Assembly: GCF_000170915.1 (NCBI RefSeq)
Contig: NZ_ABCT01000001.1
Location: 496,001 to 560,000 of the forward strand
Reading direction: 5' to 3'
DNA length: 64,000 bases
Source: Limnobacter sp. MED105
GTDB lineage: Bacteria; Pseudomonadota; Gammaproteobacteria; Burkholderiales; Burkholderiaceae_B
In this document: piece after piece, positions 1 through 64,000 of the stretch
Layout: each line of letters starts with the position of its first letter
Position numbering within the stretch: the first letter of the stretch is position 1
The notes under the pieces: model-generated
Databases searched by the model: none
Told to the model about the DNA's origin: nothing
The model's input: the letters and a program-made list of their open reading frames with translations, nothing else
Made by a program: the position numbers and the translations under genes

Positions 1-414
1 CAAGGCTGAATCGAGTTTGCCGGTCATGGCGACTATTTTTGCGCCCCGCCGTGCAATGGCTGGCAACACCGCGACCAATTCTTCGGTATTTCCCGAATTA
101 GACAGGGCAATGACCACGTCGTCTTGGGTAATCATGCCCAAATCGCCATGAGAGGCTTCGGTGGCGTGCACGAAAAAAGAAGGCGTGCCCGTGCTGGCAA
201 AGGTGGCAGCAATTTTTTTGGCAATCAGGCCCGACTTGCCCACACCGACCAGAATGACTCGACCCTTGCAGTTCAGTATGGCGGTGGTGGCTTGGCTGAA
301 CTGATCATTCAAGCGTTCAGCCAGTGCCGAGACTGCTTGGGCTTCAATGGCAAGCGCCTCCCTGGCCATGGCCAGAAAATCGTGCTTGTCATTATTCGAC
401 GGTGTTTTTGACAT
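1..414 (-). CDS. kdsD: Arabinose-5-phosphate isomerase, 5' part (runs off the window)
   Basis: KdsD converts ribulose-5-phosphate to arabinose-5-phosphate, the first step towards Kdo for lipopolysaccharide, in the cytoplasm. The first 138 residues are present, starting at the ATG at 414. They hold the N-terminal half of a SIS sugar-isomerase domain: a GVGKSG motif near residue 57 and a SNSGNTEE motif near residue 105, both typical of KdsD/GutQ. The CBS domains expected downstream lie outside the window. It is divergent from the antiporter gene at 521 with about 106 bases between them; the KdsD/antiporter pairing is common in Burkholderiales. GutQ is the alternative name, but the context favours KdsD. 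Confidence 0.9.
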   Translation of the reverse strand, partial: MSKTPSNNDKHDFLAMAREALAIEAQAVSALAERLNDQFSQATTAILNCKGRVILVGVGKSGLIAKKIAATFASTGTPSFFVHATEASHGDLGMITQDDVVIALSNSGNTEELVAVLPAIARRGAKIVAMTGKLDSAL

Positions 415-520
415 GGTAGACCCTGATAGACTTAAGCAACTAAGGTGCTTGAGGCTGTGCTCTTTTCAGGGCAGTATAGCAAAGCGCGTGCCAATTCTCT
501 CCACTTCCTAAGCATTAAAC

Positions 521-2521
521 GTGCCTAACGCTCTAGAGCTGTCTTTGATTCTAATGCTGGTCGCCGTATTGGCGGTCTCGCTTTTCCGTCACTGGAAGCT
601 GCCCGCCATGCTGGGCTATCTGTTTGCGGGTACGCTGATTGGTCCTTATTCATTCGGCATCGTGCCCGATACCGCCGAAACCCGGCATCTGGCAGAGTTC
701 GGCGTTGTTTTCCTGATGTTCTCAATTGGTCTCGAGTTCAGTTTGCCGAAACTGCATGCCATGCGCCGTGTTGTGTTTGGCCTGGGGTTTGCGCAAGTAG
801 GGCTGACCATGCTGGGCGTGATGGGCCTGGGCTTGTTGGCTGGCTATTTCTTTGAGGTGCCACTGAGCACCGCCTTCGTGCTGGCAGGGGCTGCAGCCAT
901 GTCTTCCACGGCGATTGTCAGTAAATTGTTGTCGGAGCGGCTTGAACTCGATTCTCCCCATGGTCGTCAAATCATGGGTATTTTGTTGTTTCAGGATTTG
1001 GCCGTGGTGCCGCTACTCATCATTATTCCAGCACTGGGCCAAGGGGCTGAGAACCTTACTGTGACACTGAGCCTGGCGGTGGTGAAGGCCGCACTGGTGT
1101 TGGGGCTGATGTTGGTGTTTGGCCAGCGCATGATGAATTGGTGGATGACATTCGTGGCCCGCAGCAAGTCGCAAGAATTGTTTGTGCTGAATGTGCTGTT
1201 GATCACCTTGGGCTTGGCTTGGTTGACCGAGCTTGCAGAGCTGTCGCTGGCCCTTGGTGCATTTGTGGCGGGCATTCTGATTGCAGAGACCCAGTACAAA
1301 CATCAAGTGGAAGAGGACATCAAGCCATTTCGTGATGTGCTGCTGGGTCTCTTCTTCGTGACCACAGGCATGCTGCTGAACCCACAAGTGGTGATGCAGA
1401 ATTGGTACTGGGTAATTTTGCTGGCGGTACTCCCGGTGTTGGCCAAGTTGGTGTTGATTGCGGCACTGGCCCGGATATTTGGTGCGAACACCGGCACAGC
1501 CATGCGCACCGGCATTTATCTGGCGCAGGCCGGTGAATTCGGTTTCGTGCTACTGGCCAACACGGGTTCAGCCGGTTTTGGTTTGGTCCCCGACCCTTGG
1601 TTACAAACCATTACGGCCAGCATGGTGCTATCCATGTTGGCAGCGCCCTTCATGATTCAACATGCAGATCGAATCGTGCTGCGCTTTTCAAGTCAGGAAT
1701 GGTTGCAAAAATCGCTGGAGTTGCACCAAATTGCCCAGAAGAGTCTTGCCACGACCAAGCATGTACTGATCTGCGGCTTCGGGCGCAGTGGTCAGCACCT
1801 GGCCCGGTTGCTGGACCGTGAAGACCTGGATTATGTGGCTTTGGATCTGGATCCGGACCGTATTCGTGAAGCGACCGCAGCAGGCGATTCGGTGGTTTTT
1901 GGCGACGCCGCAAAGCGTGAAACACTGGTCGCTGCGGGTTTGCTGCGGGCATCCTGTGTAGTGGTCACATTTGCTGAATTCAAGTCGGCCGAGAAGGTGT
2001 TGACAGCAGTGCGTGCTTTGGCTCCGAATGTTCCAGTTGTGGTGCGCACTTACGATGAAAGTGATCTGGAGAAACTGACTGCAGCTGGAGCCACCGAGGT
2101 GGTGCCAGAAATTCTTGAAGGCAGTTTGATGCTGGGCTCACAGGCCTTGATGTTGTTGGGTGTGCCGGTTTCTCGTGTGGTCAAACAGATTCGAGCCATT
2201 CGTGAATCGCGTTACCAAATGTTCAGGGGGGTATTCCGTGGCGTAGACGACGAAGCGGATACACCCGAAAACCAATGGATCCGTTTGCATTCGGTGTTCC
2301 TGGAGCCGGGAGCCAGTGGCGTGGGTAAAAGCCTGGCCGAGTTGGGTATTCTTGAATTGGACATTGAAGTAAGCGCAATTCGCAGGCGTGGTATTCGGGG
2401 CGGGGATCCTTCCCCCGATACGCAACTGGAGTCGGGGGATATCCTGGTGCTGAAGGGGCAGCCTGATGCTTTAAGTTTGGCCGAAGCCATTATTCTTGGC
2501 CGCAAGTCTATGGGGCGTTGA
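521..2521 (+). CDS. CPA2 monovalent cation:proton antiporter with TrkA-N domain (KefB/YbaL type)
   Basis: This inner-membrane antiporter exchanges K+ or Na+ for protons. The 666-residue protein has about twelve hydrophobic segments in residues 1-400, including the Na+/H+ exchanger signature region with FLMFSIGLEFS near residue 65. It is followed by a Rossmann-type TrkA-N domain (CGFGRSGQHLARLL from about residue 417) and a C-terminal TrkA-C-like domain from about 580. The length and layout match KefB/KefC/YbaL. The start is a GTG at 521; no strong alternative is seen nearby. It ends 8 bases from the convergent pseudopilin gene, with no clear terminator between them. The transported ion cannot be told from sequence. 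Confidence 0.88.
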   Translation: MPNALELSLILMLVAVLAVSLFRHWKLPAMLGYLFAGTLIGPYSFGIVPDTAETRHLAEFGVVFLMFSIGLEFSLPKLHAMRRVVFGLGFAQVGLTMLGVMGLGLLAGYFFEVPLSTAFVLAGAAAMSSTAIVSKLLSERLELDSPHGRQIMGILLFQDLAVVPLLIIIPALGQGAENLTVTLSLAVVKAALVLGLMLVFGQRMMNWWMTFVARSKSQELFVLNVLLITLGLAWLTELAELSLALGAFVAGILIAETQYKHQVEEDIKPFRDVLLGLFFVTTGMLLNPQVVMQNWYWVILLAVLPVLAKLVLIAALARIFGANTGTAMRTGIYLAQAGEFGFVLLANTGSAGFGLVPDPWLQTITASMVLSMLAAPFMIQHADRIVLRFSSQEWLQKSLELHQIAQKSLATTKHVLICGFGRSGQHLARLLDREDLDYVALDLDPDRIREATAAGDSVVFGDAAKRETLVAAGLLRASCVVVTFAEFKSAEKVLTAVRALAPNVPVVVRTYDESDLEKLTAAGATEVVPEILEGSLMLGSQALMLLGVPVSRVVKQIRAIRESRYQMFRGVFRGVDDEADTPENQWIRLHSVFLEPGASGVGKSLAELGILELDIEVSAIRRRGIRGGDPSPDTQLESGDILVLKGQPDALSLAEAIILGRKSMGR

Positions 2522-2529
2522 ATTGGTGT

Positions 2530-3174
2530 TTACCGAATAATATAAAGTGCCGCGCAATCAGCGCCTTGCGCCTCGTCCCATTGACTGCCGTTGATGGTGC
2601 ACAGTTCTTCCTCGCCACTAATCACCTGCACTGCGCCACGCAGGGGGTTGCCATCATCGAGTTTGCGGTCAATTTCTGCCAGTTGGGCAACAGGTACGGT
2701 TTCGCCAATCAGCAAGGCCATTGCATTTTCCCGGGAGTTAGGGCCCTGCATGGTGTTGTTGAGCAGGTACTGGCCACTGAACTGGTTGCCCATGGTGCTG
2801 GCGGGCGTGCAATTTCCAGATTGGTCACTGCCACCGGTGAAGTCACCTTGGATGAAACCTGACAGTTGAAGATGCGTGAATACATTGCAGGATTCTTCGC
2901 CTTCAATCAGGCCGTTGCCGTCACCGCCGCTGTTGGAAAGCCCAGCTGCGCTGGCCGCAATGAAGTCACCGGGCAAGGCTGAATAACGTGCCTGAAAAGC
3001 GGACAATGCTGTTTCAAGGCTGGCGATGTCGGTAAGAGTGGCCTGTACGCGGGCGCTGTTCAGCAGCTCGCGTCCCTTCAGTACGCCACCAGCGAGTATT
3101 GCCAGCACAGCCAGCGCAATGGCCAGTTCTAATAAAGAGAACCCGTTCTGGGTCTGGTGTCGAGGTTGTTTCAA
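2530..3174 (-). CDS. Type IV prepilin-like protein (pseudopilin), last gene of the filament operon
   Basis: This 214-residue protein has a short basic leader ending in Gly11, then F-S-L-L-E and a hydrophobic helix. That is a canonical prepilin peptidase site with Glu at mature position 5. The globular part has the LPGDF and GDGNG elements seen in many class III signal peptide pilins, and four Cys that could form disulfides (CNVF, NCTP, ELCT, DCAA). It is the last gene of the leftward secretin-ATPase-platform operon, one base after the stop of the preceding prepilin gene. It is probably a major or minor subunit of the filament. Which subunit is not decidable, and no prepilin peptidase gene is in the window. 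Confidence 0.8.
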   Translation of the reverse strand: MKQPRHQTQNGFSLLELAIALAVLAILAGGVLKGRELLNSARVQATLTDIASLETALSAFQARYSALPGDFIAASAAGLSNSGGDGNGLIEGEESCNVFTHLQLSGFIQGDFTGGSDQSGNCTPASTMGNQFSGQYLLNNTMQGPNSRENAMALLIGETVPVAQLAEIDRKLDDGNPLRGAVQVISGEEELCTINGSQWDEAQGADCAALYIIR

Positions 3175-3175
3175 T

Positions 3176-3925
3176 TCAATTCTCCTGAATGTGAGGTGTG
3201 TCGAGCGCGCCGCGTTTCATCCAAAGCCAGTTCAGACGTTCAAATGAAAGCCAAACGGGGTTTGCAGCGGGTTGGTCGGGATTGATAAAAAATTGTTGAT
3301 ACCGGTTTTGGTTTGCAAGATCGTCTGCTGGGTATGCAAGCCACACGGTGGTTGCGTTCAACAAGGTGTGCGCGCCGCAGCCTGAATTGACGTTGGGTGG
3401 AATTGCATGACCTTGCACAAGCTGACACAGGTGAATGGCTGGCAATGGCCCTGCGCCCAAGGGGTAGTTGGCGGTGTAGGGGGCCATCACAATTTCGGTC
3501 AACTGTTGCGGGCTGAGTTGTGCAAAAGGTTGCGCTGACACCAGCGCATCTTGCGCGGGCTCGCCGGCCTGTTCCAGCGTGGCCACCGCCATTTTCCACT
3601 GCCCCTCGATCCCCCAGGTGGCCAGTGTCGCAATTGGAAGCCAACCCTCCTTGCGCGTGCAGGCATCACCGGTGCGCGATTCGGCACCCTTGTATTGGTC
3701 TGCAGGGCAGGGCAGCCTGCCTGTGGCCAGCACAAAACCTTCGACGGTCTCAAGAATGCGTTGCCTTGATTCCAGGTGTGCAAGTACTTTGTTTTTTTCT
3801 CGCTGACTGGCCAAGAGGTGCAGCACAGGCCCCAGAATGATCGCCATGAGCACAACCACAAGTGCAACCTCGATCAGCATAAAACCACGCGCATGGATAC
3901 CGACGACTTGATGATGGCGATTCAT
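3176..3925 (-). CDS. Prepilin-like protein (minor pseudopilin)
   Basis: This 249-residue protein has a leader ending in Gly14 followed by F-M-L-I-E and about 20 hydrophobic residues. That fits prepilin peptidase cleavage with Glu at +5. The rest is a soluble domain with scattered Cys (CPAD, ACTR, CQLV, GCGA) and no family I can name. The start ATG lies within the stop of the upstream gene (4-base overlap, 3922-3925), which implies translational coupling. It is likely a minor pilin or pseudopilin of the local filament machine. Confidence is high for the prepilin class and low for the exact role. Confidence 0.75.
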   Translation of the reverse strand: MNRHHQVVGIHARGFMLIEVALVVVLMAIILGPVLHLLASQREKNKVLAHLESRQRILETVEGFVLATGRLPCPADQYKGAESRTGDACTRKEGWLPIATLATWGIEGQWKMAVATLEQAGEPAQDALVSAQPFAQLSPQQLTEIVMAPYTANYPLGAGPLPAIHLCQLVQGHAIPPNVNSGCGAHTLLNATTVWLAYPADDLANQNRYQQFFINPDQPAANPVWLSFERLNWLWMKRGALDTPHIQEN

Positions 3926-5040
3926 GGCGTACTTGGCAGTTTGAAACTGAATTGATCAAGATTGAGCAAGGTGTTGTTCGGCCAGGAAAAGTGGCAAAGG
4001 CAAGCTGTGCTGTTTTGACTAAGCGGGCATTGGTTGCTGTAGCTTGGGCGACACGATTTGTTGATGGCTGCGATGGGTTCAAAGTGGCTGACTGGCCAAA
4101 GGTTTTTCATGTGGGCAGGGCCATTGAATATGCAGGGTTGATTAGGCAGGCTGGTGCAATCTGTTTGCGTGTTGTTGCTTGCGCAGTTCGGATTGTTGTC
4201 CTGGCATGAGGCAGGTGATATCCACTTGCCGGTGTTTTGGCAATGGCAACTGCAGCGTGTTTTTGTGCAACGGCATTGGCAACCCGAGTCGATGGGTTGA
4301 TATAGATTGGAAAGCGTGTCAGCAAGCAGCATATTTTCATGGTCACTTGTACTGGCGTTGAATTGCGGGTTGAGTTGTTGCCAGGCAGTCAGCATCATTT
4401 TCAGTTGATGTTGTTGCGTCCGTTTCATGTGCATTTTCAGTTCATTGACATGAACGAGAACATAGGGAGAAGAAATGTCGTACTGATGCTCTGCGATGGG
4501 GGTAATTGTTTTTGCAACCACCGCAACGATGTTTGTTTTGATGTGATCATTTTCATCGGAAATTCGAACCTGAATTGACGGTCTCGAAAAGTTCACCCAA
4601 CGACTCCAGCCCAATGCGTTGGGTTGAATCACCTGGCTAGAGACCGCGTACTGCCATTGCGTGTTGGTGGATAAGTCCATGTCGTTGAAGCGGGCATCAA
4701 TTCCAGCGTTCAGGTAGTTGATTGCGATTTTGCTGTGAACGGGAAGATAGCCCCAAGGTTTGTTCAAACACGTGGTTTGCGCATATTCACCAGCTTGTAT
4801 GGCTGGACAGGGCAGGTGACCCAAATGGCTTTGGCTGTGCAAACCCTGATTGGCAGAAAATCCTAAAAGGCTTGCACGAATTTGTTCAAGAATCTGGGTT
4901 TCACGGGCCTTTTGTTGCAGCAGTAAGCTTTGCTTGAATACTTCATTGTTGCGAAATTCAAGGGCTGCGAAACCCAGCATGAAGATCAGAATTAACAGTG
5001 CAAGCAGCGAATAGCCCTTGTGTTTAAAAGCCTTGCTCAT
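3922..5040 (-). CDS. Large Cys-rich prepilin-like protein, possibly GspK-like tip subunit
   Basis: This 372-residue protein begins with a basic leader and G-Y-S-L-L-A followed by a hydrophobic helix, so it looks like a prepilin. However, mature position 5 is Ala instead of Glu. Lack of Glu5 and large size are known features of GspK, the tip pseudopilin of type II secretion, and that is my preferred reading. From about residue 254 to 349 there are 14 Cys, six of them packed into CQCRCTKTRCSCHC. That cluster is not usual for GspK and suggests disulfides or metal binding. The ATG at 5040 overlaps the upstream stop (ATGA); an in-frame ATG at 5049 is a weaker alternative. Confidence 0.65.
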   Translation of the reverse strand: MSKAFKHKGYSLLALLILIFMLGFAALEFRNNEVFKQSLLLQQKARETQILEQIRASLLGFSANQGLHSQSHLGHLPCPAIQAGEYAQTTCLNKPWGYLPVHSKIAINYLNAGIDARFNDMDLSTNTQWQYAVSSQVIQPNALGWSRWVNFSRPSIQVRISDENDHIKTNIVAVVAKTITPIAEHQYDISSPYVLVHVNELKMHMKRTQQHQLKMMLTAWQQLNPQFNASTSDHENMLLADTLSNLYQPIDSGCQCRCTKTRCSCHCQNTGKWISPASCQDNNPNCASNNTQTDCTSLPNQPCIFNGPAHMKNLWPVSHFEPIAAINKSCRPSYSNQCPLSQNSTACLCHFSWPNNTLLNLDQFSFKLPSTP

Positions 5041-5582
5041 GGGAGCCACTTTTTCTGAACGGGGTCAAAAGTTTTTTGACCCTGTTTTGTGATCATCCAG
5101 CCTTGTACTTTGTAAGCGGGTTCAGATATTTTGCTTTCCGCTGCGATGGGCTGTGTCGTGCCTGATGCTGTGGGGGGCACAAAAAGGTGTTCGCTCGGTG
5201 GGGACTCGCTTAACAACAGTGTCGACCGAATGTTAGTAGGTGCTTTGGCAAAGCACAGCAAGTAAAACGGTGTTTTAACTGCTGCAGGTTTGGTCTCTAA
5301 AACGCATTGTCCCGAGCCCGGCCGCTTGGTGTTTATCCATGTGATCCAGGTTCGCCAAAGATCAGATTCTTCATTGAAGTGTTGTTCAAGAAAAAGCGTT
5401 TCTGTTGGTGGCGTTGTTTCCTGAATTTTCAGACTTGGCTTGTTGTTCAGTTGTTGTTCAATTTCGATGTTGCGCAGAGTGATCAGTGCAAAAAAAGCGG
5501 CCAGCAGCAACACCAGGTCGAGTGCAGGGCGCACCCAGCGAAACCAAATTATTCGTTGCGTTGTGATTGTCAGTGGGCTCAT
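5037..5582 (-). CDS. Small bitopic membrane protein of the filament operon (PilO/GspM position)
   Basis: This 181-residue protein has one hydrophobic segment at about residues 20-38 (LDLVLLLAAFFALITL), a short cytoplasmic N-terminus and a soluble, presumably periplasmic C-terminal part ending in KKWLP. I do not recognise a domain by sequence. Size, topology and position after a PilN/GspL-like gene suggest the PilO/GspM-type alignment component or a PilP-like partner. Its start overlaps the upstream stop (5579-5582) and its stop overlaps the next start, so it is translationally coupled on both sides. The function is inferred from context only. Confidence 0.6.
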   Translation of the reverse strand: MSPLTITTQRIIWFRWVRPALDLVLLLAAFFALITLRNIEIEQQLNNKPSLKIQETTPPTETLFLEQHFNEESDLWRTWITWINTKRPGSGQCVLETKPAAVKTPFYLLCFAKAPTNIRSTLLLSESPPSEHLFVPPTASGTTQPIAAESKISEPAYKVQGWMITKQGQKTFDPVQKKWLP

Positions 5583-6439
5583 CGGTTTGTTGGTTCAGTT
5601 GAGCAGTGTGTTTGGGTCGGATTGTTCAATGTGCACCCTTTGGGAACCCGTTTTCGATCTCTGGCCAAATTTGCAGTGGTCAGAATTTCTCCTTGCTCGT
5701 CCCACGACATTTTCAGTGACAGCAGATTGGCTCGTTCGCCTCGACCGAATTTGCGAATTTGTTCCAGCCAATCTTCAAATGGGGCCGCTTTGGCGTTGCG
5801 AGGCTGCGCCACTAGTGATGTCTTGAATTGCTGTAAGTTGGCTTTCTCGTACTTTAGTTGTTGCTGATTGGCATGCCAGCTCATCAACAGGAATGTGCCC
5901 AGCACGCAAGCCGCGGCTACACCGCGAACCGCTTGATAATAGCCAGTGGGTTTGACCCACAGTGTCATGTAAAGATGAAGGCTGCCAAGGAATTGGCCAG
6001 TTCCTGATTTCCTTGAGTTCAAGAAATTCTTCAGGTGGTTGAATTCATGTTTATTCAGCAAGGCCATTTGAATGGCGCGATTGAATTGCTCCGATTTCTG
6101 CGAAGAAATGACTTGAATACTTTTTCCCATGCTGCGCAGTTCAGTCAGTACCTGCTGGTGAAAGGCAGTGGCTGGTGTTTCAATAATTCGTTGTGGGTCT
6201 TCCGCAATCCCCGCCCAGTGGAGCTCTGTCCACAGCGAGTCGGCAATGTTGTTTTGGAATACATTCAAATAAACAAGTGTGTCTGGCAGGCTGAAGCTGG
6301 AAAGTGCAATTGCACTGCCACTAAACTCACTGTAAGAAAGACGCTGTTCTTCGATCCACCGTTGGTCTTTTTGACGAAACAGAATTGCCAGGTTCTGCTC
6401 AATCACCCACACGTCTGCATGCATTGGGGTGCTTGTCAT
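5579..6439 (-). CDS. PilN/GspL-like bitopic assembly protein (putative)
   Basis: This 286-residue protein has a soluble N-terminal part of about 175 residues and one membrane helix near residues 180-195 (AACVLGTFLLMSW). A coiled-coil-like stretch and a short periplasmic tail follow. This is the topology of GspL, or of a fused PilM-PilN, which links the cytoplasmic ATPase to the periplasmic part of the machine. I cannot see the actin-like motifs of PilM clearly, so the family is inferred from topology and operon position. It is coupled to the platform gene upstream and to the small bitopic gene downstream by 4-base overlaps. Confidence 0.6.
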   Translation of the reverse strand: MTSTPMHADVWVIEQNLAILFRQKDQRWIEEQRLSYSEFSGSAIALSSFSLPDTLVYLNVFQNNIADSLWTELHWAGIAEDPQRIIETPATAFHQQVLTELRSMGKSIQVISSQKSEQFNRAIQMALLNKHEFNHLKNFLNSRKSGTGQFLGSLHLYMTLWVKPTGYYQAVRGVAAACVLGTFLLMSWHANQQQLKYEKANLQQFKTSLVAQPRNAKAAPFEDWLEQIRKFGRGERANLLSLKMSWDEQGEILTTANLARDRKRVPKGCTLNNPTQTHCSTEPTNR

Positions 6440-7473
6440 GACAGTCCAGTCAGGTTGTTGTACAGCGGAGCCAATGTGAACTGATACGCCATGGCAAGGG
6501 TCATTGCTGCTATGGACAAGGCCACCGAAGGCAAGGTGCTTTGTAAACGTTGTTGGGTTTCCCTTGCCTGTATTTCATACACTTTCGCAGCCAGAAAAAA
6601 GCAGTAAGCCAGGTTGCCGGTTTGCTCAGCCAGTTGACTTTGGCGTATCAGAAAACCAGGTGCACCCGCGGCCTGCATTGACTGGCTTAGTGACATACCG
6701 AGTTTCAACTGCTGTTGAATACCCTGCATCAAATGATTCAGGTTCCGCAAAGTTTTCGCCGAAAGGTGTGTGCCACCCCACCAGTTTGGTGTGGGTAGAG
6801 TACGGTGACGCAGGCAGTGCATCAGATCAAGGCCCGCCTGGAGTTCACAAGCTATGACATGGTAAAAGTTGGATGAAAGCCAAATATTGTTTGGTAGCAA
6901 CGGCTGGGTTTCAGTGCTGCCTTTGACGGATCTGAATTTCAGGTAGGCGGCGCTTGCCAAGGTGAAAGTACCGATCAAAAGCAGGCTGTTTGACCAGCTG
7001 CTGGCGGGTGTGTGGGAGTTTACTTTCTGCGTCAAATGCGGCGCACTCACGTGGTGTAATAAAACCCAGCAGGCGCAGGCCAATACCAAAACCAGCAATG
7101 GGTAAACAAGGCTTTTGCCCAATGTGTGTTGGGCTTCGCTGGTTGTTTTCCAGCGATCCAGTTGGGTTTGCAAGGCCAGGCCAAGATCACCGCTGGCCTG
7201 TGCACACACGAGTGCAATTTCCAGATGCATAGGCACCTTGCCAAAGGCTGCACGAAAGGCGGTTTGAAGGTTTTGCCCTTCCTGAAGGTAGCGCGACGCA
7301 TGGTTTAATCCCAGGCGTAAGGTATTTCCTTGTGTGCGTCCGGTTTGAAGTTCACTGCTCAGTGAAAGCGCATCAAGTGCGGGCATACCCGACTGTAACA
7401 ATTCAGCCCATTGGCCCAACCAGGCACGCCATGTTGATGATTTTACTTGGTCGCCAATTGACTTATTTTTCAT
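6436..7473 (-). CDS. GspF/PilC-type inner-membrane platform protein
   Basis: This is the inner-membrane platform on which the filament ATPase acts. The 345-residue protein has two GspF-like helical domains: the first contains LLQSGMPALDALSLSS near residue 26 and the second contains CELQAGLDLMHCL near residue 210. Membrane helices lie near 130-150, 170-180 and at the C-terminus. The pattern of large soluble helical halves separated by hydrophobic segments is typical of the family, although it is shorter than the usual 400 or so residues. It overlaps the ATPase gene by 11 bases upstream and the next gene by 4 downstream. Confidence 0.82.
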   Translation of the reverse strand: MKNKSIGDQVKSSTWRAWLGQWAELLQSGMPALDALSLSSELQTGRTQGNTLRLGLNHASRYLQEGQNLQTAFRAAFGKVPMHLEIALVCAQASGDLGLALQTQLDRWKTTSEAQHTLGKSLVYPLLVLVLACACWVLLHHVSAPHLTQKVNSHTPASSWSNSLLLIGTFTLASAAYLKFRSVKGSTETQPLLPNNIWLSSNFYHVIACELQAGLDLMHCLRHRTLPTPNWWGGTHLSAKTLRNLNHLMQGIQQQLKLGMSLSQSMQAAGAPGFLIRQSQLAEQTGNLAYCFFLAAKVYEIQARETQQRLQSTLPSVALSIAAMTLAMAYQFTLAPLYNNLTGLS

Positions 7474-8458
7474 GGTTTGCTGGCAGGCTTGGCGTTGGAA
7501 ATGGAAGGTGATTCAATGGCGAGAACAGTTGCATTAATCCATCAATACTTTTGCAGCTGAGTACCTCTTTGCGAGGCATGTTTTTTAGATTAATGATTTC
7601 AGCCCACAATTGACGTCGCTCATTTCGCTCAGCAGGTTTTAGACGAAGGGTGACAATGCCGTTCAAGCAATTCAGCAGGCTGCCAAGACGCACATTCAGT
7701 TCCGTAATTCGGTTGATCGCCCCAAGGCAGTCGGGCGCATGCACCGATGCAAACAATCGATGGCCGGTGAGTGCTGCATTCAAGGTGAGTTCAGCGGTTT
7801 CCTCATCCCTGACTTCACCAACCAGAATGGTGTCAGGGTCCTGGCGCATCAATGAGCGCAAGCCCGACGCAAAGTTCAGATGAGGAAGTCTGGACAGGTC
7901 TGTTTGAACAGCCTCGGGATTGATGATTTCCACCGGATCTTCAAGCGTTGCGATCCGGCCTGCACTTGCACCTAGATGATTGAGCATCGCATGCAGTGTG
8001 GTTGTTTTTCCGCTCCCAGTGGCACCAGCTACCAGTGTGAGTCCGTTTTCGTGAGCGAGTAGTTGTTCAATGTGCACCAAGGCGGCTTGACTTAACCCAA
8101 GCTGATTCAAAGGCATCCGGCTGTGGGTGTTCAACAGCCGGATCACCAGGTTTTCGCCATGCAGACTGGGGTGTGTGGCCAGTCGAAGATCAATGTTGTT
8201 GCGACTCAGCCTCGCGTCTTGAGGGCGGCGCGTTTCGGCGATGTTCATTTTGCTTTCGGCCTTGAAGGCCTGAACAAGCGATCGGCCCGTGTCGCTGGGA
8301 ATATCTCGCACCGGGCTTAGTTTTCCGTTGACGCGCAACCGCACACTGAAGTTCATCGGGTTGGGCGTGAGGTGAATATCCGATGCATTCACCGCGCTGG
8401 CATAAGCGATCGTGTTGTCGATATTTTTAAAAGCCGTATCCAGTGGTGTCTGTGTCAT
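7463..8458 (-). CDS. Type II/IV secretion ATPase (GspE/PilB family, short form)
   Basis: This hexameric cytoplasmic ATPase powers filament assembly. The protein has Walker A GATGSGKTTT, an Asp box (ATLEDPVE), Walker B (ILVGEVRDEETAE) and the His box (SVHAP). At 331 residues it lacks the N-terminal GspE/PilB N1 domain and shows no CxxC zinc module, so it is nearer PilT/PilU in size. With no second ATPase in the operon, I read it as the assembly motor. I chose the ATG at 8458 because it forms an ATGA overlap with the secretin stop; the longer frame from 8524 would run well into the secretin gene. Confidence 0.88.
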   Translation of the reverse strand: MTQTPLDTAFKNIDNTIAYASAVNASDIHLTPNPMNFSVRLRVNGKLSPVRDIPSDTGRSLVQAFKAESKMNIAETRRPQDARLSRNNIDLRLATHPSLHGENLVIRLLNTHSRMPLNQLGLSQAALVHIEQLLAHENGLTLVAGATGSGKTTTLHAMLNHLGASAGRIATLEDPVEIINPEAVQTDLSRLPHLNFASGLRSLMRQDPDTILVGEVRDEETAELTLNAALTGHRLFASVHAPDCLGAINRITELNVRLGSLLNCLNGIVTLRLKPAERNERRQLWAEIINLKNMPRKEVLSCKSIDGLMQLFSPLNHLPFPTPSLPANHEK

Positions 8459-10395
8459 TGAAGTTTTGCCTGTATCAACGAACGCACCGTAAGCAAGGGC
8501 AGTGAACATTCCTGTAGTTGACATCGCGCCTCGGCTTGCGACAGGTGGTCGAGGGCATTGGTGAATTGTCCAAGGCTGCTTTGATGAAGTGCCATGTTGT
8601 AGAAAGGTTCGGGTGTATTCGGAAAGCGTTCTATAAGAAGTTCAAGAAGTGCGTTCAGCGCTTTGTTTTGCCCGGCTTGATACATGGTCAGGCCAGCAGA
8701 CAAGGCTTTGTTAAGCTCGCCCAGCTCTTTGTTTGTTTGAAGTTGGTTTGCAGTCGCACTTTCAAGCACGGTTGCCTTAAGTAACACCACCAGTTCAATG
8801 TGACTTTCTCCACGGTTTTTGCTTTGTGTGATCAAGTCGACAGATTCCGGGGCACCGGGAATACCTCGACTCAAGCTGCTGTTCTCTTTCTGGCGTAGCC
8901 CACCCAGCAGGGCCATCTCGCCACTTTTTAATCGCAGTATTGATTCCAGTTCGCGCGTTTGTACCTCGGGTACCCGACTGATGATGTTGAGCTGTTGCAA
9001 TGCCGGGTTGGGGTCTTGCACAAAGCCTACAATTCGGCTCAGTGTGGGGCGGACCCGCAACTGAATTGCATTGTTGTCCGCAATTTGCGGAGTTACCGTC
9101 ATCAGGAAACCCACCGGTACTGTTTGAACTTGTGTGGTAAACGTGGAAAATGCAGGACTGTTTTGTGTAGGTGCACTGGTTTGAACATCGGTTGTGAAAT
9201 ACACCCGGTTGTCGATCACTTTCAGCACAGCAGCTTGTTGATTCATGGTCACGACGCGCGGCGATGAAAGCACTTCTGTTTTCCCAAACTCCTCCAACAG
9301 GCGCAAGGCCACGCTGGTGTCGGTATTGCCGGTGTTTCGCAACGCATTGAACGTGAGGGCTGGGTTACCCAAGTTAAGCCCTTGCACCGCCAGGCCCGCG
9401 GTAATTCCGTTTTGGCGCAGCACATTCCAGTCAATTCCTCGCTCGTAGCGATCATTCAGTGAGATCTCGGTGATTACCGCTTCAATCACAATTTGCCGAT
9501 CAACCCGACGCTGAATTTGTGTGAGCCACTGTGCTACCCTGCGATGCTGGCTGGGCTTTGCGATCACCGACACGGTTCCAGATTCCGGATTGGTGATGAC
9601 TCGCCCGGAGCGGGTTTCTTTACGAGTCGTTGTGATGTCCCGTTTCTCGGAGGAAACTGCAGTGGTACTCCTCAAATTGGGTTGTGCTCGGCGAGGGGAT
9701 GTGTTGCGCGTGCTGGCATAGGCACGGTCTTCATCTTCATCAATGACGCGTTCCCGCGTCGAGAGTTCTACCGGCTTTATCTGCACCTGAATGATCTGTT
9801 CAATTTGAGTCGCGATGTCTTCCCACAAGTCGTGCTGTTGTGAGTTGTTCAGCACCAGTTCCGAGCGATTGCCAGTTTCCCGTCGATCAGTCAGTTCGCG
9901 CGGGCCGCCAGCGATTGCCGAACTCAAGCTGGATGAGTCATTCATTTCCCGGGCAATTGACAGGTAGTCAAGGGTATACACCCGAAGCTCATCTGCCTCG
10001 CACCGCATGGACAGCTGATTGCCTGCAAATTGCACGCTGGCACCGGATTGAAGTTCCAGGCTTTCTATGACTTGTTGAAGTGGCATGTCTCGGCCCACCA
10101 GGCTGACCGGGGCGTCGCCGCAGTTGTCCATTTCATAGCCAAGCTTTAGCTCCCGCGAAATCAGTTCGAGCACTTGGCTTGCGGGTATGTTTTCAAGCCG
10201 GAAAGTGAATGTTTGCTGATGTCTTTGCCACGCGTTGCTGCTGTGCTGAACTTTGTCTGCCCAAAAAACAGCATTCAACTCAAGCGTGTGCGTCACTTCA
10301 AGCGGCGCAATGCGCTCGCTTGTTTGGGGAGGAGTGGCCACGCACGCAGTCAGGAGGGTGGTCAAACCGATTAAAAACACAAGCAGTGAGGGCAC
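8455..10395 (-). CDS. Secretin lipoprotein (PilQ/MshL/GspD family) with C-terminal TPR-like region
   Basis: This protein forms the outer-membrane pore for a filament or secreted product. It has 646 residues, with a lipoprotein signal ending in LLTAC (Cys18) and an STN-type domain at about 65-130 (VSLVGRDMPLQQVIESLELQ). A secretin domain runs from about 290 to 540 with VLSSPRVVTMNQQAAV and LLGGLRQKE motifs. A C-terminal extension at about 565-646 looks like tetratricopeptide helices. A lipidated secretin can often reach the outer membrane without a separate pilotin, and the STN plus secretin layout resembles MshL. It is the first gene of the leftward operon, divergent from mlaF across a 167-base region. 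Confidence 0.88.
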   Translation of the reverse strand: MPSLLVFLIGLTTLLTACVATPPQTSERIAPLEVTHTLELNAVFWADKVQHSSNAWQRHQQTFTFRLENIPASQVLELISRELKLGYEMDNCGDAPVSLVGRDMPLQQVIESLELQSGASVQFAGNQLSMRCEADELRVYTLDYLSIAREMNDSSSLSSAIAGGPRELTDRRETGNRSELVLNNSQQHDLWEDIATQIEQIIQVQIKPVELSTRERVIDEDEDRAYASTRNTSPRRAQPNLRSTTAVSSEKRDITTTRKETRSGRVITNPESGTVSVIAKPSQHRRVAQWLTQIQRRVDRQIVIEAVITEISLNDRYERGIDWNVLRQNGITAGLAVQGLNLGNPALTFNALRNTGNTDTSVALRLLEEFGKTEVLSSPRVVTMNQQAAVLKVIDNRVYFTTDVQTSAPTQNSPAFSTFTTQVQTVPVGFLMTVTPQIADNNAIQLRVRPTLSRIVGFVQDPNPALQQLNIISRVPEVQTRELESILRLKSGEMALLGGLRQKENSSLSRGIPGAPESVDLITQSKNRGESHIELVVLLKATVLESATANQLQTNKELGELNKALSAGLTMYQAGQNKALNALLELLIERFPNTPEPFYNMALHQSSLGQFTNALDHLSQAEARCQLQECSLPLLTVRSLIQAKLQ

Positions 10396-10562
10396 GGGCA
10401 GACTTTTCAGGGTTTAAGTGCTGCGGATCATACTTTGATGAAACCATTTCCACGCTTCGTGGTCATGCCTTGTGGGTGAGCCTGTCACCATTTGGATGGT
10501 GAGTGCATGTCCTTCGGGGTACAATAGCTCCCAAATTCGTATTCGTTTACTAAGGAGCCCCC
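10396..10562. promoter_or_regulatory. Divergent promoter region between the secretin operon and mlaF
   Basis: This 167-base region separates two divergent operons. A TACAAT at 10520-10525 on the plus strand, about 40 bases before the mlaF start, is a good -10 candidate; the best -35 at 17 bases spacing (TGGTGA) is poor. The mlaF ribosome site is AAGGAG at about 10551-10556. I could not identify a convincing promoter for the secretin gene. Confidence 0.4.
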
Positions 10563-11351
10563 ATGGGCTTTGTTGCTCAATTAAAAAACGTGGACTTCGG
10601 CTACGCCGATCGCCTCATTCTGGAAAACATTTCGCTGGACATCCCCAAGGGCAAAGTGGTTTCTGTCATGGGTGGCTCTGGTTCGGGCAAAACCACTTTG
10701 CTGCGCTTAATGTGTGGTCAGTACCCGGTTAATCGGGGTGAGGTAGAAGTGCTGGGCCAAAATGTGGTGACTGCCAGTACACAACAGCTTTACGCATTCC
10801 GCAAAAAAATCGGTGTGCTTTTTCAGTTTGGTGCGCTTTTTACCGATTTGAATGTCTTCGAGAATGTGGCGTTTCCGCTGCGTGAACACACCAATCTGCC
10901 CGAAGCAGCCATTCGCGATCTGGTGCTGTTGAAGTTGCAGGCCGTGGGCCTTCGTGGAGCAAGCAATCTTTTTCCGTCGGAAATCTCCGGCGGCATGAGC
11001 CGGCGAGTGGCCCTGGCCCGCGCCATTGCGCTCGATCCCGAACTGATTTTTTACGATGAACCCTTTGCCGGGCTTGATCCAATTTCGCTGGGCATCACAG
11101 CCAACCTCATTCGTACCCTGAATGATGCCTTGGGCGCCACCTCAGTGGTGGTTACCCACGATATTCACGAGTCCTTTGCAATCAGTGACCATGTCATTGT
11201 GATTGCGAATGGCAAGGTACTTGCGCAAGGTACGCCAGCAGAAGTGGAGGCCAACCAGGATCCTTACGTTCAACAGTTCATCCAAGGTTTGCCCGAAGGG
11301 CCTGTGAAGTTTCATTATCCTGCACGCAATTTGCAGGAGGACTTTGCATGA
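10563..11351 (+). CDS. mlaF: Mla lipid-transport ABC ATPase
   Basis: MlaF is the ATPase of the MlaFEDB inner-membrane complex, which moves phospholipids between the inner membrane and periplasmic MlaC to keep the outer membrane asymmetric. The 262-residue protein shows Walker A GGSGSGKTTL near residue 38, the signature SGGMSRRVALARA near residue 142, and Walker B LIFYDEP followed by FAGLDPIS. The unusual SGGM(A/S)RR signature is typical of MlaF-type ATPases. It overlaps mlaE by 4 bases and is the first gene of mlaFEDACB. Confidence 0.95.
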   Translation: MGFVAQLKNVDFGYADRLILENISLDIPKGKVVSVMGGSGSGKTTLLRLMCGQYPVNRGEVEVLGQNVVTASTQQLYAFRKKIGVLFQFGALFTDLNVFENVAFPLREHTNLPEAAIRDLVLLKLQAVGLRGASNLFPSEISGGMSRRVALARAIALDPELIFYDEPFAGLDPISLGITANLIRTLNDALGATSVVVTHDIHESFAISDHVIVIANGKVLAQGTPAEVEANQDPYVQQFIQGLPEGPVKFHYPARNLQEDFA

Positions 11352-12133
11352 ATCCAATCGCATTGGTTTCCCGCCTGGGGGCGGGTGTTATTGCAACAAT
11401 TGCCGGCCTGGGTGTTTTTGCGCGTTTTGTGGGCAACTTGTTCATGTTGCTTCCTAAGGCTTTATTCCGCCCGCGCCTTGTTATCGATCAAATCCATTTC
11501 ATTGGCAATTATTCGCTGGTCATCATTGTCGTCTCGGGTCTTTTTGTGGGCTTCGTGTTGGGCTTGCAAGGTTATTACACCCTGAACAGGTACGGTGCCG
11601 AGCAGGCCTTGGGTCTCCTGGTGGCTTTGTCACTGGTGCGTGAATTGGGTCCGGTGGTGTCTGCTTTGCTGTTCGCTGGCCGAGCTGGCACATCGTTGAC
11701 GGCTGAAATTGGTCTGATGAAAGCAGGTGAGCAGTTGACCGCCATGGAAATGATGGCCGTGGATCCCAAAGCGCGCATTGTTGCCCCTCGCTGGATAGCC
11801 GGTTTGATTTCCCTGCCTTTGCTGGCAGGTTTGTTCAGTGCGGTGGGTATTTTTGGCGGTTACGTGGTGGGTGTGTTGTTGATCGGTGTGGATTCAGGTG
11901 CATTTTGGTCTCAAATGCAGGCTGGTGTGGACGTGCGTGACGACATTCTCAACGGGGTGATTAAAAGCGTGGTGTTTGGTGTGGCTGTCAGCTCAATTGC
12001 CTTGTTCCAGGGCTATGCGTGTCAGCCCACGCCTGAAGGTGTTTCCAGGGCAACCACCCGAACCGTGGTGATTTCCTCCCTGACTATTTTGGGTCTCGAT
12101 TTCGTGCTAACAGCACTCATGTTCAGTATTTAA
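11348..12133 (+). CDS. mlaE: Mla lipid-transport ABC permease
   Basis: MlaE is the membrane permease dimer of the Mla complex. The 261 residues contain five or six hydrophobic helices and the MlaE-family motif ALVRELGPV (seen here as SLVRELGPVVSALLFAGRAG near residue 95), followed by AEIGLMK...EQLTAMEMMAVDP, which contacts the ATPase. The start ATG overlaps the mlaF stop. The length matches the family. Confidence 0.95.
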   Translation: MNPIALVSRLGAGVIATIAGLGVFARFVGNLFMLLPKALFRPRLVIDQIHFIGNYSLVIIVVSGLFVGFVLGLQGYYTLNRYGAEQALGLLVALSLVRELGPVVSALLFAGRAGTSLTAEIGLMKAGEQLTAMEMMAVDPKARIVAPRWIAGLISLPLLAGLFSAVGIFGGYVVGVLLIGVDSGAFWSQMQAGVDVRDDILNGVIKSVVFGVAVSSIALFQGYACQPTPEGVSRATTRTVVISSLTILGLDFVLTALMFSI

Positions 12134-12145
12134 CGGATTGAAGGT

Positions 12146-12619
12146 ATGAAAAAGAACACGGCAGTGGATTTTTGGGTGGGCCTGTTTGTGCTAATTGGCG
12201 CACTTGCATTGGTGTTTCTCGCTTTGAAGGCGGGCAACTTGAGTTCTTTCACCACGGGCGATCAATACCGGGTGACCGCAGAATTTGACAATATCGGTGG
12301 CTTGAAGCCTCGTGCGCCTGTTAAAAGTGCGGGTGTCACCGTGGGGCGTGTGGCCAACATCAACCTTGATCCAGTCACATTCCGTGCAGTCGTGGCCCTG
12401 GATTTGGAGGAGGGCTTCGAGTTTCCCAAGGACTCTTCAGCTAGAATCCTTACCTCAGGCCTGCTGGGTGAGCAATATGTGGGTATTGAGGCCGGTGGAG
12501 ATCTCGAGAATCTAGCCAGCGGCGAGAAGTTTGCGCGTACCCAGTCTGCCGTGGTGCTTGAAAACCTGATTAGCCAGTTCTTGTTTAGCAAAGCCTCGGA
12601 AGGCGACTCCGAAAAGTGA
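12146..12619 (+). CDS. mlaD: Mla substrate-binding MCE protein
   Basis: MlaD is anchored in the inner membrane by one N-terminal helix and forms a periplasmic hexameric MCE ring through which lipid passes. The 157-residue protein has the helix at about residues 8-28 (WVGLFVLIGALALVFLALK). A single MCE domain follows, at about 38-118, with the VKSAGVTVGRV motif and LLGEQYVGIE. The length is normal for MlaD. It starts 12 bases after mlaE and is followed after 15 bases by mlaA. Confidence 0.95.
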   Translation: MKKNTAVDFWVGLFVLIGALALVFLALKAGNLSSFTTGDQYRVTAEFDNIGGLKPRAPVKSAGVTVGRVANINLDPVTFRAVVALDLEEGFEFPKDSSARILTSGLLGEQYVGIEAGGDLENLASGEKFARTQSAVVLENLISQFLFSKASEGDSEK

Positions 12620-12634
12620 TGAAGGGGATTTGAA

Positions 12635-13531
12635 GTGTTAATGTCCATTCGAAAAGTGATTTTGCTGCTTGGCGTGCTTGGCTTGTCCACCGCATGTACC
12701 AGCATGCGCGCCCCTTCCGAGTCAGACCCGTTGGAAGGATTCAACCGTTCCGTTGACGGCTTTAACCAGGTGGTAGACAAGGCGGTGGTGAAGCCGCTGG
12801 CGCAGGGTTACGACAAGGTAACGCCGCCAGAAATCAAAACCGTGATCGGAAATTTCTTTTCCAATCTGGATGACATCAGTGTGGCGGTCAATAATTTGTT
12901 GCAAGGCAAGCCCAAGGCTGCAGGCAGCGATATCACGCGTTTCGCGCTGAACACCACAATCGGAATTGTAGGTTTGGCTGATGTGGCCACCGAACTGGGA
13001 TTTCAGAAAAACGATGAAGATTTCGGTCAAACCCTGGGTGTGTGGGGCATGGGTTCGGGCCCCTACCTGGTGCTCCCCTTGTTGGGACCAAGCACCCTGC
13101 GTGACGCGCCTGCCAGGTTTGTCGATGCTCCCCTCGATCCCCTCTACCATTACGACAATGTTAGGGTGCGCAACAGTTTACTGGTTGTGAATGTGGTGAA
13201 TACTCGGGCAAGGCTGTTGCCAGCAACCGACCTGGTTGAGCGCGTAGCGCTGGATCAATATGCTTTTGTTCGCGATGCCTACTTGAAGCGCCGTGCCAGT
13301 TTGGTGAGAGATGGTGCCCCAGATCCGAACGAACAAAGTTACGAGGATTTTGAAGAAGAATCGCGCAGCGACACTCCCGTTTCTTTTCCACCCTTCAAGG
13401 CAGCCCTGGTGCAGCTTGAAACAAGCAGCGCATCTTTAAATACGCAGCCTGATTCAAACTCGTCGATTGGTCTGCCAACCGACCTGCAGCAAAGCGAACG
13501 TGCCAAGTCTGGCTTGGGTTTGGTGAACTGA
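12635..13531 (+). CDS. mlaA: Outer-membrane lipid-asymmetry lipoprotein MlaA (VacJ)
   Basis: MlaA sits in the outer membrane and removes phospholipids from its outer leaflet, passing them to MlaC. The signal peptide ends in a lipobox (GLSTAC, Cys21). The VacJ domain follows, with DPLEGFNRSVDGFNQ near residue 32 and GMGSGPYLVLPLLGPSTLRD near residue 138. The C-terminal 60 residues are extra, Ser-rich and of low complexity. The GTG at 12635 has GAAGGGG at good spacing; an ATG at 12641 is the alternative. Having mlaA inside the mla operon is usual in Betaproteobacteria but not in E. coli. Confidence 0.93.
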   Translation: MLMSIRKVILLLGVLGLSTACTSMRAPSESDPLEGFNRSVDGFNQVVDKAVVKPLAQGYDKVTPPEIKTVIGNFFSNLDDISVAVNNLLQGKPKAAGSDITRFALNTTIGIVGLADVATELGFQKNDEDFGQTLGVWGMGSGPYLVLPLLGPSTLRDAPARFVDAPLDPLYHYDNVRVRNSLLVVNVVNTRARLLPATDLVERVALDQYAFVRDAYLKRRASLVRDGAPDPNEQSYEDFEEESRSDTPVSFPPFKAALVQLETSSASLNTQPDSNSSIGLPTDLQQSERAKSGLGLVN

Positions 13532-13603
13532 TTGGCATTGGGGTGGTCAACCCCTTGGTATGTATTGCGTTTTTAGACTAACGACACACGTTTTGGAAGA
13601 ATC

Positions 13604-14227
13604 ATGAATATTGCAGTGAACAAGTTGTTTCAATGGGTTGCAGCCGCCGCTTTGGGTTTTGGCCTGATTGCGCAGCCAGCGTTGGCGCAGGATGTACCTG
13701 CCAATGAGTTTGTTGAAAAGTTCAGCAATGAGGTGTTGGCCGAGATCAAGGCGCGCAAGCAGGAGTTGTTGGCTGACCCCAAGAAGCTGGATGCCCTGAT
13801 TGACCAGAAAGTAATGCCCAATGTGAATTTTCGAAGAATGACCCAATTGGTTGTGGGGCGCCCATGGCGCGAAGCCACGCCCGAGCAGCGTGAGCAAATT
13901 ACCAAAGAGTTTCGCACCCTGTTGGTGAAAACTTACTCTGGCGCGTTGGCGCAGGTCGGTGATCAAACCCTGCAAGTGGACCGCCTGCGTGCCCGCCCGG
14001 AAGACACGGATGTGATCGTGAATAGCCGCGTGATCCAGAAAGGCGCCCCGCCCGTCGATTTGGCCTATCGCGTTGAAAAGAAAGACGGCAAGTGGCTGAT
14101 TTATGACCTGAGCGTTTTGGGTCTGTGGCTGGTTGATTCCTACAAAGCCCAGTTTGGCACGGTGCTGTCCAACTCCGGTGTGGATGGTTTGATTCAAACC
14201 CTGAAAACCCTAAACGCTAAGGGTTGA
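13604..14227 (+). CDS. mlaC: Periplasmic phospholipid-binding protein
   Basis: MlaC is the soluble periplasmic shuttle between MlaA and MlaD. The 207-residue protein has a cleavable signal peptide ending ALAQD near residue 29, then the Ttg2/MlaC fold with LIDQKVMPNVNFRRMTQLVVG and the C-terminal VDLAYRVEKKDGKWLIYDLSVLG region that is diagnostic for the family. It lies 72 bases after mlaA and one base before mlaB. Confidence 0.95.
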   Translation: MNIAVNKLFQWVAAAALGFGLIAQPALAQDVPANEFVEKFSNEVLAEIKARKQELLADPKKLDALIDQKVMPNVNFRRMTQLVVGRPWREATPEQREQITKEFRTLLVKTYSGALAQVGDQTLQVDRLRARPEDTDVIVNSRVIQKGAPPVDLAYRVEKKDGKWLIYDLSVLGLWLVDSYKAQFGTVLSNSGVDGLIQTLKTLNAKG

Positions 14228-14228
14228 T

Positions 14229-14480
14229 ATGAAGGTATCGGTCGATCAAATTACCGTTCGCAACGGAGATCAAGTGATCGCCGAGGTCGCCAAGGCATTT
14301 GCCTTGGGCGACCATGTTATTGACTTTTCCTCAGTCAAGCATGTCGATTCCACCGCATTGGCTGTGATTCTTGCAGCCAAGCGAGTGCTTAAATCAGACA
14401 AAACCCTTGAACTCCAACATCCTCCCGCGCAGCTGGACAGTTTGATTGCTGCCTACGGAGTACAATCTCTCTTCTCCTAA
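14229..14480 (+). CDS. mlaB: STAS-domain protein of the Mla complex
   Basis: MlaB binds MlaF and stabilises the ABC complex. It is a single STAS domain of 83 residues with the characteristic HVDSTALAVILAAKR motif near residue 37; Ser/Thr in this position is conserved in MlaB. The gene follows mlaC directly. The small size and position leave little doubt, although the N-terminal strand is divergent. Confidence 0.85.
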   Translation: MKVSVDQITVRNGDQVIAEVAKAFALGDHVIDFSSVKHVDSTALAVILAAKRVLKSDKTLELQHPPAQLDSLIAAYGVQSLFS

Positions 14481-14513
14481 AACCTGTAGCACCTTTCATC
14501 GGTGCGAGAAGTC

Positions 14514-15422
14514 ATGTCGTTTGCACTAGAGCTGAGCTCGGTATCCAAATATTTTGGTGAATTCCGTTCCTTGAACAATGTGTCGCTCACAGTTCAGGAA
14601 GGGGAGTTTTTCGCTTTGCTTGGCCCCAATGGCGCCGGCAAAACCACACTGATCAATATTATTGCTGGTCTTAGCCGAGCCAGCACGGGCACAGCCAAGG
14701 TCATGGGTTTTGACGTGGTGGGTCAGTTTCGAGATGCTCGGCGAAGCATCGGCATCGTGCCCCAAGAACTTGTTTTTGATCCGTTTTTCTCAGTGCGTGA
14801 AACTCTGCGTTTTCAGTCGGGCTATTTTGGCTTGAAAAAGAATGACGACTGGATTGACGAACTATTGCATTCGCTAAGCCTGATGGACAAGGCCGACAAC
14901 AACATGCGTACCCTGTCGGGCGGTATGAAGCGTCGCGTGATGGTGGCTCAGGCTCTGGTTCACAAGCCGCCAGTGATTGTGTTGGACGAGCCAACAGCGG
15001 GAGTTGACGTAGAATTGCGCCAAACCTTGTGGAAATTCATTGCTGGTCTGAACCAAAAGGGACACACAATTCTGCTGACTACGCATTACCTTGAAGAAGC
15101 AGAAACCCTGTGCAACCGAATCGCCATGTTGAAAAAGGGCGAAGTGCTGACCGTGGACACCACCCCCAACCTTTTGAAAAAGCATGCCAATCAAACGCTA
15201 AACATGCAACTGAACGGCGTATTGCCAGCGGGCCTGCAAGCCAGGGTGTTGAAGGCCAATGTGAGCGAGGGGCGCTACACGCTCGCGTTGAACGGCCCTG
15301 CAGAGATAGAGCAAATACTGGCTCAATGCCGCAAAGATCACCTGGATGTTTTGGAGTGCAGCATTGAAAAACCTGATCTTGAAGAAGTATTTGTGCAACT
15401 AATGAGTGGGGGTTCCAAATGA
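14514..15422 (+). CDS. ABC exporter ATP-binding protein (YadG type)
   Basis: This ATPase belongs to an ABC-2 type exporter of unknown substrate. It has Walker A GPNGAGKTTL, signature LSGGMKRRVMVAQAL and Walker B VIVLDEPTAGVD, and about 302 residues. The ATG at 14514 is preferred over the GTG at 14502 because GAGAAG lies just upstream and the protein then starts directly with the first strand (FALELSSVSKYFG). The stop overlaps the permease start (15419-15422). In E. coli the pair is YadG/YadH; adjacency to mla is common in Betaproteobacteria and suggests an envelope role, which is inference. Confidence 0.88.
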   Translation: MSFALELSSVSKYFGEFRSLNNVSLTVQEGEFFALLGPNGAGKTTLINIIAGLSRASTGTAKVMGFDVVGQFRDARRSIGIVPQELVFDPFFSVRETLRFQSGYFGLKKNDDWIDELLHSLSLMDKADNNMRTLSGGMKRRVMVAQALVHKPPVIVLDEPTAGVDVELRQTLWKFIAGLNQKGHTILLTTHYLEEAETLCNRIAMLKKGEVLTVDTTPNLLKKHANQTLNMQLNGVLPAGLQARVLKANVSEGRYTLALNGPAEIEQILAQCRKDHLDVLECSIEKPDLEEVFVQLMSGGSK

Positions 15423-16174
15423 CTGGTTGGCAAACCCTGTTCAAGAAAGAAATCCTGCGCTTCTGGAAGGTCAGTTTTCAAACCGTATTGGCCCCGGTGG
15501 TTACAGCTTTGCTGTATCTCATGATTTTTTCACATGTACTGGATGGCAAGGTAGAGCCTTATCCCGGCGTTAGTTACGCCGCCTTTCTGGTGCCTGGTTT
15601 GGTCATGATGTCGGTGCTTCAGAATGCGTTTGCGAATTCGTCGTCCAGCCTGATCCAGTCAAAAATTACCGGCAACCTGGTGTTTGTGTTGTTGCCGCCA
15701 TTGTCCCATTTCGAGTTTTTCTCGGCATACGTGCTGGCTTCCATGGCTCGCGGCATTGCTGTGGGTCTGGGCGTGTTGCTGGTCACTGTGGCCTTTGTTG
15801 GCCTGCATGTGTATAACCCGGTCTGGATTCTCGTGCACGCCCTGGTGGGCTCAGCCTTGTTGGGTACCATGGGGGTAATTGCCGGTATTTGGGCTGAAAA
15901 ATTCGACCAGCTGGCGGCCTTCCAGAACTTCATCATCATGCCAGCCACCTTTTTGTCGGGTGTGTTTTATTCCATCCACTCCTTGCCGACGGTGTGGCAA
16001 ACAGTGTCGCATTTCAATCCGTTTTTCTACCTCATAGACGGTTTTCGCTATGGTTTTTTCGGCGTCAGCGATGTCAGCCCCTGGTTCAGCTTGGCCATCG
16101 GCCTGTTTGCCTGGGCTGTTTTGACCGTAATTGCGATGCGCATGGTGACCTCTGGTTACAAATTGAGGGGATAA
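15419..16174 (+). CDS. ABC-2 type exporter permease (YadH type)
   Basis: This is the membrane half of the exporter encoded with the preceding ATPase. The 251-residue protein has about six hydrophobic helices and the ABC-2 permease pattern: LIQSKITGNLVFVLLPPLSHFEF in the middle, and FLSGVFYSIHSLPTVWQTVSHFNPFFYLIDGFRYG towards the end. The PxxY/IDGFRYG part is characteristic of the YadH/NodJ group. It is translationally coupled to the ATPase by a 4-base overlap. The substrate is unknown. Confidence 0.88.
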   Translation: MTGWQTLFKKEILRFWKVSFQTVLAPVVTALLYLMIFSHVLDGKVEPYPGVSYAAFLVPGLVMMSVLQNAFANSSSSLIQSKITGNLVFVLLPPLSHFEFFSAYVLASMARGIAVGLGVLLVTVAFVGLHVYNPVWILVHALVGSALLGTMGVIAGIWAEKFDQLAAFQNFIIMPATFLSGVFYSIHSLPTVWQTVSHFNPFFYLIDGFRYGFFGVSDVSPWFSLAIGLFAWAVLTVIAMRMVTSGYKLRG

Positions 16175-16207
16175 TAGTGCTGTTGAATCAAAAGGATAGG
16201 AAAAATC

Positions 16208-16450
16208 ATGTTGTTGCCTGAAACCGTTCGCGGCTATATTGCGCAGGGCTTGGAATGCGAACACCTCACCGTGTCTGGTGACGGTCAGCATTTTGAGGCG
16301 GTCATCGTGGCCAGTGCATTCGAAGGATTGCGCGCCATTCAGCGCCATCAAAAAGTGTATGCAGTACTGGGTGACAGAATGCGTGCTGAAATTCACGCCT
16401 TGTCTATGAAAACATTGACGCCCGCTGAGTGGGCTCAACAACAAGCGTAA
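16208..16450 (+). CDS. BolA-family protein (IbaG type)
   Basis: BolA-family proteins partner with monothiol glutaredoxins in iron-sulfur trafficking. This one has 80 residues with the [19 protein letters not shown] core and the conserved His in [11 protein letters not shown] near the end. The place between an mla/ABC cluster and murA matches ibaG (yrbA) in gamma- and betaproteobacteria. A candidate partner, the Grx4-type glutaredoxin at 34541, is in the same window. Confidence 0.9.
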
Positions 16451-16466
16451 AAAGGACTGCCATTTA

Positions 16467-17723
16467 ATGGATTCATTTTTGGTTCGTGGCGGAAAGCCGC
16501 TTCACGGAGAAGTGTCGATTTCTGGTGCGAAGAATGCGGCCTTGCCCATTTTGTGCGCAAGTTTGCTGACCGCTGAGCCAGTCACCATCACCAACGTGCC
16601 GCGCCTGCGCGACATCAACACCTGCCTGCGCTTGCTGGGCTCTATGGGCGTTCAGTGTTTTTGGCATGGAGAGAACCAGTTGGCCCTGCGGGCCGAAGAA
16701 ATTTCCGAGCCGATCGCCAGCTACGATCTTGTGAAAACAATGCGCGCCAGTATTTTGGTGTTGGGTCCCTTGGTGGCACGCTTTGGCGAGGCCAGCGTGA
16801 GCTTGCCGGGTGGCTGTGCAATCGGGCAGCGCCCAGTCGATCAGCACATCAAAGGCCTTCAGGCCATGGGTGCCGAAATCACCATTGAAAAGGGCTACAT
16901 TCACGCCAAAGCCAAGCGTTTGAAGGGTGCGCGCATTGTGACCGACATGGTGACTGTGACCGGTACCGAGAACCTCATGATGGCGGCGGCTTTGGCCGAT
17001 GGAACAACCATCATTGAAAACGCGGCCCGTGAACCCGAAGTGGTGGACCTGGCGAACATGCTGGTCAAAATGGGCGCGAAAATTGAAGGCATTGGCACCG
17101 ATACCATTACCGTGCACGGCGTTGAAAAGTTACATGGTTGCGAATACCAGGTAATGCCTGACCGCATTGAGGCGGGTACGTTTTTGTGTGCTGTTGCTGC
17201 CTGCGGTGGCAACATAACCTTGAACAACACCGATGCTGACAGCATGGACGCAACCATTGAAAAGTTGCGTACAGCGGGCGTAAGCATTGAAGTGGACGGC
17301 ACAAAGATTCACGCCAGCATGAATACACGCCCCAAGGCAGTGGGCGCACGCACGGCACCATTTCCAGGCTTTGCAACCGACATGCAGGCGCAGCTGATGG
17401 CAGTGAACTGTGTGGCCGATGGCACGGCGGTGGTCAATGAAACCATTTTTGAGAACCGTTTCATGCATGTTCAGGAAATGGTTCGCCTAGGTGCAAACAT
17501 TGAAATTGAAGGCCACACGGCAATCATCAAAGGTGTGGAGCGACTCGACGGTGCCACCGTCATGGCCACCGACCTGCGCGCCTCGGCGGGCCTGGTGATT
17601 GCAGGCCTTGCAGCCAGCGACGAAACACGGATTGACCGTATTTATCACCTGGATCGCGGGTATGACAGAATGGAAGAAAAGCTGCGCAAACTCGGCGCAG
17701 ACGTCACGAGAGTAGCGGAATGA
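16467..17723 (+). CDS. murA: UDP-N-acetylglucosamine 1-carboxyvinyltransferase
   Basis: MurA transfers enolpyruvate from phosphoenolpyruvate to UDP-GlcNAc, the first committed step of peptidoglycan synthesis. The 418 residues match the family length. The N-terminal [21 protein letters not shown], the active-site loop with Cys in [12 protein letters not shown] near residue 116 (the fosfomycin target) and the C-terminal [19 protein letters not shown] are all present. The stop overlaps the hisG start (ATGA at 17720), so cell-wall and histidine genes are read as one unit here. Confidence 0.97.
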
Positions 17724-18355
17724 TTACATTGGCCCTGTCCAAGGGACGTATTTTTGAAGAAACCCTGCCCTTACTGGAAAAGGCGGGCATTGTGCCGTCT
17801 GAAGATCCTGAAAAATCGCGAAAGTTGATCATTGGGACCAACCGTGCTGATGTGCAAATCATCATCGTGCGTGCAACCGATGTCCCCACCTATGTGCAGC
17901 ATGGTGCGGCCGATCTGGGCGTGGCCGGAAAAGACGTACTGATTGAACATTCCGGTGCTGGCTTGTATCAACCGCTGGATTTGAACATTGCCAAATGTCG
18001 GCTCTGTGTTGCAGCTCCTGAAGGCTTCGACTATGCCAGCGCGGTGAAGCAGGGTGCACGCTTGCGAATTGCCACCAAGTATGTGAACAGCGCCCGCGAG
18101 CACTTTGCCAACCGTGGTGTGCATGTAGACCTGATCAAACTTTACGGTTCTATGGAACTGGCCCCGCTTGTGGGCTTGGCCGACGCCATTGTCGATTTGG
18201 TCAGCACCGGCTCCACCTTGCGTGCCAACAAGCTTGTTGAGGTTGAGGAAATTTGCGAAATATCTTCCCGTTTGGTTGTGAACCAGGCGGCATTGAAAAT
18301 GAAGTACGAGGCTTTGCAGCCTATTCTGGATGTGTTCACCCAAGCAGTAGCCTGA
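17720..18355 (+). CDS. hisG: ATP phosphoribosyltransferase, short form
   Basis: HisG catalyses the first step of histidine synthesis, joining ATP and PRPP. At 211 residues it is the short form, which lacks the C-terminal regulatory domain and needs HisZ for activity and feedback control. No hisZ is in the window. The catalytic fold is shown by [14 protein letters not shown] at the start and by the PRPP-binding stretch [13 protein letters not shown] near residue 159. Translation is probably coupled to murA. Confidence 0.95.
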
Positions 18356-18375
18356 AATTTTAAAGGTAGTAAAAA

Positions 18376-19698
18376 ATGTCTTCCCAAATTCGTCGATTGT
18401 CTACAGAAGATGCCAACTTTGCCGAGCAGTTCCGTGCATTGCTCGCCTATGAAGAACAACGCGATCCCCATGTGGAAGGCGCAGTGGCAGACATTATTCA
18501 TGCAGTGCGAAAGCGCGGCGATGAAGCCCTGCTGGAGTTCACGGAGAAGTTTGATCGGGTGAAGGTCGGTAGTGCCGCAGAACTTGAAATTGGCCAGGAA
18601 GAGTTGAAGCATGCCTTCGATACACTCGATTCGGCCCAGCGCGATGCTTTGAAAGTAGCAGCCCAGCGCGTGCGTGCATTTCACGAGCGCCAGGTGGCAG
18701 AAAGCTGGGAGTTCACCGAGGCCGATGGCACTCGCCTAGGGCAACGCGTGACACCGCTGGATCGTGCCGGTTTGTATGTGCCCGGTGGCAAAGCAGCCTA
18801 CCCCTCTTCGGTACTCATGAATGCAGTGCCGGCCAAAGTGGCGGGTGTGAAAGAAGTGATCATGGTAGTGCCTACTCCCAGTGGCGTGAAAAACCAGATG
18901 GTATTGGCTGCTGCCCACCTGGCTGGCGTCGACCGCGTGTTCACTATCGGTGGCGCGCAAGCTGTGGCAGCCTTGGCCTACGGCACACAAACCGTGCCGC
19001 GCGTAGACAAAATTGTGGGCCCTGGCAATGCCTATGTGGCTGAAGCCAAGCGCCGTGTATTCGGTGCCGTTGGCATTGACATGATTGCGGGCCCCTCAGA
19101 AATCCTGGTGATCTGCGATGGCAGCACCAACGCCGACTGGATCGCCATGGACCTGTTCAGTCAGGCTGAACACGATGAAATGGCGCAGTCCATTTTGTTA
19201 AGCCCAAGCAAGGAATTTCTTGATCAAGTGCAGGCCAGCATCAAGCGCCTGATGGACTCCATGCCCCGTGCCACTGTGATTGCCACATCGCTGAAAAACC
19301 GAGGCGCCCTGATTCAGGTGCGTGACATGGACGAGGCCTGCGAACTGAGCAATCAAATTGCGCCCGAACACCTTGAACTGAGTGTGCAAGACCCCGACGC
19401 CTGGGTTGGGAAGTTGCGCCACGCCGGTGCCATTTTCATGGGCCCTTACAGCAGCGAATCGCTGGGCGATTATTGCGCAGGCCCCAACCACGTGTTGCCC
19501 ACTGCGGGCACCGCGCGCTTTAGCTCGCCCTTGGGTGTGTACGATTTCCAGAAACGCAGCAGCATTATTTTTGCCAGCCGCGAAGGTGCCAGCACCTTGG
19601 GTGAAGTGGCCGCAGAGTTGGCCTATGGAGAAGGCCTGCCGGCACACGCGCGCTCTGCAGAGTATCGCGTTGGTCCGAAATTCAGAAAGGTAGACTAA
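18376..19698 (+). CDS. hisD: Histidinol dehydrogenase
   Basis: HisD oxidises histidinol to histidine in two NAD-dependent steps, using zinc. The 440 residues contain the signature [10 protein letters not shown] and the QAEHDE zinc/catalytic segment. The IAPEHLEL motif holds the catalytic Glu-His pair. The start ATG at 18376 follows GGTAG. It lies 20 bases after hisG and 7 before hisC. Confidence 0.97.
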
Positions 19699-19705
19699 GC
19701 GCACC

Positions 19706-20806
19706 ATGAGCCTACTTCAAAAAACAATTCGCGCTGATGTGCAGGCCACCAGTGCTTACGTGGTGGCTCCTTCGGCCGGCATGTTGAAACTCGACGCCAT
19801 GGAGAACCCCCAGGGCATGCCTGCGACTTTGCTGGATGCGCTTGCCGAGAAGTTGAAAGCAGCCGAGCTAAACCGATACCCCGCACCCAAGGCCCTTGAG
19901 CTGGAGGTTGCCTTGCGCGCCTGCACGGCCATTCCAAAAGCGGCCCATGTGCTGTTTGGCAATGGCTCTGACGAACTGATCGACCTGATTATTCGCGCCT
20001 GCTGCATGCCCGGCGATGCAGTGCTTTCGCCAGTGCCCACCTTCGTGATGTATGCGGTGTACAGCCAGTGGAGCCATGCGCGTTTTGTGGGAGTCGACCT
20101 GAACCCCGACTTCACCTTGAACATGCCTGCCATGTTGAAAGCCATTTCCACAAATCAGCCCAAAGTGGTGTTTTTGGCTTATCCGAACAACCCCACTGGT
20201 GTGGCGCTGCGCGAAGCCGAAATTGTTCAAATCATTGAGGCCACGCCTGGCCTGGTGGTGGTGGATGAAGCGTATGAAGCTTTCGCCGATGCGTCGTTCA
20301 TGGCCCGAGTGCTTGAATTTCCAAACGTATTGGTGCTGCGCACTTTCTCCAAGCTTGGCTTGGCAGGTGCCCGTTTGGGCTATGCCGTGGCCAGCCCCGC
20401 CTGGGTGGAACAAATTGACAAAGTACGCCCGCCCTACAATGTGAACGTGCTCACGCGGATTGCGGTGCAGTTTGCACTTGAGCATTTCGATGCTTTTGAG
20501 GCGCAAGCCAAACTGCTGCGCGAACAGCGCGATGTGCTTACCGAGTCACTGAAAAACCTGAAAACACCCAATGGCGACGTTGAAGTGTTTGATTCTTACG
20601 CCAATTTCGTACTTTTCCGTATCCCGAATGCGCTTGAGGTCTTTGATGCCCTGAAAAACAAGGGTATCTTGGTGAAATACGTGGGCAAAGCCCACCCCTT
20701 GTTGCAAAACTGCTTGCGCGTTACCGTGAGCACTGAGCAAGAGAATCAGCAGTTTTTGGTGGCTGTTCAACAATCCATCGACGAAGTGGCCACAAAAGCC
20801 GCATAA
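19706..20806 (+). CDS. hisC: Histidinol-phosphate aminotransferase
   Basis: HisC is a PLP-dependent class I/II aminotransferase that makes histidinol phosphate. The 366 residues include YPNNPTG near residue 160, the Asp in VVVDEAYEAFAD and the PLP-lysine motif TFSKLGLAGARLGY near residue 215. The N-terminal LDAMENP and LNRYPAPKALELE are typical of HisC. It sits between hisD and hisB as in other Burkholderiales his operons. Confidence 0.96.
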   Translation: MSLLQKTIRADVQATSAYVVAPSAGMLKLDAMENPQGMPATLLDALAEKLKAAELNRYPAPKALELEVALRACTAIPKAAHVLFGNGSDELIDLIIRACCMPGDAVLSPVPTFVMYAVYSQWSHARFVGVDLNPDFTLNMPAMLKAISTNQPKVVFLAYPNNPTGVALREAEIVQIIEATPGLVVVDEAYEAFADASFMARVLEFPNVLVLRTFSKLGLAGARLGYAVASPAWVEQIDKVRPPYNVNVLTRIAVQFALEHFDAFEAQAKLLREQRDVLTESLKNLKTPNGDVEVFDSYANFVLFRIPNALEVFDALKNKGILVKYVGKAHPLLQNCLRVTVSTEQENQQFLVAVQQSIDEVATKAA

Positions 20807-20820
20807 CTTTTTAGACAATC

Positions 20821-21408
20821 ATGAGAACCGCAGAAGTTACCCGCAATACCCTGGAAACCCAGATCACCGTGAAAATCAATCTGGACGGTACAGGCGAACG
20901 CCACCTCGACACGGGCGTGCCATTTTTGGACCACATGCTGGAACAAATCTCGCGCCACGGCCTGTTCGACCTTCACATCGTGGCCAAGGGTGACCTGCAC
21001 ATTGATGCTCACCACACCGTGGAAGACACGGGCATTACCTTGGGTATGGCATTCACGAAAGCCCTGGGCGACAAAAAAGGAATCGTGCGTTACGGCCACA
21101 GCTATGTGCCGCTGGACGAAGCCCTGTCGCGCGTGGTGATTGACCTCTCGGGGCGCCCCGGTCTGCATCAGGATATTCCGTTCACACGTGCCAGCATTGG
21201 CTCATTTGATGTCGATTTGGTGTTTGAATTTTTCCAGGGTTTTGTAAACCATGCCCTGTGCACCTTGCACATTGACAACCTGAAGGGTGTGAACTCACAC
21301 CACCAGTGCGAAACTGTGTTCAAGGCGTTTGGCCGTGCCTTGCGCATGGCAGTTGCGATTGATGAGCGTCAACAGGGTGCCATTCCCAGTACCAAAGGTG
21401 CTTTGTGA
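20821..21408 (+). CDS. hisB: Imidazoleglycerol-phosphate dehydratase
   Basis: This is the monofunctional dehydratase, 195 residues. The metal-binding signatures [45 protein letters not shown] and the final KGAL are present. It lacks the N-terminal histidinol-phosphatase half found in E. coli HisB, so a separate phosphatase must lie elsewhere. The stop region overlaps the GTG start of hisH. Confidence 0.97.
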
Positions 21409-22037
21409 GTCTAGTTGCCGTTGTTGATTACGGCATGGGCAACCTGCGTTCGGTGGCCCAGGCCTTGCAACATGTAAAGCTTGAAAATCAGGAAATCCAA
21501 ATCACCGACGACCCCGCCTTGATTGACCGGGCCAGCCGGGTTGTGCTGCCTGGGCAGGGTGCCATGCCAGACTGCATGAAAGCACTTCGGGAATCGGGCT
21601 TGATGGAAGCCGTGTACCGCGCTGCCGAATCAAAGCCCTTGTTTGGTGTGTGTGTTGGCGAACAAATGATGATGGAACGCAGCGCTGAAGGGCCTGCTGA
21701 ATGTCTTTCCCTGTTTCCGGGTGATGTTGTGAAGTTTGATCCCCGCCTGACTGTGGAATGTGGCCTGAAGGTGCCGCACATGGGTTGGAACCAGGTGAAC
21801 CAGCGCACCCAGCACCCCATGTGGGCCGGCATTGAAGACGGTGCATGGTTCTATTTTGTGCACAGCTATCATGTCAACCCCGTCAATCCGGACCATGTTG
21901 CGGGTGAAACAGACTACGGCGTTCGCTTTACCTGCGCCATCGCACGGGATAACATCTTTGCAACACAGTTTCATCCTGAAAAAAGTGCTGAGGACGGCTT
22001 AAGGCTGTACTCCAACTTTTTAAGATGGAACCCCTGA
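21405..22037 (+). CDS. hisH: Imidazole glycerol phosphate synthase, glutaminase subunit
   Basis: HisH releases ammonia from glutamine and channels it to HisF. It is a class I glutamine amidotransferase of 210 residues. The nucleophile Cys lies in [10 protein letters not shown] near residue 83, where the usual motif is G-x-C-x-G, and the His-Glu pair is in TQFHPEKS near residue 190. It begins with GTG at 21405, overlapping the hisB stop by four bases (GTGA). Confidence 0.96.
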
Positions 22038-22089
22038 GTTTTTACCGATTATTTTTTCCACTCACTTGAATAGTTAACAACACAGTCTC

Positions 22090-22839
22090 ATGTTACTCAT
22101 TCCAGCAATCGACCTGAAAGACGGTCAGTGTGTTCGCCTGAAGCAAGGCAATATGGACGATGCCACCATTTTCTCGGCAGATCCGGTCGAAATGGCCATG
22201 AAATGGGTTGAAAGTGGCGCGCGCCGCTTGCACCTGGTCGATTTGAATGGCGCGATTGCGGGCAAACCCGTGAACGAGGGTGTCATTATTGACATTCTGG
22301 ATGCTGTGGGTGGTGCCATTCCGGTGCAGTTGGGTGGTGGTATTCGTGACCTCGATACGATTGAGCGTTACCTGGACGATGGCCTGAGCTACGTCATTAT
22401 TGGTACGGCGGCCGTAAAGAATCCCGGTTTTCTCCACGATGCCTGCGGCGCATTTCCCGGCCAGATTATCGTTGGTCTGGATGCCAAGGAAGGCAAAGTG
22501 GCCACCGACGGCTGGAGCAAAATTTCCGGTCATGATGTGGTTGATCTGGCCAAGAAATATGAAGGCTATGGCGTAGAGGCCATTATTTACACCGACATTG
22601 GCCGTGACGGCATGTTGGGCGGTGTCAACATTGAAGCCACGGTTCGCCTGGCCAATGCCCTGACCATTCCGGTGATCGCCTCGGGCGGCATTACCAATCT
22701 GGATGATGTGAAGCAACTGTGTGCGGTTGAGCACGAGGGTGTGATGGGTGCCATTTGTGGCCGCTCCATCTACGAAGGTACGCTTGATTTCGCCAAGGGC
22801 CAGTCCCTGGCCGATGAATTGAACGGAAAGTCCTACTAA
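22090..22839 (+). CDS. hisA: ProFAR isomerase
   Basis: HisA opens the ribose ring of ProFAR (an Amadori rearrangement). It is a TIM barrel of 249 residues with the first catalytic Asp in [19 protein letters not shown] and the second in [12 protein letters not shown] near residue 172. The phosphate motifs LGGGIRD and ASGGITN are also seen. The gene ends on the start of hisF (one shared base). It is separated from hisH by 52 bases, the longest gap inside the his cluster. Confidence 0.97.
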
Positions 22840-23603
22840 TGCTTGCAAGCCGTATCATTCCCTGCCTGGATGTAACCGCAGGTCGGGTGGTCAAAGGCGT
22901 CAACTTTGTGGAACTGCGCGATGCGGGTGACCCCGTGGAAATTGCTCGTCGTTACGATGAACAAGGCGCAGACGAACTGACCTTTCTGGACATCACGGCA
23001 TCGTCTGATGACCGTGACCTGATTCTGCATGTGATAGAGGCGGTGGCCAGTCAGGTGTTTATTCCCTTGACTGTGGGCGGCGGTGTGCGCAAGGTGGAAG
23101 ACGTGCGCAGGCTTCTGAACGCAGGTGCTGACAAAATCAGTATCAACACCTCGGCAGTCACCAATCCCGAATTGGTCGGTGAAGCTGCCACCAAGTATGG
23201 TTCCCAGTGCATTGTCGTGGCCATCGATGCCAAGGCGAAAAGCAATGGCGAGCCAGGCTGGGAGGTGTATACCCACGGCGGTCGAAAGCCCACGGGGCTT
23301 GATGCTGTTGAATGGGCGCGCAAAATGCAGGCCTTGGGTGCTGGCGAATTGCTGTTGACCAGCATGGACCGTGACGGTACCAAAATTGGTTTCAACCTGG
23401 AATTAACCCGAGCTGTGTCAGATGCCGTTTCCATTCCCGTGATCGCCAGCGGTGGTGTGGGCAATCTCGACCATTTGGTGGATGGTGTGATCAAAGGCAA
23501 AGCCAGCGCTGTGCTGGCAGCCAGCATATTTCACTACGGCGAGTACACCGTGCAGCAGGCCAAGGCCCACATGGCCAAGGCCGGCATTACAGTTCGCTTG
23601 TAA
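22839..23603 (+). CDS. hisF: Imidazole glycerol phosphate synthase, cyclase subunit
   Basis: HisF is the cyclase that makes imidazole glycerol phosphate and AICAR. It is a 254-residue TIM barrel paralogous to HisA. It begins [19 protein letters not shown] with the catalytic Asp11, has the second Asp in [13 protein letters not shown], and the phosphate loops [10 protein letters not shown] and ASGGVGN. It is coupled to hisA and followed 13 bases later by hisI. Confidence 0.97.
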
Positions 23604-23616
23604 AGGAGCGTTCTCA

Positions 23617-24042
23617 ATGAGCAAGGATGTCGTAATCACCGGGAACTGGCTGGACAGCGTCAGCTTTGATGACAAGGGCTTGGTGAACGTGGTTGCACAA
23701 GATCACATCAGCAAACGCGTGTTGATGGTCGCCTGGATGAACCGAGAGGCGCTGGAAATAACTGCCAGTACAGGCTTTGCAACGTATTTTTCACGTTCGC
23801 GCGGTAAACTGTGGCACAAAGGTGAGGAATCGGGCAACCAGCAGAAGGTCAAGGAAATTCGCCTGGATTGTGATGGCGATGTGCTGGTGCTGATGGTGGA
23901 ACAGGTAGGCGGTATTGCTTGCCACACAGGCCGTGAAAGCTGCTTTTACTATGCGCTGGAAGGTGTGCCGGGTGAAAAGCCCGGTTGGGTTGCCAAAGAC
24001 CCTGTGCTGAAAAACCCTTCCGACATGTACGGCAAAAAATAA
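23617..24042 (+). CDS. hisI: Phosphoribosyl-AMP cyclohydrolase
   Basis: HisI opens the adenine ring of PR-AMP. The 141-residue enzyme shows [31 protein letters not shown], the metal-binding Asp cluster LDCDGDVLV and the two Cys in [13 protein letters not shown]. Unlike E. coli, the hydrolase and pyrophosphohydrolase are separate genes here. The C-terminal tail of about 25 residues after the core is slightly longer than minimal. Confidence 0.96.
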
Positions 24043-24055
24043 GGAATGAACACGC

Positions 24056-24394
24056 ATGGCTGACCTTGAAAAAGCGTCTGGAGATTTGCTCGAGCGTTTG
24101 ACGAAAGTTCTTGAAGAACGCAAGCAAGCCAGTCCTGAGCAATCTTATGTGGCCAAGTTGCACCACAAAGGGCAAGATGCGATCCTGAAAAAGATCGGCG
24201 AGGAGTCTTGCGAATTGGTGATGGCGTCCAAGGATCAGGACCCAGCCAAGGTGATCGCTGAAACAGCCGATTTGTGGTTTCACAGCCTTGTATTGCTGGG
24301 CTGGCACGGTTTGACCGCCGCCGATGTACTGGCAGAGCTGGATCGCCGTATGGGTTTGTCAGGTTTGGTTGAGAAGGCCAATCGGCCCCAGTAA
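24056..24394 (+). CDS. hisE: Phosphoribosyl-ATP pyrophosphohydrolase
   Basis: HisE hydrolyses PR-ATP to PR-AMP. It is an all-alpha MazG-like protein of 112 residues with [12 protein letters not shown] and [10 protein letters not shown], the Glu/Asp metal site of the family. It lies 13 bases after hisI, and together they form the split version of HisIE. Confidence 0.95.
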
Positions 24395-24416
24395 ATACAC
24401 GGGAAAAGGACAAGAC

Positions 24417-24773
24417 ATGTCAGATTGCATTTTTTGCAAGATTGTCGCTGGGGAAATCCCTAGCAGAAAAGTATATGAAGACGAGGATATCCTCGCGTTT
24501 CACGACATCAAGCCAGCTGCGCCAGTGCACTTTCTGATTATTCCGAAAAAGCACATTCCCACGCTGGCTGATGCCACTGAAGAAGACATTCCCGTGATGG
24601 GAAAAATAATGACCATTGCGGGGCAATTGGCCAAGCAAGAAGGGTGTCACGACGGGTTTCGAACCATCGTGAACACTGGAAGGGTAGGTTGCCAAGAGGT
24701 GTATCATGTTCATGTGCACATTCTTGGCGGTGATAAACCATTGGGCGTCATGCTGGGCATGCCAGCCTTGTAA
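24417..24773 (+). CDS. hinT: HIT-family purine nucleoside phosphoramidase
   Basis: HinT hydrolyses AMP-lysine and other phosphoramidates in the cytoplasm. The 118-residue protein begins CIFCKIVAGEIPSRKVYED and ends with the catalytic HxHxHxx motif VYHVHVHILGG. I start it at the ATG at 24417, after GAAAAGGA, because this gives the conserved N-terminus; the frame open from 24324 overlaps hisE. HinT after hisE and before tatABC is a familiar betaproteobacterial order. Confidence 0.95.
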   Translation: MSDCIFCKIVAGEIPSRKVYEDEDILAFHDIKPAAPVHFLIIPKKHIPTLADATEEDIPVMGKIMTIAGQLAKQEGCHDGFRTIVNTGRVGCQEVYHVHVHILGGDKPLGVMLGMPAL

Positions 24774-24808
24774 CTGATCAAGATACAGACACAAACTAGG
24801 AGTAAGTC

Positions 24809-25045
24809 ATGGGTTCATTTAGCATTTGGCACTGGGTGATTGTGCTGGTTATCGTGATGTTGGTGTTCGGCACCAAGAAGTTGCGCAACATCGGCTCCGA
24901 TCTCGGTGGCGCAGTGAAAGGCTTCAAGCAGGGCATGAAAGAAGGCGGCTCGGATGAAGAGCAAAACACGACGAAACTGGCCGACGACAGCAACAAAAAG
25001 TCTGACACCATTGACGTAGAAGCCAAAGAGAAATCTTCCAGCTAA
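24809..25045 (+). CDS. tatA: Sec-independent translocase subunit TatA
   Basis: TatA oligomers form the protein-conducting part of the twin-arginine export system. The 78 residues have one N-terminal membrane helix ([20 protein letters not shown]) with the conserved FGTKKLR hinge, then an amphipathic helix and an acidic tail. It is preceded by AGGAG at about 24798-24802. Confidence 0.96.
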
Positions 25046-25069
25046 TTTCCCCTTTTTGCGGCGCGCAGC

Positions 25070-25498
25070 ATGTTCGACATTGCTTTCTCGGAAATGCTTA
25101 TCATTGCAGTGATCGCGCTGCTGGTGATAGGCCCTGAAAAACTGCCCAAGGTGGCCAAAACAGTGGGTCACTTGTTGGGCAAGGCCCAGCGTTACGTCAG
25201 TGACGTGAAGTCTGAAATTAACCGGGAAATGGAAATTGACGAGCTGCGCAAGTTGCAGGCAGAAATGCAGACCGCAGCCCGCAAGATGGAAGGCGATGTG
25301 CAGTCAACCATTCGAGACACCGAGGCGGACTTGAACAAGTCTGTGAAGTCGATCGAAGATGACATTGCCGAACTGGAAGCCAGCAAGCCCGCATCAACAG
25401 CACCACAAACCACCACTCAGGCCAGTGTGACCAAGGCTGAAGAGTCGTCGGCATCCGCGCAGTCTGCGGGGCCTGCCCCCAAGGCAGAAGCCAAATAA
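25070..25498 (+). CDS. tatB: Sec-independent translocase subunit TatB
   Basis: TatB works with TatC as the receptor for twin-arginine signal peptides. The 142-residue protein starts [33 protein letters not shown]: the FS-E residue, one helix and the GPEKLP hinge distinguish TatB from TatA. A long charged coiled-coil-like region and an Ala/Ser/Thr-rich tail follow. It lies between tatA and tatC. Confidence 0.95.
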
Positions 25499-25513
25499 CA
25501 AGGTGCAATTGGA

Positions 25514-26251
25514 ATGAGTCAGCAAGAAAATTTTGTCAGTCACCTGGTCGAGCTCCGAGACAGGCTTTTGCGTGGCGTGATTGGTTTCATCATTGTGTTT
25601 GTCGCATTGATGGCCTATCCAGGCGCCGCTTTCATTTTCGATCTTCTGGCGCAGCCCATTCAAAGCGCGTTGCCCGAAGGCACCAAAATGATCGCCACGG
25701 GCGTGATCACCCCATTCATGGTGCCGGTCAAGTTGACCGCCATGGTTGCCTTCGTGATTTCACTGCCGATTCTGTTGTATCAGGCCTGGGCTTTTGTAGC
25801 GCCGGGGCTTTATCAGCACGAGAAAAAAATGGCGCTGCCCATTATTTTCTCAAGCACTGTGCTGTTTCTGATCGGGATCGCATTTTGTCATTTCATTGTG
25901 TTTGGCAAGGTGTTTGCATTCATCAATGATTTCGCGCCGCAAAGCATCACGCCCGCTCCAGACATTGAGGCTTACATGAGCTTTGTGCTGACCATGTTCA
26001 TGGCTTTCGGTATGACCTTCGAGGTGCCCATCGTGGTGGTGGTGCTGGTGTATCTGGGTATAGTGACTGTTGAAAAACTCGTTGAAATTCGTGGGTACGT
26101 GATTGTGGCCGCTTTTGTGATCGCCGCAATCGTGACGCCGCCCGATGTGATGTCCCAGCTGTTCCTGGCCATACCGATCTGTATTTTGTACGAAGTTGGA
26201 ATATTGTTCGCCAAACTAATTGGTAAACAGCGACAACAGATTGTTGAGTAA
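25514..26251 (+). CDS. tatC: Sec-independent translocase subunit TatC
   Basis: TatC is the six-helix core of the Tat translocase and binds the twin-arginine motif. The 245 residues begin with FVSHLVELRDRLLRGV, containing the conserved HLxELRxR cytoplasmic motif. The PFMVPVKL and FEVPIVVVVLVYLGIV stretches include the conserved functional Glu. The Rieske protein encoded at 28381 is a plausible local Tat substrate. The gene ends just before a strong terminator. Confidence 0.97.
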   Translation: MSQQENFVSHLVELRDRLLRGVIGFIIVFVALMAYPGAAFIFDLLAQPIQSALPEGTKMIATGVITPFMVPVKLTAMVAFVISLPILLYQAWAFVAPGLYQHEKKMALPIIFSSTVLFLIGIAFCHFIVFGKVFAFINDFAPQSITPAPDIEAYMSFVLTMFMAFGMTFEVPIVVVVLVYLGIVTVEKLVEIRGYVIVAAFVIAAIVTPPDVMSQLFLAIPICILYEVGILFAKLIGKQRQQIVE

Positions 26252-26268
26252 ACTGATGTCGTCTGAAT

Positions 26269-26300
26269 AAAAAAAGCCCGCTGATGTACGGGCTTTTTTT
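26269..26300. terminator. Bidirectional rho-independent terminator between tatC and the protease gene
   Basis: The stem A-rich AGCCCG / CGGGCT (extended by A/T pairs) has an 8-base loop and is flanked by A and T runs on either side, so it can act on both strands. It sits between the tatC stop and the stop of the convergent protease gene, whose last bases it overlaps. Confidence 0.88.
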
Positions 26301-27450
26301 ATCGCTTGATGAAATCACCTGGTTTGGGTCGCACACCAATTTCGATATTCAAGGTTTCGTTTTTGCCATCCCGAAGCAACTCAACTGACTTTTTCTCGCC
26401 CGGCGCATAGGCTGCGATCAGGTTGAGCATTTGAGTGGTATCAGAAATCTTTTGACCGTCAAGTTTCAGCAAAATATCGCCCACCTTCAGACCAGCCTTG
26501 TCGGCTGGGCCGTCTTTTACAATGCCGGCAATAATCACACCGTCTTTCTGCGGCAGGTTAAAAGCCGTGGCCAGTTCTTCCGTGATGTTCTGTTGTTCCA
26601 CGCCGATGTAACCCCGCGTGACCGTGCCAGTGCGAACAATCTGGTTTAACACGCCTTGTACTGTTTTGGCGGGGATTGCAAAGCCAATGCCCAATGATCC
26701 ACCGGAGCGGCTGTAAATGGCGGTGTTGATGCCCAGCAGGTTGCCAGCCGTGTCGACGAGCGCGCCACCTGAATTTCCAGGGTTAATGGCCGCATCGGTC
26801 TGGATGAAGTTTTCAAACGTATTGATGCCCACCTTGTTGCGCCCAAGTGCGCTGACAATGCCCATGGTCACTGTTTGACCCACGCCGAACGGGTTGCCCA
26901 TGGCCAGCACCACATCGCCCACCTTCACGGTTTCTTCGGCGGCAAATTTCAGGCTCGGCAAGTTATCAAGTTTGATTCGGAGCACAGCCAGATCAGTTTC
27001 TGGGTCGGTTCCGACAAGCTCCGCTTTGGTGGTTCGTCCATCGTTCAGGCTGACCTCGATTTCGTCGGCTGCTTCAACCACATGCTGGTTGGTTACAATC
27101 AAGCCGTCGCTGTTCACAATGACACCCGAACCCAGGCTGGATGCTTGTTCTTCTTCCTCAAACTGCTCCTCAAGTTCATCGCCGAAGAATTTCCGGATTT
27201 CCGGATCTTCAAAAAACGGGTGTTTGGGTAGGTTGCTTGCGCGTTTGCTGGTAAAAATATTTACCACGGCTGGCATGGCGGTGTCCACGGCGTGCCTGTA
27301 GCCAGCTACACCTTCAGGCTGGGCGGTTTGGTACGCCGGCTTTTGCAGCCAGTTGGGTACCCACTCTGGGCGCAGTACTTCGGTGATGAAATACAATGCA
27401 AGAAGTACGGTTAAGGCTTGAGCAAAAGTCAGCCAGAGTTTTTTTAACAT
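26299..27450 (-). CDS. DegS-like membrane-anchored serine protease with one PDZ domain
   Basis: This trypsin-like periplasmic protease belongs to the HtrA family. The 383-residue protein has an N-terminal membrane anchor (residues 5-25, WLTFAQALTVLLALYFITE), then the protease domain with His in TNQHVV, Asp in PETDLAVL and Ser in NPGNSGGAL. A single PDZ domain lies at about 285-375. One PDZ and an uncleaved anchor fit DegS, the sigma-E stress sensor protease, better than DegP or DegQ. I use the ATG at 27450; the open frame extends to 27660 but that part overlaps the NIF3 gene. The gene before petABC is often called mucD/degQ-like. Confidence 0.88.
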   Translation of the reverse strand: MLKKLWLTFAQALTVLLALYFITEVLRPEWVPNWLQKPAYQTAQPEGVAGYRHAVDTAMPAVVNIFTSKRASNLPKHPFFEDPEIRKFFGDELEEQFEEEEQASSLGSGVIVNSDGLIVTNQHVVEAADEIEVSLNDGRTTKAELVGTDPETDLAVLRIKLDNLPSLKFAAEETVKVGDVVLAMGNPFGVGQTVTMGIVSALGRNKVGINTFENFIQTDAAINPGNSGGALVDTAGNLLGINTAIYSRSGGSLGIGFAIPAKTVQGVLNQIVRTGTVTRGYIGVEQQNITEELATAFNLPQKDGVIIAGIVKDGPADKAGLKVGDILLKLDGQKISDTTQMLNLIAAYAPGEKKSVELLRDGKNETLNIEIGVRPKPGDFIKR

Positions 27451-27473
27451 ATCAAGAATGCAGGGGTGCGCCG

Positions 27474-28235
27474 TTGGCTTCAGTGGATCGGAATGTACTG
27501 GAACATGATTTGCGGGAATTGCTGGATCAGGCTCGCATGTCAGATTATTGCCCAAATGGACTGCAGTTGGAAGGCAAGCCCCGTATTCAGCGGCTGCTGA
27601 CAGGTGTAACCGCTTCGAGGGCGCTGATTGAACTGGCGGCGGAGCTGAATGCCGATGCAATTTTGGTGCACCACGGTTTGATGTGGAAAGGTGACCCCCA
27701 AGTGGTCACCGGGTTTCGCAAAGAACGTCTGCAGTTGGCGCTGGCGCATGATTTGAACGTGTTTGCTTACCACTTGCCGCTGGACAAACATCCTGAGTTG
27801 GGCAACAACGCTCAATTGGGCAACATGTTGGGTTGGCCGAGCACCCGTGTGGTGGGCGACAAGGGTTTGGTGCACTTGGGCGTGTTGCCTACGCCCCAGC
27901 CCTTGAGTGCACTGGTTCGGCAGGTAAGCGATGTATTGGGTCACCATGTGCAAGTGGAAGGCAATAGCGACCCCGAACGCAGCGTGGCTACGGTGGCCTG
28001 GTGCACTGGCGGGGCACCAGGTTATGTGGAAGAAGCAGCCTTGCAGGGTGCCGATTTATACCTGACGGGTGAGTTATCCGAGCCTGCTGTGCATGTGGCC
28101 CGTGAATGCAACGTCAGCTTGTTGGGTGCGGGCCACCACGCCACGGAGCGCTGCGGTGTGAAGGCCTTGGGCGAGTGGATTGCGCAGCGGTATGGCATCG
28201 AAGTGATGTTCCGTGATTTGTTTGTCGCGGTTTAG
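27474..28235 (+). CDS. NIF3/YbgI-family metal-binding protein
   Basis: The NIF3 family consists of toroidal hexamers with a dinuclear metal site; the cellular role is still uncertain (GTP cyclohydrolase-like activity and links to radical or Fe-S chemistry have been proposed). This protein has SDYCPNGLQLEG near the start, AILVHHGLMWKG with the metal His pair, YHLPLDKHPELGNNAQLG and the C-terminal GAGHHATERCGVKALGEW. I choose the TTG at 27474 (253 residues) because CAGGGG lies just upstream; GTG 27483 is possible. It is divergent from the protease gene, and their start regions are only about 23 bases apart. Confidence 0.85.
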   Translation: MASVDRNVLEHDLRELLDQARMSDYCPNGLQLEGKPRIQRLLTGVTASRALIELAAELNADAILVHHGLMWKGDPQVVTGFRKERLQLALAHDLNVFAYHLPLDKHPELGNNAQLGNMLGWPSTRVVGDKGLVHLGVLPTPQPLSALVRQVSDVLGHHVQVEGNSDPERSVATVAWCTGGAPGYVEEAALQGADLYLTGELSEPAVHVARECNVSLLGAGHHATERCGVKALGEWIAQRYGIEVMFRDLFVAV

Positions 28236-28305
28236 ATGTTTTCTAATGTATGGCCACATTTTGGCTGTGCTTGATTGTCAATTGGACGAAATGTCCTCAA
28301 AACTG

Positions 28306-28335
28306 TTCCTTGTTTAAACCGTGCTAGGGTACAAT
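28306..28335 (+). promoter_or_regulatory. petA: Candidate promoter of petABC
   Basis: TACAAT at 28330-28335 is a good -10 hexamer, with TTCCTT at 28306-28311 as a weak -35 at 18 bases. It lies about 46 bases before the petA start in a 145-base gap. The assignment rests on the -10 alone. Confidence 0.4.
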
Positions 28336-28380
28336 CTCCGGTTGCATGGATCACTGGATTTTACTTTCGGGGTTATTTTG

Positions 28381-28986
28381 ATGAGCAATAATCAACCTGT
28401 AGACAAAGAACGTCGCGTATGGATGATCGCTTGCGGCGCAGCGGGTGGTGTGGCGGCTGCGGCAACTGGTGGCGCGTTTCTGACTTCAATGGCACCCTCC
28501 GAGCGCGCGAAAGCAGCCGGTGCGCCCGTTGAGCTTGATATTTCTGGCATGCAGCCAGGTGACATGAAAACTGTCGAATGGCGCGGAAAGCCCGTTTGGG
28601 TAGTTCGTCGCGATCCAGCGATGCTCGAAGCCTTGCCCGAGTTGAATGATCAATTGGCCGACCCCAACTCTGAACGAAGCCCCGACCAGCTAACACCTGA
28701 GTACGCACGCAACATTCATCGCTCAATCAAACCCGAATACCTGGTGGCGGTTGGTATTTGCTCACACCTGGGTTGCTCGCCTTCTGCCCGTTTTGAACCT
28801 GGCCCCCAGCCTAGCCTGCCTGATGACTGGCAAGGCGGTTTCTTCTGTCCCTGTCACGGCTCAACGTTTGACCTGGCCGGCCGCGTTTACGCTGGCAAGC
28901 CTGCTCCGGACAACCTGGAAGTGCCCCCCCACAAATATTTGTCAGACACCAAGTTGTTGATCGGTGTAGACGAGAACAACGCCTGA
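28381..28986 (+). CDS. petA: Ubiquinol-cytochrome c reductase iron-sulfur (Rieske) subunit
   Basis: This is the Rieske [2Fe-2S] subunit of the bc1 complex, which passes electrons from ubiquinol to cytochrome c1. It has 201 residues. An N-terminal anchor (IACGAAGGVAAAATGGAFL) is preceded by KERRVW, a twin-arginine-like pair, consistent with Tat export. The cluster ligands are in CSHLGCSP and CPCHGSTFD. The ATG at 28381 follows a G-rich ribosome site; upstream residues in the same frame are not conserved-looking. Confidence 0.96.
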   Translation: MSNNQPVDKERRVWMIACGAAGGVAAAATGGAFLTSMAPSERAKAAGAPVELDISGMQPGDMKTVEWRGKPVWVVRRDPAMLEALPELNDQLADPNSERSPDQLTPEYARNIHRSIKPEYLVAVGICSHLGCSPSARFEPGPQPSLPDDWQGGFFCPCHGSTFDLAGRVYAGKPAPDNLEVPPHKYLSDTKLLIGVDENNA

Positions 28987-29011
28987 CATCTGAGAGCGAG
29001 GAGTAGTAATT

Positions 29012-30277
29012 ATGGCGGCAGACAAAAAAGTCGAAACAACAGGCGTGTTGGGCTGGATTGACCAGCGCTTTCCCCTGACCTCGACCTACAAAGCGCATTT
29101 GTCCGAGTACTATGCGCCCAAGAACTTCAACTTCTGGTATTTCTTTGGCTCACTGGCTTTGCTGGTGTTGGTCATCCAGATCGTGACCGGTATTTTCCTG
29201 GTCATGCACTACAAACCAGACGCGGCAAAAGCTTTCCAGTCTGTTGAGTACATCATGCGTGATGTGCCTTGGGGCTGGCTGGTGCGTTACATGCACTCGA
29301 CAGGCGCTTCCATGTTCTTCGTGGTGGTTTACCTGCACATGATGCGAGGCTTGTTGTACGGTTCATACCGCAAACCCCGTGAACTGATCTGGATTTTCGG
29401 TGTTGCCATTTTCCTGTGCCTGATGGCTGAGGCGTTCTTTGGCTATTTGCTCCCTTGGGGTCAGATGAGCTACTGGGGTGCGCAGGTAATCGTGAACCTG
29501 TTCTCCGCAATTCCTGTGATTGGCCCTGATTTGGCCATCTGGATTCGTGGTGACTATGTGGTTTCCGATGCAACCTTGAACCGTTTCTTCTCTTTCCACG
29601 TGATCGCCATCCCATTGGTGCTGCTGGGTCTGGTTGCTGCTCACCTGGTTGCTTTGCATGAAGTGGGCTCGAACAACCCTGACGGCGTTGAAATCAAGGA
29701 AAAGAAGGACGCCAACGGCAAGCCTTTGGACGGCATTCCGTTCCACCCCTACTACACCGTGCACGACATTCTGGGTGTGGGCGTATTCCTGATGGTGTTT
29801 TCAGCCATTGTGTTTTTCGCGCCAGAAATGGGTGGTTACTTCCTGGAATACAACAACTTCATTCCAGCTGACCCATTGAAGACGCCAGCGCACATTGCAC
29901 CTGTTTGGTATTTCACACCGTTCTACTCCATCCTGCGCGCTATCACATTCCCGTTCCTGGGTCTGGATGCGAAGTTCTGGGGTGTGGTGGCCATGGGTGG
30001 TGCGGTTGTTATCCTGTTCTTCCTGCCATGGCTGGACAAGAGCAAGGTCAAGTCAATCCGCTATCGTCCAGCGCTGCACAAGTGGATTTACGCTGTGTTC
30101 GTAATCAACTTCATCGTGTTGGGTTATCTGGGTGTGAAGCCACCATCAGACATTGGTCAAATCGTGTCGCAGATTGGTACCTTGTACTACTTCCTGTTCT
30201 TCCTGGCGATGCCATGGTGGTCAAAGCTGGGCACATTCAAGCCCGTGCCCGACCGTGTTGTGTTTGAAGCGCACTGA
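29012..30277 (+). CDS. petB: Cytochrome b of the bc1 complex
   Basis: This is the membrane core of the bc1 complex, carrying two b hemes and the Qo/Qi quinone sites. The 421 residues include the heme His pairs (RYMHSTGAS...YLHMMRG and FFSFHVIAIP...AAHLVALHE), the WGQMSYWGAQV segment and the Qo motif PVWYFTPFYS (in place of the mitochondrial PEWY, here PVWY). The full-length form with eight helices is typical of proteobacteria. It lies between petA and petC. Confidence 0.96.
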   Translation: MAADKKVETTGVLGWIDQRFPLTSTYKAHLSEYYAPKNFNFWYFFGSLALLVLVIQIVTGIFLVMHYKPDAAKAFQSVEYIMRDVPWGWLVRYMHSTGASMFFVVVYLHMMRGLLYGSYRKPRELIWIFGVAIFLCLMAEAFFGYLLPWGQMSYWGAQVIVNLFSAIPVIGPDLAIWIRGDYVVSDATLNRFFSFHVIAIPLVLLGLVAAHLVALHEVGSNNPDGVEIKEKKDANGKPLDGIPFHPYYTVHDILGVGVFLMVFSAIVFFAPEMGGYFLEYNNFIPADPLKTPAHIAPVWYFTPFYSILRAITFPFLGLDAKFWGVVAMGGAVVILFFLPWLDKSKVKSIRYRPALHKWIYAVFVINFIVLGYLGVKPPSDIGQIVSQIGTLYYFLFFLAMPWWSKLGTFKPVPDRVVFEAH

Positions 30278-30303
30278 GCCCGACTGGACAAGATAAGGAC
30301 TAG

Positions 30304-31062
30304 ATGATGAAAAAACTACTGGCTTTGTTGGCGCTTGTTCCTTCACTGGTTTTCGGTGCGGGCAGTAATTACCCACTGGATACGGCGCCTGACTTGACGA
30401 ACGACCTGGCTGCGCTTCAACGTGGCGCCAAGTTGTTCTCCAACTATTGTTTGAATTGCCACTCTGCTGAAAGCATGCGTTACAACCGCTTGCGAGACAT
30501 TGGTTTGACCGATGAGCAGATCAAGGAAAACCTGATGTTTGCGACCGACAACGTCGGCGACACCATGAACATTTCAATGGATCCAAAAGATGCCAAGAAG
30601 TGGTTTGGTGCCGCGCCTCCAGATTTGTCGCTGATTGCACGTTCGCGTGCTTCTGCAAATGGTCCTGGCGCTGATTACATCTATACCTACCTGCGTACTT
30701 ATTACCGTGATCCTTCCAAGCCAACTGGCTGGAACAACATGGCTTTCCCGAATGTGGGCATGCCTCATGTGTTGTGGGAATTACAGGGTGAGCAGGTTGC
30801 GAAGTACGAAGAGGTGCCTGCCGGCTATGGCAAGGAAGGTACAGTTCAGCAGTTTGTTGGCTTTGAATTGGCCAAGCCCGGTACCATGACCCAGGTTGAA
30901 TACGACCAGGCCATGGCCGATCTCACCAGTTTTCTGGTGTTTATGGCCGAGCCTGTGCGCGAAGACCGCTTCAAGTTGGGTGTAATCGTGCTGTTGTTCT
31001 TTGGCGTGTTTACCATTTTTGCGTGGCGCTTGAACGCCGCTTACTGGAAAGACATCAAGTAA
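30304..31062 (+). CDS. petC: Cytochrome c1 of the bc1 complex
   Basis: Cytochrome c1 accepts electrons from the Rieske protein. The 252-residue protein has a signal peptide (LLALLALVPSLVFGAG), the c-type heme site CLNCH near residue 51, the axial Met region (FPNVGMPHVLWELQG) and a C-terminal membrane anchor (LGVIVLLFFGVFTIFAWRL). The start is one of two adjacent ATGs (30304 or 30307). A terminator follows it. Confidence 0.96.
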   Translation: MMKKLLALLALVPSLVFGAGSNYPLDTAPDLTNDLAALQRGAKLFSNYCLNCHSAESMRYNRLRDIGLTDEQIKENLMFATDNVGDTMNISMDPKDAKKWFGAAPPDLSLIARSRASANGPGADYIYTYLRTYYRDPSKPTGWNNMAFPNVGMPHVLWELQGEQVAKYEEVPAGYGKEGTVQQFVGFELAKPGTMTQVEYDQAMADLTSFLVFMAEPVREDRFKLGVIVLLFFGVFTIFAWRLNAAYWKDIK

Positions 31063-31085
31063 GCTTTTTGGCTTAATCATGTACA

Positions 31086-31117
31086 GGCTGGGGTGTTTGC
31101 TCGCCCCGGCCATTTTT
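31086..31117 (+). terminator. Rho-independent terminator after petC
   Basis: GGCTGGGG pairs with CCCCGGCC (one G-T-type mismatch position), with a 10-base loop, followed by ATTTTTTG. It separates petABC from sspAB and lies just upstream of the sspA start. Confidence 0.7.
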
Positions 31118-31137
31118 TGTTTTGGGATGACAACATT

Positions 31138-31740
31138 ATGATGGTTCTTTACTCTGGAACGACCTGCCCGTTTTCTCAGCGTTGCCGGTTCGTTTTGCAT
31201 GAAAAAGGCATGGATTTCGAGATCAAGGACATTGACTTGTTCAATCGGCCTGACGACATCAGTGTGATGAACCCCTATAGCCAGGTGCCAATTCTGGTTG
31301 AACGTGATTTGATTTTGTACGAGTCAAACATCATCAATGAGTACATTGATGAACGCTTCCCTCATCCCCAGTTGATGCCTGCAGACCCAGTGATGCGTGC
31401 ACGTACTCGCTTGTTCCTGTTCAATTTTGAGCGTGAGCTGTTTCAACACGTGAGCGTGTTGGAAAAAGCTGGTAACCCCAAGGCCATGGACAAAGCGAAG
31501 TCGGCGATTCGTGAGCAGCTCACCCAGCTGGCACCTGTGTTTCTTAAAAGTAAATACATGCTGGGCGAAGACTTTTCGATGCTGGATGTGGCGTTGGCCC
31601 CATTGTTGTGGCGGTTGGAGCACTACGGTATTGAACTGCCGAAGTCTGCTGCGCCACTGATGAAGTATGCGGAACGTATTTTCGCGAAGCCAGCCTTTAT
31701 TGATGCATTGACACCTTCCGAGAAGGTGATGCGTCGTTAA
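31138..31740 (+). CDS. sspA: Stringent starvation protein A
   Basis: SspA is a glutathione-S-transferase-like protein that binds RNA polymerase and alters transcription in starvation and acid stress. The 200 residues contain a thioredoxin-like N-terminal domain (YSGTTCPFSQRCRFVLHEKG) and a GST C-terminal domain with MLDVALAPLLWRLEHYGIELP. Position and partner (sspB next, petABC before) match many beta- and gammaproteobacteria. The start ATG at 31138 is chosen over 31093 because the fold begins there. Confidence 0.94.
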   Translation: MMVLYSGTTCPFSQRCRFVLHEKGMDFEIKDIDLFNRPDDISVMNPYSQVPILVERDLILYESNIINEYIDERFPHPQLMPADPVMRARTRLFLFNFERELFQHVSVLEKAGNPKAMDKAKSAIREQLTQLAPVFLKSKYMLGEDFSMLDVALAPLLWRLEHYGIELPKSAAPLMKYAERIFAKPAFIDALTPSEKVMRR

Positions 31741-31786
31741 TTGGATGCTCGCTGAGCAGGCATCCAGACACGTCGAGGAAAAAGCA

Positions 31787-32329
31787 GTGACTGAAGTATC
31801 CACAAAGCCGTATTTGATTCGAGCCATTCATGAATGGTGCGTCGACAATGGCTACACGCCTTACCTTGCCGTGGCTGTGAATGAGAAAACCCAGGTGCCG
31901 AAAGAGTTTGTGAAGGCCGGGGAGATCGTTTTGAATACGTCTCCTTTGGCCACCAACAAATTGAGTCTCGGTAACTCTGCGGTTGAGTTCGAAGCCCGTT
32001 TTGGCGGCGTAGTTCGTGAAATTTTTGTACCCATTGAACAAATTAGTGCAATCTATGCGCGTGAAAACGGGCATGGCATGGCTTTTGAAGTACTGAAGCC
32101 CTTGGCAGAAATTGAGGGTGATGGAAACGAGGCTGTGCAGTTCATTCTTGATGAAGAGGATGAGCCTGTTTCATCTGATCCTGATGACAAACCGGCAGGT
32201 TTGCGTTCAGTTTCGGGTGCTTCTGAAGACCCGCAGCCTTTGTCTGTGGCTAAATCAGATAAATCTGATGAAAAAACACCAAAAAAACCCGGGCAGAAGA
32301 AAAAAAATCATCTGACTCGAGTAAAATAG
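31787..32329 (+). CDS. sspB: ClpXP adaptor, stringent starvation protein B
   Basis: SspB delivers ssrA-tagged proteins to ClpXP. The 180-residue protein has the globular SspB core (TKPYLIRAIHEWCVDNGYTPYLAV, LNTSPLATNKLSLGNSAVEFEARFGG) and a flexible acidic/Lys-rich tail. The usual ClpX-binding peptide at the extreme end is replaced by KKKNHLTRVK, which is reminiscent of the family's xLRVVK end. I chose the GTG at 31787 because GAGGAAAA lies 6 bases upstream. Confidence 0.92.
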   Translation: MTEVSTKPYLIRAIHEWCVDNGYTPYLAVAVNEKTQVPKEFVKAGEIVLNTSPLATNKLSLGNSAVEFEARFGGVVREIFVPIEQISAIYARENGHGMAFEVLKPLAEIEGDGNEAVQFILDEEDEPVSSDPDDKPAGLRSVSGASEDPQPLSVAKSDKSDEKTPKKPGQKKKNHLTRVK

Positions 32330-32343
32330 CGCTTCTCTTAAGT

Positions 32344-32419
32344 GCCGCTTTAGCTCAGTTGGTAGAGCAACCGCCTTGTAAGCGGTAGGTCGTCAGTTCG
32401 AATCCGACAAGCGGCACCA
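32344..32419 (+). tRNA. tRNA-Thr (anticodon TGT)
   Basis: A 76-base cloverleaf with encoded CCA. The acceptor GCCGCTT pairs with AAGCGGC. The anticodon stem ACCGC/GCGGT closes the loop CTTGTAA, giving anticodon TGT (threonine, ACA). The T loop TTCGAAT is canonical. Discriminator base A fits Thr. Confidence 0.96.
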
Positions 32420-33006
32420 TTCTTCTCCCGGTCTCTCGGGAAGTCATCTAAATTATTTTCTGTCGAACTCGTGATGATGCGTCTTGTGCTGGCGTCTATT
32501 GCCAATTCGACGTGGGTTACTTGTGCTCCACAGGGCCGGTGAGTTGGGAGCCAAACTTGAATGGTCACCGCTGCCCGAAAACTTGGCATTTCGGCTTGTC
32601 GGCTTGAGCCTGCACTAAGCCAAGGCGCGATCGTTAGTCTCGACGCGCCAAGCCGGCAAGTTTTCTGACTGGTCATCGTCCGACCCATTGCAAGTTCAGC
32701 TCCGAGTCACCGCTGGCGCAACGCCCAGTCGGCGGCGGTGTTTCGATCGCCTCGCCTTCAAGAAAACCTGCCCGTTTGAATTCACCCGCCACGGTCGGCC
32801 ATGGGCCGGCACCGAGACTCGGCTCGCCCTTTTGCCGAGCGAGGTGAGTCAGGGTGAATATCAAAAAGGGAAAATCAGGTTTTCTGGCGAGAGATTGAAA
32901 CCCAAGCCGATTGGGCAGTTAACGCACCGCGAGAGATCGGAGCCCAAGCCGGTTGAGCTTAAACCCTTTACACTGTGCGCATCGAATTCAACGCAGCAAG
33001 CCACCT
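32420..33006. other. Gene-free 587-base stretch after tRNA-Thr
   Basis: I see no supported gene here. Just after the tRNA there is a small hairpin (TCCCG / CGGGA, 32425-32443). Further on there are repeated AAGCCG-containing words and an imperfect tandem duplication at 32887-32970. Open frames exist on both strands but one runs through the tRNA and the other has no plausible start or composition. A tRNA 3' end is a classical integration site, so this could be a relic of an old insertion, but no integrase or att duplication is visible. Confidence 0.5.
32887..32970. repeat. Imperfect 42-base tandem duplication
   Basis: Two units offset by 42 bases both start GCGAGAGAT and share CCCAAGCCG(A/G)TTG. 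They lie in the gene-free stretch upstream of the methyltransferase gene. The function is unknown. Confidence 0.5.
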
Positions 33007-33873
33007 ATGCCAAAACTCAAGAAGAATCCTTTAGATGCCCTCGAGCTGAAACCAGGCCAGTCAATTGACCTGTTGAAGGCGCTGCACATTGTGACGCGTG
33101 AAGGCGGCATTAACCAGGACAGCAGAAGGAAGCTGAAGCAGGTTTACCACCTGACTCATTTTATCGAGCCTTTGATCGACGAAGTTCGCAAAGCCAATGA
33201 CGGAGGTTTGTACCTCGTAGATCATGGTGCAGGCAAATCGTATCTTGGGTTTATTTTGTATGACCTGTATATCAAGCAAAACCGGGAAGGGGCTGTGGTG
33301 GCTGGTGTGGAAACCCGACAAGAGTTGGTGGACAAGTCCAATACACTGGCCAAACAGCTTGGTTTTGATGCAGGCATGCAGTTTATTAATTTGCCAGTGG
33401 CACAAGCCACAGAACACCCCGACTTGCCTGAAACAGTTGATATTGTGACTGCGCTTCACGCTTGCAACACGGCTACAGATGATGCGATTTCATTTGGCTT
33501 GAAAAAACAGGCGAAGTTTATGGCCTTGGTACCGTGTTGTCAGGCCGAGGTGGCCACACACCTGCGCAAGAACAAAGCCAGCCAACTTGGTAAAACCAGT
33601 TTGGTGGAAATGTGGCGCCACCCGCTTCACACCCGTGAATTTGGCAGTCAGCTAACGAATGTGTTGCGTTGCTTGCAACTGGAGGCGCATGGCTACCAGG
33701 TGACTGTCACGGAGTTGGTGGGTTGGGAGCACTCGATGAAGAATGAGTTGATTATTGCGAAGAAACACCAGCGATCGAATCCAAAGGCGGCACAACGTTT
33801 GCGCGACATGCTGCTTGAGCTGGGGCTGGATGGTGAGGAAGGATTGCAGCAGCGCTTTCATGTGCCTGCGTAG
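33007..33873 (+). CDS. SAM-dependent methyltransferase-like protein (Methyltransf_32-like)
   Basis: This 288-residue protein has a Rossmann methyltransferase core: LYLVDHGAGKSYLGFILYDLY near residue 70, where DxGxGKGxLG is the usual motif I, then VAGVETRQELVDKS for motif II and VDIVTALHACNTATDDAI for motif IV. The GAGKSYLG and ALHACGxATD-type motifs recall the METTL25/RRNAD/GSTCD-like group, whose substrate is mostly unknown. It is convergent with ubiX, with 11 bases between the stops. I chose the ATG at 33007. Confidence 0.75.
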   Translation: MPKLKKNPLDALELKPGQSIDLLKALHIVTREGGINQDSRRKLKQVYHLTHFIEPLIDEVRKANDGGLYLVDHGAGKSYLGFILYDLYIKQNREGAVVAGVETRQELVDKSNTLAKQLGFDAGMQFINLPVAQATEHPDLPETVDIVTALHACNTATDDAISFGLKKQAKFMALVPCCQAEVATHLRKNKASQLGKTSLVEMWRHPLHTREFGSQLTNVLRCLQLEAHGYQVTVTELVGWEHSMKNELIIAKKHQRSNPKAAQRLRDMLLELGLDGEEGLQQRFHVPA

Positions 33874-33884
33874 GCTATACCGCT

Positions 33885-34487
33885 TTAACTGCTGCTTTTA
33901 AGTCCCTGCCATTCATTGCGCTGCACATTGGGCAAACCCAGCAGTTGCAGGGCATGTTGGGCGGTGTCTGTGACCATGGCGTCGATGCTGCTTGGGCGCT
34001 GATACAGTGCAGGCACCGGTGGCATCACAATGCCGCCCATTTCTGTCACGCTGACCATGTTGCGAAGATGCGCCAAATTCAGCGGTGTCTCGCGGGGTAG
34101 CAACACCAGACGGCGCCGTTCTTTCAACACCACATCGGCGGCACGGGTAATCAGATTGTTCGACAAGCCATGTGCCACGGCGGCCAGGGTGTGCATGGAG
34201 CAGGGCGCAATGACCATACCTGCGGACGGGTAAGATCCGCTGGCAATGCAGTTGCCCACTTGCTTGGGCGAGTGCACCACATGGGCTTTGGCTTCAATTT
34301 CTTCTTTGCTCAAGTCGCTTTCACTGGCCAGGGTAAGCCAGCCTGAAGACGACACCACCAGATGCACTTCTGTGTCGCCGCGCGCGCGCAGCAAGTCGAG
34401 AATTTTCAAACCGTACAAAGCGCCACTGGCACCTGTAATGGCGACGGTGATGGACTGCTTGAACTGGTGGGAGAGGGTGCTGCTCAA
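33885..34487 (-). CDS. ubiX: Flavin prenyltransferase UbiX
   Basis: UbiX attaches a dimethylallyl group to FMN to make prenylated FMN, the cofactor of the UbiD decarboxylase in ubiquinone synthesis. The 200 residues show AITGASGALYGLKIL, VVSSSG near residue 45, the ASGSYPSAGMVIAPCSMHTLAA substrate region and LLPRETPLNLAHLRNM. The match to the family is over the full length. No ubiD is in the window. Confidence 0.95.
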   Translation of the reverse strand: MSSTLSHQFKQSITVAITGASGALYGLKILDLLRARGDTEVHLVVSSSGWLTLASESDLSKEEIEAKAHVVHSPKQVGNCIASGSYPSAGMVIAPCSMHTLAAVAHGLSNNLITRAADVVLKERRRLVLLPRETPLNLAHLRNMVSVTEMGGIVMPPVPALYQRPSSIDAMVTDTAQHALQLLGLPNVQRNEWQGLKSSS

Positions 34488-34540
34488 GATGGTATGCCTG
34501 GAAGTGGCCGCACGATGATTGGTGCGGCCTGTTTCATGAT

Positions 34541-34873
34541 TTATTCAGACTTGGTGGACGCATTGGCGGCGGCAATCAGTGCCTTCAATTCGCCGCTTTG
34601 GTACATCTCGGTCATGATGTCGCAACCACCCAAAAATTCGCCATTCACGTAAAGCTGTGGAATGGTAGGCCAGTTGGCATATTCTTTGATGCCTTGGCGA
34701 ATTTCGGGGTCGTCCAGCACGTTCACTGTGACTACTTTTTCAGCTTCGCAGGCTTTCAGGATTTGAATGGCGCGACCAGAAAACCCGCACATGGGGAACT
34801 GGGCAGTTCCTTTCATGAACAAAACCACGGGGTGGCTGGTGACGGTTTCGTGAATGGAATCGCGAACGCTCAT
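34541..34873 (-). CDS. grxD: Monothiol glutaredoxin (Grx4/GrxD type)
   Basis: Monothiol CGFS glutaredoxins carry [2Fe-2S] clusters and partner with BolA-like proteins. The 110 residues contain VVLFMKGTAQFPMCGFSGRA, the TIPQLYVNGEFLGGCDI glutathione/cluster region and the usual C-terminal helix. It follows prmC by 12 bases, in the same orientation, as in other Betaproteobacteria. Confidence 0.95.
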   Translation of the reverse strand: MSVRDSIHETVTSHPVVLFMKGTAQFPMCGFSGRAIQILKACEAEKVVTVNVLDDPEIRQGIKEYANWPTIPQLYVNGEFLGGCDIMTEMYQSGELKALIAAANASTKSE

Positions 34874-34885
34874 AAAAACTTCCTT

Positions 34886-35809
34886 TCAATTGGATGGATT
34901 GCTACAACCCTGTAGTGTAATGGATGTGGGTATAAAACGCTCGTTTTCAATACGGGCGAATACAAAACGCGGTGTACCGGCCAGGTCGGGCAGGCCTTGA
35001 ACATCCACATAAGGCGCTTTGGAAAACAGGGCTTTCACGGCCTCTTGCTGTGTGTGGCCATGCTCAACCAGCACGCCGCCACCTGCGCGCAGCAGGCTCG
35101 GGCTGTGTTGGGCAATTTCACGGTAAAAGTGCAGGCCATCGCCCCCGTCGGTCAAGGCTTGTTGGGGCTCGAAACGCAGATCGCCTTGGGAAAGATGTTC
35201 ATCCCCCAGTTCAATGTAGGGCGGATTGCTGCAAATCAGGTCGAACGCCAGTGGGGGTGTTTGATTCAATAGATTCTCGAAGAGATCGGATTGAAGAAAG
35301 CGGATGTTTTTCGCACCCAATTCGTTGGCGTTGAATTGAGCCACCCACAATGCGTCTGCAGAAATGTCGGTGGCGGTGACTTCAAGAATGGGATTTTCAA
35401 GCGCCAGTGACACGGCAATGGCGCCGCTGCCGCAACCAATGTCGAGCACCCGGGTGAGCAGATTTTCTGTGGATTTGCTCTGCAAAAAACCAAGGGCGTG
35501 CTCCACAAGTTCTTCGGTCTCCGGGCGGGGTATTAATACCCGGGGGTCGACAAAGAACGGGCGTGAATAGAATTCTTTTTGTTGTACCAGGTAGGCGATG
35601 GGTTCGCCTTGCTGCCTTTTGGCGGCCAGTGACTTGAAGGCACTGAGCTGATCCATGGGCAATTCCCGGTTGCCTTTGGTGACCAGGCCCACGCGATCAA
35701 AACCCGTGATGTGGGTCATCAAAATACGCAGTTCACTGGGCGCAAGCCCGGTTTCTTCACGTGTTTGCTGCAACACCGATTCAATGGTGGGCTTGGGCAG
35801 TGTGCTCAT
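34886..35809 (-). CDS. prmC: Release factor glutamine methyltransferase
   Basis: PrmC (HemK) methylates the Gln of the GGQ motif in release factors RF1 and RF2. The 307-residue enzyme has an N-terminal helical domain, [15 protein letters not shown] near residue 87, SAM motif [17 protein letters not shown] and the catalytic NPPY in [10 protein letters not shown] near residue 192. The start ATG overlaps the prfA stop (ATGA at 35806-35809), coupling the enzyme to its substrate gene. Confidence 0.96.
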
Positions 35810-36888
35810 TCTTTGGCTGTAATTTCGGCCAGCAGTTCGGCTTCGTGAAATGCGGTCAGGCCGTTCATCAGGTCGGTCAAGTCTCCATCCATGATGTAGT
35901 CGAGTTTGTACAGGGTCAAGTTGATTCGGTGGTCGGTCATTCGCCCCTGCGGGAAGTTGTAGGTTCGAATACGTTCAGAACGGTCGCCTGAACCCACGAG
36001 GCTGCGGCGTTCGCTGGCCTCGGCGGCCTGGCGTTCACGGTCAATTTTGTCTTGAAGGCGTACGTTCAACACCTTCATGGCTTTGGCCTTGTTTTTGTGT
36101 TGGCTGCGTTCGTCCTGGCATTCAACCACCAGGCCTGTGGGCAAGTGGGTAATGCGCACGGCCGAATCGGTTTTGTTGATGTGTTGGCCACCTGCGCCGC
36201 TGGCGCGGTAGGTGTCAATTCGCAAATCGGCAGGGTTGATTTCGATCACTTCGGCTTCGTCGGGTTCGGCCATCACGGCCACGGTGCAGGCGGAGGTGTG
36301 TATGCGCCCCTGGCTTTCCGTGGCTGGTACGCGCTGCACACGGTGCCCCCCCGATTCAAACTTCAGGTGCTTGTACACGTGGTCACCGGCAAGGCGAATG
36401 ATGACTTCTTTGTAGCCCCCCAGTTCCGATTCACTGGCACTCATGACTTCAATTTGCCAACCCTGCCGCTCGGCGTAGCGGGTGTACATGCGAAACAGGT
36501 CGCCTGCGAACAATGCAGACTCATCGCCGCCCGTACCGGCGCGAATTTCAAGCATGGCGTTGCGGTGGTCGTTGGGGTCTTTGGGGAGCAGCAGGCGTTG
36601 AAGATCGGCTTCGAGTTGCGCAAGTTTCGCTTCATTTTGCGCAATTTCCTCGCGGGCCATGTCGCGCATGTCGGGGTCGGAAAGCCATTCTTGTGCAGTG
36701 TTGAGGTCTGCCTCTATGCTCAGGTATTCTGCAAAGCGCTCGGTGGCGGGCAGCAGTTCGGAGCGTTCACGTGTGATGGCCTTGAACTGCGCCATGTCAT
36801 TGGCTGCGTTTTGGGACGACAAAAATTCTTCAAGGTCGGCAAGGCGCTCGGCAAGGCGCGTTAGCCGGTTCCGCATGCTGTCTTTCAT
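35806..36888 (-). CDS. prfA: Peptide chain release factor 1
   Basis: RF1 releases the peptide at UAA and UAG codons. At 360 residues it has normal length. The codon-recognition PAT motif is seen as [12 protein letters not shown], and the peptidyl-hydrolysis GGQ motif as [23 protein letters not shown] near residue 232. It is between hemA (adjacent, no gap) and prmC. Confidence 0.97.
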
Positions 36889-38157
36889 CTATTTGTCGGT
36901 GTTTTTAATGTTGAATAGCTGTGGGAGCCACTTTAACAGGGCTTCCCGTTCGGCTGGGCTGGCGTGGTGTAGCGCCTGCATGGGGCCGTGCATGAATTTT
37001 GCGCTCATGCGGTGGGCCATCAGTTGCAGTACGTCGTCGGCAGGTGTGCCCTTGGCCAGTTGCTTGCGGGCATGGTCCAGTTCAAGCTGCGCGATGTCGT
37101 CGGCTTTCTGGTGAATTTCCTGAATGGTGGGCACCAGTGAGCGTTCGCTCATCCAGCGCATGAAGCCCTGGACCTGCGATTCGATGATGGCCTCGGCCTG
37201 TTCAACAGCAGCGGCCCGTTGCTCACGGCCTTCCTGCACAATTTGGCTGAGGTCGTCGACGGAGTACAGAAACACGTCGTCGAGTTTGCTGACTTGCGCT
37301 TCGATGTCGCGAGGTACCGCGAGGTCGAGCATGAAAATGGGTTCGTGTTTGCGTTTTTTGCAGGCGGCTTCAACCATGCCCAGGCCAATGATTGGCAGGG
37401 TGCTGGCGGTGCAGGATATGACAATGTCGGATTTCGCGAGTTGTTCTGGAACCTGGGCCAGACCGATGACGCTGGCGCCGTGCGTTTGAGCCAATTGGTT
37501 GGCGCGATCTGCGCTGCGGTTTGCAATGGTGATGCTTTTCGGATTCTGGGCGGCGAAGTGTGTGGCGCACAGTTGAATCATTTCACCAGCGCCGATAAAC
37601 AGCACATTGCGTTTTCCAAGGTCGCCGAAAATTCGGCTGGCCAGTTTTACGGCTGCGGAGGCCATGGACACCGAGTGGGCACCAATTTCCGTGTGTGAGC
37701 GTACTTCTTTGGCGACCGAGAAGGTGCGTTGAAACAGTTGGTGCAGCATTTGACCCAGCGTGCCGGCTTCTTCGGCGGTGCGTGCAGCCTGCTTCATTTG
37801 ACCCAGAATTTGTGCTTCGCCCAGCACCATGGAATCCAGGCCACTGGCCACGCGGAATGCATGGCGGACCACTTCCTGCTGGGGAAGAATGTACAGGTGA
37901 GGGCCTAGTTCGGTGGTGGGAATGTTGCGGTTGACAGCCAGCCATTCAAGCAGATCGGTTTTCAGCTGCTCAATATTGCTGGCTGCGCAATACACTTCAG
38001 TGCGGTTGCAGGTGGAAAGAATGGCCGCTTCAGGGGCCTGAACACGCTGTGCCAGTGCGCGCAATGCCTCTTGCAATTGCTCGGCCGGAAACGCCAAACG
38101 CTCGCGTAGTGCGAGCGGTGCGGATTGATAATTCAGGCCGACTGCGAAAAGCTCCAT
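36889..38157 (-). CDS. hemA: Glutamyl-tRNA reductase
   Basis: HemA reduces Glu-tRNA to glutamate-1-semialdehyde, the first committed step of tetrapyrrole synthesis. The 422 residues begin AVGLNYQSAPLALRERL, have the catalytic Cys in ILSTCNRTEVYC near residue 50, the LGEAQILGQMKQA segment near 120 and an NADPH domain with VLFIGAGEM near 187. HemA-prfA-prmC is a classic cluster. Confidence 0.97.
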   Translation of the reverse strand: MELFAVGLNYQSAPLALRERLAFPAEQLQEALRALAQRVQAPEAAILSTCNRTEVYCAASNIEQLKTDLLEWLAVNRNIPTTELGPHLYILPQQEVVRHAFRVASGLDSMVLGEAQILGQMKQAARTAEEAGTLGQMLHQLFQRTFSVAKEVRSHTEIGAHSVSMASAAVKLASRIFGDLGKRNVLFIGAGEMIQLCATHFAAQNPKSITIANRSADRANQLAQTHGASVIGLAQVPEQLAKSDIVISCTASTLPIIGLGMVEAACKKRKHEPIFMLDLAVPRDIEAQVSKLDDVFLYSVDDLSQIVQEGREQRAAAVEQAEAIIESQVQGFMRWMSERSLVPTIQEIHQKADDIAQLELDHARKQLAKGTPADDVLQLMAHRMSAKFMHGPMQALHHASPAEREALLKWLPQLFNIKNTDK

Positions 38158-38211
38158 AATACCTACTGGGCGGAAAACCCTTCATTATAACCCGCTATGG
38201 CGTACTCGCCT

Positions 38212-38952
38212 TCAATCGTTCTCGGCGAGTTGGCGTTTGATTTTTGCCAGGTCAGATGATTTGCCTTCGTGATCAACCTGCTCCAGTTTGTAACCAAAGC
38301 CATAGACTGGGGTTAAACGGAAGCCCTGTTCGGGTCGCAAGGCCAGCTTGGAACGAACGCGCGAGATGTGGGTGTCCATGGTTCGCGAGGGTAAATCGGT
38401 GTCGCGTCCCCACACGGTTTCCTGGATGTGTGACCTTGACAGCGGTTTGCCGAGGTGCGAAACAGCAGAAGCGCAAATCGAATTCTTTTGGGTCATGACC
38501 ACGCGTTTTGTGTGGCGCACGATGGTCGAGAACTTGGGATGAAATTCCAGGTCGGTGATTTCAAACACTTCCGGGGCGGTTAGTTCGGGATAGGCGCGGC
38601 GTAGCAGGGCGTTGACCCGGGCGATCAGTTCGCCGCGACGGATGGGCTTGATCATGTAGTCGTCTGCACCGGCGTTGAGCGCTTCAACAATATTCTCTTC
38701 GTCGGTTTTGGAGGTGATGAACAGCACGGGTACTTTGATGTGCAGGGTTTCACGGATCCAGTGCATGACTTTGGGGCCAGAGCTGTCGGGCAGTACCCAA
38801 TCCAGAAGAACCAGGTCGAAGCTGTCGCGGTACAAAGCGGTTTGAAAGCTTTTGAACGTGGCAAAACAATGGCATTTGTGGTTGACCGATTCGAGCACCC
38901 AGCGCAGCATTTCGCTTTGTGTCAGGTCGTCTTCAAGAATGGCGATGCGCAT
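38212..38952 (-). CDS. OmpR-family response regulator with an abnormal DNA-binding segment
   Basis: This two-component regulator has 246 residues: a receiver domain at 1-120 with the acidic pocket near the N-terminus (ILEDD), phosphoacceptor Asp in LLDWVLPDSSG and the Lys in DDYMIKPIRRGEL. A winged-helix domain at about 130-230 follows, with the typical TMDTHISRVRSKL and LTPVYGFGYKLE. Between them the stretch after MTQK reads NSICASAVSHLGKP, where the family expects a sequence like EFDLALLLFRHLGKP. Adding one base at each of three sites (about 38457, 38474, 38485) restores that consensus exactly. The gene may be affected by compensating frameshifts or by base-calling errors. No kinase gene is adjacent. 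Confidence 0.82.
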   Translation of the reverse strand: MRIAILEDDLTQSEMLRWVLESVNHKCHCFATFKSFQTALYRDSFDLVLLDWVLPDSSGPKVMHWIRETLHIKVPVLFITSKTDEENIVEALNAGADDYMIKPIRRGELIARVNALLRRAYPELTAPEVFEITDLEFHPKFSTIVRHTKRVVMTQKNSICASAVSHLGKPLSRSHIQETVWGRDTDLPSRTMDTHISRVRSKLALRPEQGFRLTPVYGFGYKLEQVDHEGKSSDLAKIKRQLAEND

Positions 38953-39083
38953 GGGTGTGGCTCCTGATTCGGAATTTTTGTTACCACAATGTTAATTTGT
39001 GTGTTGACAGTTTAATCGTTTAAACAGGGCATGAAACACAATGTTGCTTTTTTGTTAAATTGAATGGGCATCCAATTTATCAA

Positions 39084-39731
39084 TCAGGGGACTTGAGTGC
39101 TTTCCTGATCCTGTTCCAGTTTCATGGCGTACGTGGCATGTGCGCCAGCAAAGATGACAGCCACAATCCGAAGCGCTTTGTCATAGATAGCCTGACGTTG
39201 ATCGGGTTTCTCGACGTACTCAACCGCCATGAACAACACGTTTTGGGCGAGTACTTCCAGCACTTCGATCATTTCTTCTTGGGGTAAACCGGGCAGCAGG
39301 GCAGCAATACGGTTGTCGCTGCAAATGTCTTCGCTGATCGCCCGAATGGTTTTTTTCAGGCCGTCGCGCATGCGCTCCAGTGCACCGAAAGCCTCGGAGG
39401 CACCCACTACGACTGGTTTTGGATTCTCGGCCGCCCAATCAAAAAACCGTTTGACGAGCATGGGGCGAATGTCGAGGTCTGCCTCTTTGGCCGTGCTGAT
39501 TCGGACTTCGGTGAAGGCGTCCAGCACTGCTTTTTCAACCTCGAGAATGACGGCTGTGCCCAGGTCGGCCAGGTCTTCAAAGTGCCTGTAAAACGCGGGC
39601 GCAGACAGTTTCGCTTCGCGCGTTATTTCGCGAATACCGAGGCTGGAGAAACTTCGCCGGTGATAGCTCAGGTTCAGTGCAGCTTCAATAAGCCGGGTTC
39701 GGCCGTGGATGGTTGATGCGTTGGAGGTCAT
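39084..39731 (-). CDS. TetR/FabR-like transcriptional repressor next to alkB
   Basis: This 215-residue regulator has an N-terminal TetR helix-turn-helix: FSSLGIREITREAKLSAPAFYRHFEDLADLG near residue 27. That is close to the FabR pattern, where FabR of E. coli controls unsaturated fatty-acid synthesis. The C-terminal ligand domain is all-helical and not assignable. It is divergent from the alkB operon, and an inverted repeat overlaps the alkB promoter, so it probably controls alkane or fatty-acid genes in response to a lipid. I start at the ATG at 39731; the open frame to 39809 would run over the intergenic region. Confidence 0.82.
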   Translation of the reverse strand: MTSNASTIHGRTRLIEAALNLSYHRRSFSSLGIREITREAKLSAPAFYRHFEDLADLGTAVILEVEKAVLDAFTEVRISTAKEADLDIRPMLVKRFFDWAAENPKPVVVGASEAFGALERMRDGLKKTIRAISEDICSDNRIAALLPGLPQEEMIEVLEVLAQNVLFMAVEYVEKPDQRQAIYDKALRIVAVIFAGAHATYAMKLEQDQESTQVP

Positions 39732-39789
39732 AAGCCAGTGATTATAGCGAAAACCCGAACATCTGTTATGAATCCTTGATTTAGAAGTT

Positions 39790-39805
39790 TTATCCAATTT
39801 GATAA
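39790..39805. promoter_or_regulatory. Inverted repeat TTATC-N6-GATAA upstream of alkB
   Basis: Perfect 5-base arms with a 6-base spacer, 10 bases upstream of the alkB -35 candidate and between the divergent regulator and alkB. It could be a second operator site; short arms make chance occurrence possible. Confidence 0.3.
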
Positions 39806-39814
39806 GCAAAGGTA

Positions 39815-39844
39815 TTGACGAGCATGTTTACAATCGTTAACATG
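39815..39844 (+). promoter_or_regulatory. alkB promoter with overlapping near-palindromic operator
   Basis: TTGACG (39815-39820), a 17-base spacer and TAACAT (39838-39843) form a good sigma-70 promoter about 70 bases before alkB. A 22-base near-palindrome at 39823-39844, with arms CATGTT and AACATG and 9 of 11 pairs matching, covers the spacer and -10. This is where a TetR-type repressor would block polymerase. Confidence 0.55.
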
Positions 39845-39912
39845 ATTTTCGTCGGGATAGACCTTGCCCCTCCAACAATAACTATTGGGCATTCATAAAC
39901 GGGAGACCACCT

Positions 39913-41115
39913 ATGTTGCACTACCTTAAATTCACCACTTTTCCGCTGATTGCCATTGGTGTGATGCACGCCATGATGCAGGGCGGTGCGTGGATGTACA
40001 CCGGCATTGCCGCGTTGGTGCTTGTTGTGGCTTTGGGCGATGTGTTGCTGCCCGATGATCGCAGCGAGCCCCGCATGGAGGGTGAGTTTTTTCTGAATTT
40101 GATGTTGTGGCTGACACTGCCAATTTTGATGTGGGTGACGCTTTGTTTCACCTGGGCGGTAGCGCCGGTGGATGTATTGGGCATTGACGCATTCATGAAG
40201 AACACCTTCGGTTATGACCGTTTGCAATTGCAAGCGGACACCACCTGGTACCAATGGTTTGTGGGCGCGGTGGCGGGTGCATTTTTGTTTGGTGCCGGTG
40301 GCACCAATGTTGGCCATGAGTTGACCCACCGCACCTACAGTATGCGCGACATGATTTTGGGCCGCTGGATGCTGGCGTTTACCTGTGATGCTTCTTTTGC
40401 GATCGAGCATGTATACGGTCACCACAAAAACCTGGGTACACCTGCTGACCCTGCCACGGCCCAGCGCGGCGAGAATGTGTACGGCTTTGTACTGAAAAGC
40501 ACCATTGGCGGTTACAAGTCGGCCTGGAAGTTGGAAAAGCAACGCCTGGCCAAGTTCAATCAATCCGTGTGGAACCCGATTCACAGTCGCATGATGCGCG
40601 GTAATTTGATGAGCTTGAGTTTGTTTGCTGCATCGTTCTACATCGGTGGTTGGGCTGGGGTAGTGATGTTCTGGATCATGAGCGCGGGCGGCAAGACCCT
40701 GCTTGAAATCGTGAACTACATGGAGCATTACGGCATTGTTCGTCGTCCTGAAGACAAGGTAGAACCACGTCACAGCTGGAACACGAATGCTTCGGTGTCG
40801 ACTGCTTTGTTGTACGCGCTGACCCGCCACTCGCACCACCATGCTGAGGCAGATCAGGAATACTGGAACCTGCGCAGCTATCGTCATGCGCCCATGTTGC
40901 CCACAGGCTATCTGGGCACTATTTTGCTGGCCTTGGTGCCACCACTTTACAAAAAAGTGATGACGCCTTTGTTGAACCACTGGGATGAAACCTTTGCCAC
41001 GCCGGAGGAGAAAAAACTGGCGATTGATGCCAGTGTGAAGAGTGGTATGAAAGGTTTGAAATCTGCCCAGTTGGGGCAGCAGACTGGCCAACAACTGAAC
41101 CGCGCTGCCGCGTAA
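39913..41115 (+). CDS. alkB: Membrane alkane 1-monooxygenase (AlkB family)
   Basis: AlkB hydroxylates the terminal methyl of medium or long alkanes at a diiron centre in the inner membrane. The 400-residue protein has several membrane helices and the three His motifs: HELTHR near residue 135, EHVYGHHKNLGTPADPATA near 165 and RHSHHHAEADQEYWNLR near 306. The additional NYMEHYGIVR region is also typical. It is followed after 12 bases by a ferredoxin/reductase gene, so electrons come from that protein rather than from a separate rubredoxin. The related XylM enzyme is an alternative, since XylM/XylA has the same pairing. Confidence 0.88.
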   Translation: MLHYLKFTTFPLIAIGVMHAMMQGGAWMYTGIAALVLVVALGDVLLPDDRSEPRMEGEFFLNLMLWLTLPILMWVTLCFTWAVAPVDVLGIDAFMKNTFGYDRLQLQADTTWYQWFVGAVAGAFLFGAGGTNVGHELTHRTYSMRDMILGRWMLAFTCDASFAIEHVYGHHKNLGTPADPATAQRGENVYGFVLKSTIGGYKSAWKLEKQRLAKFNQSVWNPIHSRMMRGNLMSLSLFAASFYIGGWAGVVMFWIMSAGGKTLLEIVNYMEHYGIVRRPEDKVEPRHSWNTNASVSTALLYALTRHSHHHAEADQEYWNLRSYRHAPMLPTGYLGTILLALVPPLYKKVMTPLLNHWDETFATPEEKKLAIDASVKSGMKGLKSAQLGQQTGQQLNRAAA

Positions 41116-41127
41116 AGGGAGAGCATC

Positions 41128-42201
41128 ATGAAATTGCTTGAATGGTTTGGATTGCAGGGTGGTGCAGCGGCTGGCAAAAAAGGCAAGGTAACGCACAAGG
41201 TGAGTGTGGCCCCGGGTGGGCAAAGCTTCGAGGTGGAGAAAGGCCGTAAGGTTATTTTGAATTCTGCCTTGTCGGCAGGTTTGGGGTTTCCACACAATTG
41301 CCGTGTGGGCAGTTGCACGCAATGCAAGTGCAAGCTGAAAAGCGGCAAGGTGCGCGAACTGACCGATTCAAGTTATGTGCTGAGCGCCGAGGATTTGAAG
41401 GCTGGAATGATCCTGGCCTGTCAGTCCATTCCGGAAACTGATCTGGAAATTGAAGTGGAGTTGACCTCTGGCGGTGACCGTTTGGTTGAAACCCGCGGCA
41501 CGATTGTGGGCCAGAAAGATTTGACGCACGACATTGTGGAATTGCGTGTGGCGCTGGATGATCCGATGCCTTTCAAGGCAGGTCAATATGCTGAAATTCG
41601 ACTTGAAGAATTCAGCCTGTCCCGCAACTACAGTTTCGCGATGGCACCAAAAGGCCAAGAAGCCAATGAACTTGTTTTTCATGTGCGCAAGGTGCCTGGA
41701 GGCAAGTTCACTGAATGGTTGTTTGCAGCCAATCGACAGGAAACCCGGTTAAGTATGAGTGGACCGTTTGGTGATTTTTATTTGCGCCCCGCCGAAGGTG
41801 AGAAGCCAGCGCCGATTGTTTGTGTGGCCGGAGGAAGCGGCATGGCTCCTATTTTGAGTTTGCTGGAACAGGCGAAATGGGCTGGTGAAACCCGGGATGC
41901 GGTTTATTTATTTGGCGCACGCACACAGCGCGACTTGTATGCGGATGAGGAAATTGGTCGAGTTCAGCAAGGTTGGAGAGGTTCGCTGAGTTTCAAGCAG
42001 GTGTTGTCAGAAGAGCCTGCCAATTCGAGCTGGAACGGTGCGCGTGGTTACGTGACAGACGAGTTGGACAAGCTTGAGCTGGACTGGCCTCAGGTTCAGG
42101 CTTACCTGTGCGGGCCGCCTGCGATGATTGATGCGGCGATTGCCAAGTTTTCGAAGTTGGGTGTGAAAGCTGAGAATATCCGTTACGACAAATTCGAGTG
42201 A
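41128..42201 (+). CDS. Ferredoxin-NAD(P)H reductase fusion, electron donor to the monooxygenase
   Basis: This 357-residue protein has an N-terminal plant-type [2Fe-2S] domain with NCRVGSCTQCKCKL near residue 57 and the fourth Cys in ILACQS near 98. The FAD-binding domain has LSRNYSFA near residue 170, and the NAD-binding domain has VCVAGGSGMAPILSLLEQA near 232 and YLCGPPAMIDAAI. The layout is that of XylA/PrmB-type reductases. It is co-transcribed with alkB and ends before a clear terminator. The N-terminal 25 residues before the ferredoxin core are basic and Gly-rich. Confidence 0.9.
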   Translation: MKLLEWFGLQGGAAAGKKGKVTHKVSVAPGGQSFEVEKGRKVILNSALSAGLGFPHNCRVGSCTQCKCKLKSGKVRELTDSSYVLSAEDLKAGMILACQSIPETDLEIEVELTSGGDRLVETRGTIVGQKDLTHDIVELRVALDDPMPFKAGQYAEIRLEEFSLSRNYSFAMAPKGQEANELVFHVRKVPGGKFTEWLFAANRQETRLSMSGPFGDFYLRPAEGEKPAPIVCVAGGSGMAPILSLLEQAKWAGETRDAVYLFGARTQRDLYADEEIGRVQQGWRGSLSFKQVLSEEPANSSWNGARGYVTDELDKLELDWPQVQAYLCGPPAMIDAAIAKFSKLGVKAENIRYDKFE

Positions 42202-42223
42202 GTCGTTGCTCTTTGTATCAATG

Positions 42224-42251
42224 AAAAAGCCACCCCAAGGTGGCTTTTTTT
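42224..42251 (+). terminator. Rho-independent terminator after the alkB operon
   Basis: AAAAAGCCACC pairs with GGTGGCTTTTT around a CCAA loop, followed by further T. It ends the alkB-reductase unit and can also work towards the leftward gene that ends at 42269. Confidence 0.88.
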
Positions 42252-42268
42252 ATGGTGATTCAGCAGGT

Positions 42269-43099
42269 TCAGACAGGCAGATTGCCGGTAATTGCATCAA
42301 GTGGCAATGCGTCTGCAGGATTGGGTGCTGAGCCGATTGGCAAAGATCCCAAGGCATCAAACAATGGATCGGAAATCACCGACAAGGGTGTGCCTCCAAG
42401 CGCGTCGGCCAAGGGGTCGAGTACTGCATCCAGTGGCGTACCAGTGGTTCCTTCGTTGACTGGATCAGTGGGTTCCTCTGGTTCTTCTGGGTTGTCGACA
42501 GGATCTTCCGGATTCTCTGGGTCTTCTGGATTTTCACTTTCGTCGGGGTTCTCGGGATTGTCAACTGGGTCTGTGGTTTCATCGCCATTGTCTACGCGGA
42601 CATCAGTAAAGGCAGAACCTTCCACGTTGGTGTCGTCTCCAGAGGATGCTGCAAGGGCGGCCACACCGACACCTCCACCGATTGCAGTGGCAATACCGCT
42701 GACACTGCCAGCAGTGCCCGCAGATAGCAGACCTGCACCAACCAGTCCGCTAAAGCCTGTGCCTGCATCGGCCAGCAAAATTGCACCATCGGTGCCTTCG
42801 CTGACTGCAAATAGTTCGACGCCCTCTGTTAACGAGGTTACTTCAATCATGCCGCCTTCTGCGGCTGAGTTGGTGGCAATTTGAGCTGCGGATTCTGGGG
42901 CCAGGGTAACCAGAGAATCAGCTTGGCCAGCCGCTTGACCGGGTAGCTCAATATCCACTGCGACCAAGTCCTTGTTCTGTAGAACGTCACCAGCCAGAAT
43001 TGCATCGCCTTGACGCAAAGTGAGTTGCTCGCCCTGGCGTTGAACCAAAAGCTTGTCGGTTTTTGAGGCAATGGTGCCAATTTGAGGTGCCGTGCTCAT
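42269..43099 (-). CDS. Acidic repeat protein with N-terminal FecR-like/retention-type module (short paralog)
   Basis: This 276-residue protein has no assigned family. Residues 1-70 (IGTIASKTDKLLVQRQGEQ, then GDAILAGDVL) resemble the small N-terminal beta module found in LapA/BapA-type adhesins (retention or prefix domain) and FecR-like proteins. A Gly/Ala-rich hydrophobic segment at about 112-145 ([13 protein letters not shown]...) comes next. An Asn/Pro/Glu/Asp-rich linker at about 165-205 and two TPLDAVLDPLADALGG-like repeats end the protein. The same order of parts is in the 1025-residue neighbour upstream, so they are paralogs. There is no Sec signal peptide and no RTX motif. The role is unknown; a surface or envelope function is inferred. 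Confidence 0.7.
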   Translation of the reverse strand: MSTAPQIGTIASKTDKLLVQRQGEQLTLRQGDAILAGDVLQNKDLVAVDIELPGQAAGQADSLVTLAPESAAQIATNSAAEGGMIEVTSLTEGVELFAVSEGTDGAILLADAGTGFSGLVGAGLLSAGTAGSVSGIATAIGGGVGVAALAASSGDDTNVEGSAFTDVRVDNGDETTDPVDNPENPDESENPEDPENPEDPVDNPEEPEEPTDPVNEGTTGTPLDAVLDPLADALGGTPLSVISDPLFDALGSLPIGSAPNPADALPLDAITGNLPV

Positions 43100-43170
43100 A
43101 AGGTGATGTCCGTTGGGTTGTCGGTAAAGTTATTATTTTTACTGTGGTGAACCGCGATTTGGATTCAAAT

Positions 43171-43195
43171 AAAAAACCCCTCCGAAGAGGGGTTT
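43171..43195 (-). terminator. Rho-independent terminator after the Ser-Asp repeat gene
   Basis: AAACCCCTC and GAGGGGTTT form a 9-base stem with a CGAA loop. Read on the minus strand it ends in a T run, 21 bases after the stop of the 1025-residue gene and upstream of the short paralog. Confidence 0.85.
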
Positions 43196-43215
43196 CTTGT
43201 TGAGCCTTCTGCTGT

Positions 43216-46200
43216 TTAGGCAGTTGGCAGGCCTGGGATAGTTGGCAGGTCATCGGCGCCGGGCAGTGAGCCCAGTGGTGAGCCTGTGCCACCCAGCAGA
43301 TCTGTCAGGGCAGATGGATCTGTCGGAATTGGCAGACCACCCGCATCTGGCAAACCGCCGCCAGCCAGATCAGTCAATGGAGCCAATACTGCGTCCAGAG
43401 GTGTTCCGGTTGGGCCTTCGGTACCACCTTCGCCACCAGGCAAGCCTGGGATTGTTGGCAAACCGCCGCCAGCCAAATCAGCCAGTGGAGCCAGTACTGC
43501 GTCCAGAGGTGTTCCGGTTGGGCCTTCGGTACCACCTTCGCCACCAGGCAAGCCCGGGAGTTCTGGCAAACCGCCGCCAGCCAGATCAGTCAATGGAGCC
43601 AATACTGCATCCAGAGGTGTTCCGGTTGGGCCTTCGCCTGGTTCACCTTCGTCACCGCCAGGCAAGCCTGGGATTGCAGGTGCACCTGGGATACCGCCGG
43701 CCAGCAGGCCGTCCAGTGTCATGGCGCCAGTGATGATACCGTCTTCAATTGGTTGACCAATTGCTGGGATCATTTCGATTGGAGCCACATCCACAAACTG
43801 CTGGGCCGCGCTTTCGATTGGGCCAGCTGTTGGGTTAGGTGCTGGTGTTTCACCACCGGTGTCACCGCCAGGCAAGCCTGGGAGTTCTGGCAAACCGCCG
43901 CCAGCCAAGTCCGCCAATGGAGCCAATACTGCATCCAGAGGTGTTCCGGTTGGGCCTTCACCTGGCTCACCTTCGTCACCGCCAGGCAAGCCTGGGAGTT
44001 CTGGCAAACCGCCGCCAGCCAAGTCCGCCAATGGAGCCAATACTGCATCCAGAGGTGTTCCGGTTGGGCCTTCACCTGGCTCACCTTCGTCACCGCCAGG
44101 CAAGCCTGGGATTGCAGGTGCACCTGGGATACCGCCGGCCAGCAGGCCGTCCAGTGTCATGGCGCCAGTGATGATGCCGTCTTCAATTGGTTGACCAATT
44201 GCTGGGATCATTTCGATTGGGGCTACATCCACAAACTGCTGAGCTGCGCTTTCGATTGGGCCAGCTGTTGGGTTTGGTTCTTCCGGCTCTTCGCCATCGT
44301 CACCGCCACCCATGTCTGGCAAGCCACCGGAACGCAGTGCGTCCACCAGAGGTTCGGTCACAGCTTCAAGAGGTGTGTTGGTGCCGATGTCTTCGATTAC
44401 ACCTGCCAAGCTCTCAGCGAAAACGGCTGGGTCTGCATTTTCCATCAACGCGTCTGTCAAGGGTGACAGTGGAGTTTCAGGCGCGCCACCTTCACCGCCG
44501 CCAGGCAGGCCTGGCAGGGATGGAGCACCGCCGCCAACTGCGTCAGCAATTGGATCAAGGATCACGTCCAATGGTGTGCCAGTTGTGCCGCCTTCTCCTG
44601 GCTCTTCACCTTCACCAGGTTCGCCGCCATCCTCTTCAGCACGTTCGCCACCCAGCAGGTTGCCAACTGTTTCGATGAGCGGTGCGCCGGGGCCAGCCGC
44701 TGATGAGTTGTCAGCGGCTTGTTCTCCAAGGAGCGCTACACCACCGGCCAGGCCACCCGAAAGTTGCTCTGGCAGTTGTCCGCCAGTTGGGTCTTCCCCA
44801 CCGGCCACTACAAATGCCAAACCACCGGTGAGTGGTGCCAAGGGTGCCAGGGCGCTGTTTGGATTGGTCAGGTCAGTCAGGCCTTCCGCCACTTCTTGCA
44901 AGGTGCCGGGTACGCCAGGTGAGCCTGCGTCGGCGTCGCTGGTGCCTACGACTGGTGCCAAAATACCGGCAGTCAGAGGGCTCAATGGGCTGCTGTCAGA
45001 GGCCAAGGTGTTGCCTATAGTGGTTAGGCCTTGAGCCGCACCATCCACTTCGCCCTCGTTTTGAGCTTCAGCAGTAGAGAGTCTGGCGATCATGGTTTGT
45101 GGGGCTGGCTCATTTTCGCTGTATCCCAAGGTTTGTGCCAAGGGATCAACCACTGGGTCCAGTGGTGTTGGCTCAGCGCCTTCCGCCAAACCTTGTGACA
45201 GGTTGCTCACTGTGCCAGCAAGGCCTTCTTGGTCATTGGTGTAGCCCTCTTGAGGCTGACCAACCGTTTCAGCGAGCAAGTTTGCAACACCGGTTGGGTC
45301 TTGGTCTGAAACACTCGCGATGCCATCAGACACTGTAGCCAGGCCGTCAGCCACTGCACCAGTTACTGCGGTGATTGGTGCAAGTGGTGTTTGCTCCAAG
45401 CCGTCGTTCAGTGATTCAACGCCGCCGATCAACCCTGAAGTATCACCTTCTACATCGCTGTCGGAGTCAGAATCGCTGTCGGAATCAGAATCGCTGTCAG
45501 AGTCAGAATCGCTGTCGGAGTCAGAATCGCTGTCGGAATCAGAGTCGCTGTCGGAATCAGAGTCGCTGTCGGAGTCAGAATCGCTGTCGGAATCAGAGTC
45601 GCTGTCAGAATCGGAGTCGCTGTCGGAGTCAGAATCGCTGTCAGAGTCGGAATCGCTGTCAGAGTCGGAATCGCTGTCAGAGTCGGAATCGCTGTCAGAG
45701 TCGGAATCGCTGTCAGAGTCAGAATCGCTGTCAGAGTCAGAATCGCTGTCAGAGTCGGAATCGCTGTCAGAATCGGAATCGCTGTCAGAGTCAGAGTCGT
45801 CACTGGGATCCACGGTGGTTACGGTGTCGTCACCGTCGTCGCTCAGCGCAATCGCGCCAAGGGCCGCACCACCAATTGCTGCGCCTACACCAGCGCCGGC
45901 ACTACCGCCAGCCAACAAACCAGCACCTACCAGGCCTGACATTGTGCCTTCATATGGGGTGAGGATTGCTGAGCTTACTTCATTGTCAATGTCATACAAC
46001 TCAACACCCTCGCTTAGTGCAACAACCTCGGTTCGGTTGGCGCCGTCTGCTACGGTGGAGGTAATCTGTTCCAGCTTTGCTGACGCGTTGGGCGCCAGTT
46101 GCAACAGTGTGTCGCCATGACCAGCAGACACTGCGGGCATTAATACTTCAGCGGTCTGGGTACCAGTGTTGGTTACCACATCATTCCATCGCAAGGCATC

Positions 46201-46293
46201 GCCTTGGCTTAGCTCTACGATTTTGCCACCGCGTTCTACTTGAAGACCGGCAGGCGACTTAATAATTCCCACGTCGGGGTTGGCGTTTTCCAT
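43216..46293 (-). CDS. Serine-aspartate repeat protein with FecR-like/retention-type module and 36-38-residue repeats
   Basis: This 1025-residue, very acidic protein has no known family name. Residues 1-75 form the same small module as in the short paralog ([45 protein letters not shown]). A Gly/Ala-rich hydrophobic stretch lies at 118-150. Residues 164-280 are an almost unbroken Ser-Asp tract. The remaining 740 residues are degenerate repeats around TPLDxVLxPLxDxxGGGLPxLPGLPGG, some nearly identical. Ser-Asp tracts are known from Sdr/Clf adhesins of staphylococci, where they are stalks glycosylated by SdgA/SdgB. No Sec signal, LPXTG or RTX motif is seen. AAGGA precedes the start. A surface or biofilm protein is my inference. 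Confidence 0.75.
43349..44276 (-). repeat. 114/108-base direct repeats and a 438-base duplication inside the repeat gene
   Basis: Units of 108 or 114 bases (36 or 38 codons, core [19 protein letters not shown]) recur. The two units at about 43867 and 43981 are almost identical. A larger block, 43591-43838, is repeated at 44029-44276 (offset 438 bases, 146 codons) with only a few silent changes. Near-identity at DNA level means recent duplication or gene conversion. Confidence 0.85.
45454..45804 (-). repeat. Ser-Asp coding repeat, 351 bases
   Basis: 117 codons of alternating Ser and Asp, built from 18-base units of the form AGCGATTCCGACTCTGAC with many synonymous changes (GAT/GAC, TCC/TCT/TCA-type). 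Silent variation with a constant protein sequence shows that the protein repeat, rather than only slippage, is maintained. Confidence 0.92.
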
Positions 46294-46340
46294 GATTCAC
46301 ATTTCCTTGAGGCTAGAGAGTTTGTTAGGCAAATCCACTG

Positions 46341-46370
46341 CTATAAGCGTTTTACTCACAGGGGATTCAA
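46341..46370 (-). promoter_or_regulatory. Candidate promoter of the Ser-Asp repeat gene
   Basis: On the minus strand TTGAAT and TTATAG are separated by 18 bases, about 48 bases before the start codon. This is a fair sigma-70 match and no better candidate is seen close by. Confidence 0.35.
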
Positions 46371-46728
46371 TCGGATTCAGGAAAATACAAATATCTGGAC
46401 GAATAATTTTCGTCAGTTGGGCAAGATAATTTTGATTGTTAAATTTAATAAAATTAATTAAGAATTGATTGTTGCTGGAAAAGGGTTTGCTGGCTTATTT
46501 ATTGCAATAATTACTTCGATCGATTGTCTTGACTTGCCGTTGTTGAATGCCAAATGAGTGTTATCTAACCGCGATTATTTTTCTGGCACTGATCTTCCTG
46601 GGGGACCTATTTTGGTGGGGGTTCTTCGTAAATATTCGTATGGAGTATTGTAATTTTTGAGCCAACACCATGATCCAAGGTGAGGCCAGGTAGGCCCCAA
46701 GGTAAATTTGTGTATTTTTATTGGCAAT

Positions 46729-46757
46729 TTGAACTTGGGCAATTCACGATATACAAC
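46729..46757 (+). promoter_or_regulatory. Candidate promoter of tamA
   Basis: TTGAAC and TACAAC are separated by 17 bases, about 54 bases before the tamA start. It is a moderate match to the sigma-70 consensus. Confidence 0.35.
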
Positions 46758-46810
46758 TGCGGTGTCAAAGTGTCGGCTCAGGGAGAATTGACTTATCTGT
46801 CCAGGAAAGC

Positions 46811-48607
46811 ATGAAGAAGTTTTTGAGTAACCACAAAAGCGAGGTGATTCGCTGGCTTTGTGCCGCTTGCAGTGCAATAGCCTTTCACATTGGCGTGGTT
46901 TACGCTCAAGACGCGGTCACCGAGTTTGATCCCCCCAAGGTGAGTTACGACGTTCCTGCTGAATTCCAGGACTTGATCGAGCAGTCCACCCAGCAAATTC
47001 GCTCGACTGCACAGGTGAATGACAACGGAGATGCGTGGCAACTATTCAGGCGATTGCGACCGGCCATTCGTGATGCTCTGGGTACAGAAGGTTATTTTTC
47101 TCCCTCAATTCAGCGAGTCGTTGATGAAACAGTTCCCGAAGATGTGGCGCCACCTCTGAACATAAAAATCGAGCCGGGGATACAAAGTAAAATTGTGTCG
47201 GTGGATATTCAATTCGATGGCGAAATCAACAAAGACGAGTTTGCAGAGCGGCGTGAGCGCCTGAAGACCTTGTGGCTTTTGGGAGTTAACCAGCCCTTTA
47301 ATCAAGCTGACTGGAGTGCCAGTAAAGACAGTCTGTTGAGGGATCTGTTGGCCAAAGATTTCGCGGCTGCGACTCTTTCTGAAAGCTTGGCTGATGTTGA
47401 TCCTGAGAAGAATACAGTCGCTTTGAGTGTGGTTTACGACAGTGGTCCGGTGTTTACTTTTGGAGATCTGCAAATTAAGGGATTGACAAAATATCCCCAA
47501 GACCTGGTTTCACGTTACAACACCATCCGCCCCGGTGATCGATACGAGCAAGAACGTCTGTTAAGGCTGCTTGCGGATCTTCAAGGGACAACTTATTTCT
47601 CGGCTGTGGACGTAAAAATTGATGCGGATGATCGACAGCCAGTGAATGTTCCAATCGAGGTCACTGTGATGGAAAGTGACAGCAAGCGCCTTGGTTTGGG
47701 TGCAGGCTACAGTTCCAATACCGGGTTTCGAACTGAGGCCACCTATCAATTCAACAATTTGTTTGATCGAGCCTACTCGCTTGTTACCGGTGTTCGCGTT
47801 GAACAAAAGCGCCAGTCTGCATATGCGGATGTATTCCTTCCCCCGTCAACCCGTGGCATTACCGACTCGGTTGGGGTGGCGATTGATCACCAGGAAATAT
47901 CGAACCTTGAAGTGGATCGATCTTCTGTGGGAGCCATACGAGAATTCAACAAAGGTATCAACGATTACCGTTTGGGCCTGAACTTTCAGCTGGAAGAGCG
48001 AAGCGCGCTTGGCATCAATTTTGGACAAACTCAGGCGCTGGTTGCAAGTTCATCGTGGACAAGAAATGCCGTAGATGATCGCCTGAATCCTTCGGAGGGA
48101 TATATTGCTTTCGGCCAGTTGGCCCTTGCTTCGGAACAGTTTGCTTCCGATCAAGACTTTGTTCGTTTGTATGGTCGAGTGCAGAAGTTTTGGTCGCCTT
48201 CCAGAGAGAATTTATTTTCTGCACGATTCGAGGCTGGTACGGTCGTGGCCAGTGCACGTCGGGATATTCCACAGGATTACCTGTTTCGCGCGGGGGGGAC
48301 CAACAGCCTTCGTGGATTTGACTTTCTAGATTTGGGCGTAATCGATCAAGGTGTTTTGGTGGGGGGGCGTCGAGTGATGATTGGTAGCCTCGAGTACACC
48401 CGGTGGTTTGATGGCGGGCCGCTTGGCGCTGCTGTTTTTACAGATGTGGGTGATGTTGCCGACAACTGGAATGACTTTGATCCCAAGCCGGCAATTGGTG
48501 TGGGGGTACGTTATAAAACCCCAGCTGGGCCTATCGCTTTTGATGTGGCCAAAGCCGCAGACCAGGACAACTTGAGAATTCACTTTGCGCTGGGGGTGGC
48601 ATTTTGA
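46811..48607 (+). CDS. tamA: Translocation and assembly module outer-membrane protein TamA
   Basis: TamA is an Omp85-family outer-membrane barrel that, with TamB, assists insertion of certain surface proteins (autotransporters) and lipid transport between membranes. The 598-residue protein has a signal peptide ending VVYAQD, POTRA domains at about 110-285 (FTFGDLQIKGLTKYPQDLVSRY is a POTRA strand-helix) and a 16-strand barrel from about 290. The barrel has the conserved FRAGGTNSLRGFDFLDLG (the Omp85 RGF motif), and the protein ends in Phe, as outer-membrane barrels do. It overlaps tamB by four bases. Confidence 0.92.
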   Translation: MKKFLSNHKSEVIRWLCAACSAIAFHIGVVYAQDAVTEFDPPKVSYDVPAEFQDLIEQSTQQIRSTAQVNDNGDAWQLFRRLRPAIRDALGTEGYFSPSIQRVVDETVPEDVAPPLNIKIEPGIQSKIVSVDIQFDGEINKDEFAERRERLKTLWLLGVNQPFNQADWSASKDSLLRDLLAKDFAAATLSESLADVDPEKNTVALSVVYDSGPVFTFGDLQIKGLTKYPQDLVSRYNTIRPGDRYEQERLLRLLADLQGTTYFSAVDVKIDADDRQPVNVPIEVTVMESDSKRLGLGAGYSSNTGFRTEATYQFNNLFDRAYSLVTGVRVEQKRQSAYADVFLPPSTRGITDSVGVAIDHQEISNLEVDRSSVGAIREFNKGINDYRLGLNFQLEERSALGINFGQTQALVASSSWTRNAVDDRLNPSEGYIAFGQLALASEQFASDQDFVRLYGRVQKFWSPSRENLFSARFEAGTVVASARRDIPQDYLFRAGGTNSLRGFDFLDLGVIDQGVLVGGRRVMIGSLEYTRWFDGGPLGAAVFTDVGDVADNWNDFDPKPAIGVGVRYKTPAGPIAFDVAKAADQDNLRIHFALGVAF

Positions 48608-51600
48608 AGCGTGGGGTATTCGCTTTATTTACATTCTTGCTGGCTGTAGCCGTGGCTGTCACTGCTGGGGTTCTGTGGGTGGTTCATACTGAACACGGCC
48701 TTCGGTTTGCTGTGGGTCAAGCGCAGGACTGGATGAATGAAAATTCGGATCAACAACTTGAATTCGGCAAGGTTCAAGGCACCTTGTCGCAAGGGTTGGA
48801 TCTTGAGTTTGTTCGATGGAAGCAAGCCGATACCACGGTTGAAATTGAGCAAATTCAGCTCGTAATCGACTGGTCAAATGTATTGAATCGAATGGTTCGA
48901 ATCAGCAATTTGTCGGCACAGGTTGTGCGCGTTGATTCACCGCCTTCTGAAGAAGATTCTCCGCTTGTTATTCCGGATGAAATCAGCGTACCCGTTGATG
49001 TGGACTTGCGTCATCTCAGCGTGCAGCAATTGTTAATCAATGGTGAAGAATTAACGCAGTTGAGTGCTCGGGGTTCGGTTCAATCGAAACAGCTCAACAT
49101 CGATAATTTTTCATTGAATGTGCGGGACACTCAAATCCACTCTTCACTTGAGATGGCGCTGGCGAAACCCTATCAAATGAGAGGTGCAGTGAACGCACAG
49201 CGGAAATTGGATGATTTGTTGCTGAATGCGCAGTTGGCTGCGACTGGCTCTATCGAACGCTTGGCGCTTGCCCTGGATGCCAAAGGGGAAAACCCGGGCA
49301 AGGCGGATCAAACACAGCGTGTGCAAGCCAATGCAGTGCTCACTTTGTTGGGTTCAACTCCGTTTGAAACGGTACGACTGAACGCAGAAAATTTCGATCC
49401 GTCAAATTGGCTGGATGGGGCGCCACGCGCATCACTTGCGATTGTTGCAACGGTAGAGCCCAATGCAGATTTTTCTGAAAGTACAGGCAATTTCTCGGTT
49501 AGAAATGCTCGACCTTCAACCGTTCAGTCGGGTGGGTTACCGTTGTCGTTCATGCGGGCCCGGTTTAATTTGAGCCTGAGGGAGCAACTTCCCGAACAAT
49601 TTGATTTGTGGGTGGATGAGCTCCAGTTGGCCGATGGAAAACGTCAGGCTGGCAATGCGAATGCCTCTATTCAGTGGCGAGCGTCCAAGCAGAGTGACGA
49701 TCAGATTGCCACTCTGGATGTTTTGGCGGGGGATGTGAATTTTGATGTCAAGACCAATAATTTAGATGCTTCTGTATTTGCCAGTTTGCCCCAGCAACTC
49801 GCACTGACCTCTACAATTCAAGGCACCAAGAATGGGCAGCAGTTGCAGGTCAAACGCCTTTCGGTTCGAGATCGGCAAGCAGAACTTCAAGGTAAGTTGC
49901 GTGTGGATTTGCGTGGAAAAGTACCGGTAGATGTTCAGCTTGACTTGAAGGGAATCAACCCTGCCAACTACGTTCCAGATGCCAGTCCATTATTGCAAGG
50001 TGATTTGAACGGAAAAGCCTCGTTCAATGGGGTTTTGGTGCAAAGTGGAAAGGCAGGTGCAGTGGACCCCTTGGGTGAGATCAATCTTGATTTAATGAAT
50101 TCCCGCCTGGCCAACGCCCCGCTTACACTGGTTGCCAAGGCCACTGGCGGGGTTTCTCGCTTAAGCAATATGTTGCTTGATCTGGACGTGGTGGGAAACA
50201 CGGTGAAAGCCACTGGCAGTTATGGAACCCAGTCTGATTTCGTTGATGTGGATGTGAATCTGGATGAACTCGCGCGTCTCGGAAAACTGATTCAGATGAA
50301 ACTTTCCGGGACGGCGCGTTTGAAAGGAAAACTGAGAGGGATTGACGGAAACTTCTCGGGTGAGGGCAATGTTGATGTGCGTCAGTTGAAGCTGGATGAC
50401 ACGATTCAGATTGATACCGTGTCGGGACAGTTCAACCTGGGTTCAGCGCCAAATTCGCCCTGGGTTGGCGACATTGTGGCGAGCAAAGTCAAAGTACCCG
50501 GCGCGGTGACCAACACCTTGAATGAATTAAAGCTCACGCTTCGTGGTGTTCGCAACCAGCATGAGTTACGGGGCGAGTTTGCCAGTGGTTTGCAGCCCTT
50601 TAGTCGTTTGCGTCCGTTGAAAGGCGAGTTTGCATTTGCGGGTGGGGTTGGGGCTTTGCGCACACCGAAAACCGTTTCTGGCTGGAAAGGGCAATGGACT
50701 CAATTGAAAATCGAGGGCATGTGGTTGCCTGCTCGCAGCTTTGCTCTCCAGGCTCCTGCACCGCTCACGATTGCGCCGGGGTATTTTGAGCTCACGAATT
50801 TTGTACTCAAAGGCGAAGACACCTCAGTGTTGAACAACAAAGTGCTTCGTATTGCGAACCGGGAAATACGGGTTGAGGGTGAAATGCCCCAGTTTTATTT
50901 TCCACGAATGTCTCCGATATTGCGCAAGCAACTGACAGTAGAACCCAAGGATCTGATTGCAAAAGTGAAATGGAACTACTTGGCCAATCCCAACAAGGTA
51001 GATGGCCATGTGGATGTGCAGCATGTGTCGGGTGGCTTGCAGGTGCTTGAGGATTCACAGGTGGATGTGGATATTCGAACCATGACTGCAAATCTCGATT
51101 TCAATCGAGAGGCGGCCAGTGTGGACTTGAATATTCTTGCCGATGATTTCGGTGCAGTGACTGCAAATCTGAAACTGCCGGTTCAACAAAACCCGCAAAC
51201 CAAAGCCTGGGAAATTGCAGGCAATGAGGCGATGCAGGGATCGGTGGCGGCCGGATTTACCGAGCTTAACTGGCTGGGCCCCATGATCAGTGGTGGGGTT
51301 AGAACCAGCGGTACAGGCCAGATTGCAATGGCGATTGCGGGCACTGCAAACAACCCCGATGTTCAGGGACGATTGTTTGCGCTGGATCTGGATGTGTTTC
51401 AGCTTGACCAAGGGGTACGCTTTGAAGACGGCAATGTGGTGGTTGACTTCACTACCGACAAGGCCAGTATCGACACTTTTGAGTTCACCGTGTACAACCG
51501 TCGCCCACCTCGCCGCTATATCGAGGAGTTGGGGCCGTTGATTCAGGGCAACGGGAAAGTGAAGGCAGAGGGTGTTTGGAATTTGACGGGTTTGAATGGT

Positions 51601-52656
51601 GAAATCCGCTTGTCCATGGACAGGGTTCCCTTGCTGCAGCGACTCGATCGATGGATGATGGTGAACTCGAGTGTGACGGTGCAGCAACCCAGTGTTGACG
51701 GACAACCCTTAAAGATTCGGGGGGAAGTGGATACCTTGGGGGCATACTTCGAGATGCCTGAGAGTGGTCCTCAAACCCTGGGCGACGATGTGTTCATTCA
51801 AGGGCGCAGTGAACTGGCCGGACAAGGTTTGCCGATAGACCTGCAATTGCGCGCCAATTTGGGTGACCGGTTTTACGTGAACGCTGAAGGCTTGCGAAGC
51901 CGGCTTGAGGGTGGTTTGCGCTTGGTGATGCTTGAGGGGGTTGGTGGCAGTGGGCAGCGTCGATCGGGAAGACGTTTGAGCGCCACCGGCACCATTCAAA
52001 CTGTGAGTGGTACTTATCGCGCCTATGGGCAAGATCTCTCAATCGAGCGAGGCGTGGTTAACTTCCAGGGTCCGCTGGACAACCCGGGGCTGAATGTTCG
52101 TGCTGTGCGCAAGGGCGTGGCTGTTGAGGCGGGTGTAGAGGTAACTGGCACTGCGCAGCGGCCCACGGTCAGTCTGGTCAGTGAACCAGCCGTGCCAGAT
52201 TCGGAGAAGTTGTCGTGGATGATTCTAGGACGAGGAAGTGGTTCGGCAGACCGCGATTCCACTTTGTTGCTGACCGCTGCTGCGGCAATTTTTGGTGATG
52301 AGGACGAAAGTACGACCCGTAAAATTGCGAAATCAATCGGTATCGATGACTTGAGTTTAAGCACAGGTTCCTTGACCGCAGCCGATTCCCGTGCGGTGGG
52401 TAGCAAGGTGGCCATTGCGCCTGGTGCAGATGCTTCCGCAAACGTGATTGGGTCTGATGATCCCTTGCTGTCGCAACGTATTGTGTCCTTGGGAAAACGA
52501 TTCAGCGATCGTGTTTATCTGAGTTTTGATCAATCTGTGACAACAGCGGCCAGTATTTTGAAACTGAACTATCAATACTCACGCAAGCTCAGCTTTATTG
52601 CACGGGCGGGGGCGGACAATGCAGTCGATGTGCTTTATCAATTCTCTTTTGACTGA
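48604..52656 (+). CDS. tamB: Translocation and assembly module inner-membrane protein TamB
   Basis: TamB is an AsmA-like protein anchored in the inner membrane; its long beta-taco groove crosses the periplasm to TamA. The 1350 residues start with one membrane helix (GVFALFTFLLAVAVAVTAGVLWVVH), followed by about 1050 residues of beta-rich repeats. The conserved C-terminal DUF490 domain has GTYRAYGQDLSIERGVVNFQGPLDNPGL near residue 1138 and ends with LNYQYSRKLSFIARAG...YQFSFD. The start is a TTG overlapping the tamA stop (TTGA), which fits translational coupling. Confidence 0.92.
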   Translation: MKRGVFALFTFLLAVAVAVTAGVLWVVHTEHGLRFAVGQAQDWMNENSDQQLEFGKVQGTLSQGLDLEFVRWKQADTTVEIEQIQLVIDWSNVLNRMVRISNLSAQVVRVDSPPSEEDSPLVIPDEISVPVDVDLRHLSVQQLLINGEELTQLSARGSVQSKQLNIDNFSLNVRDTQIHSSLEMALAKPYQMRGAVNAQRKLDDLLLNAQLAATGSIERLALALDAKGENPGKADQTQRVQANAVLTLLGSTPFETVRLNAENFDPSNWLDGAPRASLAIVATVEPNADFSESTGNFSVRNARPSTVQSGGLPLSFMRARFNLSLREQLPEQFDLWVDELQLADGKRQAGNANASIQWRASKQSDDQIATLDVLAGDVNFDVKTNNLDASVFASLPQQLALTSTIQGTKNGQQLQVKRLSVRDRQAELQGKLRVDLRGKVPVDVQLDLKGINPANYVPDASPLLQGDLNGKASFNGVLVQSGKAGAVDPLGEINLDLMNSRLANAPLTLVAKATGGVSRLSNMLLDLDVVGNTVKATGSYGTQSDFVDVDVNLDELARLGKLIQMKLSGTARLKGKLRGIDGNFSGEGNVDVRQLKLDDTIQIDTVSGQFNLGSAPNSPWVGDIVASKVKVPGAVTNTLNELKLTLRGVRNQHELRGEFASGLQPFSRLRPLKGEFAFAGGVGALRTPKTVSGWKGQWTQLKIEGMWLPARSFALQAPAPLTIAPGYFELTNFVLKGEDTSVLNNKVLRIANREIRVEGEMPQFYFPRMSPILRKQLTVEPKDLIAKVKWNYLANPNKVDGHVDVQHVSGGLQVLEDSQVDVDIRTMTANLDFNREAASVDLNILADDFGAVTANLKLPVQQNPQTKAWEIAGNEAMQGSVAAGFTELNWLGPMISGGVRTSGTGQIAMAIAGTANNPDVQGRLFALDLDVFQLDQGVRFEDGNVVVDFTTDKASIDTFEFTVYNRRPPRRYIEELGPLIQGNGKVKAEGVWNLTGLNGEIRLSMDRVPLLQRLDRWMMVNSSVTVQQPSVDGQPLKIRGEVDTLGAYFEMPESGPQTLGDDVFIQGRSELAGQGLPIDLQLRANLGDRFYVNAEGLRSRLEGGLRLVMLEGVGGSGQRRSGRRLSATGTIQTVSGTYRAYGQDLSIERGVVNFQGPLDNPGLNVRAVRKGVAVEAGVEVTGTAQRPTVSLVSEPAVPDSEKLSWMILGRGSGSADRDSTLLLTAAAAIFGDEDESTTRKIAKSIGIDDLSLSTGSLTAADSRAVGSKVAIAPGADASANVIGSDDPLLSQRIVSLGKRFSDRVYLSFDQSVTTAASILKLNYQYSRKLSFIARAGADNAVDVLYQFSFD

Positions 52657-52668
52657 TTTCAGGACAAC

Positions 52669-55600
52669 ATGATTAATCCTGCCAGACTTGAAAAACTGGG
52701 TAATTGTTTTTCAAAACTCGGTACCACACCGAGTCAAGAACCCTGTGTCTTGATGTTGTCTAGTTCGAATGGGCTTGAGCGAGCCCAGGTAGAAACGTTT
52801 GTTGGTCAGTCGTTTGAAACTGGCTGGAATGCACTGTGTTCCCATGCCTCTGCTTTTTTTGATAAAACAGGCGTTGATTATGAATATGTCCGCGTGGATC
52901 GGGTTTGCGAGGTCAAGAGAACCAACTGGGCTGCACTGAAGGTGCTGCTTTCAACAACGAAACGAAATTACTTCAGTTACGGGATCGCGCTGGATCCGCA
53001 ATTCGAATATTCCTTTTTGTGGGGCGAACTCAACGGCAATGCCATGTTGTATGGCGGTTCGGAGGAAGGGTTTTCTAAGCTCAATGTTGGGAATTTCGAA
53101 AAATATGCTCGAAAGAAATATGGCCAGTCCTTCGCACTGAACCATGATGATGAGCAACCGGTGTACCTGTTTTTGACGCAGGGTGCCTACATTGGCACAG
53201 ATGAAATAGTGCACCACCTGGAGGAAGATGGTGTGGCTGTGGGACGCCGCCAGTTACCCGATCTGGATGTGCAATCAAGTAGCGAGCTGGTGTTGAATGC
53301 CAGTGAGTTTTTGGCGCGTCAGGTCAAGGACAACGGTTTTTTTGTATACGGACTGTTTCCATGCTTTAACAAGGAAATTCCAACTTACAACACGCTTCGT
53401 CATGCAAGTTCCACCTACGCAATGATTGAAGCGTGGGAAGTGACCCAAAGTGTATTTTTGAAGTCGGCGATTGACCGTTCGCTGCATTGTTTAACGAATG
53501 AATTGATCAAGCAGATTGAGTTAAGTGGTGGAATTCAAGCTGCCTTTTTGGTCGATACGGGAAATGAAATCAAGCTGGGTGGGAATGCCGTGAGCATTCT
53601 TGCACTGGCTAAATACACCGAGCTGACTGGCACCCGCGAATACATTGAATTGATGGAGAAACTGGCCCAGGGCATTGTCGCCATGCTGAATCCGGATACT
53701 CGTCAATTTGTGCACGTGTTGAACTACCCCGACCTTACCGTCAAAGAACAATTCAGGATCATTTATTACGATGGTGAGGCCGCGTTCGCTCTCATGCGTT
53801 TGTACAAAATCACTCGCAGGGCAAGATGGCTACAAGCGGTTGAATTGGCTTTTGAATACTTTATTGCTGCGCGTCACTGGAAAGCAAATGATCACTGGAT
53901 GAGCTACTGCGTCAATGAGCTCACTTTGTATCGACCCAAGCGTGAGTATTTTGAGTTTGGAATTCGCAATTTTTCGAATCATCTCGATTTTGTATTAACT
54001 CGTATCACCACCTTTCCCACGCTGCTTGAGTTGATGATGGCTGCGCAACAAATGCTCTCGCGTTTGCAAGCCATGCCCGAGTTTGCTGACTTGTATTTAC
54101 AAGTGGATACCGAGAAGTTTTACCGTGCTTTGCACTGGCGTGCCAATTACTTGACAACCGGGTATTTTTGGCCTGAGTGGGCGATGTACTTTGCGAAGCC
54201 CGACACGCTGAATGGCTCATTCTTTATTCGGCATCATGCTTATCGGGTGCGCATTGACGATGTCGAGCACTATGTGTCGGGCTTGGTTGCTTACCGGAAG
54301 TTTCTGATTCAGGGTGAGTTGAATCAAGCTCAGGAAACGGCCAGGCCAAACACCTTGTTGAATGCAAAAGCGGAAGAAACTACTTTTTGGTTCTTGAACC
54401 AGAATTTTGGTTTCCAGCGTTCTGGTGTAGAGAATGCAGCATTGCTTCGCTACCGGGTTTTTGATCAGGAAATGCAGTTGCAGCCCGTGTTGTTGACCTG
54501 TCGTTACAATCCGCGACTGCATGAGTCAATCGACAAGCTGGTGGCCAACAAAGCCTTGCCCGCGTCCTCGCAGTGTCGATCCGTTTACGATTATTTTCAG
54601 AATGCTGAAGTGGTTTCAAGGCAGCTGAATACCGGACAATCTTTTTTTGATAATCCAATGTTACGGTGCCAGTTGCTGGCGGACAGGCGGGATATCCGTG
54701 TGATGAGCCAACATGGACAATTGTTGATGTATGTGGTTCGAAATCCGGTCAATGACGCGCTTATTCACATTAACCATTTTTCGGAAGGCGTGAAGTTCCG
54801 AAAGGATTATTACGACAGCCGTGGATTTCTAAGTTGTGTCCAGTATTTGGATGCAGGGGGCGCGGTTAGCCATGAGCATTATTTGCGCCCCGATGGCACC
54901 TTGGCCATTGCGAAGCTTTACAAGCGAATCGATCAAAAATCACAGCTGTCCAATATTCGTTTGCATGATTCGACCGGAGTGCTGGTCGCCTGTTTGTTCA
55001 GTGAGTCAGAGTGGCTGACTTTTGCGTTGGTTTCCATGCTGAAGGCCAAGGGCGGCAAGCATGTGTTGGTGGTGGACAAGAATCGGTATTGGTATTTGCC
55101 TGCAATCGCGGCGCGTGACCAATTGCATCAGGAATCGTCTGGTCAGGTGGCAGTGGTGCCGATTATTCACGCCCTGCACACCCATGCTGTCGACAACCTG
55201 GCAACAAGTCCGACCAACTCCAATTTCAGGGATATATTGCACGATATCAAACGTCCTGATGCAATCATCACGCTGACTAATCAGCAAATGAATGACATCT
55301 CCTCAAGATATGGCAACGGGCAACTATTTCCGATTGCTCACTCCTGTGAAGTAAAAGACTCGATTCCCGATTTTGAAACCCGAGACCGATTTCGTATCGT
55401 CTCTATGGCCAGGTACAGTCCCGAGAAAAACCATCATTTGGCGATCGCAGCTTTCGCCAAGGTGGTCAAGAAGTATCCTCAAGCGCGCCTTGATTTTTAT
55501 GGTTTCGCGGTTGCGGGAAGTTCACTGTTGTCTGACTTGAAGGCGCAAGTTGAATCCTTGGGCTTACAGAACCATATTGGTTTGAATGACTGGACTGATG

Positions 55601-55941
55601 CGCCTGCAACCCATTACCTTCGCGCAGGCTTGTCCTTGTTGACCAGTCAGGCCGAGGCTTATTCACTGGCCATTATGGAAAGTCTTTGTCACGCATGCCC
55701 CGCGATTGCGTTTGATGTTCCTTATGGACCATCGCATTTAATTGTGCACGGCGAAACCGGCTTGTTGGCTCCTTTCGGAGACACTGAGGCGCTTGCCGAG
55801 CAAATCATTTCGGTGTTTGATGACAAGGAGTTTCACAAATGCATGAGCGTTAAGGCCTTTGCGTTGGCGAACCGATTCAGTCACGCCGAGGCGGCGCGCC
55901 ATTGGCGCCAATTGTTCTCAGCTGTTGGAGTGCTGTCATGA
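52669..55941 (+). CDS. Large two-part glycosyltransferase: helical barrel domain plus GtfA/TarM/SdgB-like GT4 domain
   Basis: This 1090-residue cytoplasmic-looking protein has no signal peptide. Residues 1-185 are unassigned. About 195-570 look like an (alpha/alpha) barrel, with repeated helix pairs (STYAMIEAWEVTQSVFLKSAI, YDGEAAFALMRLYKITRRARWL). About 660-760 form a beta-meander with HINHFSEGVKFRKDYYDSRG and YLRPDGTLAI, as in GtfA, TarM and SdgA/SdgB. About 790-1085 are a GT-B family 4 domain with SMARYSPEKNHHLAI (donor domain) and the E-x7-E motif in EAYSLAIMESL, followed by VPYGPSHLI. The target is probably a protein or polymer rich in Ser; the Ser-Asp protein at 43216 is the obvious candidate (inference). 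It starts 12 bases after tamB. Confidence 0.82.
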   Translation: MINPARLEKLGNCFSKLGTTPSQEPCVLMLSSSNGLERAQVETFVGQSFETGWNALCSHASAFFDKTGVDYEYVRVDRVCEVKRTNWAALKVLLSTTKRNYFSYGIALDPQFEYSFLWGELNGNAMLYGGSEEGFSKLNVGNFEKYARKKYGQSFALNHDDEQPVYLFLTQGAYIGTDEIVHHLEEDGVAVGRRQLPDLDVQSSSELVLNASEFLARQVKDNGFFVYGLFPCFNKEIPTYNTLRHASSTYAMIEAWEVTQSVFLKSAIDRSLHCLTNELIKQIELSGGIQAAFLVDTGNEIKLGGNAVSILALAKYTELTGTREYIELMEKLAQGIVAMLNPDTRQFVHVLNYPDLTVKEQFRIIYYDGEAAFALMRLYKITRRARWLQAVELAFEYFIAARHWKANDHWMSYCVNELTLYRPKREYFEFGIRNFSNHLDFVLTRITTFPTLLELMMAAQQMLSRLQAMPEFADLYLQVDTEKFYRALHWRANYLTTGYFWPEWAMYFAKPDTLNGSFFIRHHAYRVRIDDVEHYVSGLVAYRKFLIQGELNQAQETARPNTLLNAKAEETTFWFLNQNFGFQRSGVENAALLRYRVFDQEMQLQPVLLTCRYNPRLHESIDKLVANKALPASSQCRSVYDYFQNAEVVSRQLNTGQSFFDNPMLRCQLLADRRDIRVMSQHGQLLMYVVRNPVNDALIHINHFSEGVKFRKDYYDSRGFLSCVQYLDAGGAVSHEHYLRPDGTLAIAKLYKRIDQKSQLSNIRLHDSTGVLVACLFSESEWLTFALVSMLKAKGGKHVLVVDKNRYWYLPAIAARDQLHQESSGQVAVVPIIHALHTHAVDNLATSPTNSNFRDILHDIKRPDAIITLTNQQMNDISSRYGNGQLFPIAHSCEVKDSIPDFETRDRFRIVSMARYSPEKNHHLAIAAFAKVVKKYPQARLDFYGFAVAGSSLLSDLKAQVESLGLQNHIGLNDWTDAPATHYLRAGLSLLTSQAEAYSLAIMESLCHACPAIAFDVPYGPSHLIVHGETGLLAPFGDTEALAEQIISVFDDKEFHKCMSVKAFALANRFSHAEAARHWRQLFSAVGVLS

Positions 55942-56639
55942 CTGCTGTTCAAACCGCAATTTCTTTACTCACCGTGTTCGACTGGATCGCGGTGGCATTT
56001 TTTGTGATCTGCTTTCGCGGTTACAACTACGTGTTTGACGGGCGCAGTCGCTTTGGCAGACGCGGATTGTCGCAAAAAACGCATGAATTCCGAAAGCTGT
56101 GGGCGCGTGAAATGCTTGCTCGAAGCAACCGCGTTGGCGACACGGCCTTGATTGGCAACCTGGTCAACAGCGTTACTTTTTATGCCAATACCACGATCTA
56201 TATTATTGCGGGTTTGTTTGCCTTGTTGGGTACGCTGGATCAGTTGGTCAATATCACCAGCGATTTGCCTTTCAGCCGGGAGGTTAGCCGAGGGCTGATG
56301 GAAATCAAAGTGCTGTTGGTTCTCACGGTGTTTGTGGTGGCTTATTTTAAATTTACGTGGAGCTTGCGCCAGTTCAACCTGCTGACCATTTTGGTAGGAG
56401 CAGCACCCGACGGAAACCCGGACAAGGAATACAACGAGGCTTATGTGTCGCGGATGGCGCGCATCAACAGCCTGGCCGGAGATGAATTCAACCGCGGATT
56501 GCGCAGTTATTATTTCGGAATTGCCTCGGTCACCTGGATGATTCATCCTGGTTTACTGGTGGCATTCAGTGCTTTGATTGTGTTGGTGTTGATCCGCAGG
56601 GACTTCTATTCAGAAGCCCTGGAGATCATGTCGAAGTAA
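55938..56639 (+). CDS. DUF599-family membrane protein
   Basis: This 233-residue inner-membrane protein has about four hydrophobic segments: residues 12-32, 80-105, 125-150 and 200-222. The family pattern is visible in RKLWAREMLARSNRVGDTALIGNLVNSVTFYANTTIYIIAGLFALLG and FKFTWSLRQFNLLTILVGAAPD. The function of DUF599 is unknown. The ATG at 55938 overlaps the glycosyltransferase stop (ATGA), so it is the last gene of tamA-tamB-GT-DUF599. It is convergent with amtB, 12 bases apart. Confidence 0.8.
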   Translation: MTAVQTAISLLTVFDWIAVAFFVICFRGYNYVFDGRSRFGRRGLSQKTHEFRKLWAREMLARSNRVGDTALIGNLVNSVTFYANTTIYIIAGLFALLGTLDQLVNITSDLPFSREVSRGLMEIKVLLVLTVFVVAYFKFTWSLRQFNLLTILVGAAPDGNPDKEYNEAYVSRMARINSLAGDEFNRGLRSYYFGIASVTWMIHPGLLVAFSALIVLVLIRRDFYSEALEIMSK

Positions 56640-56651
56640 GCACCGTGTTGA

Positions 56652-57857
56652 TTACCAACTGCTGGTTTCGCGTTCGGGGCTGGCGCTGACCTTGTGAATG
56701 GTCAGGTCGGCACCGTTGAATTCCTCTTCGTCATTCAAGCGAATACCCACCGTCATTTTCAGTACACCGTACACCACAAAGCCACCCAGCAAGGCGAACG
56801 CCACGCCAGCCAAAGTGCCGATCAACTGGCTCATGAACGACACGCCGCCCATGCCGCCCAAGGCCTGCTGACCAAACACGCCAGCTGCGATGCCGCCGAA
56901 GGCGCCGCAAATGCCGTGCAATGGCCACACCCCCAATACATCGTCAACTTTCAAGCGGTTCTGGGTGAAGGTGAACATGTACACAAACAGCACGCCTGCG
57001 ATGGATCCCACAGCCAGCGAACCCAGTGGATGCATGATGTTGCTGCCAGCACACACGGCTACCAGGCCAGCCAATGGGCCGTTGTAGGCAAAGCCGGGGT
57101 CGTTGCGGCCTGCGGCCAGTGCACCCAAGGTGCCGCCCACCATGGCCATCAGGCTGTTCACGGCCACCAGGCCAGAGATGCCTTCAATTTTCTGGGCGCT
57201 CATGACGTTAAAGCCAAACCAGCCCACTGCCAGTACCCAACTTCCCAGTGCCAGGAAAGGGATGGAAGAGGGCGGGTGAGAACTGATTCGCCCGTCTTTC
57301 GTGTAACGACCACGGCGTGATCCCAGCAGCAATACGGCCGCCAAGGCGATCCAGCCACCCACGGCATGAACAACCACACTGCCCGCGAAGTCCATGAAAG
57401 GGGCGCCAAAACTGGCGGTTAGCCACTCTTGAAAGCCGTAGTTGCCGTTCCAGACCATGCCCTCAAACACGGGGTAGATCAAGCCCACCAATGCCGCTGT
57501 GGCCACCAACTGGGGCACAAAGCGCGCGCGTTCAGCAATACCGCCCGACACAATGGCGGGAATGGCTGCAGCGAATGTCAGCAGAAAGAAAAACTTCACC
57601 AGTGAATAGCCATTGCCCTCGTTGAGTACTGCGGCGGGTTCATAAAAACCCACGCCGTAAGCAATGGCATAGCCGATGAAAAAGTAGCTGATGGTACTGA
57701 CCGAAAAATCGGCCAGAATTTTGACAAGTGCATTGACCTGGTTTTTGTGGCGCACCGTGCCCACTTCCAGAAATGCAAATCCAGCGTGCATTGCAAGCAC
57801 CATGATGGCGCCTAGAAGCACAAAAAGAGTGTCCAGTGCGAGAGTGATTTGTTCCAT
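56652..57857 (-). CDS. amtB: Ammonium transporter
   Basis: AmtB imports ammonium. The 401-residue protein has eleven hydrophobic helices, the signature DFAGSVVVHAVGGWIAL near residue 158, the MAMHAGFAFLEVGTVRHKN start and the pore region FGFNVMSAQ. The C-terminal cytoplasmic tail is short. No glnK gene, the usual partner, is next to it; the following gene is unrelated. Confidence 0.95.
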   Translation of the reverse strand: MEQITLALDTLFVLLGAIMVLAMHAGFAFLEVGTVRHKNQVNALVKILADFSVSTISYFFIGYAIAYGVGFYEPAAVLNEGNGYSLVKFFFLLTFAAAIPAIVSGGIAERARFVPQLVATAALVGLIYPVFEGMVWNGNYGFQEWLTASFGAPFMDFAGSVVVHAVGGWIALAAVLLLGSRRGRYTKDGRISSHPPSSIPFLALGSWVLAVGWFGFNVMSAQKIEGISGLVAVNSLMAMVGGTLGALAAGRNDPGFAYNGPLAGLVAVCAGSNIMHPLGSLAVGSIAGVLFVYMFTFTQNRLKVDDVLGVWPLHGICGAFGGIAAGVFGQQALGGMGGVSFMSQLIGTLAGVAFALLGGFVVYGVLKMTVGIRLNDEEEFNGADLTIHKVSASPERETSSW

Positions 57858-57921
57858 TTTGGTGAATTTTCAGGTTTTTGGTTGAAAGTGGGGCATTAGT
57901 TGCAAAAACAATGCCCGCTTT

Positions 57922-59208
57922 TCAGGCAGTTTGTGCACCGGTATGGTGCTGTGCTGATTTTTTGCGATCATCTTCCGGCCTGTTGGTGAGGCCTTGAAGT
58001 GTGTGCCCCAGCCAGAAAGATGCATTCCACGCGGGTGAACTCCAGTCAGCATGCTGCGATACAGTAGTTTCCGCCAAATGGCTTGTTTGCTCGATCGCTT
58101 GTTGGGTAGGCACTTCTTGTTGGGACAGCAGGAAATGCGCTGAGGCTTTGGCTGGTAACAGCCCAATAGTCTGGAATGCCTGAATCACATGGCTTGCCAG
58201 CGCCTCCCGAGATGCAAGCTTCACGGTTGAGTAGTCGTCGTTGAATTGCAGACAGTGTTGTAGTTCAACACTGCTTCCGAATTCTGCCTGCATCAACCGC
58301 CGCAGGGGTTCCGTTTTCAATTGCTCGCTGGCCATACCTGTGTTCAGGTCGCCAGGGGTGAATTCTGCAAGTTTGTTAGCGATTTGATCTGCGACAAGGT
58401 GGGCCAGCGCAGCGGGGGTAACGGTTTTCTCCAACAGAGCCAGTGCCATGGGCCCAAATTGTTGTTGATACTCCTCGGTTGCGTAGCGGTCTGTGACGGC
58501 AGTCAAACCCCATTGGCTGGCTACGTGATTCTTCAGTGCTTGTACATGATGAATTTCCAGTGCTTTGGCCTGTGTCAGGTTCAATCGCCTGCTGTCGATG
58601 TGCTTGACCAGCTGAAGCAACTGCTGATCAATTGACTGGTTCTTGATCTTGATCACCAAGCCGGCAAGCCCCTGCTGTTGGTTAATCAGTTCGCTGGCGC
58701 AACTCAGTATATTAAGGGTGGTTCCTTCAGCGCAAACATTCAGCCCCTCGGCCAGGGCCAAGGCAATGCCGGTGCGCTGTTGCAATGGAATGGCATTGTT
58801 TTGAAGTTGTTGGGCAATCAGGTGCAGGTTGCGCCGGTTTTCGTTCACCATCAGCGGGGTGAGTGCTGTTGGGCGGCAATTTACTTTGGTGGCGGCAAAG
58901 TCTTGAATGTTGGCCAGCGCCTTTTGTTTTTGGGGGCTGTTGGCGGCGTGTTGTTGAATAAACTCCCGCAGGGCATGAGTGGATTGGTTGAGCTGTTGCA
59001 CATAGGGCTGATGAAGGGTTTTCGAACTGGTGAATTCATTCCAGGGTTTGCCTGCTGGACTAACGCAGGGCAAATCGAGGTTTTGAGTTGCATGGGCATC
59101 ATTGGCATTTAGGGCAGCAGTGGTGGTGCTTGTAGCGTGTTTTTCCAAGTGCTGCCAAAGGCTGGCAATGGACAATTCAATGTGGACTTGTTCAATATTC
59201 GCTGACAT
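57922..59208 (-). CDS. Unrecognised all-helical protein, about 428 residues
   Basis: I do not recognise the family. The protein is rich in Gln, Ala, Leu, His and Asn, has no signal peptide or membrane helix, and appears to be a chain of alpha helices. One segment, GIALALAEGLNVCAEGTTLNILSCASELINQQ, resembles a helical module in effector-like proteins of Ralstonia and related plant or amoeba-associated bacteria; this is memory-based similarity only. The ATG at 59208 is used; a GTG at 59250 would add 14 residues. It lies about 60 bases after the stop of a TetR regulator on the same strand and may be co-transcribed with it. No secretion apparatus for effectors is in the window. Confidence 0.6.
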   Translation of the reverse strand: MSANIEQVHIELSIASLWQHLEKHATSTTTAALNANDAHATQNLDLPCVSPAGKPWNEFTSSKTLHQPYVQQLNQSTHALREFIQQHAANSPQKQKALANIQDFAATKVNCRPTALTPLMVNENRRNLHLIAQQLQNNAIPLQQRTGIALALAEGLNVCAEGTTLNILSCASELINQQQGLAGLVIKIKNQSIDQQLLQLVKHIDSRRLNLTQAKALEIHHVQALKNHVASQWGLTAVTDRYATEEYQQQFGPMALALLEKTVTPAALAHLVADQIANKLAEFTPGDLNTGMASEQLKTEPLRRLMQAEFGSSVELQHCLQFNDDYSTVKLASREALASHVIQAFQTIGLLPAKASAHFLLSQQEVPTQQAIEQTSHLAETTVSQHADWSSPAWNASFWLGHTLQGLTNRPEDDRKKSAQHHTGAQTA

Positions 59209-59267
59209 AGTGTGCGCAATCTGCCCCGGTGCAATTGAGTAACCTTGCACTGGATATCAGTTCCCAG

Positions 59268-59894
59268 TCAGGCTGCTTTGAGTGCGCCCCACAAAATTCC
59301 GAACAGGTCATCAAACTGGTCGATCAGTTTGTGGCTTTCCTTGCGCAGAAAATGCATTTGCGCCACACGGCCAAACACGCCCATAAACACGTCCAAAAGC
59401 ATTTTGCTGGACACTGTGTTGTTGAACACTCCCTTGTGTTGACCTTCTTTCAGCATGCCAAGAAAGGCACCCATCAGCTCCGGGCTTTCATACACCGGCA
59501 GGTCCTGGTAGCGGCTGGCGGGTATGGATACGGTCAACAGCAAAATCACCTTGGGGTGTTTGTCAAAGTAATCCAGCATCACCCACAGGGTTTTGCGCAG
59601 GCGTTCACGGTAATCTTCAATACCCTCTAGGTGGTCAATCATGCGGTTGGCCAGGCGGCTAAGTGTGGCGTCCAGCACGTAAGCCACCAACTGTTCCTTG
59701 CTTCCAAAGTATTTGTAAATGGTTTGCAGTGAAACATTGGCCGTACGCGCCACTTCAATCAGTGGCACGCTGTTGAAATCGTGGTTGGTAAACAGCTCCA
59801 GTACTGCATTCTCAATGCGGTCCAGCGTGGCCTTTCGCATGGTGGCCGGGTTGGCGTTGATATCTGCTTTGTGGTTGCTTGCGCTTGCATTCAT
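59268..59894 (-). CDS. TetR-family regulator divergent from the fad operon
   Basis: This 208-residue repressor has an N-terminal HTH (AVLELFTNHDFNSVPLIEVARTANVSLQTIYKYFGSKEQLVAYV) at about residues 27-70 and a helical ligand-binding domain. Its position, divergent from fadI-fadJ-fadE across 259 bases with repeated inverted repeats, suggests that it controls beta-oxidation in response to acyl-CoA, as PsrA or FadR do. I use the ATG at 59894; a GTG at 59906 is possible. Confidence 0.82.
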   Translation of the reverse strand: MNASASNHKADINANPATMRKATLDRIENAVLELFTNHDFNSVPLIEVARTANVSLQTIYKYFGSKEQLVAYVLDATLSRLANRMIDHLEGIEDYRERLRKTLWVMLDYFDKHPKVILLLTVSIPASRYQDLPVYESPELMGAFLGMLKEGQHKGVFNNTVSSKMLLDVFMGVFGRVAQMHFLRKESHKLIDQFDDLFGILWGALKAA

Positions 59895-59997
59895 GGTGAG
59901 CGACACCCACTTTTTATGGGTTTAAAGGGGGAAATCCAAAGGCGAATCATCTGGTACGAGTCCGGGTTTGGTCAACCACGATTCAAGCCAGATACAC

Positions 59998-60029
59998 TTG
60001 GGTGATCAAAAACGGTAAGCTAAATTACC
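59998..60029 (+). promoter_or_regulatory. fad promoter with operator 1
   Basis: TTGGGT (59998-60003), a 17-base spacer and TAAATT (60021-60026) form a plausible promoter. The inverted repeat GGTAA-N6-TTACC (60014-60029) covers the -10. The same repeat recurs at 60124. Confidence 0.5.
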
Positions 60030-60120
60030 ATATTCATAGAGGTGACACTCTAAAGTAACTTCTTGGGTTGATTGTGCGTTTGCACATCGCCATTCTGGAC
60101 TGTGAAGAATTCACGATACC

Positions 60121-60142
60121 TTCGGTAATTTCGGTTACCGAA
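60121..60142 (+). promoter_or_regulatory. Operator 2, perfect inverted repeat TTCGGTAA-N6-TTACCGAA
   Basis: Eight-base perfect arms with a 6-base spacer, ending 24 bases before the fadI start. The core GGTAA-N6-TTACC is identical to operator 1, 110 bases upstream. It is probably a binding site of the divergent TetR-family regulator. Confidence 0.65.
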
Positions 60143-60165
60143 TCCAGAAAATCCAGGAGGCACAG

Positions 60166-61371
60166 ATGCCATCGGCACTGATATTTGACGCAGTAAGAAC
60201 CCCACGGGGCAAAGGTAAAAAAGACGGTAGCCTGCACCAGGCCACTCCAGTGTGGTTGCTGAACAACCTGCTGACCGCTTTGCAGCAGCGCAATGATCTC
60301 GACACCAGCTTGGTGGACGACGTGGTACTGGGTTGCGTAACCCCAGTGGGCGAGCAGGGCGCTGACATTGCGCGCACAGCTGTGCTGGATGCGGGTTGGG
60401 CCGAAACAGTGGCAGGTGTTACCCAGTCACGCTTCTGCGCCTCCGGTTTGGAATCAGTCAACCTGGCCGCGGCAAAAGTGGGCAGCGGTCTTGAAGACAT
60501 GGTAGTGGCTGGTGGCGTTGAAAGCATGAGCCGCTGGACCATGGGTAGTGATGGCGGCGCTTGGTTCATGGACCCCCGCATCAATGACAAACTGGGCTTT
60601 ATTCCCCAAGGCATTTCTGCCGATTTGATCGGTACGCTGGAAGGCTTTAGCCGTACCGATGTAGACACCTACGCGGTTGAAAGCCAACGCCGTGCTGCCA
60701 AGGCCCAAGCCGAAGGCCGCTTCAACAAAAGCCGTGTGCCTGTGAAAGACCTTAACGGTTTGATCATGCTGGACCACGACGAATTCATTCGTGGCAACGC
60801 CACTGTGGAAAGCCTGGCCAGCCTGCAGCCTTCATTTGCAATGATGGGCAGCATGGGCTTTAACGCCACGGCCCTGCGCAAGTACACCACCGTTGAAAGC
60901 ATCAACCACATTCACCATGCGGGCAATTCTTCCGGCATCGTGGACGGCGCTGCTTTGGTATTGGTTGGTAGCGAGGAAGCCGGACGCAAGGCTGGCTTGA
61001 AGCCACGCGCACGCATTCGTGCTGCTGCGGTAATCGGTTCCGAGCCCACCATCATGCTGACTGGCCCAACGCCCGCCTGTTTGAAGGCTCTGCAAAAAGC
61101 AGGCTTGAAAGCGTCCGACATCGATTTGTGGGAAATCAATGAAGCCTTCGCTGTGGTGCCCATGCAAACCGCACGCAATCTGGGCGTTAGCCTGGACCGC
61201 GTGAACGTGAACGGCGGATCGATCGCCATGGGCCACCCACTGGGCGCAACAGGCGCAATTATTTTGGGCACCTTGCTCGATGAACTTGAGCGGCAAGACA
61301 AAACCCTGGGCCTGGCCACACTGTGTGTGGGCGGCGGCATGGGTATTGCCACCATCATCGAACGCATTTAA
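60166..61371 (+). CDS. fadI: Acetyl-CoA acyltransferase (thiolase)
   Basis: This thiolase cleaves 3-ketoacyl-CoA in the last step of beta-oxidation. The 401 residues have the nucleophile Cys in [12 protein letters not shown] near residue 89, the His in [16 protein letters not shown] near 352 and the second Cys in [15 protein letters not shown] near 384. It is preceded by CAGGAGG and followed by fadJ after 21 bases. The usual NVNGGxIAxGHPxG pattern confirms a degradative/acetyl-CoA acetyltransferase type. The FadA or PhaA group is the alternative name; the context favours beta-oxidation. Confidence 0.93.
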
Positions 61372-61392
61372 TTGGCCGAAGGAGAAACAACA

Positions 61393-63537
61393 ATGAGTGC
61401 AGTGAAATTTGAACTCGGTCAGGATGGCATCGCGGTAGTCACGCTCGACATGCCCGGCCGTTCCATGAATGTATTGAACGAAGAACTGATGGGCCCGTTC
61501 GCGGAAGCCCTGACCCGCATTGAAACCGATGCGGCCGTGAAAGGTGTGGTGCTGACTTCTGGCAAGCCAGAGTTTTTGGCTGGCGCTGACCTGGACACGG
61601 TGTACAAAATTACCGACCCACAACAAGCCTTTGATTTGGCAGAAGCCTTCAAAACCTTGTTGCGCCGCATGGAAAAGTGCGAGAAGCCCATTGTGTGCGC
61701 CTTGAACGGCACCGCATTGGGTGGCGGCTTGGAACTGGCCATGGCCTGTAACCACCGCGTTGCACTGAACAACCCCAAAGCCAAGTTCGGTTTGCCCGAA
61801 GTGAAGCTGGGCCTGTTGCCAGGCGGCGGTGGTACACAGCGTTTGCCACGCATGATCGGCATTCAGGGCGCGCTGGAAATGATGACCCAAGGCACCGAGC
61901 TGCGCGTTGAGCAGGCGGTGAAGAAGGGCATCGTTCAAGACACAGCAGATTCAGTTGAGGAAATGATTGCCAAGGCCAAAGCCTGGGCAGTGGCCAATCC
62001 AAAAGCCTTGCAGCCATGGGACGTAAAAGGCTTCAAATTCCCCGGTGGCGATTCCAAGCACCCAGCCATTGCGCAAATTTGGGCGATCGCACCCAGCATG
62101 GCCAATGCCAAGGCATTTGGTAACTACCCAGCGCTGACTCACATTGCCAGCTGCGTATTCGAGGGCGGTATTACCGACATCGACACTGGCTTGAAAGTGG
62201 AAAGCCGTTACTTTGCTGCGTGCGTGTTGTCGCAAGAAAGCAAGAACATGATGAACACGCTGTGGTATCAGCTCAACAGCATCAAGAAAGGTCAAAGCCG
62301 CCCAAGCGCACCTGCAAAAAGCAAGGTCAAGAAAATTGGCGTGCTGGGTGCAGGCATGATGGGTGCCGGCATTGCGTATGTGTCCGCCAAGGTTGGCATT
62401 GAAGTGGTGTTGATTGACGCCACGCAAGAAGGCGCCGACAAAGGCAAGGCCTACAGCACCAACCTGCTGGACAAAGCCATTGCCAAGAAGCGCAGCACTC
62501 CTGAAAAGAAAGAAGCACTGCTGAACCTGATCACGGCCACCACCGACTATTCCAAGCTGGAAGGTGCGGATTTGGTGATTGAAGCCGTGTTCGAGGACCG
62601 TGCCGTGAAAGCCGATGTAACCGCCAAGGCAGAAGCGGTTATTCCAGCAACAGCCGTGTACGCATCCAACACGTCGACTTTGCCAATCACTGGCTTGGCC
62701 GAGGCTTCCAAGCGCCCCAACCAGTTCATCGGTTTGCACTTCTTCAGCCCTGTGGACAAAATGCCGCTGGTTGAAATCATCATGGGTGAAAAAACCGACG
62801 ATGAAACACTGGCCAAGGGCTTCGACTATGTTCAGCAAATCGGCAAAACACCGATTGTTGTGAACGACAGCCGTGGCTTCTTCACCAGCCGTGTGTTCGG
62901 TACCTTCCTGATGGAAGCAGCTGCCATGGTGGGCGAGGGTGTTCACCCCCGTTCCATCGAAATGGCGGGTCTGGAAGCCGGCATGCCCATGCCACCTTTG
63001 GCGCTGTACGACGAAGTGTCGCTCAGCCTGAGTTTGCTGATCATGAAGCAAACCAAGAAAGACATGGAAGCCGCAGGCCAAACTTTCCCCGAGCACCCAG
63101 GCTACAAAACACTGATTACCGTGGCCGAAAAGCATGGTCGCATCGGCAAGAAAGACGGCAAGGGCTTCTACGACTACTCCCCCGCAGGCAAAACACTGTG
63201 GAAGGGGTTGAGCGAAGAATTCCCGCTGGCCAAAGAGCAGCCCAGCTCACAGGAAATTCAGGACCGTTTGATGTACATCCAGGCCAATGAAGCCGCACGC
63301 TGCTTGCAGGAAAAAGTGCTGCGTTCAGTGGCCGACGGCAACATCGGTTCGATTTTCGGTTTGGGTTTTGCGCCATTCACCGGCGGCATGTTGCAGTTCA
63401 TCAACGCCAAGGGCTTGCCCGAGTTTGTAAAGCGTTGTGAAGAATTGGCTGCCCAGTATGGCGAGCGTTTCAAGCCCGCCAGCATGCTGGTGGAAATGGC
63501 CGCTCAAGGCAAAAAGCTGGAAGACAATCTGGCGTAA
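61393..63537 (+). CDS. fadJ: Multifunctional enoyl-CoA hydratase / 3-hydroxyacyl-CoA dehydrogenase
   Basis: This protein hydrates enoyl-CoA and oxidises 3-hydroxyacyl-CoA, and forms the trifunctional complex with the thiolase. In 714 residues, the crotonase domain lies at about 1-190 with EFLAGADLD and the catalytic Glu region LPEVKLGLLPGGGGTQRLPR. The dehydrogenase domain is at about 310-600 with IGVLGAGMMGAGIA and the catalytic His in GLHFFSPVDKMPLVE. A C-terminal helical domain has ANEAARCLQEKVL. The ATG at 61393 follows GAAGGAGAAA, so I use it instead of the frame opening at 61372. The FadB/FadJ choice is by context. Confidence 0.93.
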   Translation: MSAVKFELGQDGIAVVTLDMPGRSMNVLNEELMGPFAEALTRIETDAAVKGVVLTSGKPEFLAGADLDTVYKITDPQQAFDLAEAFKTLLRRMEKCEKPIVCALNGTALGGGLELAMACNHRVALNNPKAKFGLPEVKLGLLPGGGGTQRLPRMIGIQGALEMMTQGTELRVEQAVKKGIVQDTADSVEEMIAKAKAWAVANPKALQPWDVKGFKFPGGDSKHPAIAQIWAIAPSMANAKAFGNYPALTHIASCVFEGGITDIDTGLKVESRYFAACVLSQESKNMMNTLWYQLNSIKKGQSRPSAPAKSKVKKIGVLGAGMMGAGIAYVSAKVGIEVVLIDATQEGADKGKAYSTNLLDKAIAKKRSTPEKKEALLNLITATTDYSKLEGADLVIEAVFEDRAVKADVTAKAEAVIPATAVYASNTSTLPITGLAEASKRPNQFIGLHFFSPVDKMPLVEIIMGEKTDDETLAKGFDYVQQIGKTPIVVNDSRGFFTSRVFGTFLMEAAAMVGEGVHPRSIEMAGLEAGMPMPPLALYDEVSLSLSLLIMKQTKKDMEAAGQTFPEHPGYKTLITVAEKHGRIGKKDGKGFYDYSPAGKTLWKGLSEEFPLAKEQPSSQEIQDRLMYIQANEAARCLQEKVLRSVADGNIGSIFGLGFAPFTGGMLQFINAKGLPEFVKRCEELAAQYGERFKPASMLVEMAAQGKKLEDNLA

Positions 63538-63546
63538 TTTTTACCC

Positions 63547-63580
63547 GGTGGGGCCGTTTGCTTTGTGCAGATGGCCCCGC
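63547..63580 (+). promoter_or_regulatory. Hairpin between fadJ and the acyl-CoA dehydrogenase gene
   Basis: GGGGCC (63550-63555) pairs with GGCCCC (63573-63578) around a 17-base loop. There is no T run, so it is more likely an mRNA-stability or partial-attenuation element than a terminator. It may be only chance. Confidence 0.25.
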
Positions 63581-63609
63581 ATTGTTTGACGAAAACAGGA
63601 GCAGTAACC

Positions 63610-64000
63610 ATGGTATTCAAAGCAATCATGAATGGCTTGATCAAAGCCAAAGCCATGCCGCAAATTTCGCCGACCGAGCGCCAGGCGCTTGAAGCAGGCA
63701 CGGTGTGGATCGACGGCCAGGTTTTTTCCGGCAAGCCCGACTTTGCAAAAATGTTTGCCGAGCCCTATTCAAAACTGAGCCAGCGTGAGCGCGAGTTCAT
63801 CGACGGCCCCGTGCAGCAGTTGTGCGAAATGTGTGATGCGCATGAAATTGCGACCACACGTGTTATTCCGAAAAAGGCAGTGGACTTTTTGGCTTCTGCC
63901 GGTTTTTATTCCTTCCTGATTCCGCAAAAGTTTGGTGGCCTGGAATTCTCTGCTAACGCCATTTCAACCATCATGGCGATGATCACGTCGCACAGCCCAT
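63610..64000 (+). CDS. Acyl-CoA dehydrogenase, N-terminal part (runs off the window)
   Basis: The first 130 residues of an acyl-CoA dehydrogenase are present, starting MVFKAIMNGLIKAKAMPQIS at the ATG at 63610 after CAGGAG. The segment with LSQREREFIDGPVQQLCEMCDAHEI and PKKAVDFLASAGFYSFLIPQKFGGLEFSANAIS is the N-terminal helical domain of the large FadE-type enzymes that begin beta-oxidation by forming the trans-2 double bond. It is third in fadI-fadJ-fadE. The catalytic base lies outside the window. Confidence 0.85.
   Translation, partial: MVFKAIMNGLIKAKAMPQISPTERQALEAGTVWIDGQVFSGKPDFAKMFAEPYSKLSQREREFIDGPVQQLCEMCDAHEIATTRVIPKKAVDFLASAGFYSFLIPQKFGGLEFSANAISTIMAMITSHSP

Follow-up and report, generated by a model that had tools for sequence, protein, structure and literature searches.

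In Limnobacter sp. MED105 we describe what we take, with a probability of roughly three in four, to be a dedicated modification pair: an enzyme of 1090 amino acids (aa) that would O-glycosylate the Ser-Asp (SD) tract of the protein encoded beside it, and whose GtfC-type half would be a platform shared with other lineages and combined with an exchangeable second module. The reading is built on homology, catalytic residues, co-variation of enzyme and tract among relatives, and a swap of both at one locus, all established by computation. The features concerned lie in a window (the whole stretch of DNA analysed) of 64,000 nucleotides, and are as follows.

42269..43099 (-): tractless paralogue of the tract protein, 276 aa
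43216..46293 (-): tract-protein gene, 1025 aa, without any Pfam family
45454..45804 (-): Ser-Asp tract, residues 164-280, 117 aa
46811..48607 (+): tamA, Omp85/POTRA
48604..52656 (+): tamB, TamB family
52669..55941 (+): whole enzyme gene (glycosyltransferase, GT), 1090 aa, Pfam Glycos_transf_1
52669..54345 (+): GtfC-like half of the enzyme, residues 1-559, with an alpha/beta part (~1-195) and an (alpha/alpha)6 barrel (197-553)
54385..55914 (+): SdgB-like GT-B half of the enzyme, residues 573-1082, with E996-x7-E1004, H834 and YGPS
55938..56639 (+): DUF599 gene, DUF599 family, start taken at ATG 55938

The original prediction described a protein of 1025 aa whose Ser-Asp tract spans 117 residues, divergent from a tamA-tamB-GT-DUF599 series joined by 4-base overlaps and a 12-base gap, and both the open reading frames (ORFs) and the junctions are as it described them: tamA and tamB overlap by 4 bases (TTGA), 12 bases separate tamB from the enzyme gene, and the enzyme gene overlaps the DUF599 gene by 4 bases (ATGA), provided that the latter starts at ATG 55938. 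The tract protein runs from a beta-rich N-terminal module (~1-115) through a Gly/Ala-rich segment and the tract to a Gly/Pro/Asp-rich repeat tail; an AF2 model of residues 1-157 has a mean pLDDT of 77.2, and of ~90 across residues 10-110. Among window ORFs of at least 100 aa, the Ser-Asp tract is the sole alternating-Asp tract of at least 8 pairs, and 1000 shufflings of the protein gave a longest alternating S/D run of 7, compared with the 117 residues of the real tract.

Adhesin domains of the MSCRAMM/Sdr type are absent from the tract protein, the best stretches of the NCBIfam Sdr/Clf models are confined to the tract region (153-310) and score far under cut-off, and the C-terminal end (...PGLPTA) has no LPXTG anchor. 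A LapA-type retention module is not supported: hhalign, run against a profile built from six N-termini taken as LapA-type, returned a probability of 4.5, and no Pfam model, BapA_N included, matched. The search against Pfam returned 0 families, autotransporter beta domain included, and inspection by eye revealed no signal peptide. No secretion gene adjoins the tract-protein gene in the window, and none of the 34 matches from an ABC search of the MED105 genome for type I secretion exceeded the cut-off.

The C-terminal half of the enzyme is closest to the staphylococcal transferases that act on SD tracts. Its best NCBIfam model is SdgB (213.8 bits, E 3.9e-63; SdgA 185.3 bits), and because these scores are far from the curated cut-off of 800 bits we call it SdgB-like instead of SdgB. 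The best match among PDB structures is 7ec1 (near-identical 7ec3/7vfl; E 1.1e-49), with TarM and Gtf1 far below, and TarM or GtfA was rejected as nearest GT since SdgB scores better. 7vfl is SdgB, with His246 and Glu406 among the sugar-site residues in the text available (PMC8561734); H834 and E996 of the enzyme align with these two (alignment counted by hand). The E-x7-E (E996, E1004) and YGPS features predicted earlier are both present, and the SdgB-like part itself stands, with its start moved from residue 640 to ~573. Within it, the phmmer alignment to the SdgB group spans the region expected for an inserted DUF1975-type beta domain, where Pfam gives Asp1 (3.4e-6 at 678-757) and, only weakly, GtfA_EBD (0.11). 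The likeness to SdgA/SdgB of Staphylococcus thus comprises homology over 573-1082, the E-x7-E, the His246/Glu406 equivalents and an SD-tract protein nearby; different from them, the enzyme is 24% identical to the S. epidermidis SdgB-like protein, and its SdgB-like half is fused to a barrel.

The N-terminal half, left unexplained by the original prediction, is the more informative of the two. Residues 1-559 match no Pfam family, and their fold is an epimerase-like (alpha/alpha)6 barrel, as in the AGE superfamily and GH76; the closest fold is cellobiose 2-epimerase, and a profile search of solved structures with the barrel gave a best E of 0.032. Catalysis in the AGE superfamily relies on a His pair. 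Staphylococcal homologues (S. epidermidis, S. haemolyticus, S. capitis) match this half at 37-40% over 494-535 residues and include 538-aa proteins adjoining tract adhesins, which, judging from their length, their layout and a printed primer, are very probably GtfC. With a GtfC-like part at 1-559 and an SdgB-like part at 573-1082, the enzyme therefore looks like a natural fusion of GtfC and an SdgB-type transferase.

The available text on the pls-gtfC-gtfD genes of MRSA (SCCmec type I) describes GtfC as a 538-aa protein that is not a GT by CAZy and GtfD as a 503-aa GT, both acting in Ser glycosylation of the Pls SD repeats (PMC5230774). As described there, that system resembles ours in placing an SD-repeat protein beside GtfC and a GT in a convergent layout, which is also that of an S. 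epidermidis plasmid (L295) where SdgB-like and GtfC-like proteins are encoded by separate genes near an SD tract. It differs in that Limnobacter, a Gram-negative, has both parts as one polypeptide encoded in a tamAB operon, and a tract protein without an MSCRAMM domain or LPXTG end. It is possible, if rather doubtful, that tract modification is the work of the SdgB-like half alone, the barrel handling sugars independently, perhaps as a donor-supplying epimerase. This would suit the closeness to cellobiose 2-epimerase and the report that initial glycosylation of Pls by the COL genes proceeds without GtfC. Against it, the 1061 genes in the same study do require GtfC (PMC5230774, in the text available), and next to some tract proteins the barrel is found without a GT, either by itself or with other partners (Listeria L233, S. 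capitis L296, Mur fusions).

The dedicated-pair reading draws further on the link between enzyme and tract within the genus, which is strong. The tract-protein family is present in 14 of 16 Limnobacter genomes, MED105 included (13 of the 15 others). All seven genomes with an SdgB-type enzyme have an SD tract, the three with a MurF-type enzyme (G006, G008, G009) have an Ala-Asp (AD) tract, and the four without enzyme (G003, G004, G014, G015) show neither kind of tract in a long ORF. The MurF-type enzymes of G008 and G009 lie elsewhere in the genome, not near the tract proteins, and for G015, which has short AD stretches, one of five tract-family members was read. Since the SdgB-type cases of Limnobacter form one clade in the tree, these counts (7/3/4) are not 14 independent events. 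In MED105 itself, two of the seven tract-family members carry a tract, and both adjoin a GtfC-like enzyme: the one in the window, and one at a second locus (C38) where a GtfC-like and MurF-like enzyme lies beside an Ala-Asp tract. A second SD protein of G007 (L169), considered as an orthologue test, is found in 2 of the 16 genomes (G007, G012), both SdgB-type, which is consistent with the pairing and too few cases for a test.

In L. parvus, at the same locus, an (AD) tract of 261 aa replaces the (SD) tract of 117 aa and a MurF-like module replaces the SdgB-like half, while the tract protein remains identical at 142/163 residues before the tract and 248/298 after it. The L. parvus module matches murF best (1.8e-76) and cyanophycin synthetase weakly (7.6e-11), so that the latter was rejected as its nearest Mur relative; with 257.8 bits it does not reach the murF cut-off of 288.6, and unlike MurF it is fused to a GtfC-like barrel. 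L. parvus and its kin, in which module and tract residue differ together, constitute a natural experiment, and speak against the improbable alternative that the tract is a passive spacer, its residue type drifting by repeat expansion, and the enzyme's target lies elsewhere in the same protein. Dipeptide tracts are easily expanding DNA repeats (the tract DNA has an 18-nt register), G015 carries microsatellite-like (AD) stretches in short ORFs with no enzyme, and some Ser tracts pair with Mur-type enzymes (L093, L104, L279), all as a spacer would allow; the alternation is nonetheless unbroken although codons are mixed, and the SdgB-type/SD pairing arose again in another clade.

That clade, separate from Limnobacter, holds the SdgB-type fusions of Klebsiella aerogenes and G281, which like one on an E. 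coli plasmid lie near SD tracts; among the relatives that branch nearest to it no tract was seen, so that no swap is visible there. Enterobacterales and S. epidermidis share the SdgB-type/SD pairing with Limnobacter, but it is not universal. Among 120 relatives, MED105 included, a tract was found in 12 of 14 genomes with a GtfC-like domain versus 1 of 106 without, and outside Limnobacter in 2/4 versus 1/100; tracts without the domain were an AD tract in G052 and a mixed x-Asp tract in G085. In a phylum sample of 15 further loci from 13 genomes, several of them on short contigs, the fetched stretch held a tract at 5. At 14 tract-negative loci, the five lowest-complexity ORFs listed for each included no clear acidic tract of another kind.

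We hypothesize that the enzyme acts on the tract serines in the cytoplasm, ahead of export: the SdgB-like half would move a sugar, probably an N-acetylhexosamine, from a nucleotide sugar onto Ser, and the GtfC-type barrel half would act on the same tract, either by binding it or by extending or modifying the first sugar. The GtfC-type half may be a common platform for alternating-Asp tracts, with an SdgB-type module matched to Ser-Asp and a MurF-like ligase mostly to Ala-Asp; the product may function in surface adhesion or biofilm. That the enzyme modifies the Ser-Asp protein, as originally predicted, is thus favoured by the closeness to SdgB, the co-variation in Limnobacter and the pairing in other lineages.

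The accompanying idea that TamAB helps envelope delivery is unsupported. By BLAST, TamA/TamB like those of the window neighbour the enzyme family at just 7 of 80 named loci, all in Limnobacter (L083-L089), with one further TamAB neighbour outside the genus (L278, in G487), so that TamAB was rejected as a rule of the system; a TAM-dependent autotransporter was rejected because the tract protein has no autotransporter beta domain. The prediction would have failed had the GT been widespread with tamAB in genomes devoid of Ser-Asp or Ser-rich proteins, and the genus presents the opposite: in G003, G008 and G009 the DUF599 gene directly follows tamB with no enzyme gene between, and there is no SD tract. 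The enzyme gene may be a cassette riding in a tamAB-DUF599 operon. It is quite unlikely that the enzyme serves a cell-envelope glycan or capsule pathway with TamAB or DUF599 and lies near the tract protein by coincidence, for although the layout implies cotranscription, TamAB adjacency recurs in G487 and TarM and Gtf1 belong to the same structural group, enzyme presence and type track tract presence and type in Limnobacter, in many genera the family sits by tract proteins with no TamAB nearby, and SdgB scores far above TarM.

The claim that no Gram-negative counterpart had been described is wrong in part: adhesins with SD/AD tracts beside type I secretion genes have been published, with no modifying enzyme named in the text available (PMC4647330, PMC5588039). 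The beta-type BAP proteins of Acinetobacter resemble this case in carrying SD and AD tracts in a Gram-negative, where they are encoded close to lap type I secretion genes, and differ in that the main text lacks 'glucosyltransferase' and has 'glycos' once, in a reference (PMC4647330). BapA of Paracoccus denitrificans, a biofilm adhesin with 891 Asp-Ala repeats, shares the alternating-Asp tract and runs larger than its mass, its authors not excluding modification; unlike here, an enzyme is not named ('glycosyl' and 'mur ligase' are absent from the main text; PMC5588039). Pxm of P. denitrificans was rejected as the missing enzyme, being a phosphoglycosyltransferase (Pden_0842) away from bapBCD in the text available (PMC13235738, PMC5588039). 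Among the titles and abstracts listed by searches of the open-licence PMC literature, none reported SD-tract glycosylation in a Gram-negative or an action of a GtfC-like or Mur-type enzyme on tracts of Asp-Ala.

Staphylococcal-style SD-tract glycosylation would thereby extend to Gram-negatives, as one fused enzyme; the little-understood GtfC would acquire a probable fold and a place in a widespread family, and the co-change of enzyme and tract in relatives hints at widespread decoration of bacterial surface proteins. More tentatively, and with somewhat less than even odds, the GtfC-like barrel may be a general, unnamed platform in Gram-negatives and Gram-positives alike, with tract-matched plug-ins: sugar transferases or Fic for Ser-Asp, and MurF-like ligases for Ala-Asp. 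The ligases would attach units by amide bonds to the carboxylates of Asp, no other side chain of such a tract being reactive. This MurF-type arm is possibly new, and we know of no report of protein modification on Asp in biofilms; were it true, BapA and other giant Asp-Ala adhesins would carry modifications on their Asp residues. The units added might contain D-Ala, as with MurF, and adhesins could even become tied to peptidoglycan. ATP-grasp ligases are also among the partner modules, their tracts as yet unseen, and D,D-carboxypeptidase-type domains are fused in some family members (VanY in L064, S11 in L113), where they might trim the added units.

By its closest named relatives the genome of the window (G000; the window is on contig 46) belongs to Limnobacter. 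The Ser-Asp (SD) tract of the 1025-aa protein (the tract protein) is far above chance, the longest alternating run in 1000 shuffles being 7. The gene is divergent from tamA, tamB, the 1090-aa glycosyltransferase gene (the enzyme) and a DUF599 gene; the gene junctions that the original prediction had given around tamA-tamB-glycosyltransferase-DUF599 agree with the sequence.

Tract-protein features in the window
42269-43099, same strand as the adjoining 1025-aa tract protein: 276-aa paralogue, no tract
43216-46293, minus strand: 1025-aa tract protein, SD tract at residues 164-280 (117 residues)
45454-45804, minus strand: SD tract inside the 1025-aa tract protein

The tract's codons (45454-45804) keep an 18-nt register throughout, with AGC or AGT at every third serine and TCT or TCC at the others. 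The tract-protein pair is flanked by an AlkB-like gene (fatty acid desaturase family) and a ferredoxin reductase-like gene (39913-42201), an arrangement also present at Limnobacter loci L061-L063, L065, L068 and L070-L072.

The enzyme joins a GtfC-like N-terminal half (the barrel) to a C-terminal half that matches the NCBIfam SdgB model best (E 3.9e-63, residues 573-1082), followed by SdgA and GtfA. The match falls short of the model's curated cut-off of 800 bits, and the half is therefore classified, by sequence, as SdgB-like and not as SdgB. Its best phmmer match in the PDB is 7ec1 (E 1.1e-49), with TarM and Gtf1 far lower; 7ec1 is near-identical to 7ec3/7vfl, and 7vfl is SdgB according to PMC8561734. 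The sugar-holding residues of SdgB named there, His246 and Glu406, are kept, their partners in the phmmer alignment (counted by hand) being H834 and E996.

Within Limnobacter, enzyme and tract vary together. The tract-protein family is present in 14/16 genomes; in the other two (G002 and G010, 85 and 65% complete) neither a family gene nor an enzyme gene was found. An SdgB-type enzyme accompanies an SD tract in the orthologue in all seven genomes that have one (G000, the window genome, with G001, G005, G007, G011, G012 and G013; the tracts of G001 and G013 are cut by a contig end), and a MurF-like second half accompanies an Ala-Asp (AD) tract in 3/3, at one locus in G006, and in G008 and G009 with the two on separate contigs or widely spaced. 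In the four genomes lacking a GtfC-like domain (G003, G004, G014 and G015), the repeats of the family members read are of Asn-Thr or Gly-Thr (for G015 one of five, away from the tamAB locus), and genome-wide tract queries found neither SD nor AD tracts in long ORFs. In G003, G008 and G009, with no enzyme gene between tamB and DUF599, the first possible start of DUF599 lies 11 bases past tamB. The window genome itself has seven family members, and the two with an alternating-Asp tract both adjoin a GtfC-like gene: SdgB-type with SD in the window, and MurF-type with AD on contig 38, where a 512-aa AD tract protein is divergent from a 1024-aa enzyme. All seven have a common N-terminal module and variable repeat tails, the five without a tract lying on C31, C37, C22, at C38:15953 and at 42269-43099 of the window. 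A second, unrelated pure-SD protein occurs in two SdgB-type genomes (L169, G007:C1:781014, 897-aa ORF; L192, G012:C6:95088, 850-aa ORF) and is a possible substrate in trans. G015, which has no GtfC-like gene, contains ORFs of 54-114 aa, many at contig ends, whose Ala-Asp-like hexanucleotide units look like microsatellites.

A natural swap is seen in Limnobacter parvus (G006, locus L088), whose locus is the same as the window's. Its tract protein is identical to the window's at 142/163 residues before the tract and 248/298 after it, yet it carries an (AD) tract of 261 residues, and a MurF-like module (murF 1.8e-76, under the murF cut-off) forms the second half of the enzyme. A tree of 105 barrel domains, built by a quick method with SH-aLRT support only, clusters L. 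parvus with the seven SdgB-type sequences (support 99; the seven alone 89); Klebsiella and G281 form another SdgB-type pair (support 100) elsewhere in the tree. SD tracts lie no more than about 5 to 8 kb from the fusion in G281 (146 Ser) and Klebsiella (376 and 120 Ser), and likewise in an E. coli plasmid relative (592 and 101 Ser); type I secretion genes stand between fusion and tracts in Klebsiella and on the plasmid. SdgB-type fusions occur in 3/5426 E. coli genomes, the neighbourhood having been examined in one of the three.

Barrel relatives number at least 559 in GTDB genomes, and because the best 80 loci were taken, the survey leans to close relatives and Variovorax. An alternating-Asp tract (at least 8 pairs) lies in the available flank of 49/80, and in 33 of the 47 whose flanks reach 9 kb or more upstream and 6 kb or more downstream; hand-placed control stretches (20 kb each, five genomes of the window's family) gave 0/20.

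Loci with a tract among the 47 long-flank loci, by architecture
GtfC-like + Mur: 24/25
GtfC-like + CapA-like + Mur: 3/10
GtfC-like alone or with BLAST-unassigned parts: 2/7
GtfC-like + SdgB-like: 4/4
GtfC-like + CapA-like only: 0/1

Serine is the majority partner at 7/7 tract loci with a glycosyltransferase half (six SdgB-like, all Limnobacter; L092, a family-2 glycosyltransferase), and among the remaining 42 only at L093 (Fic + Mur) and at L104, which a contig end truncates. Across 120 relatives, own genome included, 12/14 with the barrel have a tract versus 1/106 without, and outside Limnobacter 2/4 versus 1/100; Fisher values for these counts are too strong, as the genomes are related. The rule (85% identity or more to a pure SD or AD sequence, in ORFs of 150 aa or longer) was fixed after hits were seen. 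It excludes G015 (matches confined to short ORFs), G026 (8 pairs), two genomes that lack the barrel, G046 with a mixed repeat and G085 with a mixed x-Asp tract, and weaker matches elsewhere, any match occurring in 28/120. In G046 a stand-alone SdgB-like glycosyltransferase precedes a Ser-rich S/D/T/G repeat protein.

The barrel can also occur without a nearby tract. It is present in 14 genomes of an even 398-genome Pseudomonadota sample, own included, and the 15 loci of the other 13 have a tract in 5 and none in 10 within the stretch fetched, some short. The tract is SD in G281 and G487 (in the latter beside a Mur-type enzyme), mostly AD with Mur in G168 and G222, and Gly-Asp in G419 (L291; 6287-9457, plus strand), where (Gly-Asp)n of about 89 pairs directly precedes a stand-alone GtfC-like gene. 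SdgB model matches of E 1e-25 or better occur in 4/398: the window genome, G281 and two short glycosyltransferases without a tract. Every SdgB-type barrel fusion examined is thus paired with SD, and the Mur type mostly, not always, with AD. At L278 (G487:C16), tamA, tamB and a GtfC-like + CapA + Mur gene stand in a row, the sole TamAB adjacency seen outside Limnobacter.

Homology, the kept residues, co-variation and the swap are shown by the sequence analysis. As to reaction, sugar, cellular place and role, we infer that the serines of the SD tract are most likely given a sugar by the fused enzyme in the cytoplasm, that the barrel half would act on the same tract or on its first sugar, and that the modified protein would then be exported. 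By analogy, a glycosylated tract would stiffen and shield the surface protein and promote adhesion, much as Pls modified by GtfC/GtfD yields more biofilm (PMC5230774). Gram-negative adhesins with SD and AD tracts are already described (PMC4647330 and PMC5588039), as is staphylococcal SD glycosylation; for the Gram-negative enzyme and for the matching of module to tract, no report was found among the listed titles and abstracts of open-licence papers.

Further partners fused to the barrel include CapA-like, Fic, methyltransferase, ATP-grasp YheC/D, VanY and S11 D,D-carboxypeptidase domains, and one CapA-like domain matches a lasso-peptide epimerase model (1.2e-22). These varied partners suggest that the barrel is one platform with exchangeable chemistry. 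An Ala-Asp tract has the Asp carboxylate as its sole reactive side chain, the group on which a Mur-type amide ligase would be expected to act. Loci L093 and L289 combine barrel, Fic-type and Mur-ligase domains (Fic by Pfam only in L289, E 0.0006, and by eye in L093), and a pure SD tract adjoins the L093 fusion; in L282 and L285 a YheC/D-type ATP-grasp ligase is fused to the barrel. Public records (L229-L233, L295) call the barrel protein 'poly(glycerol-phosphate) alpha-glucosyltransferase' or 'Mur ligase family protein'; the barrel's own fold is not GT-B, and such a name may derive from its fusions.
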